Below are positions 1-42,314 of a DNA stretch of 42,314 nt, one piece after another. Every line of letters starts with the position of its first letter. Position 1 is the first letter of the stretch. The notes beneath the pieces are model-generated. The model saw nothing but the letters and a program-made list of their open reading frames with translations, was not told where the DNA came from and did no database searches. Source of the DNA: Alphaproteobacteria bacterium (GTDB taxonomy: Bacteria; Pseudomonadota; Alphaproteobacteria; Sphingomonadales; Sphingomonadaceae); NCBI GenBank assembly GCA_030431435.1, contig JAUIJI010000010.1, forward strand, positions 1-42,314, given 5' to 3'. Position numbers and translations under genes: made by a program.

Positions 1-260
1 CGATGCTGCAACTGCACGGTATTCCCCTCCAGCGGGTGCAAGACCCCGCAATAATTATCCAACCGAAGTCTGCCGCCAAGAAACCGCTTTGCCAAGGCTC
101 TTGTCAGTCCAACCCGGCCTGTTCGAAAGCTCGACGCGGCGGCAGAGGCGAAAAAGACATGGTGTGGGCCGCAAGCATGCCACGACCGGATGCAAACGTT
201 GTGCATTCCCTTGCAGGGTGACCTTGCGGAGGCTGCGTGATGATATAGACAAAGCAGGCA
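1..260. other. Leader region upstream of the xylose dehydrogenase gene
   Basis: No convincing gene is seen here; the short open frames overlap each other on both strands and have no recognisable product. The stretch presumably carries the promoter of the gene that starts at 261. The ribosome binding site before 261 is weak (AGCAGG). Two loosely TTGTC-like sequences occur (about 101 and about 245-252) but are too degenerate to call operators. Confidence 0.4.
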
Positions 261-1022
261 ATGGAGAGTTCGGCCCAATACCCCAGCCTTGCAGGCAAGC
301 GCGTGATCGTCAGCGGTGGCGGCAGCGGCATTGGCGAAGGGATTGTCGAGGGCTTCGTGCGTCAGGGTGCGTCTGTTGCCTTTCTCGACATCGACGATGC
401 GGCGAGCGGGGCATTGGTTGAGCGCCTTTCCGACGCGCCCAACGCGCCGCATTTCGTTCACTGCGACATCACCGATGCCGCAGGCTATGCTGCTACCATC
501 GGAGCCATCGTGGAACGGCTGGGCGGGTGCGATATCCTGGTGAACAATGCCGCCAACGACGACCGGCACAAGGTCGAAGAGGTTACGCCAGCCTATTGGG
601 ACGAACGCATGGCGGTTAACCTCAAGCATCTGTTCTTTGCCGCGCAGGCGGTTGTCCCGGCGATGCAGGCGGCGGGCGGCGGATCGATTGTCAACCTCGG
701 CTCGATCAGCTGGCATCTCGGGCTGGAGGACCTGGCGATCTACCAGACCGCAAAGGCAGCGATCGAAGGGCTGACGCGCAGCCTGGCGCGCGAGCTCGGG
801 CGCGACAATATCCGCGTCAACGCGATCATCCCCGGCAATGTGCAGACCCCGCGGCAGATGAAATGGTACACGCCGGAAGGGGAGGCACAGATCGTTGCGG
901 GCCAGTGCCTGTCCGGGCGCATCCAGCCGGTCGATATCGCCGCCATGGCGCTGTTCCTGGCAAGTGATGATGCGCGCTTCTGCACGGCACACAATTACTG
1001 GGTCGACGCAGGCTGGCGCTGA
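261..1022 (+). CDS. xylB: SDR-family D-xylose 1-dehydrogenase (Caulobacter XylB type)
   Basis: NAD-dependent short-chain dehydrogenase of 253 residues, predicted to oxidise D-xylose (perhaps also L-arabinose) to the 1,4-lactone in the cytoplasm. The Rossmann glycine motif GGGSGIGEG lies near residues 20-28. Asp43 at the end of the second strand favours NAD over NADP. The catalytic set is Ser148, Tyr161 and Lys165 (YQTAK). From memory, stretches such as NDDRHK, SISWHLGLEDL and KWYTPEGEAQIVA closely match Caulobacter crescentus XylB, so I use that name; elsewhere xylB denotes xylulokinase. The next gene, a GH3 xylosidase, starts about 60 bases downstream and is probably co-transcribed, which fits xylose release followed by oxidation. 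No clear copy of the region A operator was found upstream. Confidence 0.88.
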   Translation: MESSAQYPSLAGKRVIVSGGGSGIGEGIVEGFVRQGASVAFLDIDDAASGALVERLSDAPNAPHFVHCDITDAAGYAATIGAIVERLGGCDILVNNAANDDRHKVEEVTPAYWDERMAVNLKHLFFAAQAVVPAMQAAGGGSIVNLGSISWHLGLEDLAIYQTAKAAIEGLTRSLARELGRDNIRVNAIIPGNVQTPRQMKWYTPEGEAQIVAGQCLSGRIQPVDIAAMALFLASDDARFCTAHNYWVDAGWR

Positions 1023-1033
1023 GGGAGTAACGA

Positions 1034-1087
1034 GTGACCTATCCGACATTGGCGCCCACCGCCGCGGCCTTGGGTCTGGCACAATGA
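1034..1087 (+). CDS. Possible 17-codon leader peptide overlapping the GH3 start
   Basis: A GTG at 1034 follows a good ribosome binding site (GAGGGAG at 1021-1027) and opens 17 codons (MTYPTLAPTAAALGLAQ). The TGA at 1085-1087 overlaps the GH3 start codon as ATGA. The GH3 start has no ribosome binding site of its own nearby, so the small frame could feed ribosomes to GH3 by termination-reinitiation. It could instead be a decayed alternative N-terminus. There is no homology evidence. Confidence 0.3.
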   Translation: MTYPTLAPTAAALGLAQ

Positions 1088-3381
1088 GCGGGGCTGCCTA
1101 TCGCAACCCCGATCTGCCCATTGCCGAGCGGGTTGCCGACCTGATGGGCCGGATGACGCTGGCGGAAAAGGTCCAGCAGATCCGCACGGCGTGGGTCGAC
1201 AAGCGTGACATGATCGATGAGTTTGCCTTCTGCGCCGAGAAGGCGCGCAAGGCCTTTCCCGATGGTATCGGCCACATCACCCGGCCCAGCGACAGGCGCG
1301 GTATGCCCGGCGTCACCGGTGCAGCGGGTGGCACGGCAGCGAACTGGCGCACGCCCGAACAGACTGTCGAGTTCATCAACGCCGTGCAGCGCTGGGCAGT
1401 CGAGGATACGCGCCTTGGCATACCGGTGCTGTTCCACGAGGAATCGCTGCACGGATACATGGCTACCGAAGCGACCATGTTCCCGCAGGCGATTGCGCTT
1501 GCCGGCACCTTCGACACCGGTCTGATGGAACGCGTGCAATCGGTGATCGCGCGCGAGATGCGCGCGCGCGGCGTGCCGCTCACCCTGTCGCCGGTTGTCG
1601 ACATCGTGCGCGATCCGCGCTGGGGCCGGATCGAGGAAACATGGGGCGAATGCCCCTACCTCGTGGCCGAAATGGGCATCGCCGCCGTGGAAGGGCTGCA
1701 GGGGCCGGGCAAGTTCGAGAAGCTCGCCGATGGCAAGGTGTTCGCCACGCTCAAGCACATGACCGGGCATGGCCAGCCGGAAGCCGGCAGCAATGTCGCC
1801 CCGGCACAGATTTCCGAGCGCGAACTGCGCGAGAACTTCTTTCCGCCTTTCCGCCGGATCGTCGAACGCACCAGCGTCGGTTCGGTCATGCCCAGCTATA
1901 ACGAGATCGACGGGGTGCCCAGCCACGCCAATGGCTGGCTGCTGGGTGACGTGCTCCGGGGTGAGTGGGGCTTCGATGGCATCGTGGGCAGCGATTACAT
2001 GGGCGTCGAGGAACTGCACACGCTGCACGACATGGCGCAAGACATGGAGGAAGCCGCGCTTCTGGCGCTGCAGGCGGGCGTTGACAGCGAGCTGCCCGAT
2101 GGCCGCGCCTATGAAACGCTGGTGGAAGCCGTTGAAGCGGGCCGCGTTCCGGCAGAACTGGTCGATATCGCTTGCGAACGCATGCTGACGCTCAAGTTCC
2201 GGGCGGGCCTGTTCGAAAATCCCTATGGCGACTGGCAGAAGACGCAGGCGATCACGGCGAATGAAGAAGCGCGAGACCTGGCTCTGGAAGCAGCGCGCAA
2301 GTCCATCTGCCTGCTGACCAACAAGGGTGGAGCGCTTCCGCTCGACACCGCGAGGATGGGCAAGGTCGCGGTGATCGGCCCCAACCATGCCATCGCGCGC
2401 CTTGGCGGCTATTCTTCCGTGCCGAAGCATGCGGTAAGCCTGATCGAAGGGCTGCGACAGGTCGCGCCCGAGGCCGATTTCGTCACCGCGCAGGGCGTCT
2501 TCATCACCACCAGCGAGGATCGCTCGCAGGATCTTGTATACCTTGCCGACCGCGACGAGAACCTGCGCCTGATCGACGAGGCGGTGGAGGCGGCAAAGAA
2601 TGCCGACACGATTGTGCTGGCCATCGGCGATACCGAGCAGACCAGCCGCGAGGGCTTTGCGGTCGACCACTTGGGCGACCGCACCGATATCGACATTGTG
2701 GGAGAGCAGAACGGGCTGGTCGATGCGCTTGCCGCGCTCGGCAAGCCGCTGATCGTATGCGCCATCAACGGCCGCCCGCCCAGCTGGCCCAATGTCGTCG
2801 AGAAGGCCGATGCCGTGCTCGAATGCTGGTATCCCGGGCAGGAAGGCGGCACCGCGATGGCCGAGGCGCTGCTCGGGCTTGTCAATCCGGGTGCGAAGCT
2901 GCCGGTCAGCGTTGCCCGCAATGCAGGCCAGATCCCCTTGTTCTATAACCGCAAGCCCAGCACACAGCGCGGCTATCTCTTCGGGGACACCAGCCCGCTT
3001 TTTCCCTTCGGACACGGGCTGTCCTATACGTCTTTCGAAATCTCGCCGCCACGCGTGGCGAAGACGGTGTTCGCGCCTGACGAGAGCTTCATTGTAGAGG
3101 TCGATGTCACCAACACCGGAGACCGTGAAGGCGACGAGGTGGTGCAGCTCTATATCACCCGCAGCAAGGTCTCGGTCACCAGGCCGGTGCTCGAATTGAA
3201 GGGCTTCGAACGCGTGACGCTTGCACCGGGGGAGAGTCGAAGCGTTGCATTTACCCTCACGCCCGAACTGCTCGCCTTCTGGAACCGCGACATGCAGGAG
3301 GTGAGCGAGCCTGGACCGGTCAGGCTCTGGGCAGGCTCCAGCAGCGCCACCCTGTCAGGCACGGATATCCGTATCGGTTGA
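1084..3381 (+). CDS. Glycoside hydrolase family 3, beta-xylosidase/beta-glucosidase type
   Basis: GH3 enzyme of 765 residues that removes terminal beta-linked xylose (or glucose) from oligosaccharides. The (beta/alpha)8 domain fills roughly residues 1-370, with the substrate-binding motif KHMTGHGQPEAG and nucleophile Asp304 in GSDYMGV. An alpha/beta sandwich domain follows (about 390-600), and a C-terminal fibronectin III-like domain starts near 660 (VTNTGDREGDEVVQLY). No signal peptide is visible, so it probably acts in the cytoplasm on imported oligosaccharides. The ATG at 1084 places the family-typical start (AYRNPDLPI...RMTLAEKV) at the N-terminus; the open frame continues upstream without a plausible start codon. 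The xylose dehydrogenase upstream favours xylosidase activity, but GH3 specificity cannot be read with certainty. Confidence 0.88.
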   Translation: MSGAAYRNPDLPIAERVADLMGRMTLAEKVQQIRTAWVDKRDMIDEFAFCAEKARKAFPDGIGHITRPSDRRGMPGVTGAAGGTAANWRTPEQTVEFINAVQRWAVEDTRLGIPVLFHEESLHGYMATEATMFPQAIALAGTFDTGLMERVQSVIAREMRARGVPLTLSPVVDIVRDPRWGRIEETWGECPYLVAEMGIAAVEGLQGPGKFEKLADGKVFATLKHMTGHGQPEAGSNVAPAQISERELRENFFPPFRRIVERTSVGSVMPSYNEIDGVPSHANGWLLGDVLRGEWGFDGIVGSDYMGVEELHTLHDMAQDMEEAALLALQAGVDSELPDGRAYETLVEAVEAGRVPAELVDIACERMLTLKFRAGLFENPYGDWQKTQAITANEEARDLALEAARKSICLLTNKGGALPLDTARMGKVAVIGPNHAIARLGGYSSVPKHAVSLIEGLRQVAPEADFVTAQGVFITTSEDRSQDLVYLADRDENLRLIDEAVEAAKNADTIVLAIGDTEQTSREGFAVDHLGDRTDIDIVGEQNGLVDALAALGKPLIVCAINGRPPSWPNVVEKADAVLECWYPGQEGGTAMAEALLGLVNPGAKLPVSVARNAGQIPLFYNRKPSTQRGYLFGDTSPLFPFGHGLSYTSFEISPPRVAKTVFAPDESFIVEVDVTNTGDREGDEVVQLYITRSKVSVTRPVLELKGFERVTLAPGESRSVAFTLTPELLAFWNRDMQEVSEPGPVRLWAGSSSATLSGTDIRIG

Positions 3382-3396
3382 GCCGCTTGCACCCGC

Positions 3397-3415
3397 TTAT
3401 TTGTCGGAGTAATAA
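3397..3415 (+). promoter_or_regulatory. Predicted pentose-regulon operator A1
   Basis: TTATTTGTCGGAGTAATAA is an imperfect palindrome with a central G; 7 of 9 arm positions pair. It shares its first 15 bases with the element at 8409 and the core TGTCGGA with those at 10640 and 11640. Its centre is 35 bases upstream of the esterase start. The form TTGTC-N-GACAA suits GntR/FadR-family proteins such as the one encoded at 9784-10548; that assignment is inference. Confidence 0.65.
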
Positions 3416-3440
3416 TCCCGGCAATTAACGGAGAGGGATT

Positions 3441-4514
3441 ATGAGGGCGAGAAACCTGCTGGCGGCAGCATTGCTGCTGGGCGCAACGGCCATGGGGGCA
3501 CCTGCAACGGCGCAAGTCGAGACCGAGCGGCCTGACGTGGTGCCGGGAGCAAAGGCTGTGCGGATGGAACGCATTACCGTCCCCTCGCGCGAGATCGAAG
3601 GCAACCTCCTAGGCACCAGTGCCGAGCGGCCCGCCATCGTCGTCCTGCCGCCCAGCTATGACGAGGAACCGGGGCGTTATTACCCCGTGGTCTACGCTCT
3701 GCACGGCTATTCGATCGATGCCGAACAGTGGATCCAGGAAATCCGCATCCCGCAGACGGCGGAAGGCGCCTTCGCCAAGGGCACGCCGGAAATGATCATC
3801 GTGCTGCCCAGCAGCAAGAACGTGCACAACGGCGCGTTCTATTCGAACAGCGTCACCACCGGCAATTTCGAGAACTTCATCGCCGAGGAGCTGATCGCCT
3901 ATATCGACACGCATTACCGCACACTCGCACGGCCCGAGAGCCGCGGCCTCGTCGGCCATTCGATGGGGGGATATGGCGCATCGCGCATCGGCATCCGCCG
4001 GGCAGACCAGTACGGCGCTCTCTACCTGATGAGCCCGTGCTGTCAGTCGCCGTTGGGGACGCAGCGCCTCTCGGCCGAGGATGCGCAGGCCATCCTTGCC
4101 ATGTCTTCGCCTGAAGAATCGGAAGGCTTGCCGTTCAACCGTCGCGGGCCGACGGCGATTGCTTCGGCCTTTTCGCCCAACCCCAACCGCCCGCCGCTCT
4201 TTATCGACCTGCCGGTGGATGAAGAGGGGAATGCCCGGCCGGAAATCGTCGCCAAGTGGACGGCCAACGCGCCGCTCGCGTTCCTTGACCAGTATGCCAG
4301 CATCGTGCGCGAATATCCGGCAGTCGGCCTCGATGTCGGCAACCGCGACGGGCTGGTGCGCGACACCACGCTGATGAACGAGGCGCTCAATGCGCTGGGC
4401 GTGGAGACCGAGTTCGAAGTCTATGACGGCGATCACACAAATCGCCTCGCCTTCCGGATGCAGGATCACGTCCTGCCGTTCTTCGGCAGGCATCTCGATT
4501 TCAGTCAGGACTAG
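3441..4514 (+). CDS. Secreted esterase, CE1/esterase D-like alpha/beta hydrolase
   Basis: Serine esterase of 357 residues with a signal peptide (about residues 1-25, ending ATAQ), so periplasmic or exported. The nucleophile is Ser174 in GHSMGG. An oxyanion region follows YALHGYSIDAEQW, and the likely catalytic His is in YDGDHTNRL near the C-terminus. The fold resembles esterase D/CE1 proteins, which include acetyl-xylan and feruloyl esterases. In this pentose cluster, removing acyl or feruloyl groups from arabinoxylan fragments is the natural guess. A strong ribosome binding site (GGAGAGGG) precedes the ATG, and operator A1 lies just upstream, so the gene probably has its own regulated promoter. 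It converges on the lactonase gene; the two stop codons share the palindrome CTAG at 4511-4514. Confidence 0.75.
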   Translation: MRARNLLAAALLLGATAMGAPATAQVETERPDVVPGAKAVRMERITVPSREIEGNLLGTSAERPAIVVLPPSYDEEPGRYYPVVYALHGYSIDAEQWIQEIRIPQTAEGAFAKGTPEMIIVLPSSKNVHNGAFYSNSVTTGNFENFIAEELIAYIDTHYRTLARPESRGLVGHSMGGYGASRIGIRRADQYGALYLMSPCCQSPLGTQRLSAEDAQAILAMSSPEESEGLPFNRRGPTAIASAFSPNPNRPPLFIDLPVDEEGNARPEIVAKWTANAPLAFLDQYASIVREYPAVGLDVGNRDGLVRDTTLMNEALNALGVETEFEVYDGDHTNRLAFRMQDHVLPFFGRHLDFSQD

Positions 4515-5368
4515 GCCGGGAATATCCCCGGCGGCAGGCCGCTGATCCCGTCCGGATCGAGTTCGAACAGCGCACCGTCATAGCGGCTTTCGGGCAGGTT
4601 CTCCGCCGCTGAAGTCGCAAACAGCCGGTCGAGATTTTCGCCCGCAAATGCGACGTTGGTGACTTGCTGTGCGGGCAGCGGAATGGCGCGGTCGAGCGTG
4701 CCTTCAGGATCGAAGCGGCTGACCCTGGCACCGCCCCAATGGGCTACCCACAGATATCCTTCGGCATCCACGGTCATGCCATCCGGCGCACCGTCGGTAT
4801 CGCCAAAGCGGATGAAATCGCGGCGCTCCGACAGCGTATTTCCGTCGCGAGAGAACCGATAGATTACGCCCTTGATGGTATCGGTGTGGTAAAGCCACTT
4901 GCCGTCGGGCGAGAAGGCGGGGCCGTTGCACACGCCGTATCCCGAATCCACCCGGTGCCACGCCAGGTCCGGGTCGATCCGGTAGAGCGAGCCCATCTCC
5001 CCTTCACAATCGAAGTCCATCGTGCCGCACCAGATCGTGCCCGATGCATCGGCCTTGCCGTCATTGGCGCGGTTGTTGGGCAGTTCTGGCTCCGGATCGC
5101 CGATCATTTCGATGCGCAGCGGATCAAGATCAAGCTTTGCAAAGCCGCTCTGGAATCCGGCGATGAAGCCGCCGCCCGCACGTTCCACCACCCAGCCGAG
5201 CGGTTCGGGCATGTCCCAGCGCTCGATCCTGTTGTCGGCCAGCGAAAGGCGATTGAGCGCAGGCGCGAGGATATCAGTCCAGTAGAGCGCGTTGTCCCGC
5301 GCGCTCCACAAGGTTCCTTCGCCAAGGATGTCCCGCTGATCGCGCTCGATCCTGCGCCATTCGACCAT
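4511..5368 (-). CDS. SMP-30/gluconolactonase-family sugar lactonase (xylono/arabinonolactonase)
   Basis: Six-bladed propeller lactonase of 285 residues, predicted to hydrolyse the pentonolactones made by the two sugar dehydrogenases of this cluster. Family landmarks are the N-terminal metal-ligand Glu in LGEGTLW, PNNRANDGKAD, CNGPAFSPDGKWLYHTDT and DGAPDGMTVDAEGYLW, which carry the divalent-metal ligands (Glu, Asn, Asp). There is no signal peptide, so it is cytoplasmic. It is the last gene of a minus-strand operon of epimerase, dehydratase and lactonase that starts near 8399. A 62-base gap to the dehydratase contains a 12-bp tandem repeat. Gluconolactonase activity is the alternative, but the neighbours point to pentoses. 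Confidence 0.85.
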   Translation of the reverse strand: MVEWRRIERDQRDILGEGTLWSARDNALYWTDILAPALNRLSLADNRIERWDMPEPLGWVVERAGGGFIAGFQSGFAKLDLDPLRIEMIGDPEPELPNNRANDGKADASGTIWCGTMDFDCEGEMGSLYRIDPDLAWHRVDSGYGVCNGPAFSPDGKWLYHTDTIKGVIYRFSRDGNTLSERRDFIRFGDTDGAPDGMTVDAEGYLWVAHWGGARVSRFDPEGTLDRAIPLPAQQVTNVAFAGENLDRLFATSAAENLPESRYDGALFELDPDGISGLPPGIFPA

Positions 5369-5387
5369 CTGTTCCCTCCCGTTGGAT

Positions 5388-5435
5388 GCCAGCTTCAGAG
5401 CCGGTCTCAGTGCCAGTTTCAGTGCCAGTTTCAGT
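5388..5435. repeat. 12-bp tandem repeat, four units
   Basis: Four consecutive 12-base units, GCCAGCTTCAGA, GCCGGTCTCAGT and GCCAGTTTCAGT twice, read on the plus strand. The last unit contains the stop codon of the minus-strand dehydratase (TCA at 5431-5433), and the rest fills most of the gap before the lactonase. Unit length is a multiple of three, so copy-number change would alter spacing only. Confidence 0.85.
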
Positions 5436-7227
5436 GGTTATCGCGCGGCAGGCCCCGGGTCTGGGCGATCCGCTGGTAGGAATCGCTGCCTTCGAGGATG
5501 GCCCCCTTGTCCATCTGTCCGACCAGCGTCCGCTGGATCTCCTGCCACGGCGTTTGCGACGGGGGATAGGCATAGCCGCCCGCCGCCTCCAGCGCCTCGC
5601 GCCGCGCCGCCCATTCGGTATCCTCGACCAGCGCGTCGACGCGCCTCTTGCCAAGATCGATGCGCACGCGGTCCCCCGTTTGCAGCAGCGCCAGACCGCC
5701 CATGGCTGCCGCTTCCGGGCTGGCGTTGAGGATCGAGGGGCTGCCGCTGGTGCCCGATTGCCGCCCGTCGCCGATGCAGGGCAGGGCATCGATGCCGTTG
5801 GTGATCAGGTAGGCGGGCGGGCGCATGTTCACCACTTCTGCCGCGCCGGGATAGCCGATCGGGCCGGTGCCGCGCATGAACAGGATGGTTTCATCGGTGA
5901 TGCCGCAAGCCGGATCGTCGATCCGCCGGTGATAGTCTTCGGGACCGTCAAACACCATTGCAACGCCCTCGAAGGCGTCGGGATCGCCAGGATCGGAAAG
6001 ATACCTCTTGCGGAAATCGGCACTGATCACGCTGGTCTTCATGATTGCCGCATCGAACAGGTTGCCGCCAAGCACCAGGAAGCCCGCATCCTTCGCCAGC
6101 GGGGCATCGAATTGACGAATGACGCGGTCATCCTCGATCGCCGCGTCGCGGCAATTGTCAGCCAGCGTGCGCCCGTTCACTGTCAGTGCCGTCTCGTCGA
6201 TCAGGCCCTGCACCATGAGCTGGGCGACGACCGCAGGCACACCGCCCGCGCGATAGTAATCCTCGCCCAGGAATTCGCCGGCGGGCTGCAAATTGACCAG
6301 CAGCGGAATGGCGTGGCCCACGTCCTCCCAGTCCGACAGCGGCAGGTCCACGCCGATGTGGCGCGCGATGGCCGACAGGTGGATCGGCGCATTGGTCGAT
6401 CCGCCGATGGCGGAATTGACCGCGATGGCATTGTGGAAGGCTGCGCGGGTCAGGATGTCGGACGGCTTGAGGTCCTCCTGCACCATCTCGACGATGCGCT
6501 TGCCCGTGCGCCAGGCCGCTTCCTGCCGGTCGCGATAGGGGGCGGGGATCGCCGCAGTGCCGGGCAGCATCATGCCCAGCGCCTCTGCCAGCGAGTTCAT
6601 CGTGCTCGCCGTGCCCATCGTATTGCAATATCCGGTCGAAGGCGCCGAGCTGGCAACTAGCTTGATGAAACCTTCGTCGTCGATCGTGCCTGCGGCGAGC
6701 ATCTGGCGCGCTTTCCAAACGATCGTGCCCGATCCGGTCCGTTCGCCCTTGTGCCAGCCGTTGAGCATGGGGCCGACCGACAAGGCGATGGCAGGGATGT
6801 TCACCGTTGCTGCCGCCATCAGGCAGGCAGGTGTGGTCTTGTCGCATCCGGTCGTCAGCACCACCCCATCGAGCGGGTAGCCGTACAAGGCTTCGACAAG
6901 GCCGAGATAGGCGAGGTTGCGGTCAAGCGCGGCTGTCGGCCTCTTGCCGGTTTCCTGTATCGGGTGGACCGGGAATTCTAGGGCGATGCCGCCTGCCTCG
7001 ATGATCCCCGCACGCACCCTTTCGGCCAGCACGAGGTGGTGCCGGTTGCAAGGTGACAGGTCGCTGCCCGTCTGCGCGATGCCGATGATCGGCTTGCCCG
7101 AACGCAGCTCCTCAAGGCTCAGCCCGTAATTGAGATAGCGCTCCAGATAGAGCGCGGTCATGTCGATATTGTCCGGGTTGTCGAACCAGGCGCGGGATCG
7201 CAGCTTACCCTTCTTTCCCTCGCTCAT
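5431..7227 (-). CDS. IlvD/Edd-family pentonate dehydratase (xylonate/L-arabinonate)
   Basis: Iron-sulfur sugar-acid dehydratase of 598 residues, predicted to convert D-xylonate and/or L-arabinonate to the 2-keto-3-deoxy acid in the cytoplasm. Cluster ligands are Cys60 (SPCNRHH), Cys128 ([10 protein letters not shown]) and Cys201 (GYCNTMG); Lys130 in the CDKT motif is the usual modified metal-binding lysine. Length and motifs match the pentonate dehydratase branch of IlvD/Edd rather than dihydroxy-acid dehydratase. The start is ATG 7227, because it overlaps the epimerase stop as ATGA, indicating translational coupling. Downstream come the 12-bp repeat and the lactonase. One dehydratase appears to serve both pentoses in this cluster. 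Confidence 0.87.
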
Positions 7228-8399
7228 TGGCAATCACACGATACGCGGTAGATCATCTGATGGCGGTAGGGCTGGCCCGGGTCGACCCGCGCCGAAACAA
7301 AGCCCGGCTGGTTCGGCGCGTCCGGGAATTTCTGCGGTTCAAGCGCGATCCCGTCTCCCTGCCGGTACATATGGCCGGTTTTGCCGACCACGGTCCCATC
7401 AAGGAAGTTGCCGGCATAGAACTGGATGCCCGGATCGGTTGTCAGCACTTCGAGCACACGGCCCGATACGGGGTCCTCCAGCCGCGCGGCCAGTTGCGGC
7501 ATGGCGGTGACGCCCTTGTCGAGCGCGAAATTGTGGTCATAGCCACGGCCGAGCAGCAATTGCTCGTCATTGCCGTCGCGGATGTCCTGCCGGATCATGC
7601 GGGGCGAGCGGAAATCGAAATTGGTCCCCGCAACTTCGCGGAGCTCGCCGGTAGGGATCAGCGCCGCATCGACCGGGGTATAGGCTGCAGCGGGGATGGT
7701 CAGCACATTGCCCAGCGCACCCTGCGGCGCGCCTTCGCCGGCCATGTTGAACAGCGCGTGGTTGGTCATGTTGACCACTGTCGGCGCGTCCGTGACGGCA
7801 TCGAACGTGATACCCAGCGCGCCAGCCTCGTCCAGCGAATAGGTGACGCGCACATCAAGGTTGCCGGGATAGCCGGAATCGCCGTCCGGGCTATGATGTG
7901 CCAGCACGACGCGGGCGACCGGCCCGTCTTCGACCGAAACGACACGCCAGACGGCCTTGTCGAAACCCGCGCCGCCGCCGTGGAGCGAGTTTTCCCCGTC
8001 ATTGGCGGGCAAAGTGTAGGTCTGCCCGTCCAGCACGAAGGACGCGCCAGCGATGCGGTTGGCATATCGGCCCACGGTGACGCCGAAGTAATTGGGCGTC
8101 TGTTCGTATGGCGCCAGATCGTCATGGCCCAGCACGATATCGGCCAGTTCGCCATCGCGTCCGGGAGCAAGGAATTTCTGCAGCGTCGCGCCATAGGTCA
8201 GGATCGTGGCGGAAACGCCTGCCGTATTGGTCAGCGTGATTGCTTCCACCTGTGTGCCATCGGCGAGCGTACCTGCTTCCTCGCGTTCAGCCTCCACAGC
8301 AAGCCCCGCCACGGGCATGCACAATGCTGCGATCGCAGCGCAACCCACGCCGAATTTTCCAAACCATGCCAATCGTCGGCCTCCCATCGCCTCTCTCAT
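7224..8399 (-). CDS. Aldose 1-epimerase (mutarotase), exported
   Basis: GalM-family aldose epimerase of 391 residues that interconverts sugar anomers, here probably of xylose, arabinose or galactose before oxidation. A signal peptide is visible (residues 1-32, arginines then a hydrophobic stretch ending GLAVEA), so it is likely periplasmic. Family motifs include [30 protein letters not shown] with the catalytic His, and [13 protein letters not shown] 8387 (after GAGAGG) is an equally plausible start and would shorten the protein by four residues. It is the first gene of the minus-strand operon, with operator A2 immediately upstream. The other arm of this divergent promoter drives the sugar permease. 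Confidence 0.85.
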
Positions 8400-8408
8400 G
8401 CAAGAATC

Positions 8409-8427
8409 TTTATACTCCGACAAATAA
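8409..8427 (-). promoter_or_regulatory. Predicted pentose-regulon operator A2 (divergent promoter)
   Basis: Read on the minus strand this is TTATTTGTCGGAGTATAAA, matching 17 of 19 positions of A1. It lies between the divergent epimerase and permease genes, its centre 19 bases from the epimerase ATG at 8399. The right arm, TATAAA, could also be a -10 element, so binding would block the promoter. The regulator is inferred to be the FadR-type protein at 9784-10548. Confidence 0.65.
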
Positions 8428-8492
8428 AATGGACGCAAGCCACGATCCTGTGCAATCACCCTTGCGGGAATCGGGTTGAGGAAGGGATGGGA

Positions 8493-9791
8493 ATGACAGG
8501 ACCTGTGTCGAATGACAGCGCAGGGGCGGGTAGCGGCGTTGCGAGCTATCGTCCGGCGTTGATGCTGCTGGCCACCCTGTTCTTCATGTGGGGCTTCATC
8601 ACCGTCATCAACAACACGCTGCTGCCGCACCTGCGCAGCGTGTTCGACCTCAGTTACACGCAGACGACACTGATCGAATCGGTCTGGTTCATCGCCTATT
8701 TCGTCGCCTCGATTCCCTCTGCCAAGCTGATCGCGCGGATCGGCTACAAGGCCTCGCTGGTTGTCGGGCTGGGCATCATGGCGTTCGGATCGCTGATGAT
8801 GGTGCCTGCAGCACAGATCCCATCATACGAGGTGACGCTGGTCGCGCTGTTCGTGATCGCCAGCGGCATCACGCTGCTGCAGGTTGCGGCCAACCCCTAT
8901 GTCGCCGTGATCGGGCCGCCTGAAAGTTCCGAATCCCGGCTGACGCTGGTGCAGGCCTTCAATTCGATGGGCACTTTCTTTGCACCCTATTTCGGTGGCT
9001 ATCTAATCCTCAGCCGGACGGTGGGCGGCACCTCTCTGGAAGGGACCGAATTGACGGCTGCGGAAAAGCTTGCCGACGCGCAGGCGACGCAATTGCCCTA
9101 TATCCTGGTGGCCATCGTGCTGGTGGTTATCGCCTTTGTCATCTGGCGTGCCAGGTTGCCATCCATGGGGGCAGAAACGCGCAAGGCGAATGCCGAGGAG
9201 CGCAAGCACCTCTCGCTGTGGTCGCACCGCAACCTCGTCTTCGGCATACCGGCCATCTTCATCTACCTGATCGCCGAGATCGGCGTGGCCAACCTGTTCA
9301 TCAATTTCGTGATCCTGCCCGACATTGCCGGGATCACCCCGGCCCAAGCGGCCAATTACCTTGTGCTGCTGTGGGGCGGCATGATGGTCGGGCGCTTCTT
9401 CGGTGCCTTCCTGATGCGGCGGTATGATGCCAGCAAGGTGCTGGCCTGTTTCGCGCTGTTCGCACTGGTGGTGATGATCGGCGCAGCAACTCTGCACGGC
9501 CCACTGGCGATGTGGTGCCTGATCCTCGTCGGGCTCGGCCATTCGATCATGTTCCCGGCCATCTTTGCTCTCGGCATCAAGGGTCTGGGGCCATTGACCG
9601 AGGAGGCCTCGGGACTGTTGATCATGGCGATTGCCGGCGGGGCGCTGGTGGTGGTGCAGGGCTGGCTGGCTGACCTGTACGGCCTGCAGGCAAGCTTCTG
9701 GCTGACGGTCGCCTGCGAGGTCTATGTGCTGTGGTATGCGCTTCGCGGTTCGAAGCCCACCAACGCACTACCGCCCGAAAAGCTCACCTAG
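8493..9791 (+). CDS. FHS-family (FucP-like) MFS sugar:H+ symporter
   Basis: Inner-membrane sugar permease of 432 residues with about 12 hydrophobic segments. Typical glucose/galactose and L-fucose permease features are FFMWGFITVINNTLLPHLR in the first helix, LLQVAANPYVAVIGP and LTLVQAFNSMGTFFAP. A probable substrate is a monosaccharide such as arabinose, xylose, galactose or fucose. ATG 8493 is preferred over ATG 8487 because the ribosome binding site GAGGAAGGG sits seven bases upstream of it. The gene diverges from the epimerase operon across operator A2. It converges on the regulator gene, the two ends overlapping by a few bases. With the ABC importer downstream, the cluster has two inner-membrane uptake routes. 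Confidence 0.85.
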   Translation: MTGPVSNDSAGAGSGVASYRPALMLLATLFFMWGFITVINNTLLPHLRSVFDLSYTQTTLIESVWFIAYFVASIPSAKLIARIGYKASLVVGLGIMAFGSLMMVPAAQIPSYEVTLVALFVIASGITLLQVAANPYVAVIGPPESSESRLTLVQAFNSMGTFFAPYFGGYLILSRTVGGTSLEGTELTAAEKLADAQATQLPYILVAIVLVVIAFVIWRARLPSMGAETRKANAEERKHLSLWSHRNLVFGIPAIFIYLIAEIGVANLFINFVILPDIAGITPAQAANYLVLLWGGMMVGRFFGAFLMRRYDASKVLACFALFALVVMIGAATLHGPLAMWCLILVGLGHSIMFPAIFALGIKGLGPLTEEASGLLIMAIAGGALVVVQGWLADLYGLQASFWLTVACEVYVLWYALRGSKPTNALPPEKLT

Positions 9792-10548
9792 CCGCCTCGG
9801 GATCGGTCGCGTCCATCGCATCCTGCGTATCCTCCAGCGCCAGCTGGACGAGAATGCGCATGGCTTCGGCGGCACCATCCCCGTCACCGGCGGCGATCGC
9901 CTGGTACACCCGTTCATGATCGGGAAGCGGGTTTCGCGGAAGCGCGCGGGAACGCTGCTTGAAATGCGTCGTCCAATTGACCGCCGCGCCCATGCTGGCG
10001 GCCAGCACCTGCAGGGCATCGTTGGCTGTCGCCTGCAGCAGCGCCTTGTGAAAATCGCGGTCCGCCGCGCGCCCTTCCTCCGTTGCCAGCGTGTGGCGAC
10101 GCATGGCGGCGAGCGCTGTCTTCATCTCCTTGAGCGACTGCTTGTCCGCCCTTTGCGCGGCGATGCGGGCGGCGGCAGGTTCCACGATCGAGCGCAGTTC
10201 GAACAGATCAGCCACGAACTTGCGGTCCGGCTCACCGGCAAAGGCCCACGCCAGCACATCGGGATCGAGAAGGTTCCAGCGATGGCGCGGCAGGACGCGG
10301 GTGCCTGCCTTGGGACGGCTTTCGACCAGCCCCTTGGCGGCCAGCACCTGGATCGCCTCGCGATAGGCGCTGCGCGATACGTTGAGTTCCTCGGCAAAGG
10401 CCACTTCGCCCGAAAGCTTGTCACCCGGCGCATATTCGCCTGACAAGATTGCCACGCCCAGCTTGTGTTCGATTGCGCCATGCAATCTGCGGCCCGGGCC
10501 CTTGACGGCATCCTGCGGCCGTTTCGTTTCGCCCACCCTGGTGACCAT
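9784..10548 (-). CDS. GntR-family transcriptional regulator, FadR/FCD subfamily
   Basis: DNA-binding repressor of 254 residues. An N-terminal winged helix-turn-helix spans about residues 20-85 (AEELNVSRSAYREAIQVLAAKGLVESRPKAGTRV). A C-terminal FCD ligand-binding domain of helices follows (LFELRSIVEPAAARIAA, DRDFHKALLQATAND, DHERVYQAIAAGD), with Asp and His residues typical of its metal site. FCD regulators usually sense sugar acids or other carboxylates, so a pathway intermediate such as a pentonate or keto-deoxy acid is a reasonable effector. ATG 10548 is chosen because homologous sequence starts after it; its ribosome binding site is weak. Operator A3 lies about 100 bases upstream, shared with the divergent dehydrogenase gene, suggesting autoregulation. 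Confidence 0.88.
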   Translation of the reverse strand: MVTRVGETKRPQDAVKGPGRRLHGAIEHKLGVAILSGEYAPGDKLSGEVAFAEELNVSRSAYREAIQVLAAKGLVESRPKAGTRVLPRHRWNLLDPDVLAWAFAGEPDRKFVADLFELRSIVEPAAARIAAQRADKQSLKEMKTALAAMRRHTLATEEGRAADRDFHKALLQATANDALQVLAASMGAAVNWTTHFKQRSRALPRNPLPDHERVYQAIAAGDGDGAAEAMRILVQLALEDTQDAMDATDPEAAR

Positions 10549-10639
10549 CGCGACTGTTACCTGTTCTGTTTTGCCCTGTACGGGGCCTAGCACCGCAGCA
10601 AGCAAAAGGCACCTGTGCGTTGCCTGATCGCGATTTCCA

Positions 10640-10658
10640 AAATATGTCGGAGTAATGG
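10640..10658 (+). promoter_or_regulatory. Predicted pentose-regulon operator A3
   Basis: AAATATGTCGGAGTAATGG keeps the 11-base core TGTCGGAGTAA of A1. It is 20 bases (centre to start codon) upstream of the Gfo/Idh dehydrogenase gene and lies in the divergent promoter region shared with the regulator gene. The GGAG within it could also act as a ribosome binding site for a five-codon frame at 10655-10672 that ends on the dehydrogenase ATG. Confidence 0.6.
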
Positions 10659-10668
10659 ATCACGCATC

Positions 10669-11592
10669 ATGACCATTCGCATCGCCATTGTCGGTCTAGG
10701 CAAGATTGCCCGCGACCAGCACCTGCCCGCGCTCGCTGCAAGTTCGCGCTTCGAGCTGGTGGCCACGGTCGATCCCGGCGCATCGCCGATAGAGGGAGTG
10801 GCTCATTTCGCCGATCTGGAAAGCCTGCTGGGTTCCGGTATCGCGGTTGATGCCGTGGCGCTGTGCACCCCGCCGCAGATGCGTGCCGGGTTGGCGAAGC
10901 GCGCCTTGGCAGCAGGTCTGCATGTCATGCTGGAAAAGCCGCCTGCTGCCAGCGTTTCCCAAGCGAATGCGCTTGCCGGGCTGGCGCGAGGAGGCTCACC
11001 ATGCCTGTTCGCCACGTGGCACTCGCGCGAAGCAGGCGGTTTGGAGCCGGCACGCGAATGGCTGGCGGGAAGGGCCCTGCGCCGGATTGCGATCACCTGG
11101 CGCGAGGATGTGCGCCAATGGCACCCGGGACAGGCATGGATCTGGCAGCCGGGCGGGCTCGGCGTGTTCGATCCCGGCATCAACGCGCTTTCCATCCTCA
11201 CTTCGCTGATCGACGAGCCTGTCACGCTGGAAAATGCGACACTGCAGGTGCCACAAAATTGCCACGCGCCGATAGCGGCCCAGCTGGGATTGATGGCGGG
11301 CACGGTGCCGGTAAGCGTCGATCTCGATTTCCTGCAGACCGGCAAGCAAACATGGGAAATCTCCGTCGAGACGGAGGAGGGCACGCTGCTGCTGGAAGAC
11401 GGGGGATCGGTGCTGACCTTGCCCGGCGAGGAGGCGCAGGTCTTCCCCGATCGCGAATATGAACGCCTTTACCAGCACTTCGCCAGTCTGATTACCGACG
11501 GTGCGGGGGAAGTGGACCTGCGGCCGTTCACGCTGGTCTCCGATGCCTTCCTGCTCGGAAAAGTGGAGCAGGTCGAAAACTTCGTCGAATAG
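10669..11592 (+). CDS. Gfo/Idh-family L-arabinose/D-galactose 1-dehydrogenase
   Basis: NAD(P)-dependent sugar dehydrogenase of 307 residues. The nucleotide-binding motif is IVGLGKIARDQHLP (residues 7-20), and the family signature EKPP is at 89-92. From memory, the sequence resembles the bacterial L-arabinose/D-galactose 1-dehydrogenases of the Azospirillum/rhizobial type, with shared stretches such as ATWHSR, REDVRQWHPGQAWIW and GGLGVFDPGINALSI. It would oxidise L-arabinose to the lactone in the cytoplasm, complementing the xylose dehydrogenase at 261. ATG 10669 fits the family start. A five-codon upstream frame (ATG 10655) with its own GGAG ends on this start codon (ATGA), so reinitiation may matter. 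Operator A3 overlaps the leader. Confidence 0.83.
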   Translation: MTIRIAIVGLGKIARDQHLPALAASSRFELVATVDPGASPIEGVAHFADLESLLGSGIAVDAVALCTPPQMRAGLAKRALAAGLHVMLEKPPAASVSQANALAGLARGGSPCLFATWHSREAGGLEPAREWLAGRALRRIAITWREDVRQWHPGQAWIWQPGGLGVFDPGINALSILTSLIDEPVTLENATLQVPQNCHAPIAAQLGLMAGTVPVSVDLDFLQTGKQTWEISVETEEGTLLLEDGGSVLTLPGEEAQVFPDREYERLYQHFASLITDGAGEVDLRPFTLVSDAFLLGKVEQVENFVE

Positions 11593-11639
11593 GGTGCATC
11601 TTACTGCAAGCGATTGACATGAGGCCCTTGCGCCTGAAA

Positions 11640-11658
11640 GAACTTGTCCGACAAATAG
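11640..11658 (-). promoter_or_regulatory. Predicted pentose-regulon operator A4
   Basis: The element contains TTGTCCGACAA (11644-11654), a perfect 5+1+5 inverted repeat and the best-formed copy of the core. On the minus strand it reads CTATTTGTCGGACAAGTTC, aligned with A1-A3. Its centre is 20 bases upstream of the ABC ATPase start, so it probably controls the six-gene transporter, arabinofuranosidase and aldolase operon. Confidence 0.7.
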
Positions 11659-11668
11659 GAGGGGATTC

Positions 11669-12760
11669 TTGGCAGGCGTCGAACTATCGGGCGTGAGCAA
11701 ACGCTTTGGCGATGTCTCGGTCATCGACAATGTGTCGCTCGAGATCGCGCAGGGCGAATTCGTCGTCTTTCTCGGCCCGTCGGGCTGCGGCAAGTCCACC
11801 TTGCTGCGCCTTGTCGCCGGGCTCGAGCAACTGGATGAGGGCGCGATCCTGATCGATGGCAACCGCGTCGACAATCTGCCGCCGGGCAAGCGCGACGTGG
11901 CGATGGTGTTCCAACACTATGCCCTTTATCCGCACATGACGGTGCGCGACAATCTGGCGTTCGGCCTGCGAAACACCGGTGTATCCGAGGACGAGATCGG
12001 CGGGCGCATTGCCACTGCGGTGGAAAAGCTCGAGATCGGTGACTTCCTCCAGCGGCGCCCCGGCCAGCTCTCCGGCGGCCAGAAGCAGCGTGTCGCCATC
12101 GCCCGCGCCATCGTCAAGCAGCCCAAGCTATTCCTGTTCGACGAGCCGCTGTCCAATCTCGACGCTGCCTTGCGCGCCCGCACACGCATCGAACTGGCCC
12201 AGCTGCACCAGCAATTGCGCACAACGATGATCTTCGTTACCCACGACCAGGTGGAGGCTATGACGCTCGCTGACCGCATCGTGGTGATCAACGAGCGGCG
12301 GATCGAACAGATCGGCACGCCGATGGAAGTCTATCGCCGGCCGGCGACCAGTTTCGTCGCCAGCTTCGTCGGCACGCCAAAGATCAACCTCGTTCCGGTG
12401 ACTGCCGCAAATGCTGGCGGGCTGGCGGCGGCGCGCATGCCGGACGGCACCTTGCTCGAGACCACGATCCCTTGGGACGAGGCGCTGGCGCGCGATGGCG
12501 CAACCCTGGGCCTGCGTCCGGAAAACGTCAGGATCACGGGTGCGACGCAAGGCCAGGCACCTGCCACAGCCCGCGTTGTCGAACGGCTGGGTGAACGCAC
12601 CATCGTCTATGCAGCGCTGGCAGACGGCACGTTGCTGACCACCGAGGATCGTGGCGATTCCACAGTCCAGCCAGGTGACGAGGTGGGGCTGGCGATCGAT
12701 GGCAATGCCGCCCACCTGTTTGCCGCTGATGGCACCGGGCATCACGCGGGGGCTGCGTGA
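11669..12760 (+). CDS. CUT1 sugar ABC transporter ATPase (MalK/UgpC type)
   Basis: ATPase subunit of 363 residues for a carbohydrate importer. Walker A is GPSGCGKST (residues 36-44); the Q-loop is in MVFQHYALYPHMTV, the signature is LSGGQKQRVAIARA, Walker B is LFLFDEPLSNLD, and the switch His is in VTHDQVEAMTLADR. A C-terminal TOBE regulatory domain fills about 240-360, as in MalK-like proteins that serve CUT1 systems. The start codon is TTG at 11669 after a strong AGGAGGGG site; no ATG fits. It heads an operon whose members overlap by one to four bases (ATPase, two permeases, binding protein), then GH51 and aldolase. Operator A4 sits directly upstream. Confidence 0.92.
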   Translation: MAGVELSGVSKRFGDVSVIDNVSLEIAQGEFVVFLGPSGCGKSTLLRLVAGLEQLDEGAILIDGNRVDNLPPGKRDVAMVFQHYALYPHMTVRDNLAFGLRNTGVSEDEIGGRIATAVEKLEIGDFLQRRPGQLSGGQKQRVAIARAIVKQPKLFLFDEPLSNLDAALRARTRIELAQLHQQLRTTMIFVTHDQVEAMTLADRIVVINERRIEQIGTPMEVYRRPATSFVASFVGTPKINLVPVTAANAGGLAAARMPDGTLLETTIPWDEALARDGATLGLRPENVRITGATQGQAPATARVVERLGERTIVYAALADGTLLTTEDRGDSTVQPGDEVGLAIDGNAAHLFAADGTGHHAGAA

Positions 12761-13650
12761 TGCTGGCAAGCCAGCAAGGCAGGCGGAGCACGTGGGACCG
12801 CTGGTCGGGCATGCTGTTTGTCGCCCCCTACCTGCTGCTGTTTGTGCTCATGCTGGTGGTACCGCTGGTGATCGGCTTCCGCCTGTCGCTGACGCGCGGC
12901 GACCTGTTCGGCATTCGCGAGGAGGTCGGCTTCGCAAATTACGGGCGGCTGTTCGCTGATCCCGTCTTCATCCAGGTGATCTGGAACACGCTCTATTTTG
13001 TCGTGCTGACCGTGCCGGCCTTTGCAGTTCTCGGCCTGTTGCTGGCGCTTGCCCTTAACCAGCAATCGCGCTGGGCGGCAGTGTTGCGCGCGATCTTCTT
13101 CGCTTCGACCGTGCTTTCCGTCACGGTGGTGACGCTGATATGGCGGCTGGTCCTGCTGCCCGAACAGGGACTTGCCGCCGTTCTCGCCAACGCCATCGGG
13201 GCGGAGCCGGTGGCCTTCCTCAGCAGCCAGGCCACCGCCATGCCCGCGATCGCCGTCACCACGATCTGGTGGGGGATAGGCCTGCCGATGGTGCTGTTCC
13301 TGGCTGCCCTGCAACAGGTTCCGCGTGACCTATACGAAGCCGCAGCGCTCGACGGGGCATCGCGCTGGCGGACCTTGCGATCGATCACCCTGCCATCGAT
13401 CAAGCGCACCATGGTGCTGGTGATCATCGTGGAGATCATCCTGCAGTTCCAGCTGTTCGGCCAGGCGCAATTGCTGACAAATGGCGGACCCAACAACTCC
13501 ACCCGCCCCATCGTGCTGTTCATCTACGAGGCCGGGTGGAAGCAATGGCAGCTCGGCTATGCCGCAGCCGCCGCGCAGATCCTGTTCGCGATGATCGCGA
13601 TTGCCGCCATGGCGCAGTATTACGTGTCATCGCGCAGGGACGCGGCATGA
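12760..13650 (+). CDS. CUT1 sugar ABC transporter permease 1 (MalF type)
   Basis: Inner-membrane permease of 296 residues with about six hydrophobic segments. The cytoplasmic EAA loop, which contacts the ATPase, is seen in VPRDLYEAAALDGASRWRT followed by LRSITLPSIKRT. The start ATG 12760 overlaps the stop of the ATPase (TGATG), indicating translational coupling; GTG 12757 is one codon earlier. Together with the next permease it forms the membrane pore of a carbohydrate importer. By operon context the cargo is probably arabinose- or xylose-containing oligosaccharides, since the following gene is an intracellular arabinofuranosidase. Confidence 0.9.
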   Translation: MLASQQGRRSTWDRWSGMLFVAPYLLLFVLMLVVPLVIGFRLSLTRGDLFGIREEVGFANYGRLFADPVFIQVIWNTLYFVVLTVPAFAVLGLLLALALNQQSRWAAVLRAIFFASTVLSVTVVTLIWRLVLLPEQGLAAVLANAIGAEPVAFLSSQATAMPAIAVTTIWWGIGLPMVLFLAALQQVPRDLYEAAALDGASRWRTLRSITLPSIKRTMVLVIIVEIILQFQLFGQAQLLTNGGPNNSTRPIVLFIYEAGWKQWQLGYAAAAAQILFAMIAIAAMAQYYVSSRRDAA

Positions 13651-14480
13651 GCAGCGCGGCTGTCAGGCGTGTGCCGCGCGCGGCGGTGATCGGCGTCACC
13701 ATGGCCGCAGGGCTGATGGTGTTGCCGATGCTGTGGGTGCTGATCCTGTCGCTGAAAGACAGTTCGGCGCTCATGGCGGATACTACCACCGCTTTCTCCC
13801 CGCCCTGGACGCTGGTCAATTACGCCAACATCGTCGGGGACGGGCAGGTGGCCGTGTGGTTGCTCAATTCCACCATCGTCTCGCTGCTGATGACAGGGGG
13901 CGTTCTGTTCCTGTCTTCGCTGGCAGGATACGGCTTCGCGCGACTGGAATTCCCGGGGAGGAACATCCTCTTCATCGTCGTGCTGTTCGGTCTCGCCATT
14001 CCGGAGCAGGCAGTGATCATCGGCCGGCACCAGCTGTTTGCCGCAGCAGAAATGCACAACACCTATACCGCCCTTGTCATGCCCGGTCTGTCCGCGCCCT
14101 TCGGCGTGTTCCTGATGACGCAATATTTCCGCGCCATTCCCAGGGAGATCGACGAGGCAGCGATGCTCGACGGCGCTTCGCGCTTCCGCGTGTTCTGGCG
14201 CGTGCTGCTGCCGCTCACAGTTCCCGCGCAAGCGACATTGGGCATCTTCACCTTCTTCCATGCATGGAACGATTACTGGTGGCCGCTGATTTCGGCGACC
14301 AATCGCGACATGCTGACGCTGACGGTCGGCATCGCTGCCAGCCAGCAGAACTTCGCGCAGGCCGAAGGGCTCGGCTTCCTGATGGCACAGGCGGTGTTCG
14401 CCGGCCTGCCGGTGCTGATCATCTACGTCATTTTCCAGAAGTATATCGTGCGCGCAGTCGCCGGGGCAGCGGGCCAGTGA
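13647..14480 (+). CDS. CUT1 sugar ABC transporter permease 2 (MalG type)
   Basis: Second inner-membrane permease, 277 residues, about six hydrophobic segments. The EAA loop reads IPREIDEAAMLDGASRFRV and then FWRVLLPLTVPA. ATG 13647 overlaps the stop of permease 1 (ATGA), so expression is coupled; the frame is open further upstream but only within permease 1. C-terminal segments such as FFHAWNDYWWPLI are typical of MalG-like partners in CUT1 systems. It pairs with the permease encoded just before it. Confidence 0.9.
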   Translation: MSSAAVRRVPRAAVIGVTMAAGLMVLPMLWVLILSLKDSSALMADTTTAFSPPWTLVNYANIVGDGQVAVWLLNSTIVSLLMTGGVLFLSSLAGYGFARLEFPGRNILFIVVLFGLAIPEQAVIIGRHQLFAAAEMHNTYTALVMPGLSAPFGVFLMTQYFRAIPREIDEAAMLDGASRFRVFWRVLLPLTVPAQATLGIFTFFHAWNDYWWPLISATNRDMLTLTVGIAASQQNFAQAEGLGFLMAQAVFAGLPVLIIYVIFQKYIVRAVAGAAGQ

Positions 14481-15799
14481 TGCCCCTGCGCTACCTCGCC
14501 TTTCCTCTCGCGGCGCTGGCTGCGCTGTCCGCCTGCGGTGAACGCGATGATCGAACAGAAATCACCGTGCAGCGGTTCTTTGGCGCTTGCCAGGCCGAAT
14601 ATGGCGACGTCATCGATCCGCAAGAGGCAGAGGGCGAGTGCGGCATCATCACCGCGATGATCAACCAGTTCGAAGCGGAAAACCCGGATATCAAGGTGGT
14701 GGAGAACACCGTGTTCTGGCCGGGGTACGACCAGCTCACCTCGCAGATCGCCGCCAACGGCCCGCCCGATGTGGTGACGATGCACAGTTCCGCCATCCCC
14801 GATTACGAGGCGCGCGACCTGCTCGAACCGCTTGGTGAAGACCTGCCTGCGCTGGGCCTGACCGCTGACGATTTCACCGCCGCCGCCCGCGCCGGGGTGA
14901 CGGTGGATGGCGAGGTCATGGGCATCCCGATCGATGTCTGGGCGCCGCTTTGGCACATCAACTTGAACCTGTTCCGCGAAGCCGGGCTGGTCGATAGCCA
15001 AGGCCGCCCGATCATGCCGCGGAGCACGGAGGAATTCCTCGAGCATGCCGACAGGTTCGTGGAAGCAACGGGCAAGCCCTATTTCATCCAGGTGACGACC
15101 AAGGACCTCGCCGGTCCCTCGCGCATATTCCAGGTCTACATGATGCAGCAGGGCGATCCGGTCTTCCCTGATCCGCGCCACGCCGATTTCGACAATGCCA
15201 GGGGCCGCGAAGTGCTGAAGTTCATGCGCGACGTCTATGCAGGCGGATACAGTGTGCGCGACCAGGACTATGCCGCCAATGTCTCTGCCTTCCTTCGCGG
15301 AATGGGTGGCATACTCGTCGATGGCACATGGATGGTGGGGCAGTTCGATGCCGCCGCGCATGATCCCGACAGCCCGCTCTACCAGGGCTATGCCGTGCGT
15401 CCGGTGCCGATGATGTTCGACGGGCCGCCGGTGTCGCTGGTGGACGGGCACAACTGGGTCATGCCGCGCGACAGTTCGCGCACACCCGAAGAGCGCGCCG
15501 CGGCGCTGCGCTTCCTCCGCTTCTTTGCCGAGAACGATTTCCAGTGGGCGCGCACCGGCCATTTCCCGGCCTATCGCCGGATCATCGACAGCGCGCAGTG
15601 GCAAGGCCTGCCGCACCGCGACGATATTGCCATCATCACCGAGATCGGCCAGCCGCTGCCCAATTACGTGCGGCGGCAGGCTCCGATCGAACTGATCGTG
15701 GGCGAGGAAGTATCCGCCGCCTTCACTGGTGCCAAGCCGATCGATGCCGCCTTGCGCGACATGGAGCGGCGCACCAACGACGTGCTGCAAAGTTTTTGA
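14480..15799 (+). CDS. Sugar ABC transporter substrate-binding lipoprotein
   Basis: Extracytoplasmic solute-binding protein of 439 residues, family 1 (MalE-like). The N-terminus is a lipoprotein signal with lipobox LSAC (Cys19), which implies membrane anchoring in the periplasm. Binding-protein landmarks include AENPDIKVV near residue 70, YDQLTSQIAANGPPDVVTMHSS, GIPIDVWAPLWHINLNLF and GGILVDGTWMVGQF. The ATG at 14480 overlaps the permease 2 stop by one base (TGATG). Substrate cannot be read from sequence; position next to GH51 suggests arabino-oligosaccharides. Confidence 0.9.
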   Translation: MPLRYLAFPLAALAALSACGERDDRTEITVQRFFGACQAEYGDVIDPQEAEGECGIITAMINQFEAENPDIKVVENTVFWPGYDQLTSQIAANGPPDVVTMHSSAIPDYEARDLLEPLGEDLPALGLTADDFTAAARAGVTVDGEVMGIPIDVWAPLWHINLNLFREAGLVDSQGRPIMPRSTEEFLEHADRFVEATGKPYFIQVTTKDLAGPSRIFQVYMMQQGDPVFPDPRHADFDNARGREVLKFMRDVYAGGYSVRDQDYAANVSAFLRGMGGILVDGTWMVGQFDAAAHDPDSPLYQGYAVRPVPMMFDGPPVSLVDGHNWVMPRDSSRTPEERAAALRFLRFFAENDFQWARTGHFPAYRRIIDSAQWQGLPHRDDIAIITEIGQPLPNYVRRQAPIELIVGEEVSAAFTGAKPIDAALRDMERRTNDVLQSF

Positions 15800-15815
15800 C
15801 CAACCGGAGAATGTA

Positions 15816-17324
15816 ATGCTCAAGGCAAGCGTGATAGCCGATCGCGACTTCACCATCGGCGAACTGGACCGCCGCGTGTTCGGCTGTTTCGTCGAACATT
15901 TGGGCCGCTGCGTCTATGGCGGCATCTACGAACCCGGGCACGAAACCGCCGATGAGGAAGGTTTTCGCGGCGACGTGATGGCGCTGGTGAAGGAGCTGGG
16001 CGTCACCATCATGCGCTATCCGGGCGGCAATTTCGTCTCTGGCTATGACTGGCTGGACGGTGTCGGCCCGAAGGAGGATCGCCCGCGCAAGCTCGATCTC
16101 GCCTGGTTCTCGACCGAAACCAACCAGTTCGGCACTAACGAGTTCGTCAGCTGGTGCCGCAAGGCGGGGGTGGAACCCATGCTGGCGGTGAACCTTGGAA
16201 CTGCCGGCCCGGACGAAGCGCGCAACCTCGTCGAATATTGCAACCATCCGGGCGGGTCCTACTGGTCCGACTTGCGCCGTTCGCATGGCTATGAGGAGCC
16301 GCACAACATCACCTACTGGTGCCTCGGCAACGAAATGGATGGCCCCTGGCAGATCTGCCACAAGAACGCGCAGGAATACGGCCGGGCGGCCAAGGAAGCA
16401 GCCAAGGTCATGCGCTGGACCAGCGAGGGGCTGACGCTGGCCGCCTGCGGTTCGTCCTTCCGCGAAATGCCGACCTATGGTGCCTGGGAATACGAGGTGC
16501 TGGACGAGGTGTTCGACGAGGTCGATTTCATCTCGCTGCACCAGTATTTCAAGAATGACGAGCAAGATACGGCACGCTTCTTCAGCCATGTCGACAAGCT
16601 CGACAGCTTCATTACCGAGGTGACGGCGATCGCCGATGCGGTTGCGGCCAAGCGCCACAGCCCCAAGCGGATCATGCTCTCGCTTGACGAATGGAACGTC
16701 TGGTATCGCACGCGCAGCGGCACAGATACGAAGCAGCCCGGCTGGCCCGAAGCGCCCAAACTGCTAGAGGAAGTCTACAATTTCGAAGATGCGCTGGTGG
16801 TGGGCGGGGCGTTGATCACCCTGATGAACCATGCCGACCGGGTAAAAACCGCCTGCCTCGCGCAGCTTGTCAACGTGATCGGGGCGATCATGACGCAAAC
16901 CGGCGGCCCTGCATGGCGGCAGACGATCTTCCATCCCTTCGCTCAGGCGAGCGCGCTGGCGCGTGGCAATGTCCTGCGGCTGGTGGTGGATACCCCGACT
17001 TTCGAGGCCGGGAGCTATCCCGAAGCGCCAGTGCTGCTGTGCGCAGCTGTCCACGATCCCGACAGCGGGCAGGTGAGCGTGTTCGCGTTGAACCGCAGCC
17101 TGACCGATGCGATGGAGTTTGCGCTCGACCTGCGGGGCAAGGGCGCGTTCACGCTCGCCGAAGCCAAGGAGCTGCATCACGCTGATCTGCAGGCCAGCAA
17201 TACCGTGGACGCACAGGACGAGGTTTCGCCCGACAACCACCCCGATTGCAGCTATGACGGGATGCTGACCGCGAAGCTCAAGCCGCTGTCATGGAACGTC
17301 TTCGTGCTGCAGCCCCGGGCCTGA
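15816..17324 (+). CDS. GH51 alpha-L-arabinofuranosidase, cytoplasmic
   Basis: Retaining arabinofuranosidase of 502 residues, the usual GH51 length. The acid/base is Glu173 in GNEMDGPW and the nucleophile is Glu292 in SLDEWNVWY. Other family marks are FGCFVEHLGRCVYGGIYEP at the N-terminus and MRYPGGNFVSGYDW. A beta-sandwich domain forms the last 130 or so residues. There is no signal peptide, so it trims arabinose from imported arabino- or arabinoxylo-oligosaccharides in the cytoplasm. ATG 15816 is preferred because it follows CGGAGA and gives the family N-terminus. The gene lies 16 bases after the ABC binding protein and 33 before the aldolase, in one operon. Confidence 0.93.
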   Translation: MLKASVIADRDFTIGELDRRVFGCFVEHLGRCVYGGIYEPGHETADEEGFRGDVMALVKELGVTIMRYPGGNFVSGYDWLDGVGPKEDRPRKLDLAWFSTETNQFGTNEFVSWCRKAGVEPMLAVNLGTAGPDEARNLVEYCNHPGGSYWSDLRRSHGYEEPHNITYWCLGNEMDGPWQICHKNAQEYGRAAKEAAKVMRWTSEGLTLAACGSSFREMPTYGAWEYEVLDEVFDEVDFISLHQYFKNDEQDTARFFSHVDKLDSFITEVTAIADAVAAKRHSPKRIMLSLDEWNVWYRTRSGTDTKQPGWPEAPKLLEEVYNFEDALVVGGALITLMNHADRVKTACLAQLVNVIGAIMTQTGGPAWRQTIFHPFAQASALARGNVLRLVVDTPTFEAGSYPEAPVLLCAAVHDPDSGQVSVFALNRSLTDAMEFALDLRGKGAFTLAEAKELHHADLQASNTVDAQDEVSPDNHPDCSYDGMLTAKLKPLSWNVFVLQPRA

Positions 17325-17357
17325 TCCTGTATCCAACCAATTATCGAAGGAGTTGCC

Positions 17358-18116
17358 ATGCCCCCGTTCAAGAAACAGCTCGAGCAGGATCGCCCGCTGA
17401 TCGGCCTCTGGCAGGCTCTGGCCAGTGGCTATTCGGCGGAAATCTGCGCCCGCCAGGGTTTCGACTGGCTGCTGCTCGACGCCGAGCATTCGCCCAATGA
17501 CATGCAGACGCTGCTGTCGCAGGCGCAGGCCATCGCACCTTTCGAATGCGAGGTGATCACGCGTGTCCCTTTCGGGGAGCCGGTGGTGATCAAGCAGTAT
17601 CTGGACATGGGGCTGCACACGCTGCTGGTGCCGATGGTCGAGACGGCCGAGCATGCCGAAGCGCTGGTCCGCGCCTGCCGCTATCCGCCGCATGGCATCC
17701 GCGGCGTGTCGAGCGCCACGAGCCGCGGGGCCAATTTCGGCGTAAACACCAACTACCTTCACGAAGCCAACGACATGGTGACGCTGATCGTGCAGATCGA
17801 AAGCACCAAAGGCGTAGAGAATATCGACGAAATTGCTGCGGTGGAGGGTATCGACGCGATGTTCATCGGCCCGTCCGACCTTGCCGCTTCGATGGGGCTG
17901 TTGGGGCAGCCCCTGCACGCTGACGTGACAGAGGCGATCGGCAAGGCCAAGGCGGCGATGGACCGCGCGGGCAAGCCGGCGGGCATCTTCGCCCTGAACC
18001 CCGACCACGCGCGCCAGTGCATCGCTGATGGCTTCCAGTTCCTCTCGGTCGGCACCGACATCGGTCTCATCATCTCCGGTGCCCAAAAGGTTCTGGGCGA
18101 GGTTCGCGCCGAATAA
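17358..18116 (+). CDS. HpcH/HpaI-family class II aldolase for a keto-deoxy sugar acid
   Basis: Metal-dependent pyruvate aldolase of 252 residues. It is predicted to split 2-keto-3-deoxy-pentonate (arabinonate or xylonate) into pyruvate and glycolaldehyde. Metal ligands are Glu148 (VQIESTKG) and Asp174 (GPSDLAASMG). The catalytic base region is LDAEHSPND with His44, and the conserved Arg is in RVPFGEP. The same family includes HpaI, GarL and RhmA aldolases, so the exact substrate is inferred from neighbours. A good ribosome binding site (GAAGGAG) precedes ATG 17358. It is the last gene of the A4 operon. No dehydratase or ketoglutarate-semialdehyde dehydrogenase of the alternative Weimberg route is seen in the window. 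Confidence 0.85.
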   Translation: MPPFKKQLEQDRPLIGLWQALASGYSAEICARQGFDWLLLDAEHSPNDMQTLLSQAQAIAPFECEVITRVPFGEPVVIKQYLDMGLHTLLVPMVETAEHAEALVRACRYPPHGIRGVSSATSRGANFGVNTNYLHEANDMVTLIVQIESTKGVENIDEIAAVEGIDAMFIGPSDLAASMGLLGQPLHADVTEAIGKAKAAMDRAGKPAGIFALNPDHARQCIADGFQFLSVGTDIGLIISGAQKVLGEVRAE

Positions 18117-18156
18117 GGCCAGCCCGCCGGGTGAGCCTTTGCGCCAAGCCCAGCGC

Positions 18157-19794
18157 CTACTCGCGGCAGCTGAAGCTCGCGGCATCATCAGGGTCGCCGC
18201 CATCGTAACGGGCCACCTTGGGATAGGGGCATAGCGGGCGCGAGACGCCGGGAAACGCATTGCCCGTCGCCACCACGCGGTCAGGCGCCTTGTCCTGTTC
18301 GACCCAGTCGACGATAGCATCGAGCATTTCGAACTGGTCAGTCGCCTCGCCGCCGCCGCAATGGAGCATGCCCGGCACGCCGAAAAAGCGCACTGCCTCG
18401 CGTCCCGGTTCGCCGGTTGCGGCCACCATGTCCTCGTACCAGCGCACGATATGCGGCGTGGACATGCCCTGGTCCGACATGCCGTTATAGACGATCATCT
18501 TGCCGTGCAGCGCGAAGGTGGAGAGGAACGGACTGTCGGCATCGCCGATCCCGCCCTGGTGGCGGATGCGCGCGAGCAGATCGTCGATATCGTAAGGTGC
18601 CAGCGGATCCCAGTCCGGGTCCGGAGGGGTCAGTTGAAGGTAGCGGAACATGCCCAGTCCCAGCGTAGCATCGCCCGCAGTCATCTCGCCATCATCGCCG
18701 CTGCCCATGCGGATACCGCGCCATGCGGGCGAGGCAATGCCGGTATCGTAAGTGAACGGACCGTAGAGATATTCGCCGCTCGAACTGCGCGGCCCCGCTT
18801 TCAGTTCTTCCAGCGCATCGACCTGCTCTGCAGAGAGGCAACTGTCGGTCTTTGCCCCGCTGCAGGCCAGCACCTCGGGAGAATAGCCGCAGGACTGCCA
18901 GTCGTTGATCATCCCGTCGGCCAGCCCGTCCAGCGCGTCGCACTGATCGAGCACCGAGGTGCGGACGAGTTGCAGGTCATTGTCGGAGAAGGCGCGTGAC
19001 AGGATTGGCCGTCCCTGCGCGTCCCTGGGCGAGATATCGGCAAGAACCTTCAGGTTCCACACTTGGCCCAGGCCCAGGCGCGAGAAACTCATCGCGGGGT
19101 CGCCGGCAACAATTCCGTCAAATTCCAGCGGGAAGCGCTGCGCTGCGATCAAGCCCTGCCGACCGCCATTGGAACAGCCGATGAAATAGGAATGGCCGGG
19201 GCCTTGCCCGTAAAGCTGCGCGATCAGGGACTTGGAAAGGGCAGTCACCTCGCCGATCGCATTATAGGCGTAATCGACGCGCGCCTGCTGATCGAGGCCG
19301 AAGGTCGCATCGATCGGTGATCCCTGGTGTCCGGCGTCAGTCGATACCACCGCGAATCCGCGGGTAAGGGCAGGCTGCGCGGACGAATTCGCAACTGTTC
19401 CGATTGCCGCGCCGATCACCCCGTCAAGGCCGCCGCCACCCTGGAACATGAAGCGTCCGCTCCAGTCCTCGGGCAGTCGCAGTTCGAAGCCGATCCCGAA
19501 TTCGCGCCCTCCCACACCGGTGCGCGGATTGATCGTTCCCTTGACCAGGCAATGGGCGGGCAAGTGCGCCGAAGGTGCGCCGGGAGGAGCAGGGGCGGGA
19601 CCGGCCAGTTGCAGCGAAGCGGTGGATATAACAAGGTCTTCCCTGCCGTTGCCGGCGAGGGATGCACAACGCTCTGTAAAGGCCACCTCGCCCTGCGCGC
19701 TGGCGCTGTCGCCCCAAGCTACAAGCCCTGCAACCGCAGCGACCGGGAGGCAGGCTCCTGCCATCAAGGCAACCGAGTATGCACGCTTGTTCAT
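18157..19794 (-). CDS. Secreted tannase/feruloyl esterase-family hydrolase
   Basis: Exported esterase of 545 residues with a signal peptide (about residues 1-34, ending ASAQ). It carries the full CS-D-HC arrangement of the tannase/feruloyl esterase family: Cys207-Ser208 in GCSNGGRQG, Asp441 in GMSDQGMS, and His478-Cys479 in MLHCGGG, where the two cysteines form the disulfide joining nucleophile and base. Expected reactions are release of ferulate or other phenolic acids, or hydrolysis of gallate-type esters. A strong GGGGGAG ribosome binding site precedes the ATG. It converges on the aldolase gene and is followed, with about 200 bases between, by the TonB receptor on the same strand. It may serve arabinoxylan deacylation or the phenolic chemistry of region B. 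Confidence 0.87.
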   Translation of the reverse strand: MNKRAYSVALMAGACLPVAAVAGLVAWGDSASAQGEVAFTERCASLAGNGREDLVISTASLQLAGPAPAPPGAPSAHLPAHCLVKGTINPRTGVGGREFGIGFELRLPEDWSGRFMFQGGGGLDGVIGAAIGTVANSSAQPALTRGFAVVSTDAGHQGSPIDATFGLDQQARVDYAYNAIGEVTALSKSLIAQLYGQGPGHSYFIGCSNGGRQGLIAAQRFPLEFDGIVAGDPAMSFSRLGLGQVWNLKVLADISPRDAQGRPILSRAFSDNDLQLVRTSVLDQCDALDGLADGMINDWQSCGYSPEVLACSGAKTDSCLSAEQVDALEELKAGPRSSSGEYLYGPFTYDTGIASPAWRGIRMGSGDDGEMTAGDATLGLGMFRYLQLTPPDPDWDPLAPYDIDDLLARIRHQGGIGDADSPFLSTFALHGKMIVYNGMSDQGMSTPHIVRWYEDMVAATGEPGREAVRFFGVPGMLHCGGGEATDQFEMLDAIVDWVEQDKAPDRVVATGNAFPGVSRPLCPYPKVARYDGGDPDDAASFSCRE

Positions 19795-19962
19795 TGATCT
19801 CCCCCTGTTCGCCGCGCCAGACCGGATCAGGCCCGTACACAGTCAATGCGTTGAAGCCAGCCATACCATCAAAATGGCCTTATCCAGAGGAATTCATTCC
19901 TTCAGAGCGGACTGCGTGGATCTTTGCAGGGGAGCTTGTGCCAGCTTGGCAGGAGTGTGCCA

Positions 19963-19986
19963 CAGGGGGCAGCGAACTGCCCCCTG
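19963..19986 (-). terminator. Stem-loop terminator after the TonB receptor gene
   Basis: A perfect 10-bp stem (CAGGGGGCAG with CTGCCCCCTG) encloses a four-base loop that reads TTCG on the transcribed minus strand. It begins ten bases past the receptor stop codon. There is no T-tract after it, so it may act as an RNA-end stabiliser or a factor-assisted terminator. Confidence 0.65.
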
Positions 19987-19995
19987 CGCCCGTCT

Positions 19996-22356
19996 TTAAT
20001 AGTTGAAACGCAGCTGCACGGCTACCGAACGCGGGCGTTCGGCAAGTGCTGCAACGGTCCCGTTTGCACCGCTCACAGTCTGGCGGAATCCGGCGGTCGC
20101 CTTGTCGGTGAGGTTCTTGCCGATCAGGGCGATTTCCCAGAGCCCGTCCTGCGGACCAACGCCGACACGCAGGTCAAACTTGGCGAATCCGTCCTGACGG
20201 ATCAGGTCATCCGCAGTCGAGGACTGATAGTACCAGGAAGTGAAGTAAGCGGTCGGTGAGACGCGCACTTCCAGGTCGCCTGCAGGGATGATGGCATCGA
20301 ACCTGACGTTGCCGCTCCATTCCGGAGCATAGCCGCGGCGCTTGCCCGACAGGTCCTGACGGCGGTTGATGCAACCCGCGTCTTCGCCAACCAGTGTCTG
20401 CAGCTGGGTGCAGGGTGCACCGTCATAGTCCCGGTACACAGCATCGAGATAGGCAATATCCGTGCTGGCGGTCAGCCAGTCCGACAGGCGGACGCTGCCC
20501 GAAAACTCGATACCTTCCGAACGCGCCGAGGCAGCATTGGCCACGCTGACGCGGACCGAGCCACTGGGCAGCGTTTCGGAGACCGATTCCTGCAAGCCGC
20601 TGTAATCCGCCCGGAACGCGCTGAGGGCATAGGTGACAGCACGATCGAACAGGCTGCCCTTGACGCCGATTTCATAGGCATCGACCGTTTCCGGACCGAA
20701 GTCGCCACCGGTCGAACCGCCGCTGTAGCCACCGGCCTTGAAGCCCTTGCTGTAGGTGGCATAGGCGGTGAGGTCAGGCGTCGCTTCGTATTGCAAGCCG
20801 ATGGAAGGCATCAGCTTGTCGTCCTTGCGATTGGGATTGGCGAAGTTCAGGTTCGATGAGCCGAGGATGGCATTCAGCGTATCGCTGGAATCCTGGCTTC
20901 CAGCGACGAAGGTTTCCGGGCGCGGGTCGGTGGCATCCGCCGTGCCGTAGATCACACTGCGGAAGCCGTCCTTCTCGACCGATGAGTAGCGCAGGCCAAG
21001 ATTGATCTTGAACCGGTCAACCGGGGTGATGGTGGCAGCAGCAAAGACCGACTTGGTCTCGCTATCCTCGTTGATCGAAAGCCTGCCCGAGATAGGGGAA
21101 TTCGCATCGTAACCGGGCACACCCACGCCGAAGGGGCGGAAGTAGAAACCCGTGACGCCGTTGTTGCGCAGCTTGGTATCGGAATAGAATGCGCCGATCT
21201 GCCATTCGACAGTGCGGCCAAGCGGAGAGACGAGCCGGACTTCCTGCGACCACTGGCGGAAGGATTCGCGCTGGAACACCGGCAGCTGGCCGCCGCCGCC
21301 GATCCCGGGGACGGGCGACGGCACGAGCTGCTGCAGATATTCGGTATCGTGGTCGAAATAGCCGGTTATCGTGTTCAGCACGTATTCGCCGATGTCGATT
21401 TCATTGGTCCAGCCCACTTCCGTGAAGGAATAGTCGAGGTATCCCGGAGGGCTGTTGTTCTGCCAGTTCAGTTCATCGTCCACCATGCCGCCGGCAGCAG
21501 TCAGATAGCTGCCGCAGGTCGGGCCGGTGGGGAAGGGTGCCGGGGGCGGGCAGTTCTCGATTTCGTAGGGGAGGAAATCTTCCGAATTGGTGCTGCCCAC
21601 ATCCACCCTGAGGTCGGAGCGGAAGCCCACGGGGTTGTAAGATAGCGACAGGCGGCCAACCTCGTTCTGTTCCTGCGAGCCCTTCTCGCCGGTGAATTCG
21701 TTGTCGACAAATCCGTCCATGCCCGAAAGGCGTCCGGCGGCGCGGAAGCTCAGGTCCTGTGCAATCGGAACGGTGAAGCCTGCTTCGACGTTGTATTCGC
21801 CATGCGACCCGTACAGCGCCGTGCCGTTGATCTCGAATGTATCGCCCGGCTTGCGTGTCGTGATGTTCAGTGCACCGGCGATGGCGTTGTTGCCGAAGAA
21901 GGTCGTCTGCGGGCCCTTGAGGATTTCCACACGCTCGACGTCAAACAGGGCGGCGCGAATGGCGCGCGGCCGCGAGCGGTAAACACCATCAACGAAAGTG
22001 GCGACCGATTGTTCGAAGCCGGTGTTGTTGGAGGAACCGATACCGCGAATGTTCAACTGGTCGAATGGTCCGGGCGTGATCCGCACGTTGGCCTGGCGAT
22101 CAGCGACTGCAGCAAGGTCAAGCAGGTTGTCGCGGGCGATCGTGTCACCACCGACAACGGCGATCGAGATCGGCACGTCCTGCTGGTTCTGCTCGCGCCG
22201 CTGCGCGGTCACCAGGATGACATCCGATGGTCCAGCCGCCTCGGCGGCCTGCTGGCCGTCGTTCGCCGTATCCTGGGCAAATGCCGGATTTGCGGCGAGA
22301 CAGCAGGCCATGATAGCCACCGCGCTGCAATGCGAACCGAGAATACTTGCTTTCAT
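19996..22356 (-). CDS. TonB-dependent outer-membrane receptor 1
   Basis: Outer-membrane active transporter of 786 residues. A signal peptide occupies about 1-28 (MKASILG...NPAFAQ). The plug domain follows, with VTAQRREQNQQDVPISIAVV and NIRGIGSSNNTGFEQSVATFVDGVYRSRP, then LKGPQTTFFGNNAIAGALNI. The C-terminus is a beta-barrel ending in aromatic VAVQLRFNY. ATG 22356 is chosen because a strong AAAGGGAG site precedes it and it gives a proper signal peptide, although the frame stays open to 22506. This receptor style is abundant in sphingomonads for aromatic and polymeric nutrients, not only iron. Palindrome B1 lies about 214 bases upstream, and the promoter region is shared with the divergent NTF2-like gene. 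The substrate is unknown. Confidence 0.9.
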   Translation of the reverse strand: MKASILGSHCSAVAIMACCLAANPAFAQDTANDGQQAAEAAGPSDVILVTAQRREQNQQDVPISIAVVGGDTIARDNLLDLAAVADRQANVRITPGPFDQLNIRGIGSSNNTGFEQSVATFVDGVYRSRPRAIRAALFDVERVEILKGPQTTFFGNNAIAGALNITTRKPGDTFEINGTALYGSHGEYNVEAGFTVPIAQDLSFRAAGRLSGMDGFVDNEFTGEKGSQEQNEVGRLSLSYNPVGFRSDLRVDVGSTNSEDFLPYEIENCPPPAPFPTGPTCGSYLTAAGGMVDDELNWQNNSPPGYLDYSFTEVGWTNEIDIGEYVLNTITGYFDHDTEYLQQLVPSPVPGIGGGGQLPVFQRESFRQWSQEVRLVSPLGRTVEWQIGAFYSDTKLRNNGVTGFYFRPFGVGVPGYDANSPISGRLSINEDSETKSVFAAATITPVDRFKINLGLRYSSVEKDGFRSVIYGTADATDPRPETFVAGSQDSSDTLNAILGSSNLNFANPNRKDDKLMPSIGLQYEATPDLTAYATYSKGFKAGGYSGGSTGGDFGPETVDAYEIGVKGSLFDRAVTYALSAFRADYSGLQESVSETLPSGSVRVSVANAASARSEGIEFSGSVRLSDWLTASTDIAYLDAVYRDYDGAPCTQLQTLVGEDAGCINRRQDLSGKRRGYAPEWSGNVRFDAIIPAGDLEVRVSPTAYFTSWYYQSSTADDLIRQDGFAKFDLRVGVGPQDGLWEIALIGKNLTDKATAGFRQTVSGANGTVAALAERPRSVAVQLRFNY

Positions 22357-22675
22357 CTTTCTCCCTTTCGTCCTTTGGCCGGATTGGCGGGCGGGCAGTC
22401 GCCGTGAGCACATCTGCCTGCGCCGGCTGGCCAGGCCGACTTTTTTCACGAACAAATTGTCGAGAGGTGCGAAGGAGGTAGGCCCAGGCTTCGCCTGAGA
22501 GGCCATTTTCCCTGTCTTAACATCCTCCCCCGTCCCGCAATGTTGCGGTTACGAGAATGCGCGCTAAAATATAACGATCGTTACAAGTGTCAACAGGAAG
22601 TGGAATCGAAAGCTGCGATCCGGCCACTGGGTCGGCCAACCTGTCAGGAGCGATTAGAGAGAGGAAATAAAATCA
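22357..22675. other. Divergent intergenic region with operator B1 and an inverted repeat
   Basis: These 319 bases separate the divergent receptor and first NTF2-like genes. They hold palindrome B1 (22570-22585) and a second inverted repeat, CCGCAATGTTGCGG, at 22535-22548. No gene is supported here; the receptor frame continues into it without a ribosome binding site. Confidence 0.6.
22570..22585. promoter_or_regulatory. Predicted MarR-regulon operator B1
   Basis: TATAACGATCGTTACA contains the perfect 12-bp palindrome TAACGATCGTTA and is identical to B4 at 27695. It is 91 bases upstream of the NTF2-like gene at 22676 and in the promoter region of the divergent receptor. The overlapping TATAAC could be a -10 box. 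Confidence 0.75.
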
Positions 22676-23107
22676 ATGACATACATTAGACAAGCTTCGC
22701 TTGAGGAGGCTGCGAGTGACGAATATTCGCGCAAAACCGCACGCAATCGCGAGGCGTTTCTGGACTTTGTCCGCCTGTATTATGACGAAATGAAGGTGCG
22801 GGAAGCTTTCGAACGTTACGTAGATGAGGGCTATATCCAGCATAATCCTGCGGTCGTGGATGGCAGGGAAGCGGCGATTGCGCACCTCGATGGGCTGCTC
22901 GAAAGGCCGACCGTTTCCATGGATGTGCGCCGCGTTCTCGTGGATGGTGATTATGCGGTTGCCCACCTGATCGGCCGTCAGGGGCCGGAGGATCCCGGCC
23001 ATGCCCTGATGAACATCTTCCGCATGGAGGACGGTATCATCATGGAACACTGGGACGTAGCCCAGCCGATCCCCGAAAAGACGGCGAGCGGCAGGGGCAT
23101 GGGTTAG
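22676..23107 (+). CDS. SnoaL/NTF2-like protein 1 (predicted aldol-condensation type)
   Basis: Small cone-shaped NTF2-fold protein of 143 residues, resembling the SnoaL-like family predicted to catalyse aldol-type or dehydration steps. Key family stretches are YVDEGYIQHNPAVVDGREA and FRMEDGIIMEHWDVAQPIP, with His in IQHN and EHWD as probable pocket residues. There is no signal peptide, so it is cytoplasmic. A paralogue with the same two motifs is encoded at 23837, on the other side of the MarR gene. The gene sits downstream of B1 and is predicted to be co-controlled with the receptor. The substrate cannot be deduced. Confidence 0.8.
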   Translation: MTYIRQASLEEAASDEYSRKTARNREAFLDFVRLYYDEMKVREAFERYVDEGYIQHNPAVVDGREAAIAHLDGLLERPTVSMDVRRVLVDGDYAVAHLIGRQGPEDPGHALMNIFRMEDGIIMEHWDVAQPIPEKTASGRGMG

Positions 23108-23111
23108 TAAT

Positions 23112-23128
23112 CCCCTTGCGCGCAGGGG
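23112..23128. terminator. Short hairpin between convergent NTF2-like and MarR genes
   Basis: CCCC and GGGG flank the self-complementary TGCGCGCA, giving a compact GC-rich hairpin in the 28-base gap where the two genes converge. It is a candidate bidirectional terminator; no long T-tract is present. Confidence 0.4.
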
Positions 23129-23135
23129 CGGCGTT

Positions 23136-23639
23136 TCAGGCGTCGTTCGCAGGTTTGGCGGGCCGGGTGCGTTCCATGAACAGCGAACGACCCTGCTCGT
23201 CTTCTGCCTCAAGCGTATCGATAAGCGTTTCAAGGATGTGTTCGAGCGTAATGATCTCGTGCTGCCTGAGCCCGGATAGCAAGTAATCGGCCACCTGGTC
23301 GGTTGCCGGGCGCATGGCGCGGAACAGGCGCTCGCCTTCCTCGGTCAGGGTCAATTGCTTGCGGCGGCGATTGGTGGGGTCGGGCTTGCCAACCACGCGA
23401 CCATTTTTCTCCAGCGTAGTCACCGCGCGCGAGATGCTCATCACATTGACGCCTGTCAGCTCCACCAGCTTGTGGCTGGCGAGAGAGCCGTAATGGCCGA
23501 TTTGCATCATCACGCGGAATTCGTTCAGCGTGATGTCGTGTTGTCTTGCCAGGTAGGTCGAAAAAGGCGCCATGAGCCGGTTTGCCAACTTGAGGATGCC
23601 GTGCATCAGTTTGGCATTGCGGTCGAGATCTGATTGCAT
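23136..23639 (-). CDS. MarR-family transcriptional regulator
   Basis: Winged-helix regulator of 167 residues. Dimerisation helices lie at both ends (GILKLANRLMAPFSTYLARQHD and the C-terminal LRQHEIITLEHILETLIDTL). The DNA-binding part is seen in LVELTGVNVMSISRAVTTLEKNG and the wing GKPDPTNRRRKQLTLTEEG. ATG 23639 is chosen because the family homology begins there and AGAAGAGGGG precedes it; the frame stays open 78 bases further. It is the only regulator in region B and its gene lies next to palindrome B2 (109 bases upstream), so it is the natural candidate to bind the four B elements, including its own. MarR proteins often respond to phenolic ligands, which fits the tannase next door. Confidence 0.88.
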   Translation of the reverse strand: MQSDLDRNAKLMHGILKLANRLMAPFSTYLARQHDITLNEFRVMMQIGHYGSLASHKLVELTGVNVMSISRAVTTLEKNGRVVGKPDPTNRRRKQLTLTEEGERLFRAMRPATDQVADYLLSGLRQHEIITLEHILETLIDTLEAEDEQGRSLFMERTRPAKPANDA

Positions 23640-23747
23640 GGGCCCCTCTTCTTTTATCCAGCATCTCCGTGCACTGGCGCAACCTTTGCTGATAATTGCG
23701 TTACAAAGCTGATACAAGCTGAAGGTGGTCGGCTCGTTGCAATACTA

Positions 23748-23763
23748 TATAACGAACGTTACA
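23748..23763. promoter_or_regulatory. Predicted MarR-regulon operator B2
   Basis: TATAACGAACGTTACA differs from the perfect element at 24309 in two of 16 positions. It lies between the divergent MarR gene (start 23639) and NTF2-like gene (start 23837), well placed for autoregulation and control of the latter. Confidence 0.7.
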
Positions 23764-23836
23764 AGTCCTGCTTGTATGACAGGATAACGCAGGCTGGCAA
23801 TTCCCCGCAAAAGCCAGCACCAGAGGAGAGATGTCG

Positions 23837-24253
23837 ATGAGTGAAGGGCAATCGCTGGAGGACCGCAATACCGAGATCGTGCTGAACATGTGGAAAGGCG
23901 TGATCTATGAGGGCAAGCGCGAGGCGGTCCTTAAATATATCCACCCCGACTACATCCAGCACAATGTCAACATGCCTTCCGGGCGGGAACATGTGCTGCA
24001 CCTTGTGGACCTGATCAACAACAAGCCTGCGGACTTCACTCCACCCGGGCACAAGACGCTGTTGCGCGCTGTTGCGCAAGGCGATTTCGTGGTCGTGATC
24101 TGGGAACAGGAACAGCCCGATCCGAACGAACCCGGCAAGACCTACACCGGACATGCCTTCGACATGTTCCGGCTGGAGGACGGGTTGATCATGGAGCACT
24201 GGGATGACACGCGCAAATGGCCCCGCCCGTGGAACGAGGAGAAGGCGGACTGA
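23837..24253 (+). CDS. SnoaL/NTF2-like protein 2, paralogue of the gene at 22676
   Basis: NTF2-fold protein of 138 residues with the same two hallmark stretches as protein 1: YIHPDYIQHNVNMPSGRE and FRLEDGLIMEHWDDTRKWP. ATG 23837 is preferred to ATG 23831 because AGGAG lies eight bases upstream of it but only two from the other. It is cytoplasmic with no signal peptide. The two paralogues bracket the MarR gene, each beside a B palindrome, which suggests duplication with the promoter element or recruitment to related steps of one pathway. The function is probably enzymatic (dehydration, isomerisation or aldol-type), but no activity is proven for this subgroup. Confidence 0.8.
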   Translation: MSEGQSLEDRNTEIVLNMWKGVIYEGKREAVLKYIHPDYIQHNVNMPSGREHVLHLVDLINNKPADFTPPGHKTLLRAVAQGDFVVVIWEQEQPDPNEPGKTYTGHAFDMFRLEDGLIMEHWDDTRKWPRPWNEEKAD

Positions 24254-24308
24254 ACTCCCCGGCCTGCCTGAAGCGTGATCGGGCAGGACCTGCAAGCCTT
24301 GCGAAAAG

Positions 24309-24324
24309 TGTAACGATCGTTACA
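24309..24324. promoter_or_regulatory. Predicted MarR-regulon operator B3 (perfect palindrome)
   Basis: TGTAACGATCGTTACA is a perfect 16-bp palindrome, the best of the four copies. It is 49 bases upstream of the next NTF2-like gene and in the 119-base gap after the previous one, so it marks a separate promoter for the two-gene unit starting at 24373. Confidence 0.78.
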
Positions 24325-24372
24325 AATGCTTGGCGTGGATAACGGCCAAAGGCCAATGAAGGGAGAGTCCGG

Positions 24373-25017
24373 ATGGCAGATGATGCGGCGCTTGAAAGTT
24401 TGCGCCAGACAGTCGCAAGGCTGGAAGAGCAGGTGTCCCACTTGCGCAGCAAGGCAGCAGTCTCTGAAGCGCATCTGGAAATAAGCAACCTGCAGGCGAC
24501 TTATGGCTATTATGTCGACAAGGGTTTGTGGGACGAAGCAGCGGACCTGTTCACGCAGGACGGGACGCTCGAGATCGCAGGGCGCGGCGTTTATGTCGGC
24601 CAGGACCGCGTTCGCCAGTATCTGCATGCGCTGCCACCCTATGAACGCGGGACCATCTTCAATCATATGCAGTTGCAACCGGTGATCCACTGCGATCCGG
24701 AAGCAGGCACCGCAAAGGGCCGCTGGCGGGCCTTCATCCTGATTGCGTGGCTTGGCGGTGAAGCCCGTTGGGGCGAAGCTGTGTATGAAAACAGGTATCA
24801 GCTGGTCGACGGCGTCTGGCGCATTTCGGCACTGCACGCCTTCATCACCTTCTATGCCGAATATGATCGCGGGCCCAATCACGGCGGTGTGCCGATGGTC
24901 CGCTCGATCGAAGGCCTCAAGCCCGACCGGCCGCCAAGCCACGATTACGAGGCATTCCCCGAAATCTTCGTGCCGCCATTCCATTATGCCAATCCGGTGA
25001 GTGGCAAGCCATGGTGA
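24373..25017 (+). CDS. SnoaL-like (SnoaL_4 type) NTF2 protein 3 with coiled-coil N-terminus
   Basis: Protein of 214 residues. Residues 1-40 form a probable coiled coil (LESLRQTVARLEEQVSHLRS). The NTF2-fold domain follows from about 40 to 165, with ATYGYYVDKGLWDEAADLF, GRGVYVGQDRVRQYL, FNHMQLQPVI and ENRYQLVDGVWRISALHAF. A C-terminal tail is rich in proline and aromatic residues (PPSHDYEAFPEIFVPPFHY). This subgroup is common in sphingomonads. The NTF2-like lignin dimer lyases LsdE/LdpA show what such a fold can do, but whether this gene is close to them needs alignment. Operator B3 lies upstream and the next gene overlaps by seven bases, so the pair is translationally coupled. Confidence 0.78.
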   Translation: MADDAALESLRQTVARLEEQVSHLRSKAAVSEAHLEISNLQATYGYYVDKGLWDEAADLFTQDGTLEIAGRGVYVGQDRVRQYLHALPPYERGTIFNHMQLQPVIHCDPEAGTAKGRWRAFILIAWLGGEARWGEAVYENRYQLVDGVWRISALHAFITFYAEYDRGPNHGGVPMVRSIEGLKPDRPPSHDYEAFPEIFVPPFHYANPVSGKPW

Positions 25018-25892
25018 ACCAGCTGGACAAGCCGCTCGATCGCGCCGCGCTATACGCTGTTCTCGACAATTACATCGAAGCGCTGCTCGCGCGCGATCCG
25101 GGCCGGGTGAGATGGGCGCCCGATTGCTTCATCACGGAGAACAACGTTGCCCTGCGTGTGGGAGACGGTGTCTGGGGCACGGCAACCGGCCGCGGCAGCT
25201 ATGACCTGCGCTTTGCCGATCCTGCCACCGGCCAGGTTGGCCTGTTTACCACCCTTGTGGAAACCGACGAGGAATCGGCGGCCACCCTGCGGATTGCCGT
25301 CGATGCAACCGGCGCAATCCGCGAAGCCGAAACGCTGATCGTTCGCCAGAGCGACGAAGCGCTTGTCTTCCCTGACCCGAAGTTCGAGACCAAGCCGGTA
25401 CTCGAAGCCGTGGTGCCCGAGAGCGAACGGATGAGCCGGGAGCGGCTGCGCGCGGTTGCTGATGGGTATTTCAACACGCTGGAGCAGAATGACGGGCAGC
25501 TGTTCACCCGCTTCCACCCGGATTGCAACCGCGTGGAAAATGGTGTGCAGACTTCCAACAATCCCGATTTCTTCCTGCCGATCGGCGGACTGTCCTGCGA
25601 AGAGCAGTTCAAGCTGGGCTGGTATCGCTACGATGACCGGCTGCGCGGTCGCCGCTATCCGCTGTTCGATGAGGAGCGCGGCCTGGTTATGGCCTATGCC
25701 TTTATCGACCACTGCGGGCGACTGGCCGATTACACCCTGAGTGATGGCGAGCATGTGAAATCGCTGATCAGGCGACCGCACACCTTCTACCTGGCCGAAC
25801 TGTTCAGGATCGAACAGGGGGCCATCCGCCAGATCGAAGCGAATTTCATCACCGTACCCTACCACATGCCATCGCCCTGGGGCGGACGGTAA
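25011..25892 (+). CDS. Uncharacterised protein with two probable NTF2-like domains
   Basis: Cytoplasmic protein of 293 residues that I recognise only at fold level. Each half starts with an NTF2-like helix pattern: LYAVLDNYIEALLARDP near residue 11 and RLRAVADGYFNTLEQND near 145. A strand-rich segment follows each (LFTTLVETDEESAATLRIAVD; RGLVMAYAFIDHCGRLADY). The tail TVPYHMPSPWGG recalls the proline-rich end of its neighbour. Similar proteins occur in bacteria and fungi as uncharacterised families. Its ATG overlaps the stop of protein 3 (seven bases), so the two are made together and may act on the same substrate or form a complex. Confidence 0.65.
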   Translation: MVNQLDKPLDRAALYAVLDNYIEALLARDPGRVRWAPDCFITENNVALRVGDGVWGTATGRGSYDLRFADPATGQVGLFTTLVETDEESAATLRIAVDATGAIREAETLIVRQSDEALVFPDPKFETKPVLEAVVPESERMSRERLRAVADGYFNTLEQNDGQLFTRFHPDCNRVENGVQTSNNPDFFLPIGGLSCEEQFKLGWYRYDDRLRGRRYPLFDEERGLVMAYAFIDHCGRLADYTLSDGEHVKSLIRRPHTFYLAELFRIEQGAIRQIEANFITVPYHMPSPWGGR

Positions 25893-25959
25893 GCAAGCCG
25901 GCAGGCTGGTGCGGCGGCGCGAGAAACCCCGCCGCCGCACCGCCGACAGTCACATCGGT

Positions 25960-27561
25960 TCAGGCATTCACGCGCAAGCCCTTGAGCACGTGGTCGGATC
26001 CCTTGTCACCAACCATGATGGCGGTGGCGTTGGTGTTGCCCGAAGGAAGGCTTGGGAACACCGATGCATCGGCAACCCAGAGGCCCTCGAGCCCCAGCAC
26101 CTTGAGATCGGGGTCCACCACGGCCATCGGATCGTCCTTCTGCCCGATCTTTGCGGTTCCCACCGGGTGATACATGGGGATAGCGGCCATGCGCACATAC
26201 TCGCGCAGTTGGGCGGGATCGGTCAGCTGCGGGCCCGGGCGCAGTTCTGACGTGACATAGCCCGCAACCGGTGACTGCTCGAGTATCTCGCGCGCGATCC
26301 CGATTCCCTCGACGATCTGGTCCACATCGTCGTCTGTCGAAAGCTGCTTGTGATGGATCACCGGCGGATCAAGCGGGTCGCCGGAACGCAGGGTAATGGA
26401 TCCGCGATATGCCGGCCGCATCAACCCTACCAGCGTGGAGACCGAGGGGTTCTTGCGCAGCATCAGGCGGCCCTGCTCGTCAAAGTCGAAAGCGAAAGCC
26501 GCGAAGGATATCTGCAGGTTGGGCGCGGGCAGGTCTGGCCGACTTTTCACGAACGCCTGCGCGTGGCCGATCGAGGTGCTGAGCGCTCCCTTGCGGCCCA
26601 GAGCATAACGAAGCACAGACATCGCGCCGCGCAGCCCGCGTGCATCATCGTTGAGCGTGGTGGCGTTCACTTCGTTCACCACATGGGTACCGACATGGTC
26701 CTGCAGGTTGCGGCCCACGCCGGGCAGGTCGCGAACGACATCGATGCCCATTTCCGCCAGATGCTGGGCTGGCCCGATGCCGGACAGCATCAGCAGGCGC
26801 GGCGTGTTCATTGCGCCGGCACTCAGCACCACGCCATGCTTGGCATGCAGTTCCTTCCTCGTGCCGTCTTGCATGTAGACGATGCCGGTCGCGCGACCGT
26901 TATCCACGATGATCTGCAGCACTTGCGCTTCGAGCAGTATTTCCGGTCCATCGCTCGATTTTGAATCACGCAGGTAACCGCGCGCGGATGAACAGCGTTC
27001 ACCCTTGCGCTGCGACACCTGCACATAATCCACCCCTTCGGCCCGTTCGCCGTTGAGGTCGCGCCGTTCGATGCCGGTGTTTTCCGCCGCCTTTATCCAG
27101 GCTTCGGTGATGGGGTAGGTGGCGCGCCCCTCGGATACCGCGATCGGCCCGCCCACGCCGCGCCACTCGTCCGCGCCGCGCTCGTTGTCTTCCATCCGCT
27201 TGAAATAGGGGAGGACGGATTTGTAATCCCAACCGGTGGCTCCGAGCTCAGCCCAATTGTTATAATCCCACTCGTGCCCCCTGATGAACATCATGCCGTT
27301 GAGCGCGCTGCCGCCACCCAGCAACTTGCCGGCAGGCCAGACATCCGCTCGCCCGCCAATCGTTTCGTCGGGCTCGGCCTTGAAGCACCAGTCGAACTGG
27401 GGATTCTGCACGATCGAGCTTGTAAGCGCAGGTACCCGTGATTTCAGGTGGGTGTCCGATGCACCGGCTTCCACCAATGTCACCTTCAGTCCTGCTTCGC
27501 TCAACCTTCCCGCCATGGCGCAGCCAGCAGACCCGCCACCGATTACAATTACGTCTGTCAA
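25960..27561 (-). CDS. GMC-family FAD-dependent alcohol oxidoreductase
   Basis: Flavoprotein of 533 residues of the choline dehydrogenase/glucose oxidase family, expected to oxidise an alcohol to an aldehyde or ketone. The FAD motif is [19 protein letters not shown] at the N-terminus. GMC signatures are [24 protein letters not shown] and [17 protein letters not shown]. The catalytic His lies in [10 protein letters not shown] and the second polar residue in GNTNATAI. There is no signal peptide or Tat motif, so it is cytoplasmic. The start is TTG at 27561, after GAGAGG. Palindrome B4 lies 134 bases upstream, which puts it in the same predicted regulon as the NTF2-like genes although it is on the other strand. 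Confidence 0.9.
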
Positions 27562-27694
27562 TTCTTCAGCCTCTCCAGGTCACCGGTCGTTGCTACATCG
27601 GACCGGCCCGATTTGCACATGGTCAATTGCGTTTTCCGTCCAGCAGGATCGCGCGGCATGACATTGTCGGTGCCGGGTGATCATCCGGGGCGAA

Positions 27695-27710
27695 TATAAC
27701 GATCGTTACA
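27695..27710. promoter_or_regulatory. Predicted MarR-regulon operator B4
   Basis: TATAACGATCGTTACA is identical to B1. It lies in the gap between the GMC oxidoreductase gene (start 27561) and the end of the MFS gene (27764), so the GMC gene is its only sensible target. Confidence 0.75.
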
Positions 27711-27763
27711 TTATTCCGCAGTCATGTCGAGAGGGGCGGTATTGGCGGAGCAGACTTGCCGCC

Positions 27764-29362
27764 CTAATCGCTCTTGCGATCATTGTGCAGCTGATATTGG
27801 GGCCGTGGATCGTCCTCACCCAGATGCATCGCCTTGAAGGCGTCGATGATCTCCTTTTCGCGCCGCGTCATGCGTGGCAGCTGGCGCAGCAGGTCACTGG
27901 CAGATGGCCGGTCGAACTGCTCGATCCACACACCGGGGCGCTGAGGATCCTTGCCAAGCCTCCAGTTACGCACGCCGTGGCTGAGGCGCAGCCTGCGCCA
28001 TTCCTGCATCAGTTCGGCAAAGCGCGGTTCGTCTTCCGGCGCTATCTCGTACTCGCAGCTTATGTGCACGGGCAGGTGATGCACTTCCGGATCGAAGGAT
28101 GGCGATTGCAGCGGGAACTCCACCACCTCCAGACCCTCGGGGTCCGGGCGTTTCAGCGGAGCGAGAAGGCCAAATACCAAGGTGCAGGCAAGCAGCCCGC
28201 CGCCCGCCACGATGAAGGCCTGTGCCAGCCCCGCCTGATCAGCCAGCACGCCCCACAAGGGCGCGCCAAGTGCCAGTCCCCCGAACGCACCCATCTGGAA
28301 TACCGACAAGGCGCGGCCGACAACCCATCCTGGAGAAGAGAGCTGCATGTTGACGTTGAACGTCAGCATCATCAGCGCTGCGCCAGCTCCGAAAACAAGG
28401 AGCAAACCGCCGGTCAGCCAGATGCTGGAACTCAGCGGCGTGCCAATCAGGCCGATGGCCATGGCGAACTGGGTCAGTTGCAATGTCCCTTCAGGCCCGA
28501 TCCGGCGCGAAAGGGGCTTTGCTGCCAGGACCCCGGCAAAAGAGCCAATGCCGGTGCAACTGAGCAGCAGGCCGTACACTTCCGATCCGCCATCCAGCCA
28601 CAGCTTCACGCCAAGCGGCAACAGCGAGATCATCGCGATATAACCCATGGAGCACAACAGGGCGCGCAGCACCACGCGGCCCATGGCGCCCGAATAGAAA
28701 GTGAAGCGGATCCCTCCGCCTATGGCAGATGCCAGCGTCTCTTCCGGCGGCTTTACGGCGGCTGGCTCGCGCCGCCAGCGCCGCAGCGAAAGCAGCATGG
28801 GGATACAGGCCAGCGCGTTCAGTCCGAAGGCGGATTGCACCCCGCCAAGCGCCACCACGATCCCGCCAAGGCCGGGGCCCGCCGTGCGCGTTACGTTATT
28901 GCCCACAGCGTTCATCGAAACGGCAGCGGAAATCTCCTTCGCTGGCACCAGTTCGCGCACCGATGCCTGCCAGGCGGGCATGTTCAGTGCATAGCCGGTG
29001 CCGAAAATGAATGACAGCAGCAGAAGCAGCCACGGGCTTAGCCATCCGAACAAGGCCAGCGAAGCCAGACCCACGGTCGTGCAGAACATGATGGAGTAGG
29101 CGATGCCCATGACCTTGCGCTTGTCGTTCAGGTCGCAAATTGCGCCGAACGCCATCGAGAACAGCAACAGCGGAAGGTTGAGGGCGAATGCGACGAGCGA
29201 GACCATCTGGGGCGAATGGGTCATCTCGGTCATCGCCCAGGAGCCTGCGACCAGTTGCATCTGGTTGCCGAATCCCAGGCTGACCGAGCCGATCCAGACG
29301 CCCAGGAACAGGCGGTGGCGCAGCGGGGAGGCGGCCAGCCACTTGCTCGCAGGATTGCTCAT
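27764..29362 (-). CDS. MFS_3-type transporter with C-terminal monooxygenase-like domain
   Basis: Membrane protein of 532 residues. Residues 1-400 carry the transmembrane segments of a major-facilitator exporter of the enterobactin/macrolide-exporter group (FLGVWIGSVSLGFGNQMQLVAGSW, FGAICDLNDKRKVMGIAYS, LVPAKEISAAVSMNAVGNNVTRTAGPGLGG). The last 120 or so residues are soluble and resemble the antibiotic-biosynthesis-monooxygenase (dimeric alpha-beta barrel) domain often fused to this group (HISCEYEIAPEDEPRFAELM, ...IEQFDRPS). It may export or import a substrate or by-product of region B or C. It is divergent from the di-heme cytochrome operon. LacI-type element C1 lies in the shared region, 129 bases upstream of its start, so either direction could be controlled. 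Confidence 0.85.
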   Translation of the reverse strand: MSNPASKWLAASPLRHRLFLGVWIGSVSLGFGNQMQLVAGSWAMTEMTHSPQMVSLVAFALNLPLLLFSMAFGAICDLNDKRKVMGIAYSIMFCTTVGLASLALFGWLSPWLLLLLSFIFGTGYALNMPAWQASVRELVPAKEISAAVSMNAVGNNVTRTAGPGLGGIVVALGGVQSAFGLNALACIPMLLSLRRWRREPAAVKPPEETLASAIGGGIRFTFYSGAMGRVVLRALLCSMGYIAMISLLPLGVKLWLDGGSEVYGLLLSCTGIGSFAGVLAAKPLSRRIGPEGTLQLTQFAMAIGLIGTPLSSSIWLTGGLLLVFGAGAALMMLTFNVNMQLSSPGWVVGRALSVFQMGAFGGLALGAPLWGVLADQAGLAQAFIVAGGGLLACTLVFGLLAPLKRPDPEGLEVVEFPLQSPSFDPEVHHLPVHISCEYEIAPEDEPRFAELMQEWRRLRLSHGVRNWRLGKDPQRPGVWIEQFDRPSASDLLRQLPRMTRREKEIIDAFKAMHLGEDDPRPQYQLHNDRKSD

Positions 29363-29490
29363 TGCCGTTCAGGTGCCCCCACACTGTCCATCGCACATTC
29401 GATCCGCAGCAGCCGGATTGGCACACGAACCGCGAAAGGTGATTTCGCTGATAGCATCTCTCGGTTTGCTTTTGCGAACTTTGATTGATA

Positions 29491-29506
29491 ATGATAGCGT
29501 TTGCAT
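29491..29506. promoter_or_regulatory. Predicted LacI-regulon operator C1
   Basis: ATGATAGCGTTTGCAT has the central CG and outer ATG/CAT arms usual for LacI-family operators and matches C4 (40531) at 14 of 16 positions. It lies 31 bases upstream of the cytochrome gene and in the divergent region shared with the MFS gene. Confidence 0.7.
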
Positions 29507-29536
29507 CACTGCGCAAGAGACGGTTTGGAGAGAGCG

Positions 29537-31066
29537 TTGAAAAGGGTTGGACAGCCGCGACACCTACGTTTTGCAAAGGCGTTGCCGGTCATCGCTGCAG
29601 CTGGAGCCCTTGCGGCTGCCAGTGCTTACGCATCGGGTGGCGAGAGCGCTGCAGACGAACGCTGGTGGTCTCCGGGCGAGGGGCGCGTTTTTCCCGAGGT
29701 GCTGGATTACGAGAACGAACACGGCACCCTGAGGACTTTGCTGGTCGGTGGCCCGCTTGATACAGAAGGCCACCCTTTCTTCGAGCCGATCAGTTCCAAC
29801 GGCCGGGCATGCGTGACCTGCCACCAGCCTGCCGACGGGATGAGCCTGTCTGCTGCCACGGCGCGCGAACGCTGGGATGCGACCAATGGCGATGACCCCT
29901 TGTTTGCCGCCTATGACGGCTCCAACTGCCCGACCCTGCCGCAAGGCGAGCGTGCATCGCATTCATTGCTGCTGGACCGCGGGCTGATCCGGATCCAGCG
30001 CCAGTGGCCGCCTGCACCAAGACTGGGCGAAGAGGTGGTGCCCGACTTCACGATCGAGGTGGTGCGTGATCCCAACGGCTGCAATTCTGGTGCGGAATAC
30101 GGCCCCGAAAACGGTTGGATCTCCGTCTATCGCCGTCCGCGCCCCATCGGCAACATGAAGTACCTGCTGGCTGTCGGCTTCAATTTCGATCCGAAGCAGG
30201 GCCTTGCGCTGCCGCGCGATCCGGAGACGGGGGACTATCTTAGCGGCAACCTGATGTCTGACAACCGCGCATTCACCTTGAAAGAGCAGATGGATGATGC
30301 CGGGCTGACTCACCTGGAAATGCTGCGCGAACTGACGGATGATGAGCGCGACGCCATCAAGGCATTCGAGATGAGCCTGTTCGCCGCGCAGCAGACCGGG
30401 CGTGGCGGCGCAGTCGACGATGGCGGCGCGCAAGGCGGGCCGGCTGTGCTGCGTGATGCGGAGCCGGGCGAACTGGGGTCCATCGGCTTCCCGGTGTGGG
30501 GTGAATTCGCGGCCTGGGAAGAAATCAGCGAAGAGGATCGCGCCAGATTGACGCCCGAGCAGGTGGAATTCCGCCAATCAGTTGCGCGCGGCGCGCGCGT
30601 GTTTCGCGACCGGACTTTCCTGGTCTCCGATGCCGCTGGCGTGACGACCCAGATGGGCTTTGGCAATCCCTTCCGGGTGGCTTGCAAGATGTGTCACAAC
30701 ATGACCCGTATGGGGAATGACGTGGCGCCCGGGCAGGTTGACCTGGGCACCACTACGCTGCCGTTCGCTGACCATTTTGGCGATTTGCCGCTGTTCCGCA
30801 TCACCTGCCAGAACGATCCCCATCCCTATTACGGGCGCGAGATCCTGACTTACGATCCGGGTTTTGCGCTCTCCACCGGGCGATGTGCCGATGTCGGCAA
30901 GATCACCTTGCAATCCATGCGCGGGCTGGCTGCGCGCGCGCCCTATTTCTCCAACGGTTCTGCTGCGGATCTGCGCGCTGTCGTCGACTATTACGAACGG
31001 CGCTACAATATCGGCTATACCGAGCAGGAAAAGCAGGACCTGGTCAATCTGATGAGTGTGCTGTGA
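29537..31066 (+). CDS. Periplasmic di-heme c-type cytochrome, peroxidase/MauG-like
   Basis: Exported cytochrome of 509 residues. A signal peptide covers about 1-33 (basic start, hydrophobic core, ending AYASG). Two c-type heme motifs are present: CVTCH at 92-96 and CKMCH at 383-387. The order and C-terminal part (MRGLAARAPYFSNGSAADLRAVVDYYERRYN) fit the di-heme cytochrome c peroxidase/MauG superfamily. The protein is longer than classic bacterial peroxidases (about 320 residues), with about 290 residues between hemes. The RoxA-type rubber oxygenases belong to the same superfamily, so an oxidative role on a large substrate is possible, though unproven. TTG 29537 is chosen because GGAGAG precedes it and it gives the signal peptide. 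C1 is just upstream. Confidence 0.82.
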   Translation: MKRVGQPRHLRFAKALPVIAAAGALAAASAYASGGESAADERWWSPGEGRVFPEVLDYENEHGTLRTLLVGGPLDTEGHPFFEPISSNGRACVTCHQPADGMSLSAATARERWDATNGDDPLFAAYDGSNCPTLPQGERASHSLLLDRGLIRIQRQWPPAPRLGEEVVPDFTIEVVRDPNGCNSGAEYGPENGWISVYRRPRPIGNMKYLLAVGFNFDPKQGLALPRDPETGDYLSGNLMSDNRAFTLKEQMDDAGLTHLEMLRELTDDERDAIKAFEMSLFAAQQTGRGGAVDDGGAQGGPAVLRDAEPGELGSIGFPVWGEFAAWEEISEEDRARLTPEQVEFRQSVARGARVFRDRTFLVSDAAGVTTQMGFGNPFRVACKMCHNMTRMGNDVAPGQVDLGTTTLPFADHFGDLPLFRITCQNDPHPYYGREILTYDPGFALSTGRCADVGKITLQSMRGLAARAPYFSNGSAADLRAVVDYYERRYNIGYTEQEKQDLVNLMSVL

Positions 31067-31836
31067 AGAGACCCCTGATAGCCGCCACGATGATGTTGGC
31101 ACCCTTGTCCGCCCAGGCGCAGGAGGTTGGCGAGATTGTCTCCTTCGTGTCCTGCCCGGTCTATCGCGATACCGACAATGGCCGCAAATCCGGTTGCTGG
31201 CTGGTGCGCGATGGTGAAAGTGGCAAGCAGTGGGATGTCAGCCAGTCTCCGCACAAGCCGAACTGGGATTACGCCGTGTTCGTGGAAGGACGGGTTGCGG
31301 ATCAGGGGGATGAATTCTGCGGCGCACCCGTGCTGGAGCCGGTGCGGACATCGCGCTTGCTGGATCACCGCTGCCCCCGGCACATGCTGCCGCCGGAAGG
31401 CTATCCCGGCCGCGTGTTCATCGCGCCGGATCGGTATCTCACCTCGCTGGCCAACCCGCCCGAATTCGAAGGCCCCTTCGGGCCGCGCACATTCTACGCC
31501 TTTTTCGAATTTGATCGCGATTTCCTGGTCTACCAGTACAGCGATTTCATCGTGCAGCAGGCAGCTTACTGGATAGAGGCTGCGCAGCCGCGAAGGTTGG
31601 TGGTGACAGGTTATGCCGCAACCGACCCGATCGAAGTGAGCGGCATGGAACTGGCCGAGAGCCCGGAAATTGCGCAAAGCCGGGCCGAAGTCGTCGTGCT
31701 GGCGCTGTCTCGCCTGCTTCCCGGCATGGAGATCGAAACGCGCTGGGAAACCGGATCACAGCCGATCGACGTGCCCGATGCAGATACCATTCCCGGCCAG
31801 TCACAACGCCGGGTGGAAATCGCTGTCGAATTCTAG
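31063..31836 (+). CDS. OmpA-C-like exported protein, coupled to the di-heme cytochrome
   Basis: Exported protein of 257 residues with a short signal peptide (about 1-19, ending SAQAQ). The N-terminal half is unrecognised and has several cysteines (SCPVYRD, GCWLVRDG, DEFCGAP, DHRCPRHM) that could form disulfides. The C-terminal part matches the OmpA-like peptidoglycan-binding fold: VVTGYAATDP near residue 180, AQSRAEVVVLALSRLLPGMEIE, and the closing SQRRVEIAVEF with conserved Arg. The GTG start overlaps the cytochrome stop (GTGA), so the two are translationally coupled. It may tether the cytochrome or a complex to the cell wall; that is inference. Confidence 0.72.
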   Translation: MKRPLIAATMMLAPLSAQAQEVGEIVSFVSCPVYRDTDNGRKSGCWLVRDGESGKQWDVSQSPHKPNWDYAVFVEGRVADQGDEFCGAPVLEPVRTSRLLDHRCPRHMLPPEGYPGRVFIAPDRYLTSLANPPEFEGPFGPRTFYAFFEFDRDFLVYQYSDFIVQQAAYWIEAAQPRRLVVTGYAATDPIEVSGMELAESPEIAQSRAEVVVLALSRLLPGMEIETRWETGSQPIDVPDADTIPGQSQRRVEIAVEF

Positions 31837-31875
31837 CGGTTCGGGTTCCGTAAGCCGGACCTTTGGGAGAGGGTG

Positions 31876-32805
31876 ATGAAGAACACGAAGTTCATCCTGC
31901 CTTTGATTGCCATTGCCGGGGCCTGGCAGCCCGCGCTGGCGCAGTCAGAGGCGGATGCTTACGCCGTATCAGTAGAGCGCGTCGATACTCTGCCCAACCA
32001 TACGCTGTTCCGCCCTGTCGCGGAGGACGGGGCAAGGCACGTCTGGCCCCTGCTTGTGTGGGAGAACGGCGGCTGCCGGAATGATCCGACGCGTTACAGC
32101 GCGTTCCTTTCCCGCGTTGCTTCTGCTGGATACCTGGTAGCCGCGCAGGGTTATGAAGGAAACGAAACAGCCGCGCCTGCACGCAAGGAGCGAGGGCGCG
32201 AGGCAGACATGCTGATGGCCGAGGCGATTGCCTGGGCGGCGATCGAAACGGCGCGCGACGACAGCGAATTCTACCGCCAGATCGACACCGAGCGGGTCGG
32301 CCTGTTCGGCCATTCCTGCGGCGGTTTCACCTCGCTTCAGGTGGCGCCCACCGATCCGCGCGTCGGGTCGGTCATCGTGTTCAATTCCAGCACCAATCCG
32401 TTCTGGGAGCCTGAACGCTCTTCAGTCCTGTTGAATTCCTTCCCGGCGGGCCTGCCTGTCGCGTGGATCAACGGCGGTGAGACTGACATTGCCTATCCCA
32501 ATGGGCAGCTGAACTGGCAGTCTTTGCCCGATACGATGCCGGGCTTCCACGTCGAGTATCATTTCCCGCCGCTTGATGGCGAGGGGCAGCCTTCGGACGG
32601 CCATTCCGGATTCTTCCGGGGCGACCTTGCTCCACGACTCAACCCGGTCATCGCGGACATTGCCATCAGGTGGTTCGATTACACCGTGGCAAGCGGCTCC
32701 GGTGAATCGCGTGAATTTCTGTTCGGCCAGCGATGTGGTTTTTGCGGAGACGAAAATTGGCAGGTCCAGAACCGCAACTGGAGCGAGTTCGCGCCTCCGC
32801 AATGA
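31876..32805 (+). CDS. Exported alpha/beta hydrolase (dienelactone hydrolase/lipase-like)
   Basis: Secreted hydrolase of 309 residues, signal peptide about 1-23 (ending ALAQ). The nucleophile is Ser147 in LFGHSCGGFTS. Other fold features are LLVWENGGCRND, YLVAAQGYEGNE and VAWINGGETDIAYPNGQ. His in GHSGFFRGD or nearby is the likely base. The group resembles chlorophyllase/dienelactone-hydrolase-like esterases; no specific substrate is evident. ATG 31876 is preferred to GTG 31873 because GAGAGGG is then better spaced. It is 40 bases after the OmpA-like gene, so the cytochrome, OmpA-like protein and hydrolase form one exported unit controlled from C1. Confidence 0.78.
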   Translation: MKNTKFILPLIAIAGAWQPALAQSEADAYAVSVERVDTLPNHTLFRPVAEDGARHVWPLLVWENGGCRNDPTRYSAFLSRVASAGYLVAAQGYEGNETAAPARKERGREADMLMAEAIAWAAIETARDDSEFYRQIDTERVGLFGHSCGGFTSLQVAPTDPRVGSVIVFNSSTNPFWEPERSSVLLNSFPAGLPVAWINGGETDIAYPNGQLNWQSLPDTMPGFHVEYHFPPLDGEGQPSDGHSGFFRGDLAPRLNPVIADIAIRWFDYTVASGSGESREFLFGQRCGFCGDENWQVQNRNWSEFAPPQ

Positions 32806-32999
32806 TCTACATCCGCCCGCTGAGCGCCATCCGAACTGGATTGCTCGGGGCTCAGTGAATTGCTTATTGCTCCGCATTACCAAAGGGTTAGATTGGTTGC
32901 GGGGCTGGGAAATCGGGTGACCCAGCACATTGCGTCAAGCAACCCGTTGCCAATTTGCAACCCATCATGATGGAACAACAGGAGAGGTTCTTTCAGCTA

Positions 33000-33041
33000 T
33001 AGTAAGCGTTTGCAAAAGCCGCTATGAAAGCCTTTGCAAAG
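33000..33041. promoter_or_regulatory. Tandem LacI-type elements C2 upstream of TonB receptor 2
   Basis: Two copies spaced 24 bases apart share the sequence AAGC-G/C-TTTGCAAA (33004 and 33028). The first contains GCGTTTGCA, identical to the right half of C1; the second is the symmetric CTTTGCAAAG. They lie 48-89 bases upstream of the receptor start. Confidence 0.6.
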
Positions 33042-33088
33042 CGGCGTATGGAGGCGCCGACAAGTCAAATTTCCTTTTGGGAGGGGTT

Positions 33089-35272
33089 ATGAAGAAATTT
33101 CTGGTTTGCACCACTGCGCTCGCCATGCTGCCAAGCGCGGCCTGGGCACAGGACAACAACGACAACGAAAATGATTCCACCATCTACGTGACGGCAGAGC
33201 GACGCGCCGAGAACGTTCAGGATGTGCCGATCTCCGTCGTTGCGCTCTCGGGCGAAACACTACGCGAGCGCGGTGTCGAAACGCTTGGCGATCTGACATC
33301 GGAAGTCCCGTCGTTCAGCTTCGTGGACAACGGCAACACCAAGTACATCAACATTCGCGGCGTTGGCGTCAACGAGTCTGCGCCAAGTTCCTCGGTTGGT
33401 GTCGCAGTGCACGTCGATGGCACTTACATTGCCCGTGAATTCACCTTCGGCGATGCTTTCTTCGACGTGGAGAGCGTGCAGGTCCTGCGCGGCCCGCAGG
33501 GTACCTATTCGGGCCAGAACGCCAACGGGGGCGCGATCTTCATCGAGTCTGCCCGACCGGTTCTTGGCAGGGTCGAGGGCTACGCCCAGGCCACCATTGG
33601 CGAGTTCTCGCGGCGCGACGTCGAAGCTGCGGTAAGCGCTCCGATCGGTGACAATCTTGCCGTCCGCATTTCAGGTCGGATCGAGAACCGTGACAGCTTC
33701 TATACCAACTATGGTCCGGCCAATGTCCCGCCATCCCAGCAGGCGGGTGGGCTTATCCAGCCTGCTGACCGGGAAGCAATCGTTGGCCGCGTACAACTTC
33801 TGTGGGAGCCTGATGCCTCCTTCCAGACGCGCCTGATTCACCAGTTCAGCAACACCAAGAACGGTGGCACAGCCTATCAGATTGGCAGGCCCGAAGACTA
33901 CGCCGACCCGTTCATCCTGAACTACAACAATACGCCGTATGACGGTAACCAGACCAAGTATCACCGCACCACCGGTATCGTTCGCTGGGACTTCAGCGAA
34001 TCCGTTCGGCTGAATGCCAACCTTACCTATCAGGATACCATCAATCACGAGACTGCCGGCGATCTTGATCGCACAGCTGTAGAGCAAAATCAGGGTACTA
34101 CGGCGCTTTCCGACGATTATTGGACGGGTGAGCTGACTCTCCTGTCGATGGCTGATAGCCCATTCGAGTGGACAATCGGCGCGACTTTCCTCGATTATTC
34201 CCAGATAGGTAACGTTTACAACGAGCCGTCGCCGGGTGTCGATGACGAGGGCGATCCGTTGCCGCTGCCAGTTGGCAATGGGCGTAACATCTACATCGAA
34301 TCCTTCCGCAAAAACTTCGCGTTCTTCGGTGAAGTCGGCTACGCCTTTACGCCCGAACTTACAGTAAAGCTCGGCGGTCGCTACAACCACGACGAGAGTG
34401 GATATGACGAATTCACGTTCTACAGAGGCCGTGATTTTACCATGCCGCTGTTCTCGCTGCCCGGCCAAGGCCAGTCAGCCAGTTTCGAGGAATTCACCGG
34501 ACGTGTGCTGGTCAATTGGGAACCCAATCCCGACCATCTGATTTATGGTACGATCAGTCGCGGCTACAAGCCGGGTGGTATCACGGCCGTGAACCAGCGG
34601 TTCGAAGCGGCACTCGTGACCAACTACGAAGCGGGTTGGAAAGGCACTTTGGCGAATGGTGCCGTGAACGGTTCTGTCAGCATTTTCCACATGACCTATG
34701 ACGGGTACCAGGCATCGGTCCAGCCCGATCCGAATGACCCGACGTCTGCGTTGACGGAAAACGTCGACGGCACCACGGTCACGGGTATTGAGGCGCAACT
34801 GTCGGCCAATGTTGGCGGTCTCAGTGCCGATGTCGCGTTCTCCTATCTCGATACGTCGTTTGGCGAACAGCTCACCACGCTGCCAGCCGGTGCAGATGGC
34901 AATGCCACGGACCTGCCGTTCCAGTTCAAGGGGCGCAAGATCCCCTGGGCGCCGGAATTCTCGATCAGCGGTGGTCTCGCTTATGAGATGCCTGTCGGCG
35001 GGGGCTACCTCACTCCCAGTGTGCGTGTTTCGCATGTGGCGGAGCAGTATTCGGCGTTCTTCCGTTTGCCATATCACGTGGTGGACGAGCGCACGCTGGT
35101 CGATCTGCGTTTGTCGTACGCGCCGAACGATGATTTCCGGATCACTGCCTATGTCACCAATCTGTTCGACGAGTTGTATGTCAGCAACGCCTCGGACACG
35201 ACCAATGGCGTGGGCCAGTTCCTGCTCGGCGCACCCCAGGAGTTTGGTGTAACTGCCGCCGTGAACTTCTGA
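33089..35272 (+). CDS. TonB-dependent outer-membrane receptor 2
   Basis: Outer-membrane transporter of 727 residues. The signal peptide is about 1-21 (MKKFLVC...AAWAQ). The plug contains VTAERRAENVQDVPISVVAL and NIRGVGVNESAPSSSVGVAVHVDGTYIAREF, then VQVLRGPQGTYSGQNANGGAI. The barrel ends with FGVTAAVNF, aromatic at the C-terminus. ATG 33089 follows GGGAGGGG and starts the signal peptide, although the frame is open 53 codons earlier. The central part reads as less GC-rich than its neighbours, by impression only. The tandem C2 element and the nearby cytochrome unit place it in the LacI regulon. It probably imports the pathway substrate; the identity of that is unknown. Confidence 0.9.
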   Translation: MKKFLVCTTALAMLPSAAWAQDNNDNENDSTIYVTAERRAENVQDVPISVVALSGETLRERGVETLGDLTSEVPSFSFVDNGNTKYINIRGVGVNESAPSSSVGVAVHVDGTYIAREFTFGDAFFDVESVQVLRGPQGTYSGQNANGGAIFIESARPVLGRVEGYAQATIGEFSRRDVEAAVSAPIGDNLAVRISGRIENRDSFYTNYGPANVPPSQQAGGLIQPADREAIVGRVQLLWEPDASFQTRLIHQFSNTKNGGTAYQIGRPEDYADPFILNYNNTPYDGNQTKYHRTTGIVRWDFSESVRLNANLTYQDTINHETAGDLDRTAVEQNQGTTALSDDYWTGELTLLSMADSPFEWTIGATFLDYSQIGNVYNEPSPGVDDEGDPLPLPVGNGRNIYIESFRKNFAFFGEVGYAFTPELTVKLGGRYNHDESGYDEFTFYRGRDFTMPLFSLPGQGQSASFEEFTGRVLVNWEPNPDHLIYGTISRGYKPGGITAVNQRFEAALVTNYEAGWKGTLANGAVNGSVSIFHMTYDGYQASVQPDPNDPTSALTENVDGTTVTGIEAQLSANVGGLSADVAFSYLDTSFGEQLTTLPAGADGNATDLPFQFKGRKIPWAPEFSISGGLAYEMPVGGGYLTPSVRVSHVAEQYSAFFRLPYHVVDERTLVDLRLSYAPNDDFRITAYVTNLFDELYVSNASDTTNGVGQFLLGAPQEFGVTAAVNF

Positions 35273-35317
35273 TCCGGGGCGGGGTGCACCACCCGTGCTC
35301 CGCAATCCGAAAAAGCG

Positions 35318-35351
35318 AGGGGCGCTTCCGATCTTGATCGGAGGTGCCCCT
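35318..35351 (+). terminator. Long stem-loop after TonB receptor 2
   Basis: A 16-bp stem with two wobble pairs: AGGGGC at 35318-35323 pairs with GCCCCT at 35346-35351, CCGATC with GATCGG, and only a two-base loop (TT) remains. It is 46 bases past the receptor stop. It is followed by TTGCGTTTGC, only weakly T-rich. Confidence 0.65.
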
Positions 35352-35362
35352 TGCGTTTGCAC
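35347..35362. promoter_or_regulatory. Weak LacI-type half-element C5
   Basis: CCCCTTGCGTTTGCAC has the right half GCGTTTGCA of C1 but no matching left arm. It lies 26 bases upstream of the MmgE/PrpD gene, immediately after the terminator stem. It may be a weak operator or chance. Confidence 0.3.
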
Positions 35363-35387
35363 ACCGCCTGATACGATGAGGTAAGGC

Positions 35388-36764
35388 ATGGACATGCACC
35401 CCAGCGATATGCTTGCCGCCTTTGTCGCCGATACCGGCAGCACATCCCTTTCCGGATCCACGCGCGCAGCTGCAAAGCGTGTCGTGCTGGATGCCACCGG
35501 CGTGATGCTGAGCGCCAGCGGCATGGCCGATGCCTGTGTGCCCTTCGTGGAACTGGCCAGGGCGAGCGGGCAGGGCACTGCCGCCATCCTGGGCACCGGC
35601 TATCGCGTTCCGCCAGCTGCGGCCGCACTGGCCAACGGCTCCTTTGCACATGCGCTGGATTTCGAGGATGCCTTCGATCCCTCGCCCGGCCATCCCAACG
35701 CCAGCCTGATGCCTGCGCTGCTTGCGCTTTCCCAAAGCGAAGGCCCAGTCAGCGGAGAGCGGTTCCTTACCGCGCTCGCCGTCGGGTGTGACGTGGCCTG
35801 CCGCATGGCACTGGCGACAGAACAAAGGCTGGAAAAGCGCGGCTGGTATCCGCCGCCGATCTACGCCGGTTATGGCGCTGCGGCGGGTGCAGCCAACCTG
35901 CTGGGCCTCGACGCGCGGCAGGTGCGCGATGCGCTCTCGTTCTCGCTTTGCCAGGTAACGATGCCGGGTGAGCTGAAGTACAGCGCGGATACACAGCTGC
36001 GCGCTGTGCGCGAGGCCTTTCCCGCTCAGGCCGCCGTCAATTCCGTCCTGCTGGCACGCGCCGGGCTGCGGGGCCTCGAACAACCGCTGGAAGGGCGCTC
36101 GGGCTTCTACGCCTTGTATGCCGATGGCAAGTTTTCCGCCCACACTCTGGCAAACAGGCTTGGCGAGAAGTTCTGGATCGAGGACCTCACCTTCAAGCCC
36201 TGGCCCAGTTGCCGCGGCACCCATGCCTTCATCGAAATGGCGCTGGAGATGCAGCAGAAGCATGCCATCGCGCCTACCGATATCGAGCGGATGGTCTGCG
36301 CGGTTGGCGAATATGGCTCAATGTTGTTCGAGCCGGAAAACGCACGCAAGCAGCCGCCCACCGCTATCGAGGCCAAGTTCTCGATACCTTTCACGCTTGG
36401 CCTGGCCCTGACCCGCGGCAAGGTTGCGCTGGACGATTTCGGCGCGGACGACCTGCGCGACCCGCAAGTCCTTGCGCTGGCAGCAAAGGCCCAGCCCGAT
36501 TACGGCAGCGACGGAAACCGCCCTTCGGACGCTGGCGGGAAGCTGACGATCATCCTCAAATCGGGCGAGGCCCACACGATGAGCGTGGAAAATCCGCGCG
36601 GCTGCCCCGACAATCCATTGTCTGACGAGCAGCTCGTGGCAAAGTTCATCGATTGCGCGGGGCGTGCGCGCAGGCCGCTGGATGCAGCCGGAGCCGCCCG
36701 GCTTGCCGATGCCATCATGTCACTGGAAAACTGCGAGGATGTCGGCGCGCTCCTCGCCCTATAG
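35388..36764 (+). CDS. MmgE/PrpD-family protein
   Basis: Cytoplasmic protein of 458 residues in the family that includes 2-methylcitrate dehydratase, cis-aconitate decarboxylase and several epimerases and isomerases of tricarboxylates or iminodisuccinate. Family marks are ANGSFAHALDFEDAFDPSPGHPNASLMPALLAL (residues near 78-110), YAGYGAAAGAANLLGLD and TFKPWPSCRGTHAFIEMAL. There is no PrpB/PrpC partner nearby, so propionate catabolism is unlikely and the substrate is open. GAGGTAAGG precedes the ATG. It converges with the DUF819 gene; the shared 6 bases CTATAG carry both stop codons. The weak half-element C5 and the receptor upstream suggest membership in the region C regulon. Confidence 0.85.
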   Translation: MDMHPSDMLAAFVADTGSTSLSGSTRAAAKRVVLDATGVMLSASGMADACVPFVELARASGQGTAAILGTGYRVPPAAAALANGSFAHALDFEDAFDPSPGHPNASLMPALLALSQSEGPVSGERFLTALAVGCDVACRMALATEQRLEKRGWYPPPIYAGYGAAAGAANLLGLDARQVRDALSFSLCQVTMPGELKYSADTQLRAVREAFPAQAAVNSVLLARAGLRGLEQPLEGRSGFYALYADGKFSAHTLANRLGEKFWIEDLTFKPWPSCRGTHAFIEMALEMQQKHAIAPTDIERMVCAVGEYGSMLFEPENARKQPPTAIEAKFSIPFTLGLALTRGKVALDDFGADDLRDPQVLALAAKAQPDYGSDGNRPSDAGGKLTIILKSGEAHTMSVENPRGCPDNPLSDEQLVAKFIDCAGRARRPLDAAGAARLADAIMSLENCEDVGALLAL

Positions 36765-37913
36765 CAGGGCAGCGAACAGCTGATACGACAGCACGCCCAC
36801 GAAGTTGCCGATGATCACGCCGAACAGGGCGCACAATATGCCCGGTGTCACCAGGTCTTCGCGTTTCTGCATGGCAGCCACTGCCGCTGTAGATGTCGGG
36901 CCGCCATAACCGGCAAGCGATGCCAGCAGCACGATGTGGGGGTCCGCCTTGAACAACCTCCCGATCGGGATGAGGAACAGCAGGTTGAGGGCAAGCCCTG
37001 CAACGATGAACCCGATCACCAGCAGTCCCTGCGTACCCAGGTCGGCCAGGTTCACCTGCACGGCGGTGACCGAAACGAACATGTACATAGCCATCATGCC
37101 GATTTCCCTGTCGCCATCGACATATCTCTTGATGCCCTTGAACAGGTTGGGAATGGCAATGGCGAAGACGGTCACGATCATGATGCTGTAGTTCTGCAGG
37201 CCTGCCCAGGCACAGCCGATTTCCACCAGGATGAACAGGCCGATCGCGTAACAGACGGCAACCAGCGTGCCCAAAGGCCTGCGGAAGTCCGGTACCACGG
37301 CCTCGTCGGCCTTTCGTTGATCGGCATCCACCTCGACGCGGCTTGAGCCGGCTTTCCTTCCCATCAGCTTTCCGGGAAGCGTGCTGCCCATGAGCAGGAA
37401 TATCACCGCCAGATAGAATGGTGCGATGATGGCATTGGCTGCCAGCACCGCGGCCAGCAGCGTATCATCCATCTGCAAAGCCTGCGCGGTGGCAACCACG
37501 TTGATGACGCTGCCGATAAACAGGGCTGTCATCGCCGCAGAAACGGTCTCGCTTTGCTGGAGGTGTATCAGCTGCCCCACCAGCAGGATCGAGACAACAC
37601 TGGCCACCCCTGCCAGTATGAACACCGGAAGCATGATGCCCGACGAGAAGATGATCTCTTTCAGATCGGCCCGCAGCAGCAGGAGGGCCACGCCCATGGG
37701 GACTGCGAGATAGGCAATCTGGTCATAGATGGGGGCCTGGCTGGGAATGAGGTCCAGATTGGCCAGCGCGCCCGGTACGATGAGGACGAGCAGGACACTG
37801 GGGAAATACTTGCCGATGGGCTGGCGGTCGACATAGGTCGTCAGCGCGATCGTCGCGAGGAAAATGCAGATGAGGATGAAGGGCGCAATCGGTTCGGCCC
37901 ATATGTTCGGCAT
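36759..37913 (-). CDS. DUF819-family (YjcL-like) integral membrane protein
   Basis: Polytopic inner-membrane protein of 384 residues with about ten or more hydrophobic segments and no soluble domain. Typical stretches are FPSVLLVLIVPGALANLDLIPS, ALLLLRADLKEIIFSSGIML and the glycine/threonine-rich motif SLAGYGGPTSTAAVAAM near the C-terminus. The family has no firmly assigned function; transport of a carboxylate or dipeptide-like compound is plausible. ATG 37913 follows GAGGGAAG; the TTG eight codons earlier is less likely. A near-perfect 20-base inverted repeat lies 22 bases upstream of the start. It could serve as the inner-membrane permease for the region C pathway. Confidence 0.82.
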   Translation of the reverse strand: MPNIWAEPIAPFILICIFLATIALTTYVDRQPIGKYFPSVLLVLIVPGALANLDLIPSQAPIYDQIAYLAVPMGVALLLLRADLKEIIFSSGIMLPVFILAGVASVVSILLVGQLIHLQQSETVSAAMTALFIGSVINVVATAQALQMDDTLLAAVLAANAIIAPFYLAVIFLLMGSTLPGKLMGRKAGSSRVEVDADQRKADEAVVPDFRRPLGTLVAVCYAIGLFILVEIGCAWAGLQNYSIMIVTVFAIAIPNLFKGIKRYVDGDREIGMMAMYMFVSVTAVQVNLADLGTQGLLVIGFIVAGLALNLLFLIPIGRLFKADPHIVLLASLAGYGGPTSTAAVAAMQKREDLVTPGILCALFGVIIGNFVGVLSYQLFAALL

Positions 37914-37934
37914 CGGATGACTTCCCTCGTTTCC

Positions 37935-37954
37935 CAAATTGTGCGCGCAATTGG
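37935..37954. promoter_or_regulatory. Inverted repeat upstream of the DUF819 gene
   Basis: CAAATTGTGCGCGCAATTGG contains AATTG and CAATT arms around a central CG, with eight of ten paired positions matching. It sits 22 bases upstream of ATG 37913. It does not match the C elements closely, so it may bind a different regulator. Confidence 0.5.
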
Positions 37955-37968
37955 CTGACTGAGCCGTC

Positions 37969-37994
37969 CCGCAGGATCAGTCGACCTCCTGCGG
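37969..37994 (-). terminator. Stem-loop between CapA-like and DUF819 genes
   Basis: CCGCAGG (37969-37975) pairs with CCTGCGG (37988-37994) around a 12-base loop, about 20 bases past the CapA-like stop on the minus strand. A weak terminator is possible; no T-tract follows. Confidence 0.35.
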
Positions 37995-38012
37995 CCTCTC
38001 GTCTCGACGGGC

Positions 38013-39311
38013 CTAGTTGCCGTTCATCCGGATAACGCCGACCCGGCCTTCGATATCGATCCTGGTTCCGAAAGGCTCCGAATATTCAGCTACGCGGCCA
38101 AGCAGCTCGCGCGCCTTTGCCTCGTCTGCGAGCTGTGGAATTCCCAGCCTTGAGCCGACCCGATCCGGCCCAAGGTCTGCGGGATAGATCCGCAATTCCG
38201 AAAGGTGCCCGTCCTTGTACACGCCCTCGATCAGCAAGGCTTCCAGGTTGACCTGTCCGCCCAGCCAGCCGAACCGCTCAGCGTTGAGATCACCCCAGGG
38301 GCGGTGGATGCCTTCGTCCGTCCATGAATAGGGCGAAATCTGCTGCTGGAAGACGAAGTTGGAAAGGCCGTAACAGATCGGCCGCCCCTTGTAGATTTCG
38401 ATGCCCTTGATGGTGTGCACCCCGTGGCCCATCACCGCATCGGCCCCAGCGTCGATCGCCTGGTGGGCGAATTCGATCTGGTAGTCGGCCGGATAGTGAT
38501 CGAAGGTGTAATGCTGGAAGGCGTAGCGGTTCTCATGCCAGTGGATCGTGGCGATGAAGAAATCCGACAACTGCTTCCCGGTCTTCACCGCGTGCAGGAT
38601 GGCCTTGAGGTCGGCCTCGTCCATCCTGTGCGTGAAGCGGCCTGATTCCTCGGCAAGTCGGATCTTCTTGCCGAGGAAGTCCAGTTCCTGGGCGTTGTTG
38701 TTGAACTTCGCAGGATGGGGGAGCGAAGCCGATTGCTGTTCCCAGTCTTCGAGGATTTGCGCCAGGGCTGCGAACTGGTCTGCCGTGAGTGTCGCTGCCG
38801 GCTCCACCCGCAAGGTGTTCACGGATGGCAGTTTGTCGCCGCCAATTCCGCGCTTGGCACTGGTGGCATAGATACCTGCCATGCCGATGAGGCCCTTGTC
38901 GCTGGTGAAATAGCGCCCCCGGCGCGATTCCTGCAGGTTGCGGCCAGCACCGCAGTGCACGATGCCGAAATCCTCGACATGACGCAGGCATTCCCAGAAG
39001 CCTTCCTCGCCCATGTCGAAAGCGTGATTGTTGGCCTTGGTCATCATGTTGATGCCCATGTCGACAAAGTCGCGTGCCACGCTGGTGGGCGCGCGGATAT
39101 CACCGATTGGGCCCGTGTAACGATCCTCGTCGACGATGATCGCTTCAAGGTTCGCCACGGTCACGTCCGCCTTGCGCATCACCTCCAGCAATGCCTGCGT
39201 TTCGGCGTTGGCATAGCGGGTGAAGGGCTGCATCTGGATCATGTCACCCACGGCCGCGAAGGTGAAATCTCCGGGTATCTTCATGCCCAGTTCGCTTGCA
39301 TCATCGCGCAT
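38013..39311 (-). CDS. CapA/PgsA-like metallophosphatase-fold protein, without signal peptide
   Basis: Protein of 432 residues in the CapA (poly-gamma-glutamate capsule) family, which has a calcineurin-like metallophosphatase fold. Metal-site stretches are AAVGDMIQMQPF near residue 25, ADVTVANLEAII, MMTKANNHAFDMGEEGFW, and GADAVMGHGVHTIKGIEIY followed by ICYGLSNFVF. Capsule CapA proteins are usually membrane-anchored, but this one starts directly with IPGDFTFAAVGD and has no signal or membrane segment, so a cytoplasmic enzyme role is more likely. ATG 39311 is spaced six bases from GGAGGG; ATG 39317 abuts it. It is divergent from the LacI gene with C3 about 45 bases upstream, and no capsule genes are nearby. 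Confidence 0.8.
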   Translation of the reverse strand: MRDDASELGMKIPGDFTFAAVGDMIQMQPFTRYANAETQALLEVMRKADVTVANLEAIIVDEDRYTGPIGDIRAPTSVARDFVDMGINMMTKANNHAFDMGEEGFWECLRHVEDFGIVHCGAGRNLQESRRGRYFTSDKGLIGMAGIYATSAKRGIGGDKLPSVNTLRVEPAATLTADQFAALAQILEDWEQQSASLPHPAKFNNNAQELDFLGKKIRLAEESGRFTHRMDEADLKAILHAVKTGKQLSDFFIATIHWHENRYAFQHYTFDHYPADYQIEFAHQAIDAGADAVMGHGVHTIKGIEIYKGRPICYGLSNFVFQQQISPYSWTDEGIHRPWGDLNAERFGWLGGQVNLEALLIEGVYKDGHLSELRIYPADLGPDRVGSRLGIPQLADEAKARELLGRVAEYSEPFGTRIDIEGRVGVIRMNGN

Positions 39312-39355
39312 TATCATCCCTCCAGAGCCCGTGTGGTGGCCGCCGGTTCGTGCTA

Positions 39356-39371
39356 GTGCAAGCGTTTACTT
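39356..39371. promoter_or_regulatory. Predicted LacI-regulon operator C3
   Basis: GTGCAAGCGTTTACTT on the plus strand reads AAGTAAACGCTTGCAC on the other and matches C4 at 12 of 16 positions, including the whole ACGCTTGCA block. It lies between the divergent CapA-like and LacI genes, 45 bases from the former. Confidence 0.6.
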
Positions 39372-39484
39372 CGTTCAACAGCTTAACATTGCTCCAGTGA
39401 CGTATTGCGGGGCTGGGGTCTATTTCTCCTTGTGGAGCAGACCACGCCCTTGCAATCTTTCTCGCAGAGAGGCACCGATACGAC

Positions 39485-40486
39485 ATGAACAAGATTGCAG
39501 GGCAACCGCGAATTGAGGAAGTGGCGCGACGCGCAGGGGTTTCTTCGGCTACAGTATCGCGATTTTTCTCTCGCCGGGACCTGGTTTCCGACAAGACAGC
39601 AGAACGCATAAAGAAAGTGGCTGACGAACTTGGCTATCGTCCCAACCGGTTGGCGGGCAGCCTTGTTACCAAGCGCAGCAGGCTTGTCGCCCTGCTGGTC
39701 CCGGCACTTACGGATTCTCCCTTCAATGCCATGATCGAAGCCATCGTCGATGCTCTGGGCGAACGCGGCTATACCGCGATGCTTGGCCTGACCGGCAACA
39801 GGGACGAGACTATGGACAGGGTGATCGATACGGCGCTGGGGCTGCGCGTGGATGGCATCATCGTGACGGGCGTAATTGCAGATACAGCAACGCGGGATGC
39901 CTTGCGTTCAGCCAATGTCACGGTTGTCGAAACCTGGGGTCTGCCGGAAAAACCGATCGATTGCGCCGTTGGCTTCTCGCATCACGAAATGGGACGGATG
40001 ACTGCCCGGTTTGTACATCGTCGTGGTTATGAACGTCCGTTGATTGTGGCGGCACGAGGCTCTCGTGCCGGGGCGCGCAGGGATGGTTTCCTGGCGGAAT
40101 GGAGCAAGCTGGGCGCAGGCGAGAGCGAAGAGATCGAAGTCGAAATTCCTTATGGTTTCGGACAGGCCCGATCGGTCTTTCGGCAAATGCGCAGCCTCGA
40201 AACACAACCTGACGTGGTGGTCTGCGGATCAGATGCTTTCGCGATGGGGATCGTGGTGGAAGCAGGGCGTGCCGGACTGTCCGTACCTGACGACCTTGCG
40301 GTTGTCGGCCTCGGCAACCAGCCGATTGCCGGGGATATGCGGCCTTCGATCACCACGATTGCCATCGACGGGGGTCGGATTGGCCAAGAAGCAGCCAAGC
40401 TGTTTCATGACCGGGCCGAGGGAAACGAGGACGGCCAACACATAATCGATGTCGGCTTCCAGCTGATAGAGCGCGAAAGCGCCTGA
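39485..40486 (+). CDS. LacI-family transcriptional regulator
   Basis: Repressor of 333 residues. The N-terminal helix-turn-helix is RIEEVARRAGVSSATVSRFF, and the hinge helix region is GYRPNRLAGSLVTKRS. The rest is a periplasmic-binding-protein-like sensor domain (LVALLVPALTDSPFNAMIEAIVDAL, VDGIIVTGVIADTATRDAL, DVVVCGSDAFAMGIVVEA, DLAVVGLGNQPIAGDMRPSITTIAID). Effectors of this family are usually sugars or other small metabolites. The gene lies between the divergent CapA-like gene (C3 in the gap) and the P450 gene (C4), and no other regulator is present in region C, so it is the likely binder of the C elements. Confidence 0.9.
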   Translation: MNKIAGQPRIEEVARRAGVSSATVSRFFSRRDLVSDKTAERIKKVADELGYRPNRLAGSLVTKRSRLVALLVPALTDSPFNAMIEAIVDALGERGYTAMLGLTGNRDETMDRVIDTALGLRVDGIIVTGVIADTATRDALRSANVTVVETWGLPEKPIDCAVGFSHHEMGRMTARFVHRRGYERPLIVAARGSRAGARRDGFLAEWSKLGAGESEEIEVEIPYGFGQARSVFRQMRSLETQPDVVVCGSDAFAMGIVVEAGRAGLSVPDDLAVVGLGNQPIAGDMRPSITTIAIDGGRIGQEAAKLFHDRAEGNEDGQHIIDVGFQLIERESA

Positions 40487-40530
40487 CCTGACAGGTTTGG
40501 CTTGGGTGGCGGCTCCTCGAAAATGCACAA

Positions 40531-40546
40531 ATGATAACGCTTGCAT
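40531..40546. promoter_or_regulatory. Predicted LacI-regulon operator C4
   Basis: ATGATAACGCTTGCAT has a central CG and mirrored ATG/CAT ends, the clearest of the C elements together with C1. Its right edge is 32 bases upstream of the P450 ATG. Confidence 0.7.
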
Positions 40547-40577
40547 AACGAAGTCGAGCTAGGCTACTTGCAACATC

Positions 40578-41762
40578 ATGGAAAAGCCCGAGCAGGATTT
40601 TGTCGTCGAATATCCGGAGGATTTCGACGCGCCACATCGCGACTATGCAGAATTGCGTCACAAATGCCCGGTCGCATGGACCAACAGTCTCGGCGGCTTC
40701 TGGGCTCTCTCAAGATATGATGACGTAAAGCGCGCAGCATCCGATTCCAGTACTTTCATTACTTCGGTGCAAAACGTCGTTCCCAAGGTTGCCTTTACCG
40801 GACGTCGTCCGCCGTTGCACCTCGATCCGCCGGAGCACACGCCCTACCGCCGTGCGCTCACACCCTTGCTGTCGAAGGAACGGGCCGACAGCTTTGAAGG
40901 CGTGACCCGCGAGATCGTGCGGGAACTGCTGGCTCCCATGGTGGAAGCTGGCGGAGGTGACATCTGCGAACGCTTCGGCAGCTATTTTCCCGTGCGTGTG
41001 TTCGGCGAATGGATGCGCATGCCCGAGGAACTGCTGGACGTGCTGCACGAACGCGGTCGTGCCTTCGTGCTGGCCGTGCACCAGAACAACCCTGAAGGCA
41101 TGAAGGAAACCAGCCTGCTGCTGTACGAGATGGCACGGGCGATTATCGCGAACCGGCGCGACAGTCCGCAGGATCCGGCCATCGATCCGACCAGTGCCTT
41201 GCTGGCTGCGCGCTTCGAGGGCGAACCACTGCCCGATGAACTCATCGTCGGGACCGTGCGGCAGATTCTGCTGGTTGGCATCGTGGCGCCCATGGTCATG
41301 ACGGGTAACATGTGCGTGCACCTGTGCCGCGACCAGGAATTGCAGGCCCAGTTGCGCGGCGATCCGTCCATGCTGCCCGATGCGATCGAGGAATTCCTGC
41401 GACTCTATTCCCCCTATCGCGGCTTTGCGCGAACGGCCAATCGCGACGTGGAGATGAACGGGCGCACGATTCCGGAAGGCGAGCCGATTGCACTGCTCTA
41501 TTGTTCTGCCAATCGCGACGAGAGCGTGTTTCCCGAGCCGGACAAGTTCATCATGAACCGCCCGAACATTCGCGATCACCTGGCTTTCGGCCGCGGGCCG
41601 CACAATTGCCCCGGCATTCATTTCGGACGCATGGAATTGCGCGTGGTGATGGAGGAGTTGCTGGCAGCTACGCCGGGCGGGTTCGAACAGGCTGGCGAGC
41701 TCACCATGAGCCGCTGGCCGGAGATTGGTGCGCTGTCCGTTCCGCTGCGTTTCCTCGATTGA
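40578..41762 (+). CDS. Cytochrome P450 with unusual I-helix (Ala-Pro in place of acid-alcohol pair)
   Basis: Soluble bacterial P450 of 394 residues. The heme-ligand loop is FGRGPHNCPGIHFG with Cys344, and the K-helix ExxR is Glu272 to Arg275 (EFLR). In the I helix the usual (A/G)Gx(D/E)T is replaced: LLVGIVAPMVM aligns with LLVGGLDTVV of P450cam, putting Ala237 and Pro238 at the Asp251/Thr252 positions that relay protons to bound oxygen. Peroxygenase-type CYP152 enzymes have Arg-Pro there, so Pro at the second place has a precedent, but this protein lacks the Arg. It may use peroxide, need substrate-assisted catalysis or bind its substrate atypically. No ferredoxin gene is adjacent. Operator C4 lies upstream. 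Confidence 0.88.
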   Translation: MEKPEQDFVVEYPEDFDAPHRDYAELRHKCPVAWTNSLGGFWALSRYDDVKRAASDSSTFITSVQNVVPKVAFTGRRPPLHLDPPEHTPYRRALTPLLSKERADSFEGVTREIVRELLAPMVEAGGGDICERFGSYFPVRVFGEWMRMPEELLDVLHERGRAFVLAVHQNNPEGMKETSLLLYEMARAIIANRRDSPQDPAIDPTSALLAARFEGEPLPDELIVGTVRQILLVGIVAPMVMTGNMCVHLCRDQELQAQLRGDPSMLPDAIEEFLRLYSPYRGFARTANRDVEMNGRTIPEGEPIALLYCSANRDESVFPEPDKFIMNRPNIRDHLAFGRGPHNCPGIHFGRMELRVVMEELLAATPGGFEQAGELTMSRWPEIGALSVPLRFLD

Positions 41763-41808
41763 CGTACCAGCGAACGGCGCGAGCCATGCTTGCGGGATGG
41801 GGGCAGCG

Positions 41809-42314
41809 ATGATTTGGGGCGAAGCTGGCGGGACGTTTTTCTACAAGACGGCGCACCGCCTCGTAGCGGGGCTGCTGGCAACTGCCGCAGTCGCCTGTGC
41901 TGGCCCCCAACAAGCGGGGCCGCCGCCTGCCAGCGCGGCAATGGCGGAGAGCGCCGGGAACTACGAGCGTCACGCCTATTACGTGCCCGCAAGCGACGGA
42001 ACCCAGCTGGCGCTCTCGGTCTATCGTCCAGCCGATGCAGGGCCTGTGCCCACACTCCTGTGGATACGCCCCAGCCGGCGTGAAAACCTCGATCCGCGTA
42101 CCGGTGACATCCAGCCGGTGATGAGCCGCAGCGACATCACCTTCTGGACCAGCCATGGCTATGCGATTGCCCTCGCCGAAATGCGCGGTGGTGGCGCTTC
42201 CTTCGGCACACGCGATATCGATCGCAGTCCGCAACTGGGCCGGGACGGGGCAGACATGGTGAACTGGATTGCGAGCCAGCCGTGGTCTGATGGCACGCTG
42301 GGCCTGATCGGATC
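41809..42314 (+). CDS. CocE/NonD (X-Pro dipeptidyl-peptidase S15-like) hydrolase, 3' truncated
   Basis: First 168 residues of a hydrolase cut by the window end. The N-terminus has a hydrophobic signal with a possible lipobox (AVAC, Cys30), suggesting an exported lipoprotein. The start of the alpha/beta hydrolase domain is typical of the CocE/NonD family: YYVPASDGTQLALSVYRPAD, VPTLLWIRPSRREN, GYAIALAEMRGGGASFGTRD and DGADMVNWIASQPWSDGTLGLIG. The catalytic Ser, expected just after GLIGS, lies at or beyond the end. ATG 41797, four codons earlier, is an alternative start. It follows the P450 gene by 46 bases and may be co-transcribed with it. Confidence 0.75.
   Translation, partial: MIWGEAGGTFFYKTAHRLVAGLLATAAVACAGPQQAGPPPASAAMAESAGNYERHAYYVPASDGTQLALSVYRPADAGPVPTLLWIRPSRRENLDPRTGDIQPVMSRSDITFWTSHGYAIALAEMRGGGASFGTRDIDRSPQLGRDGADMVNWIASQPWSDGTLGLIG

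Follow-up and report, generated by a model that had tools for sequence, protein, structure and literature searches.

A probable MarR-repressed gene cluster for importing and degrading a phenylpropanoid dimer in a member of the Sphingomonadaceae, with a counterpart in Sphingobium sp. SYK-6

A gene cluster at positions 19996-27561 of the window, the whole 42,314-nucleotide stretch analyzed here (GenBank assembly GCA_030431435.1, contig JAUIJI010000010.1), probably belongs to a regulon under MarR repression through which a dimeric phenylpropanoid is taken up and degraded. This compound would derive from lignin or lignan and carry a gamma-CH2OH group as well as a free phenol. The cluster encodes a TonB receptor, two SnoaL_2 proteins, a MarR regulator, an LdpA-like SnoaL_4 protein, a tandem-NTF2 protein, and a GMC oxidoreductase. 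Computation establishes its gene content, orthology, and operator placement, the fold and conserved His/Asp residues of NTF2_3, and the tandem-NTF2 fold of NTF2_4; its function is a prediction. The features are as follows.

19996 to about 22356, minus strand: TonB-dependent receptor (Pfam plug and barrel; start chosen by reading, at the Met that opens a likely signal peptide)
22572-22583: operator copy TAACGATCGTTA, in the spacer separating NTF2_1 from the TonB receptor gene
22676-23107, plus strand: NTF2_1, short SnoaL_2 protein (PF12680, 39.3 bits, cut-off 27; 3g0k, E 2.4e-17)
23136-23639, minus strand: MarR-family regulator (PF01047, E 1e-9)
23750-23761: operator copy TAACGAACGTTA, in the spacer from which the MarR gene and NTF2_2 diverge
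23831-24253, plus strand: NTF2_2, short SnoaL_2 protein (PF12680, 39.7 bits, cut-off 27)
24311-24322: operator copy TAACGATCGTTA, before NTF2_3
24373-25017, plus strand: NTF2_3, LdpA-like SnoaL_4 protein with a long N-terminal helix (SnoaL_4, 100 bits)
25011-25892, plus strand: NTF2_4, tandem-NTF2 protein (first 7 bases shared with the end of NTF2_3)
25960-27561, minus strand: GMC oxidoreductase (Pfam; 8b7s, a chloramphenicol-inactivating oxidoreductase, 508 bits)
27697-27708: operator copy TAACGATCGTTA, upstream of the GMC gene

The first-pass annotation placed four NTF2-like proteins, a GMC oxidase, and a TonB receptor under one operator at 22676-27561. All of its open reading frames are present at the coordinates it gave, and the GMC and TonB assignments hold, but the receptor lies outside that interval. 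The operator is also real, but it is present in four copies at four promoter regions. The MarR gene sits inside the same interval. NTF2_1 and NTF2_2 both score above the SnoaL_2 cut-off and are 34.7% identical over 124 amino acids, in agreement with their description as two short paralogs. The window's genome contains 29 SnoaL_2 matches in 2.9 Mb, so SnoaL_2 proteins are common in it; despite this abundance, the four NTF2-type genes within 3.2 kb still form a dense group. The window's contig contains no PF03055 or DUF3237 gene, and no VAO-like protein is found among its called genes.

NTF2_3 is a SnoaL_4 protein whose predicted structure (pLDDT 89.9) opens with a helix at residues 2-49, which fits the coiled coil proposed for one of the four proteins. 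The annotation had also pointed to LsdE/LdpA for comparison, and LdpA structures indeed top both the sequence search (8abt, phmmer E 1.4e-14) and the fold search, in which the seven best Foldseek matches in the PDB are all LdpA, including the mutant H97Q (8abu). LdpA His97 aligns with H98 of NTF2_3, and H98 and D49, the Asp of a YGYY-x-D motif, are invariant in 13 sequences. A His-Asp pair is described as the acid-base catalyst of such proteins in PMC11476836. This pair is common to NTF2-fold enzymes, and it is therefore no proof of deformylation by NTF2_3. The next best relative is the bile-acid dehydratase BaiE, which LdpA outscores in sequence and fold.

LdpA (formerly LsdE) and PcfL are sphingomonad gamma-formaldehyde lyases that share with NTF2_3 the SnoaL_4/NTF2 fold and the positions of the active-site His and Asp; a further likeness is a lignostilbene dioxygenase that bears the cluster's operator. 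The two lyases are 44% identical to each other, according to PMC11323797. NTF2_3, in contrast, is 31% identical to SYK-6 LdpA, certain other NTF2 proteins of SYK-6 resemble it more closely (34 and 38%), and its gamma-formaldehyde lyase activity is a prediction. In this identity comparison, rows L150, L151, and L152 are one sequence given three times (the fetched loci overlap). The window's genome encodes a separate LdpA orthologue (71%) on contig C20, which, together with the 31% identity, rules out NTF2_3 as the LdpA orthologue.

NTF2_4 is a protein with no Pfam or NCBIfam match at E 0.01 and no PDB sequence match up to E 5. Its model (pLDDT 92.9) is made of two halves, each of helix plus sheet, and the top three fold matches all belong to the polyether epoxide hydrolase Lsd19, so the earlier suggestion of two domains is right. 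Lsd19 shares the tandem NTF2-like architecture but differs in sequence (13-14% identity) and in full-length superposition (TM-score about 0.33), and there are no polyether genes among the annotated neighbors. NTF2_4 relatives are present in 49 of 397 genomes of the family, the window's own included. A PF03055 match accompanies them in 49/49 positive genomes, compared with 148/348 negative genomes, in lists compared by eye with statistics that ignore shared ancestry. A plasmid search for NTF2_4 returned five records, the best at 39% identity.

The cluster is orthologous, at 69-80% identity, to a cluster in Sphingobium sp. SYK-6 (L069, NC_015976.1) with the same core of TonB receptor, MarR, NTF2_1 to NTF2_4, and GMC genes. 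Relatives of the TonB receptor, 69-76% identical, occur in all four orthologous loci that were read. The SYK-6 cluster further encodes two aldehyde dehydrogenases, a lignostilbene-type dioxygenase, a DUF3237 protein of the PinX/PhcF/PhcG family, SDR and MFS proteins, and a VAO-type flavoprotein with cytochrome c; it contains seven NTF2 proteins, compared with four in the window. Apart from the VAO-type flavoprotein and its cytochrome, this content derives from a Pfam run on the G391 counterpart, whose protein clusters recur in the same order in SYK-6; genes and protein clusters in the fetched loci come from a home-made caller with approximate starts. The proposal of a catabolic module for an imported compound with an alcohol group, linked to LsdE/LdpA, is well supported by the LdpA matches of NTF2_3 and by the genes for lignostilbene dioxygenase, aldehyde dehydrogenase, DUF3237, and VAO-type proteins in orthologous loci. 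Absence of co-occurrence had been named as grounds for refuting that module; the genes are found together in other genomes.

By position, the SYK-6 dioxygenase fits lsdF (SLG_27970) and an aldehyde dehydrogenase fits bzaA (SLG_27910); inferred numbering would make the MarR gene SLG_27860. The window's GMC protein is 79% identical to the SYK-6 GMC protein whose position fits SLG_27980, and it shares 37-41% identity with the other five GMC proteins found in SYK-6. The dioxygenase gene lies inside the cluster in L057, L058, and L059, and it is unlinked but carries the operator in the window's genome (G000) and in G102. No pathway assigned to the cluster was found in the available text of the literature searched, and the accessible portions of the PheR and LigR papers hold nothing on it. 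To that extent, the statement that no known pathway has this gene set stands. However, three genes of the orthologous SYK-6 cluster (bzaA, lsdF, and the pinY homologue) are apparently named in print, judging by position, and the suggested chemistry is that of known sphingomonad dimer pathways.

The operator follows the pattern TAACG(A/T)(A/T)CGTTA, and none of 100 shuffles contained at least four sites at up to two mismatches. The SYK-6 genome contains four exact copies of TAACGNNCGTTA, all within 9.5 kb in the orthologous cluster. In the window's genome, an exact operator stands 27 bp before the called start of the unlinked lignostilbene dioxygenase, which follows ligA and ligB and scores 643 bits to LsdA 6ojr. 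The orthologous unlinked dioxygenase of G102 (74%) has an operator 15 bp upstream. Locus C114 of the same genome contains two exact operators along with DUF3237, dioxygenase, and VAO-type proteins that are 76, 66, and 72% identical, respectively, to those of the SYK-6 cluster. The window's genome has ten PF03055 matches, with an exact operator in one fetched locus and a one-mismatch site in another.

With one mismatch allowed, the window's genome has 17 operator sites and 12 sites of the reversed control pattern; in individual genomes, the control often occurs as frequently as the operator or more so. A single site therefore means little, and the argument rests on placement. Across species, the operator goes with the regulator: it accompanies a MarR protein of at least 45% identity in 18 of 19 named loci, compared with 4 of 61 loci that lack such a protein. 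The NTF2_4 locus of G002 has no operator, as is the case for most named loci without a MarR relative, and L132 encodes a 57% identical MarR protein with the operator absent. The operator is missing from 5/30 NTF2_4-positive genomes and present in 7/30 negative ones. The MarR protein is a putative repressor that may bind the operator. A literature search on the operator yielded one paper, on soybean.

The proposed dimer route, including its substrate, each reaction, and the reaction order, is a prediction. The TonB receptor would import the dimer, and the GMC enzyme would oxidize a gamma-alcohol on it, in the manner of PhcC and PinY. Removal of the gamma carbon, which creates a stilbene-type double bond, would fall to the LdpA-like NTF2_3, joined in relatives by a DUF3237 decarboxylase. 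This bond would be cleaved by the lignostilbene dioxygenase, encoded elsewhere behind the same operator in the window's genome, and aldehyde dehydrogenases and LigAB would finish the aromatic aldehydes. NTF2_1, NTF2_2, and NTF2_4 may be lyases, dehydratases, or isomerases for further stereoisomers or a quinone methide. A bolder and tentative version for SYK-6, which may well be wrong, assigns most of the side-chain chemistry (gamma-carbon loss, quinone-methide handling, and stereoisomer sorting) to NTF2 enzymes that need no cofactor, a new tandem-NTF2 family among them, with a MarR operator that unites unlinked lignostilbene dioxygenase and dehydrogenase loci in one regulon. The points counted against the dimer route are the distance of NTF2_3 from LdpA and the separate LdpA orthologue, the commonness of the His-Asp pair, the lack of PF03055, DUF3237, and VAO-like genes on the window's contig, the small share of PF03055 loci with an operator, the operator background counts, the genomes and loci in which the operator does not go with NTF2_4 or MarR, the association statistics that ignore shared ancestry, and the incomplete assimilation of pinoresinol products by SYK-6 that PMC12997858 reports.

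The closest alternative, possible but doubtful, is a second pathway of the pin type for beta-beta lignans, with GMC as PinY, DUF3237 as PinX, the VAO-type protein and cytochrome c as PinW and PinV, and the dioxygenase as PinU. PinY is a GMC enzyme and PinX contains a DUF3237 domain, according to PMC12607616. The pin pathway of Novosphingobium rhizosphaerae LY resembles the SYK-6 cluster in its GMC oxidase, DUF3237 protein, VAO/p-cresol-dehydrogenase-type flavoprotein with cytochrome, and lignostilbene-type dioxygenase, so that five of six pin enzyme types (all but PinZ) are represented, by family and not by Pin sequences. Two SYK-6 cluster genes are also, by position, those that the table of PMC12997858 lists as a PinY homologue (SLG_27980) and with PinU (SLG_27970). 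However, the same table lists the SYK-6 homologues of PinZ and PinX elsewhere (SLG_07320 and SLG_07290) and reports no homologue found for either PinW or PinV. No LdpA-like enzyme figures in the published pin route. The clusters here go further than that route in having NTF2 proteins (four in the window, seven in SYK-6), a TonB receptor, and a MarR regulator together with its operator.

A regulon for monomeric or side-chain substrates, such as feruloyl esters or phenylpropanoid alcohols freed with arabinoxylan, is unlikely. It would make the dioxygenase link incidental and is suggested by a tannase/feruloyl esterase family gene that adjoins the TonB receptor, by GH3, esterase, and arabinofuranosidase genes further out, and by tannase-family genes in some loci of the second kind (L049, L061, and L063). 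Against it, the window's tannase and arabinofuranosidase have no tblastn relative in the orthologous loci L056-L059, where part of the genes are annotated, and the dioxygenase link recurs, either within the cluster or behind the operator. It is very improbable that the NTF2 proteins are dehydratases or isomerases for other substrates, such as steroids or terpenoids. BaiE as the next relative of NTF2_3 and the Lsd19-like architecture of NTF2_4 favor this reading, but LdpA surpasses BaiE on both measures. A steroid, terpenoid, or polyketide route was rejected, as no such genes were seen among the annotated neighbors; the terpenoid and polyketide substrates of the first-pass annotation have nothing in their favor beyond the likeness of NTF2_4 to a polyether enzyme.

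The dimer route resembles two further SYK-6 systems. The phenylcoumaran (DCA) pathway (PhcC, PhcD, PhcF, PhcG, and LsdD) follows the same chemical logic, with oxidation by GMC enzymes, decarboxylation by DUF3237 proteins, and cleavage by a dioxygenase, as PMC12997858 and PMC12607616 describe it, but uses other genes and loci. The DDVA regulon (ddvT, ddvK, and ddvR) likewise places a TonB receptor and a MarR-type repressor beside dimer catabolic genes, but it serves 5,5-dimer chemistry, and the available text of PMC6874591 names no NTF2 protein or stilbene dioxygenase in it.

The eight lignostilbene dioxygenases of SYK-6 had physiological roles called undetermined in 2021 (PMC8191317), and its 62 NTF2-superfamily homologues are counted with substrates unknown in PMC12997858. 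In SYK-6, lsdF, identified by position, now has a specified group of partner genes and a candidate for their repressor. SYK-6 is a model lignin degrader, so the presence of a counterpart cluster makes the function directly testable. If true, the proposed regulon would extend the lignin toolkit by a dimer route, a regulator, and an enzyme family of the tandem-NTF2 type.

The putative catabolic cluster in the window is real, ordered and conserved, and it is probably regulated as a unit. Every open reading frame that the first-pass annotation had proposed for it is present in place:

22676-23107: NTF2_1, SnoaL_2 (Pfam)
23136-23639: MarR protein (Pfam match)
23831-24253: NTF2_2, SnoaL_2 (Pfam)
24373-25017: NTF2_3, SnoaL_4 (Pfam)
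25011-25892: NTF2_4, no Pfam or NCBIfam match at E 0.01
25960-27561: GMC oxidoreductase, GMC domains (Pfam)
upstream of the NTF2 genes: TonB receptor (Pfam match)

NTF2_1 and NTF2_2, described as paralogous short proteins, are indeed related (34.7% identity over 124 aa). Plant cell-wall utilisation genes adjoin the cluster at 1084-19794 and include GH3, an esterase, an IlvD/Edd dehydratase, MFS, ABC importer parts, an arabinofuranosidase, and a tannase/feruloyl esterase family protein. A 521-aa haem protein, probably exported, is encoded at 29501-31066; two CxxCH motifs were read by eye, and its matches to di-haem enzymes are weak, all under cut-offs.

A search of 397 genomes of the family matched NTF2_4 in 49, including the window's own, and longer stretches were examined in 13 of the 48 others. 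Loci of a first kind (genomes G102, G391, G380 and G144, the last taken as Sphingobium sp. SYK-6) hold counterparts of the TonB receptor, NTF2_1, MarR, NTF2_2, NTF2_3, NTF2_4, and GMC that are 69-87% identical, and each locus has between two and four operators; in G380 the end of the stretch cuts NTF2_2, leaving 67% over 39 aa. The co-occurrence on which the proposed module depended is thus found, with this set in four further genomes. Loci of a second kind (G115, G191, G066, G268, G136, G232, G013, G316, and C114, a contig of the genome that holds the window) contain NTF2_4 and MarR relatives (the latter 54-60% identical), with the same operator pattern ahead of NTF2_4. The G002 locus has NTF2_4 with neither a MarR relative nor an operator. 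In a third kind (L087, L093, L098, L100, L105, L115, and similar loci), the NTF2_4 gene diverges from two short SnoaL_2 genes and the operator is absent. A scan of named genomes, which kept 80 loci of 140 relatives, ranked Sphingobium sp. SYK-6 best, followed by Novosphingobium MAG SCN 66-18, Novosphingobium sp. MD-1, and N. profundi.

The cluster had been placed under one operator; in fact, there are four copies of the palindrome (TAACGATCGTTA or the AA variant), at four promoter regions, and no shuffle of the window out of 100 reached four sites when up to two mismatches were allowed. SYK-6 has four exact TAACGNNCGTTA copies, all inside the cluster and spanning <9.5 kb. Exact TAACGWWCGTTA sites in the window's genome number 10, where base composition alone would predict 0.18:

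window: four
C114: two, one before NTF2_4 and one before a GMC - SnoaL_2 - SDR - DUF3237 run
C20: one, between PQQ alcohol dehydrogenase and aldehyde dehydrogenase genes
C103: one, 27 bp ahead of the start called for a gene that scores 643 bits against LsdA from strain TMY1009
C65: one, before an SGL gene
C123: one

The C103 dioxygenase gene directly follows ligA and ligB, and its 74% orthologue in G102 has an operator 15 bp upstream. C114 proteins resemble those of the SYK-6 cluster (DUF3237 76%, dioxygenase 66%, VAO-type flavoprotein 72% identity). Taken together, what SYK-6 holds in one place appears in several places in the window's genome, with one operator throughout.

Among the 80 named loci (1.42 Mb), there are 41 operator sites and three control sites, and the operator occurs in 18 of 19 loci whose MarR is ≥45% identical vs 4 of 61 lacking such a MarR. 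In a 60-genome sample (30 of 49 NTF2_4-positive, 30 of 348 negative), at least one operator was found in 25 positive and seven negative genomes, while the reversed control pattern ranged from 0 to 22 and 1 to 21 per genome, respectively. Within the genus, all five positive relatives have operators (4 to 9 sites each) vs none of six negatives. Two counts weigh against the reading of one operator shared by the scattered loci: with one mismatch allowed, the window's genome has 17 sites vs 12 for the reversed pattern, and of ten dioxygenase matches there, only one has an exact site in the surrounding locus and one (C56) a one-mismatch site.

PF03055 is matched in 49/49 NTF2_4-positive vs 148/348 negative genomes (lists matched by eye; Fisher p 4e-17, kinship ignored), and within the genus in 6/6 vs 1/6. 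The window's 2.9 Mb genome has nine DUF3237 matches and ten PF03055 matches, nine long and one partial, on contigs including C109, C18, C114, C103, C133, C154, C56, and C59.

NTF2_3 is plausibly an enzyme that works like LdpA, judging by sequence and fold. In the proposed comparison with LsdE/LdpA, LdpA tops its sequence search (E 1.4e-14), and the seven best fold matches are all LdpA entries, one of them the H97Q mutant in complex with erythro-DGPD. H98, aligned with the mutated histidine, and D49 are unchanged in 13 of 13 sequences. NTF2_3 is not LdpA itself: it is 31% identical to SYK-6 LdpA (taken as the L210 stretch, which reads like chain 8abv), and C20 encodes a separate 71% LdpA orthologue. 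Some other SYK-6 NTF2 proteins are nearer (34 and 38%). At E 1e-20, 38 of the 397 genomes have an NTF2_3 relative, and 37 of these genomes are NTF2_4-positive (lists matched by eye). About 15 kb past the GMC gene of SYK-6 (G144:C1:3035804-3042405) lie three open frames, 661-842 codons long, that each hold three NTF2_3-like stretches and apparently encode multi-NTF2 fusion proteins.

NTF2_4 belongs to a tandem-NTF2 family named by neither Pfam nor NCBIfam. Its AlphaFold2 model (32 sequences, pLDDT 92.9) has two NTF2-like halves, in agreement with the two domains first suspected. Its fold search is led by Lsd19, a polyether epoxide hydrolase with tandem domains (E 3.6e-7, but a full-length TM-score of only ~0.33); most of the matches after it are single-domain NTF2-like proteins. 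A 33% relative (L049:16953-17939) has an apparent signal peptide, which suggests an exported tandem-NTF2 branch.

The G391 locus adds DUF3237, a further SnoaL_2, two aldehyde dehydrogenases, SDR, MFS, SnoaL_4, and a carotenoid-oxygenase-family dioxygenase with 369 bits to LsdA 6ojr; the SYK-6 locus has the same protein clusters and gene order. A further SYK-6 stretch encodes a cytochrome c, another SnoaL_2, and a VAO-type flavoprotein resembling that of C114, which matches vanillyl-alcohol and eugenol oxidases and p-cresol methylhydroxylase. The GMC proteins of SYK-6 and the window share 79% identity. A table in PMC12997858 lists bzaA (SLG_27910), lsdF (SLG_27970), and a PinY homologue (SLG_27980), which land on one of the aldehyde dehydrogenase genes, the dioxygenase gene, and the GMC gene if tag numbers rise by ten per gene; SLG numbers for other genes of the cluster are inferred from the same count. 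Passages of PMC8191317 equate LSD5 with SLG_27970, count eight lignostilbene dioxygenase homologues in SYK-6, and report that LSD5-containing lysate preferred lignostilbene over DCA-S.

The impression that no known pathway has this gene set holds for the literature searched. In openly licensed papers that mention SLG tags of this region, no passage found assigns a pathway to the SYK-6 cluster, and none showed among the matches listed for its enzyme families, lsdF, or the operator.

The proposed catabolic module with its LsdE/LdpA link gains from the LdpA matches of NTF2_3 and from the dioxygenase, DUF3237, and aldehyde dehydrogenase genes in orthologous loci. In the pathway predicted from protein family and gene neighbourhood, a dimer would be taken up via the TonB receptor and its gamma-alcohol oxidised by GMC, for which excerpts of PMC12607616 give PhcC and PinY as precedent. 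The gamma carbon would be lost through NTF2_3, or through DUF3237 where present (precedents PinX, PhcF, and PhcG, in the same excerpts). A lignostilbene dioxygenase would cleave the resulting product, an aldehyde dehydrogenase would oxidise, and LigAB would open the ring. A portion of the review PMC12997858 suggests that a PcfL homologue could stand in for the oxidation-decarboxylation steps in such a pathway. The cluster is most likely a catabolic regulon for lignin or lignan dimers.
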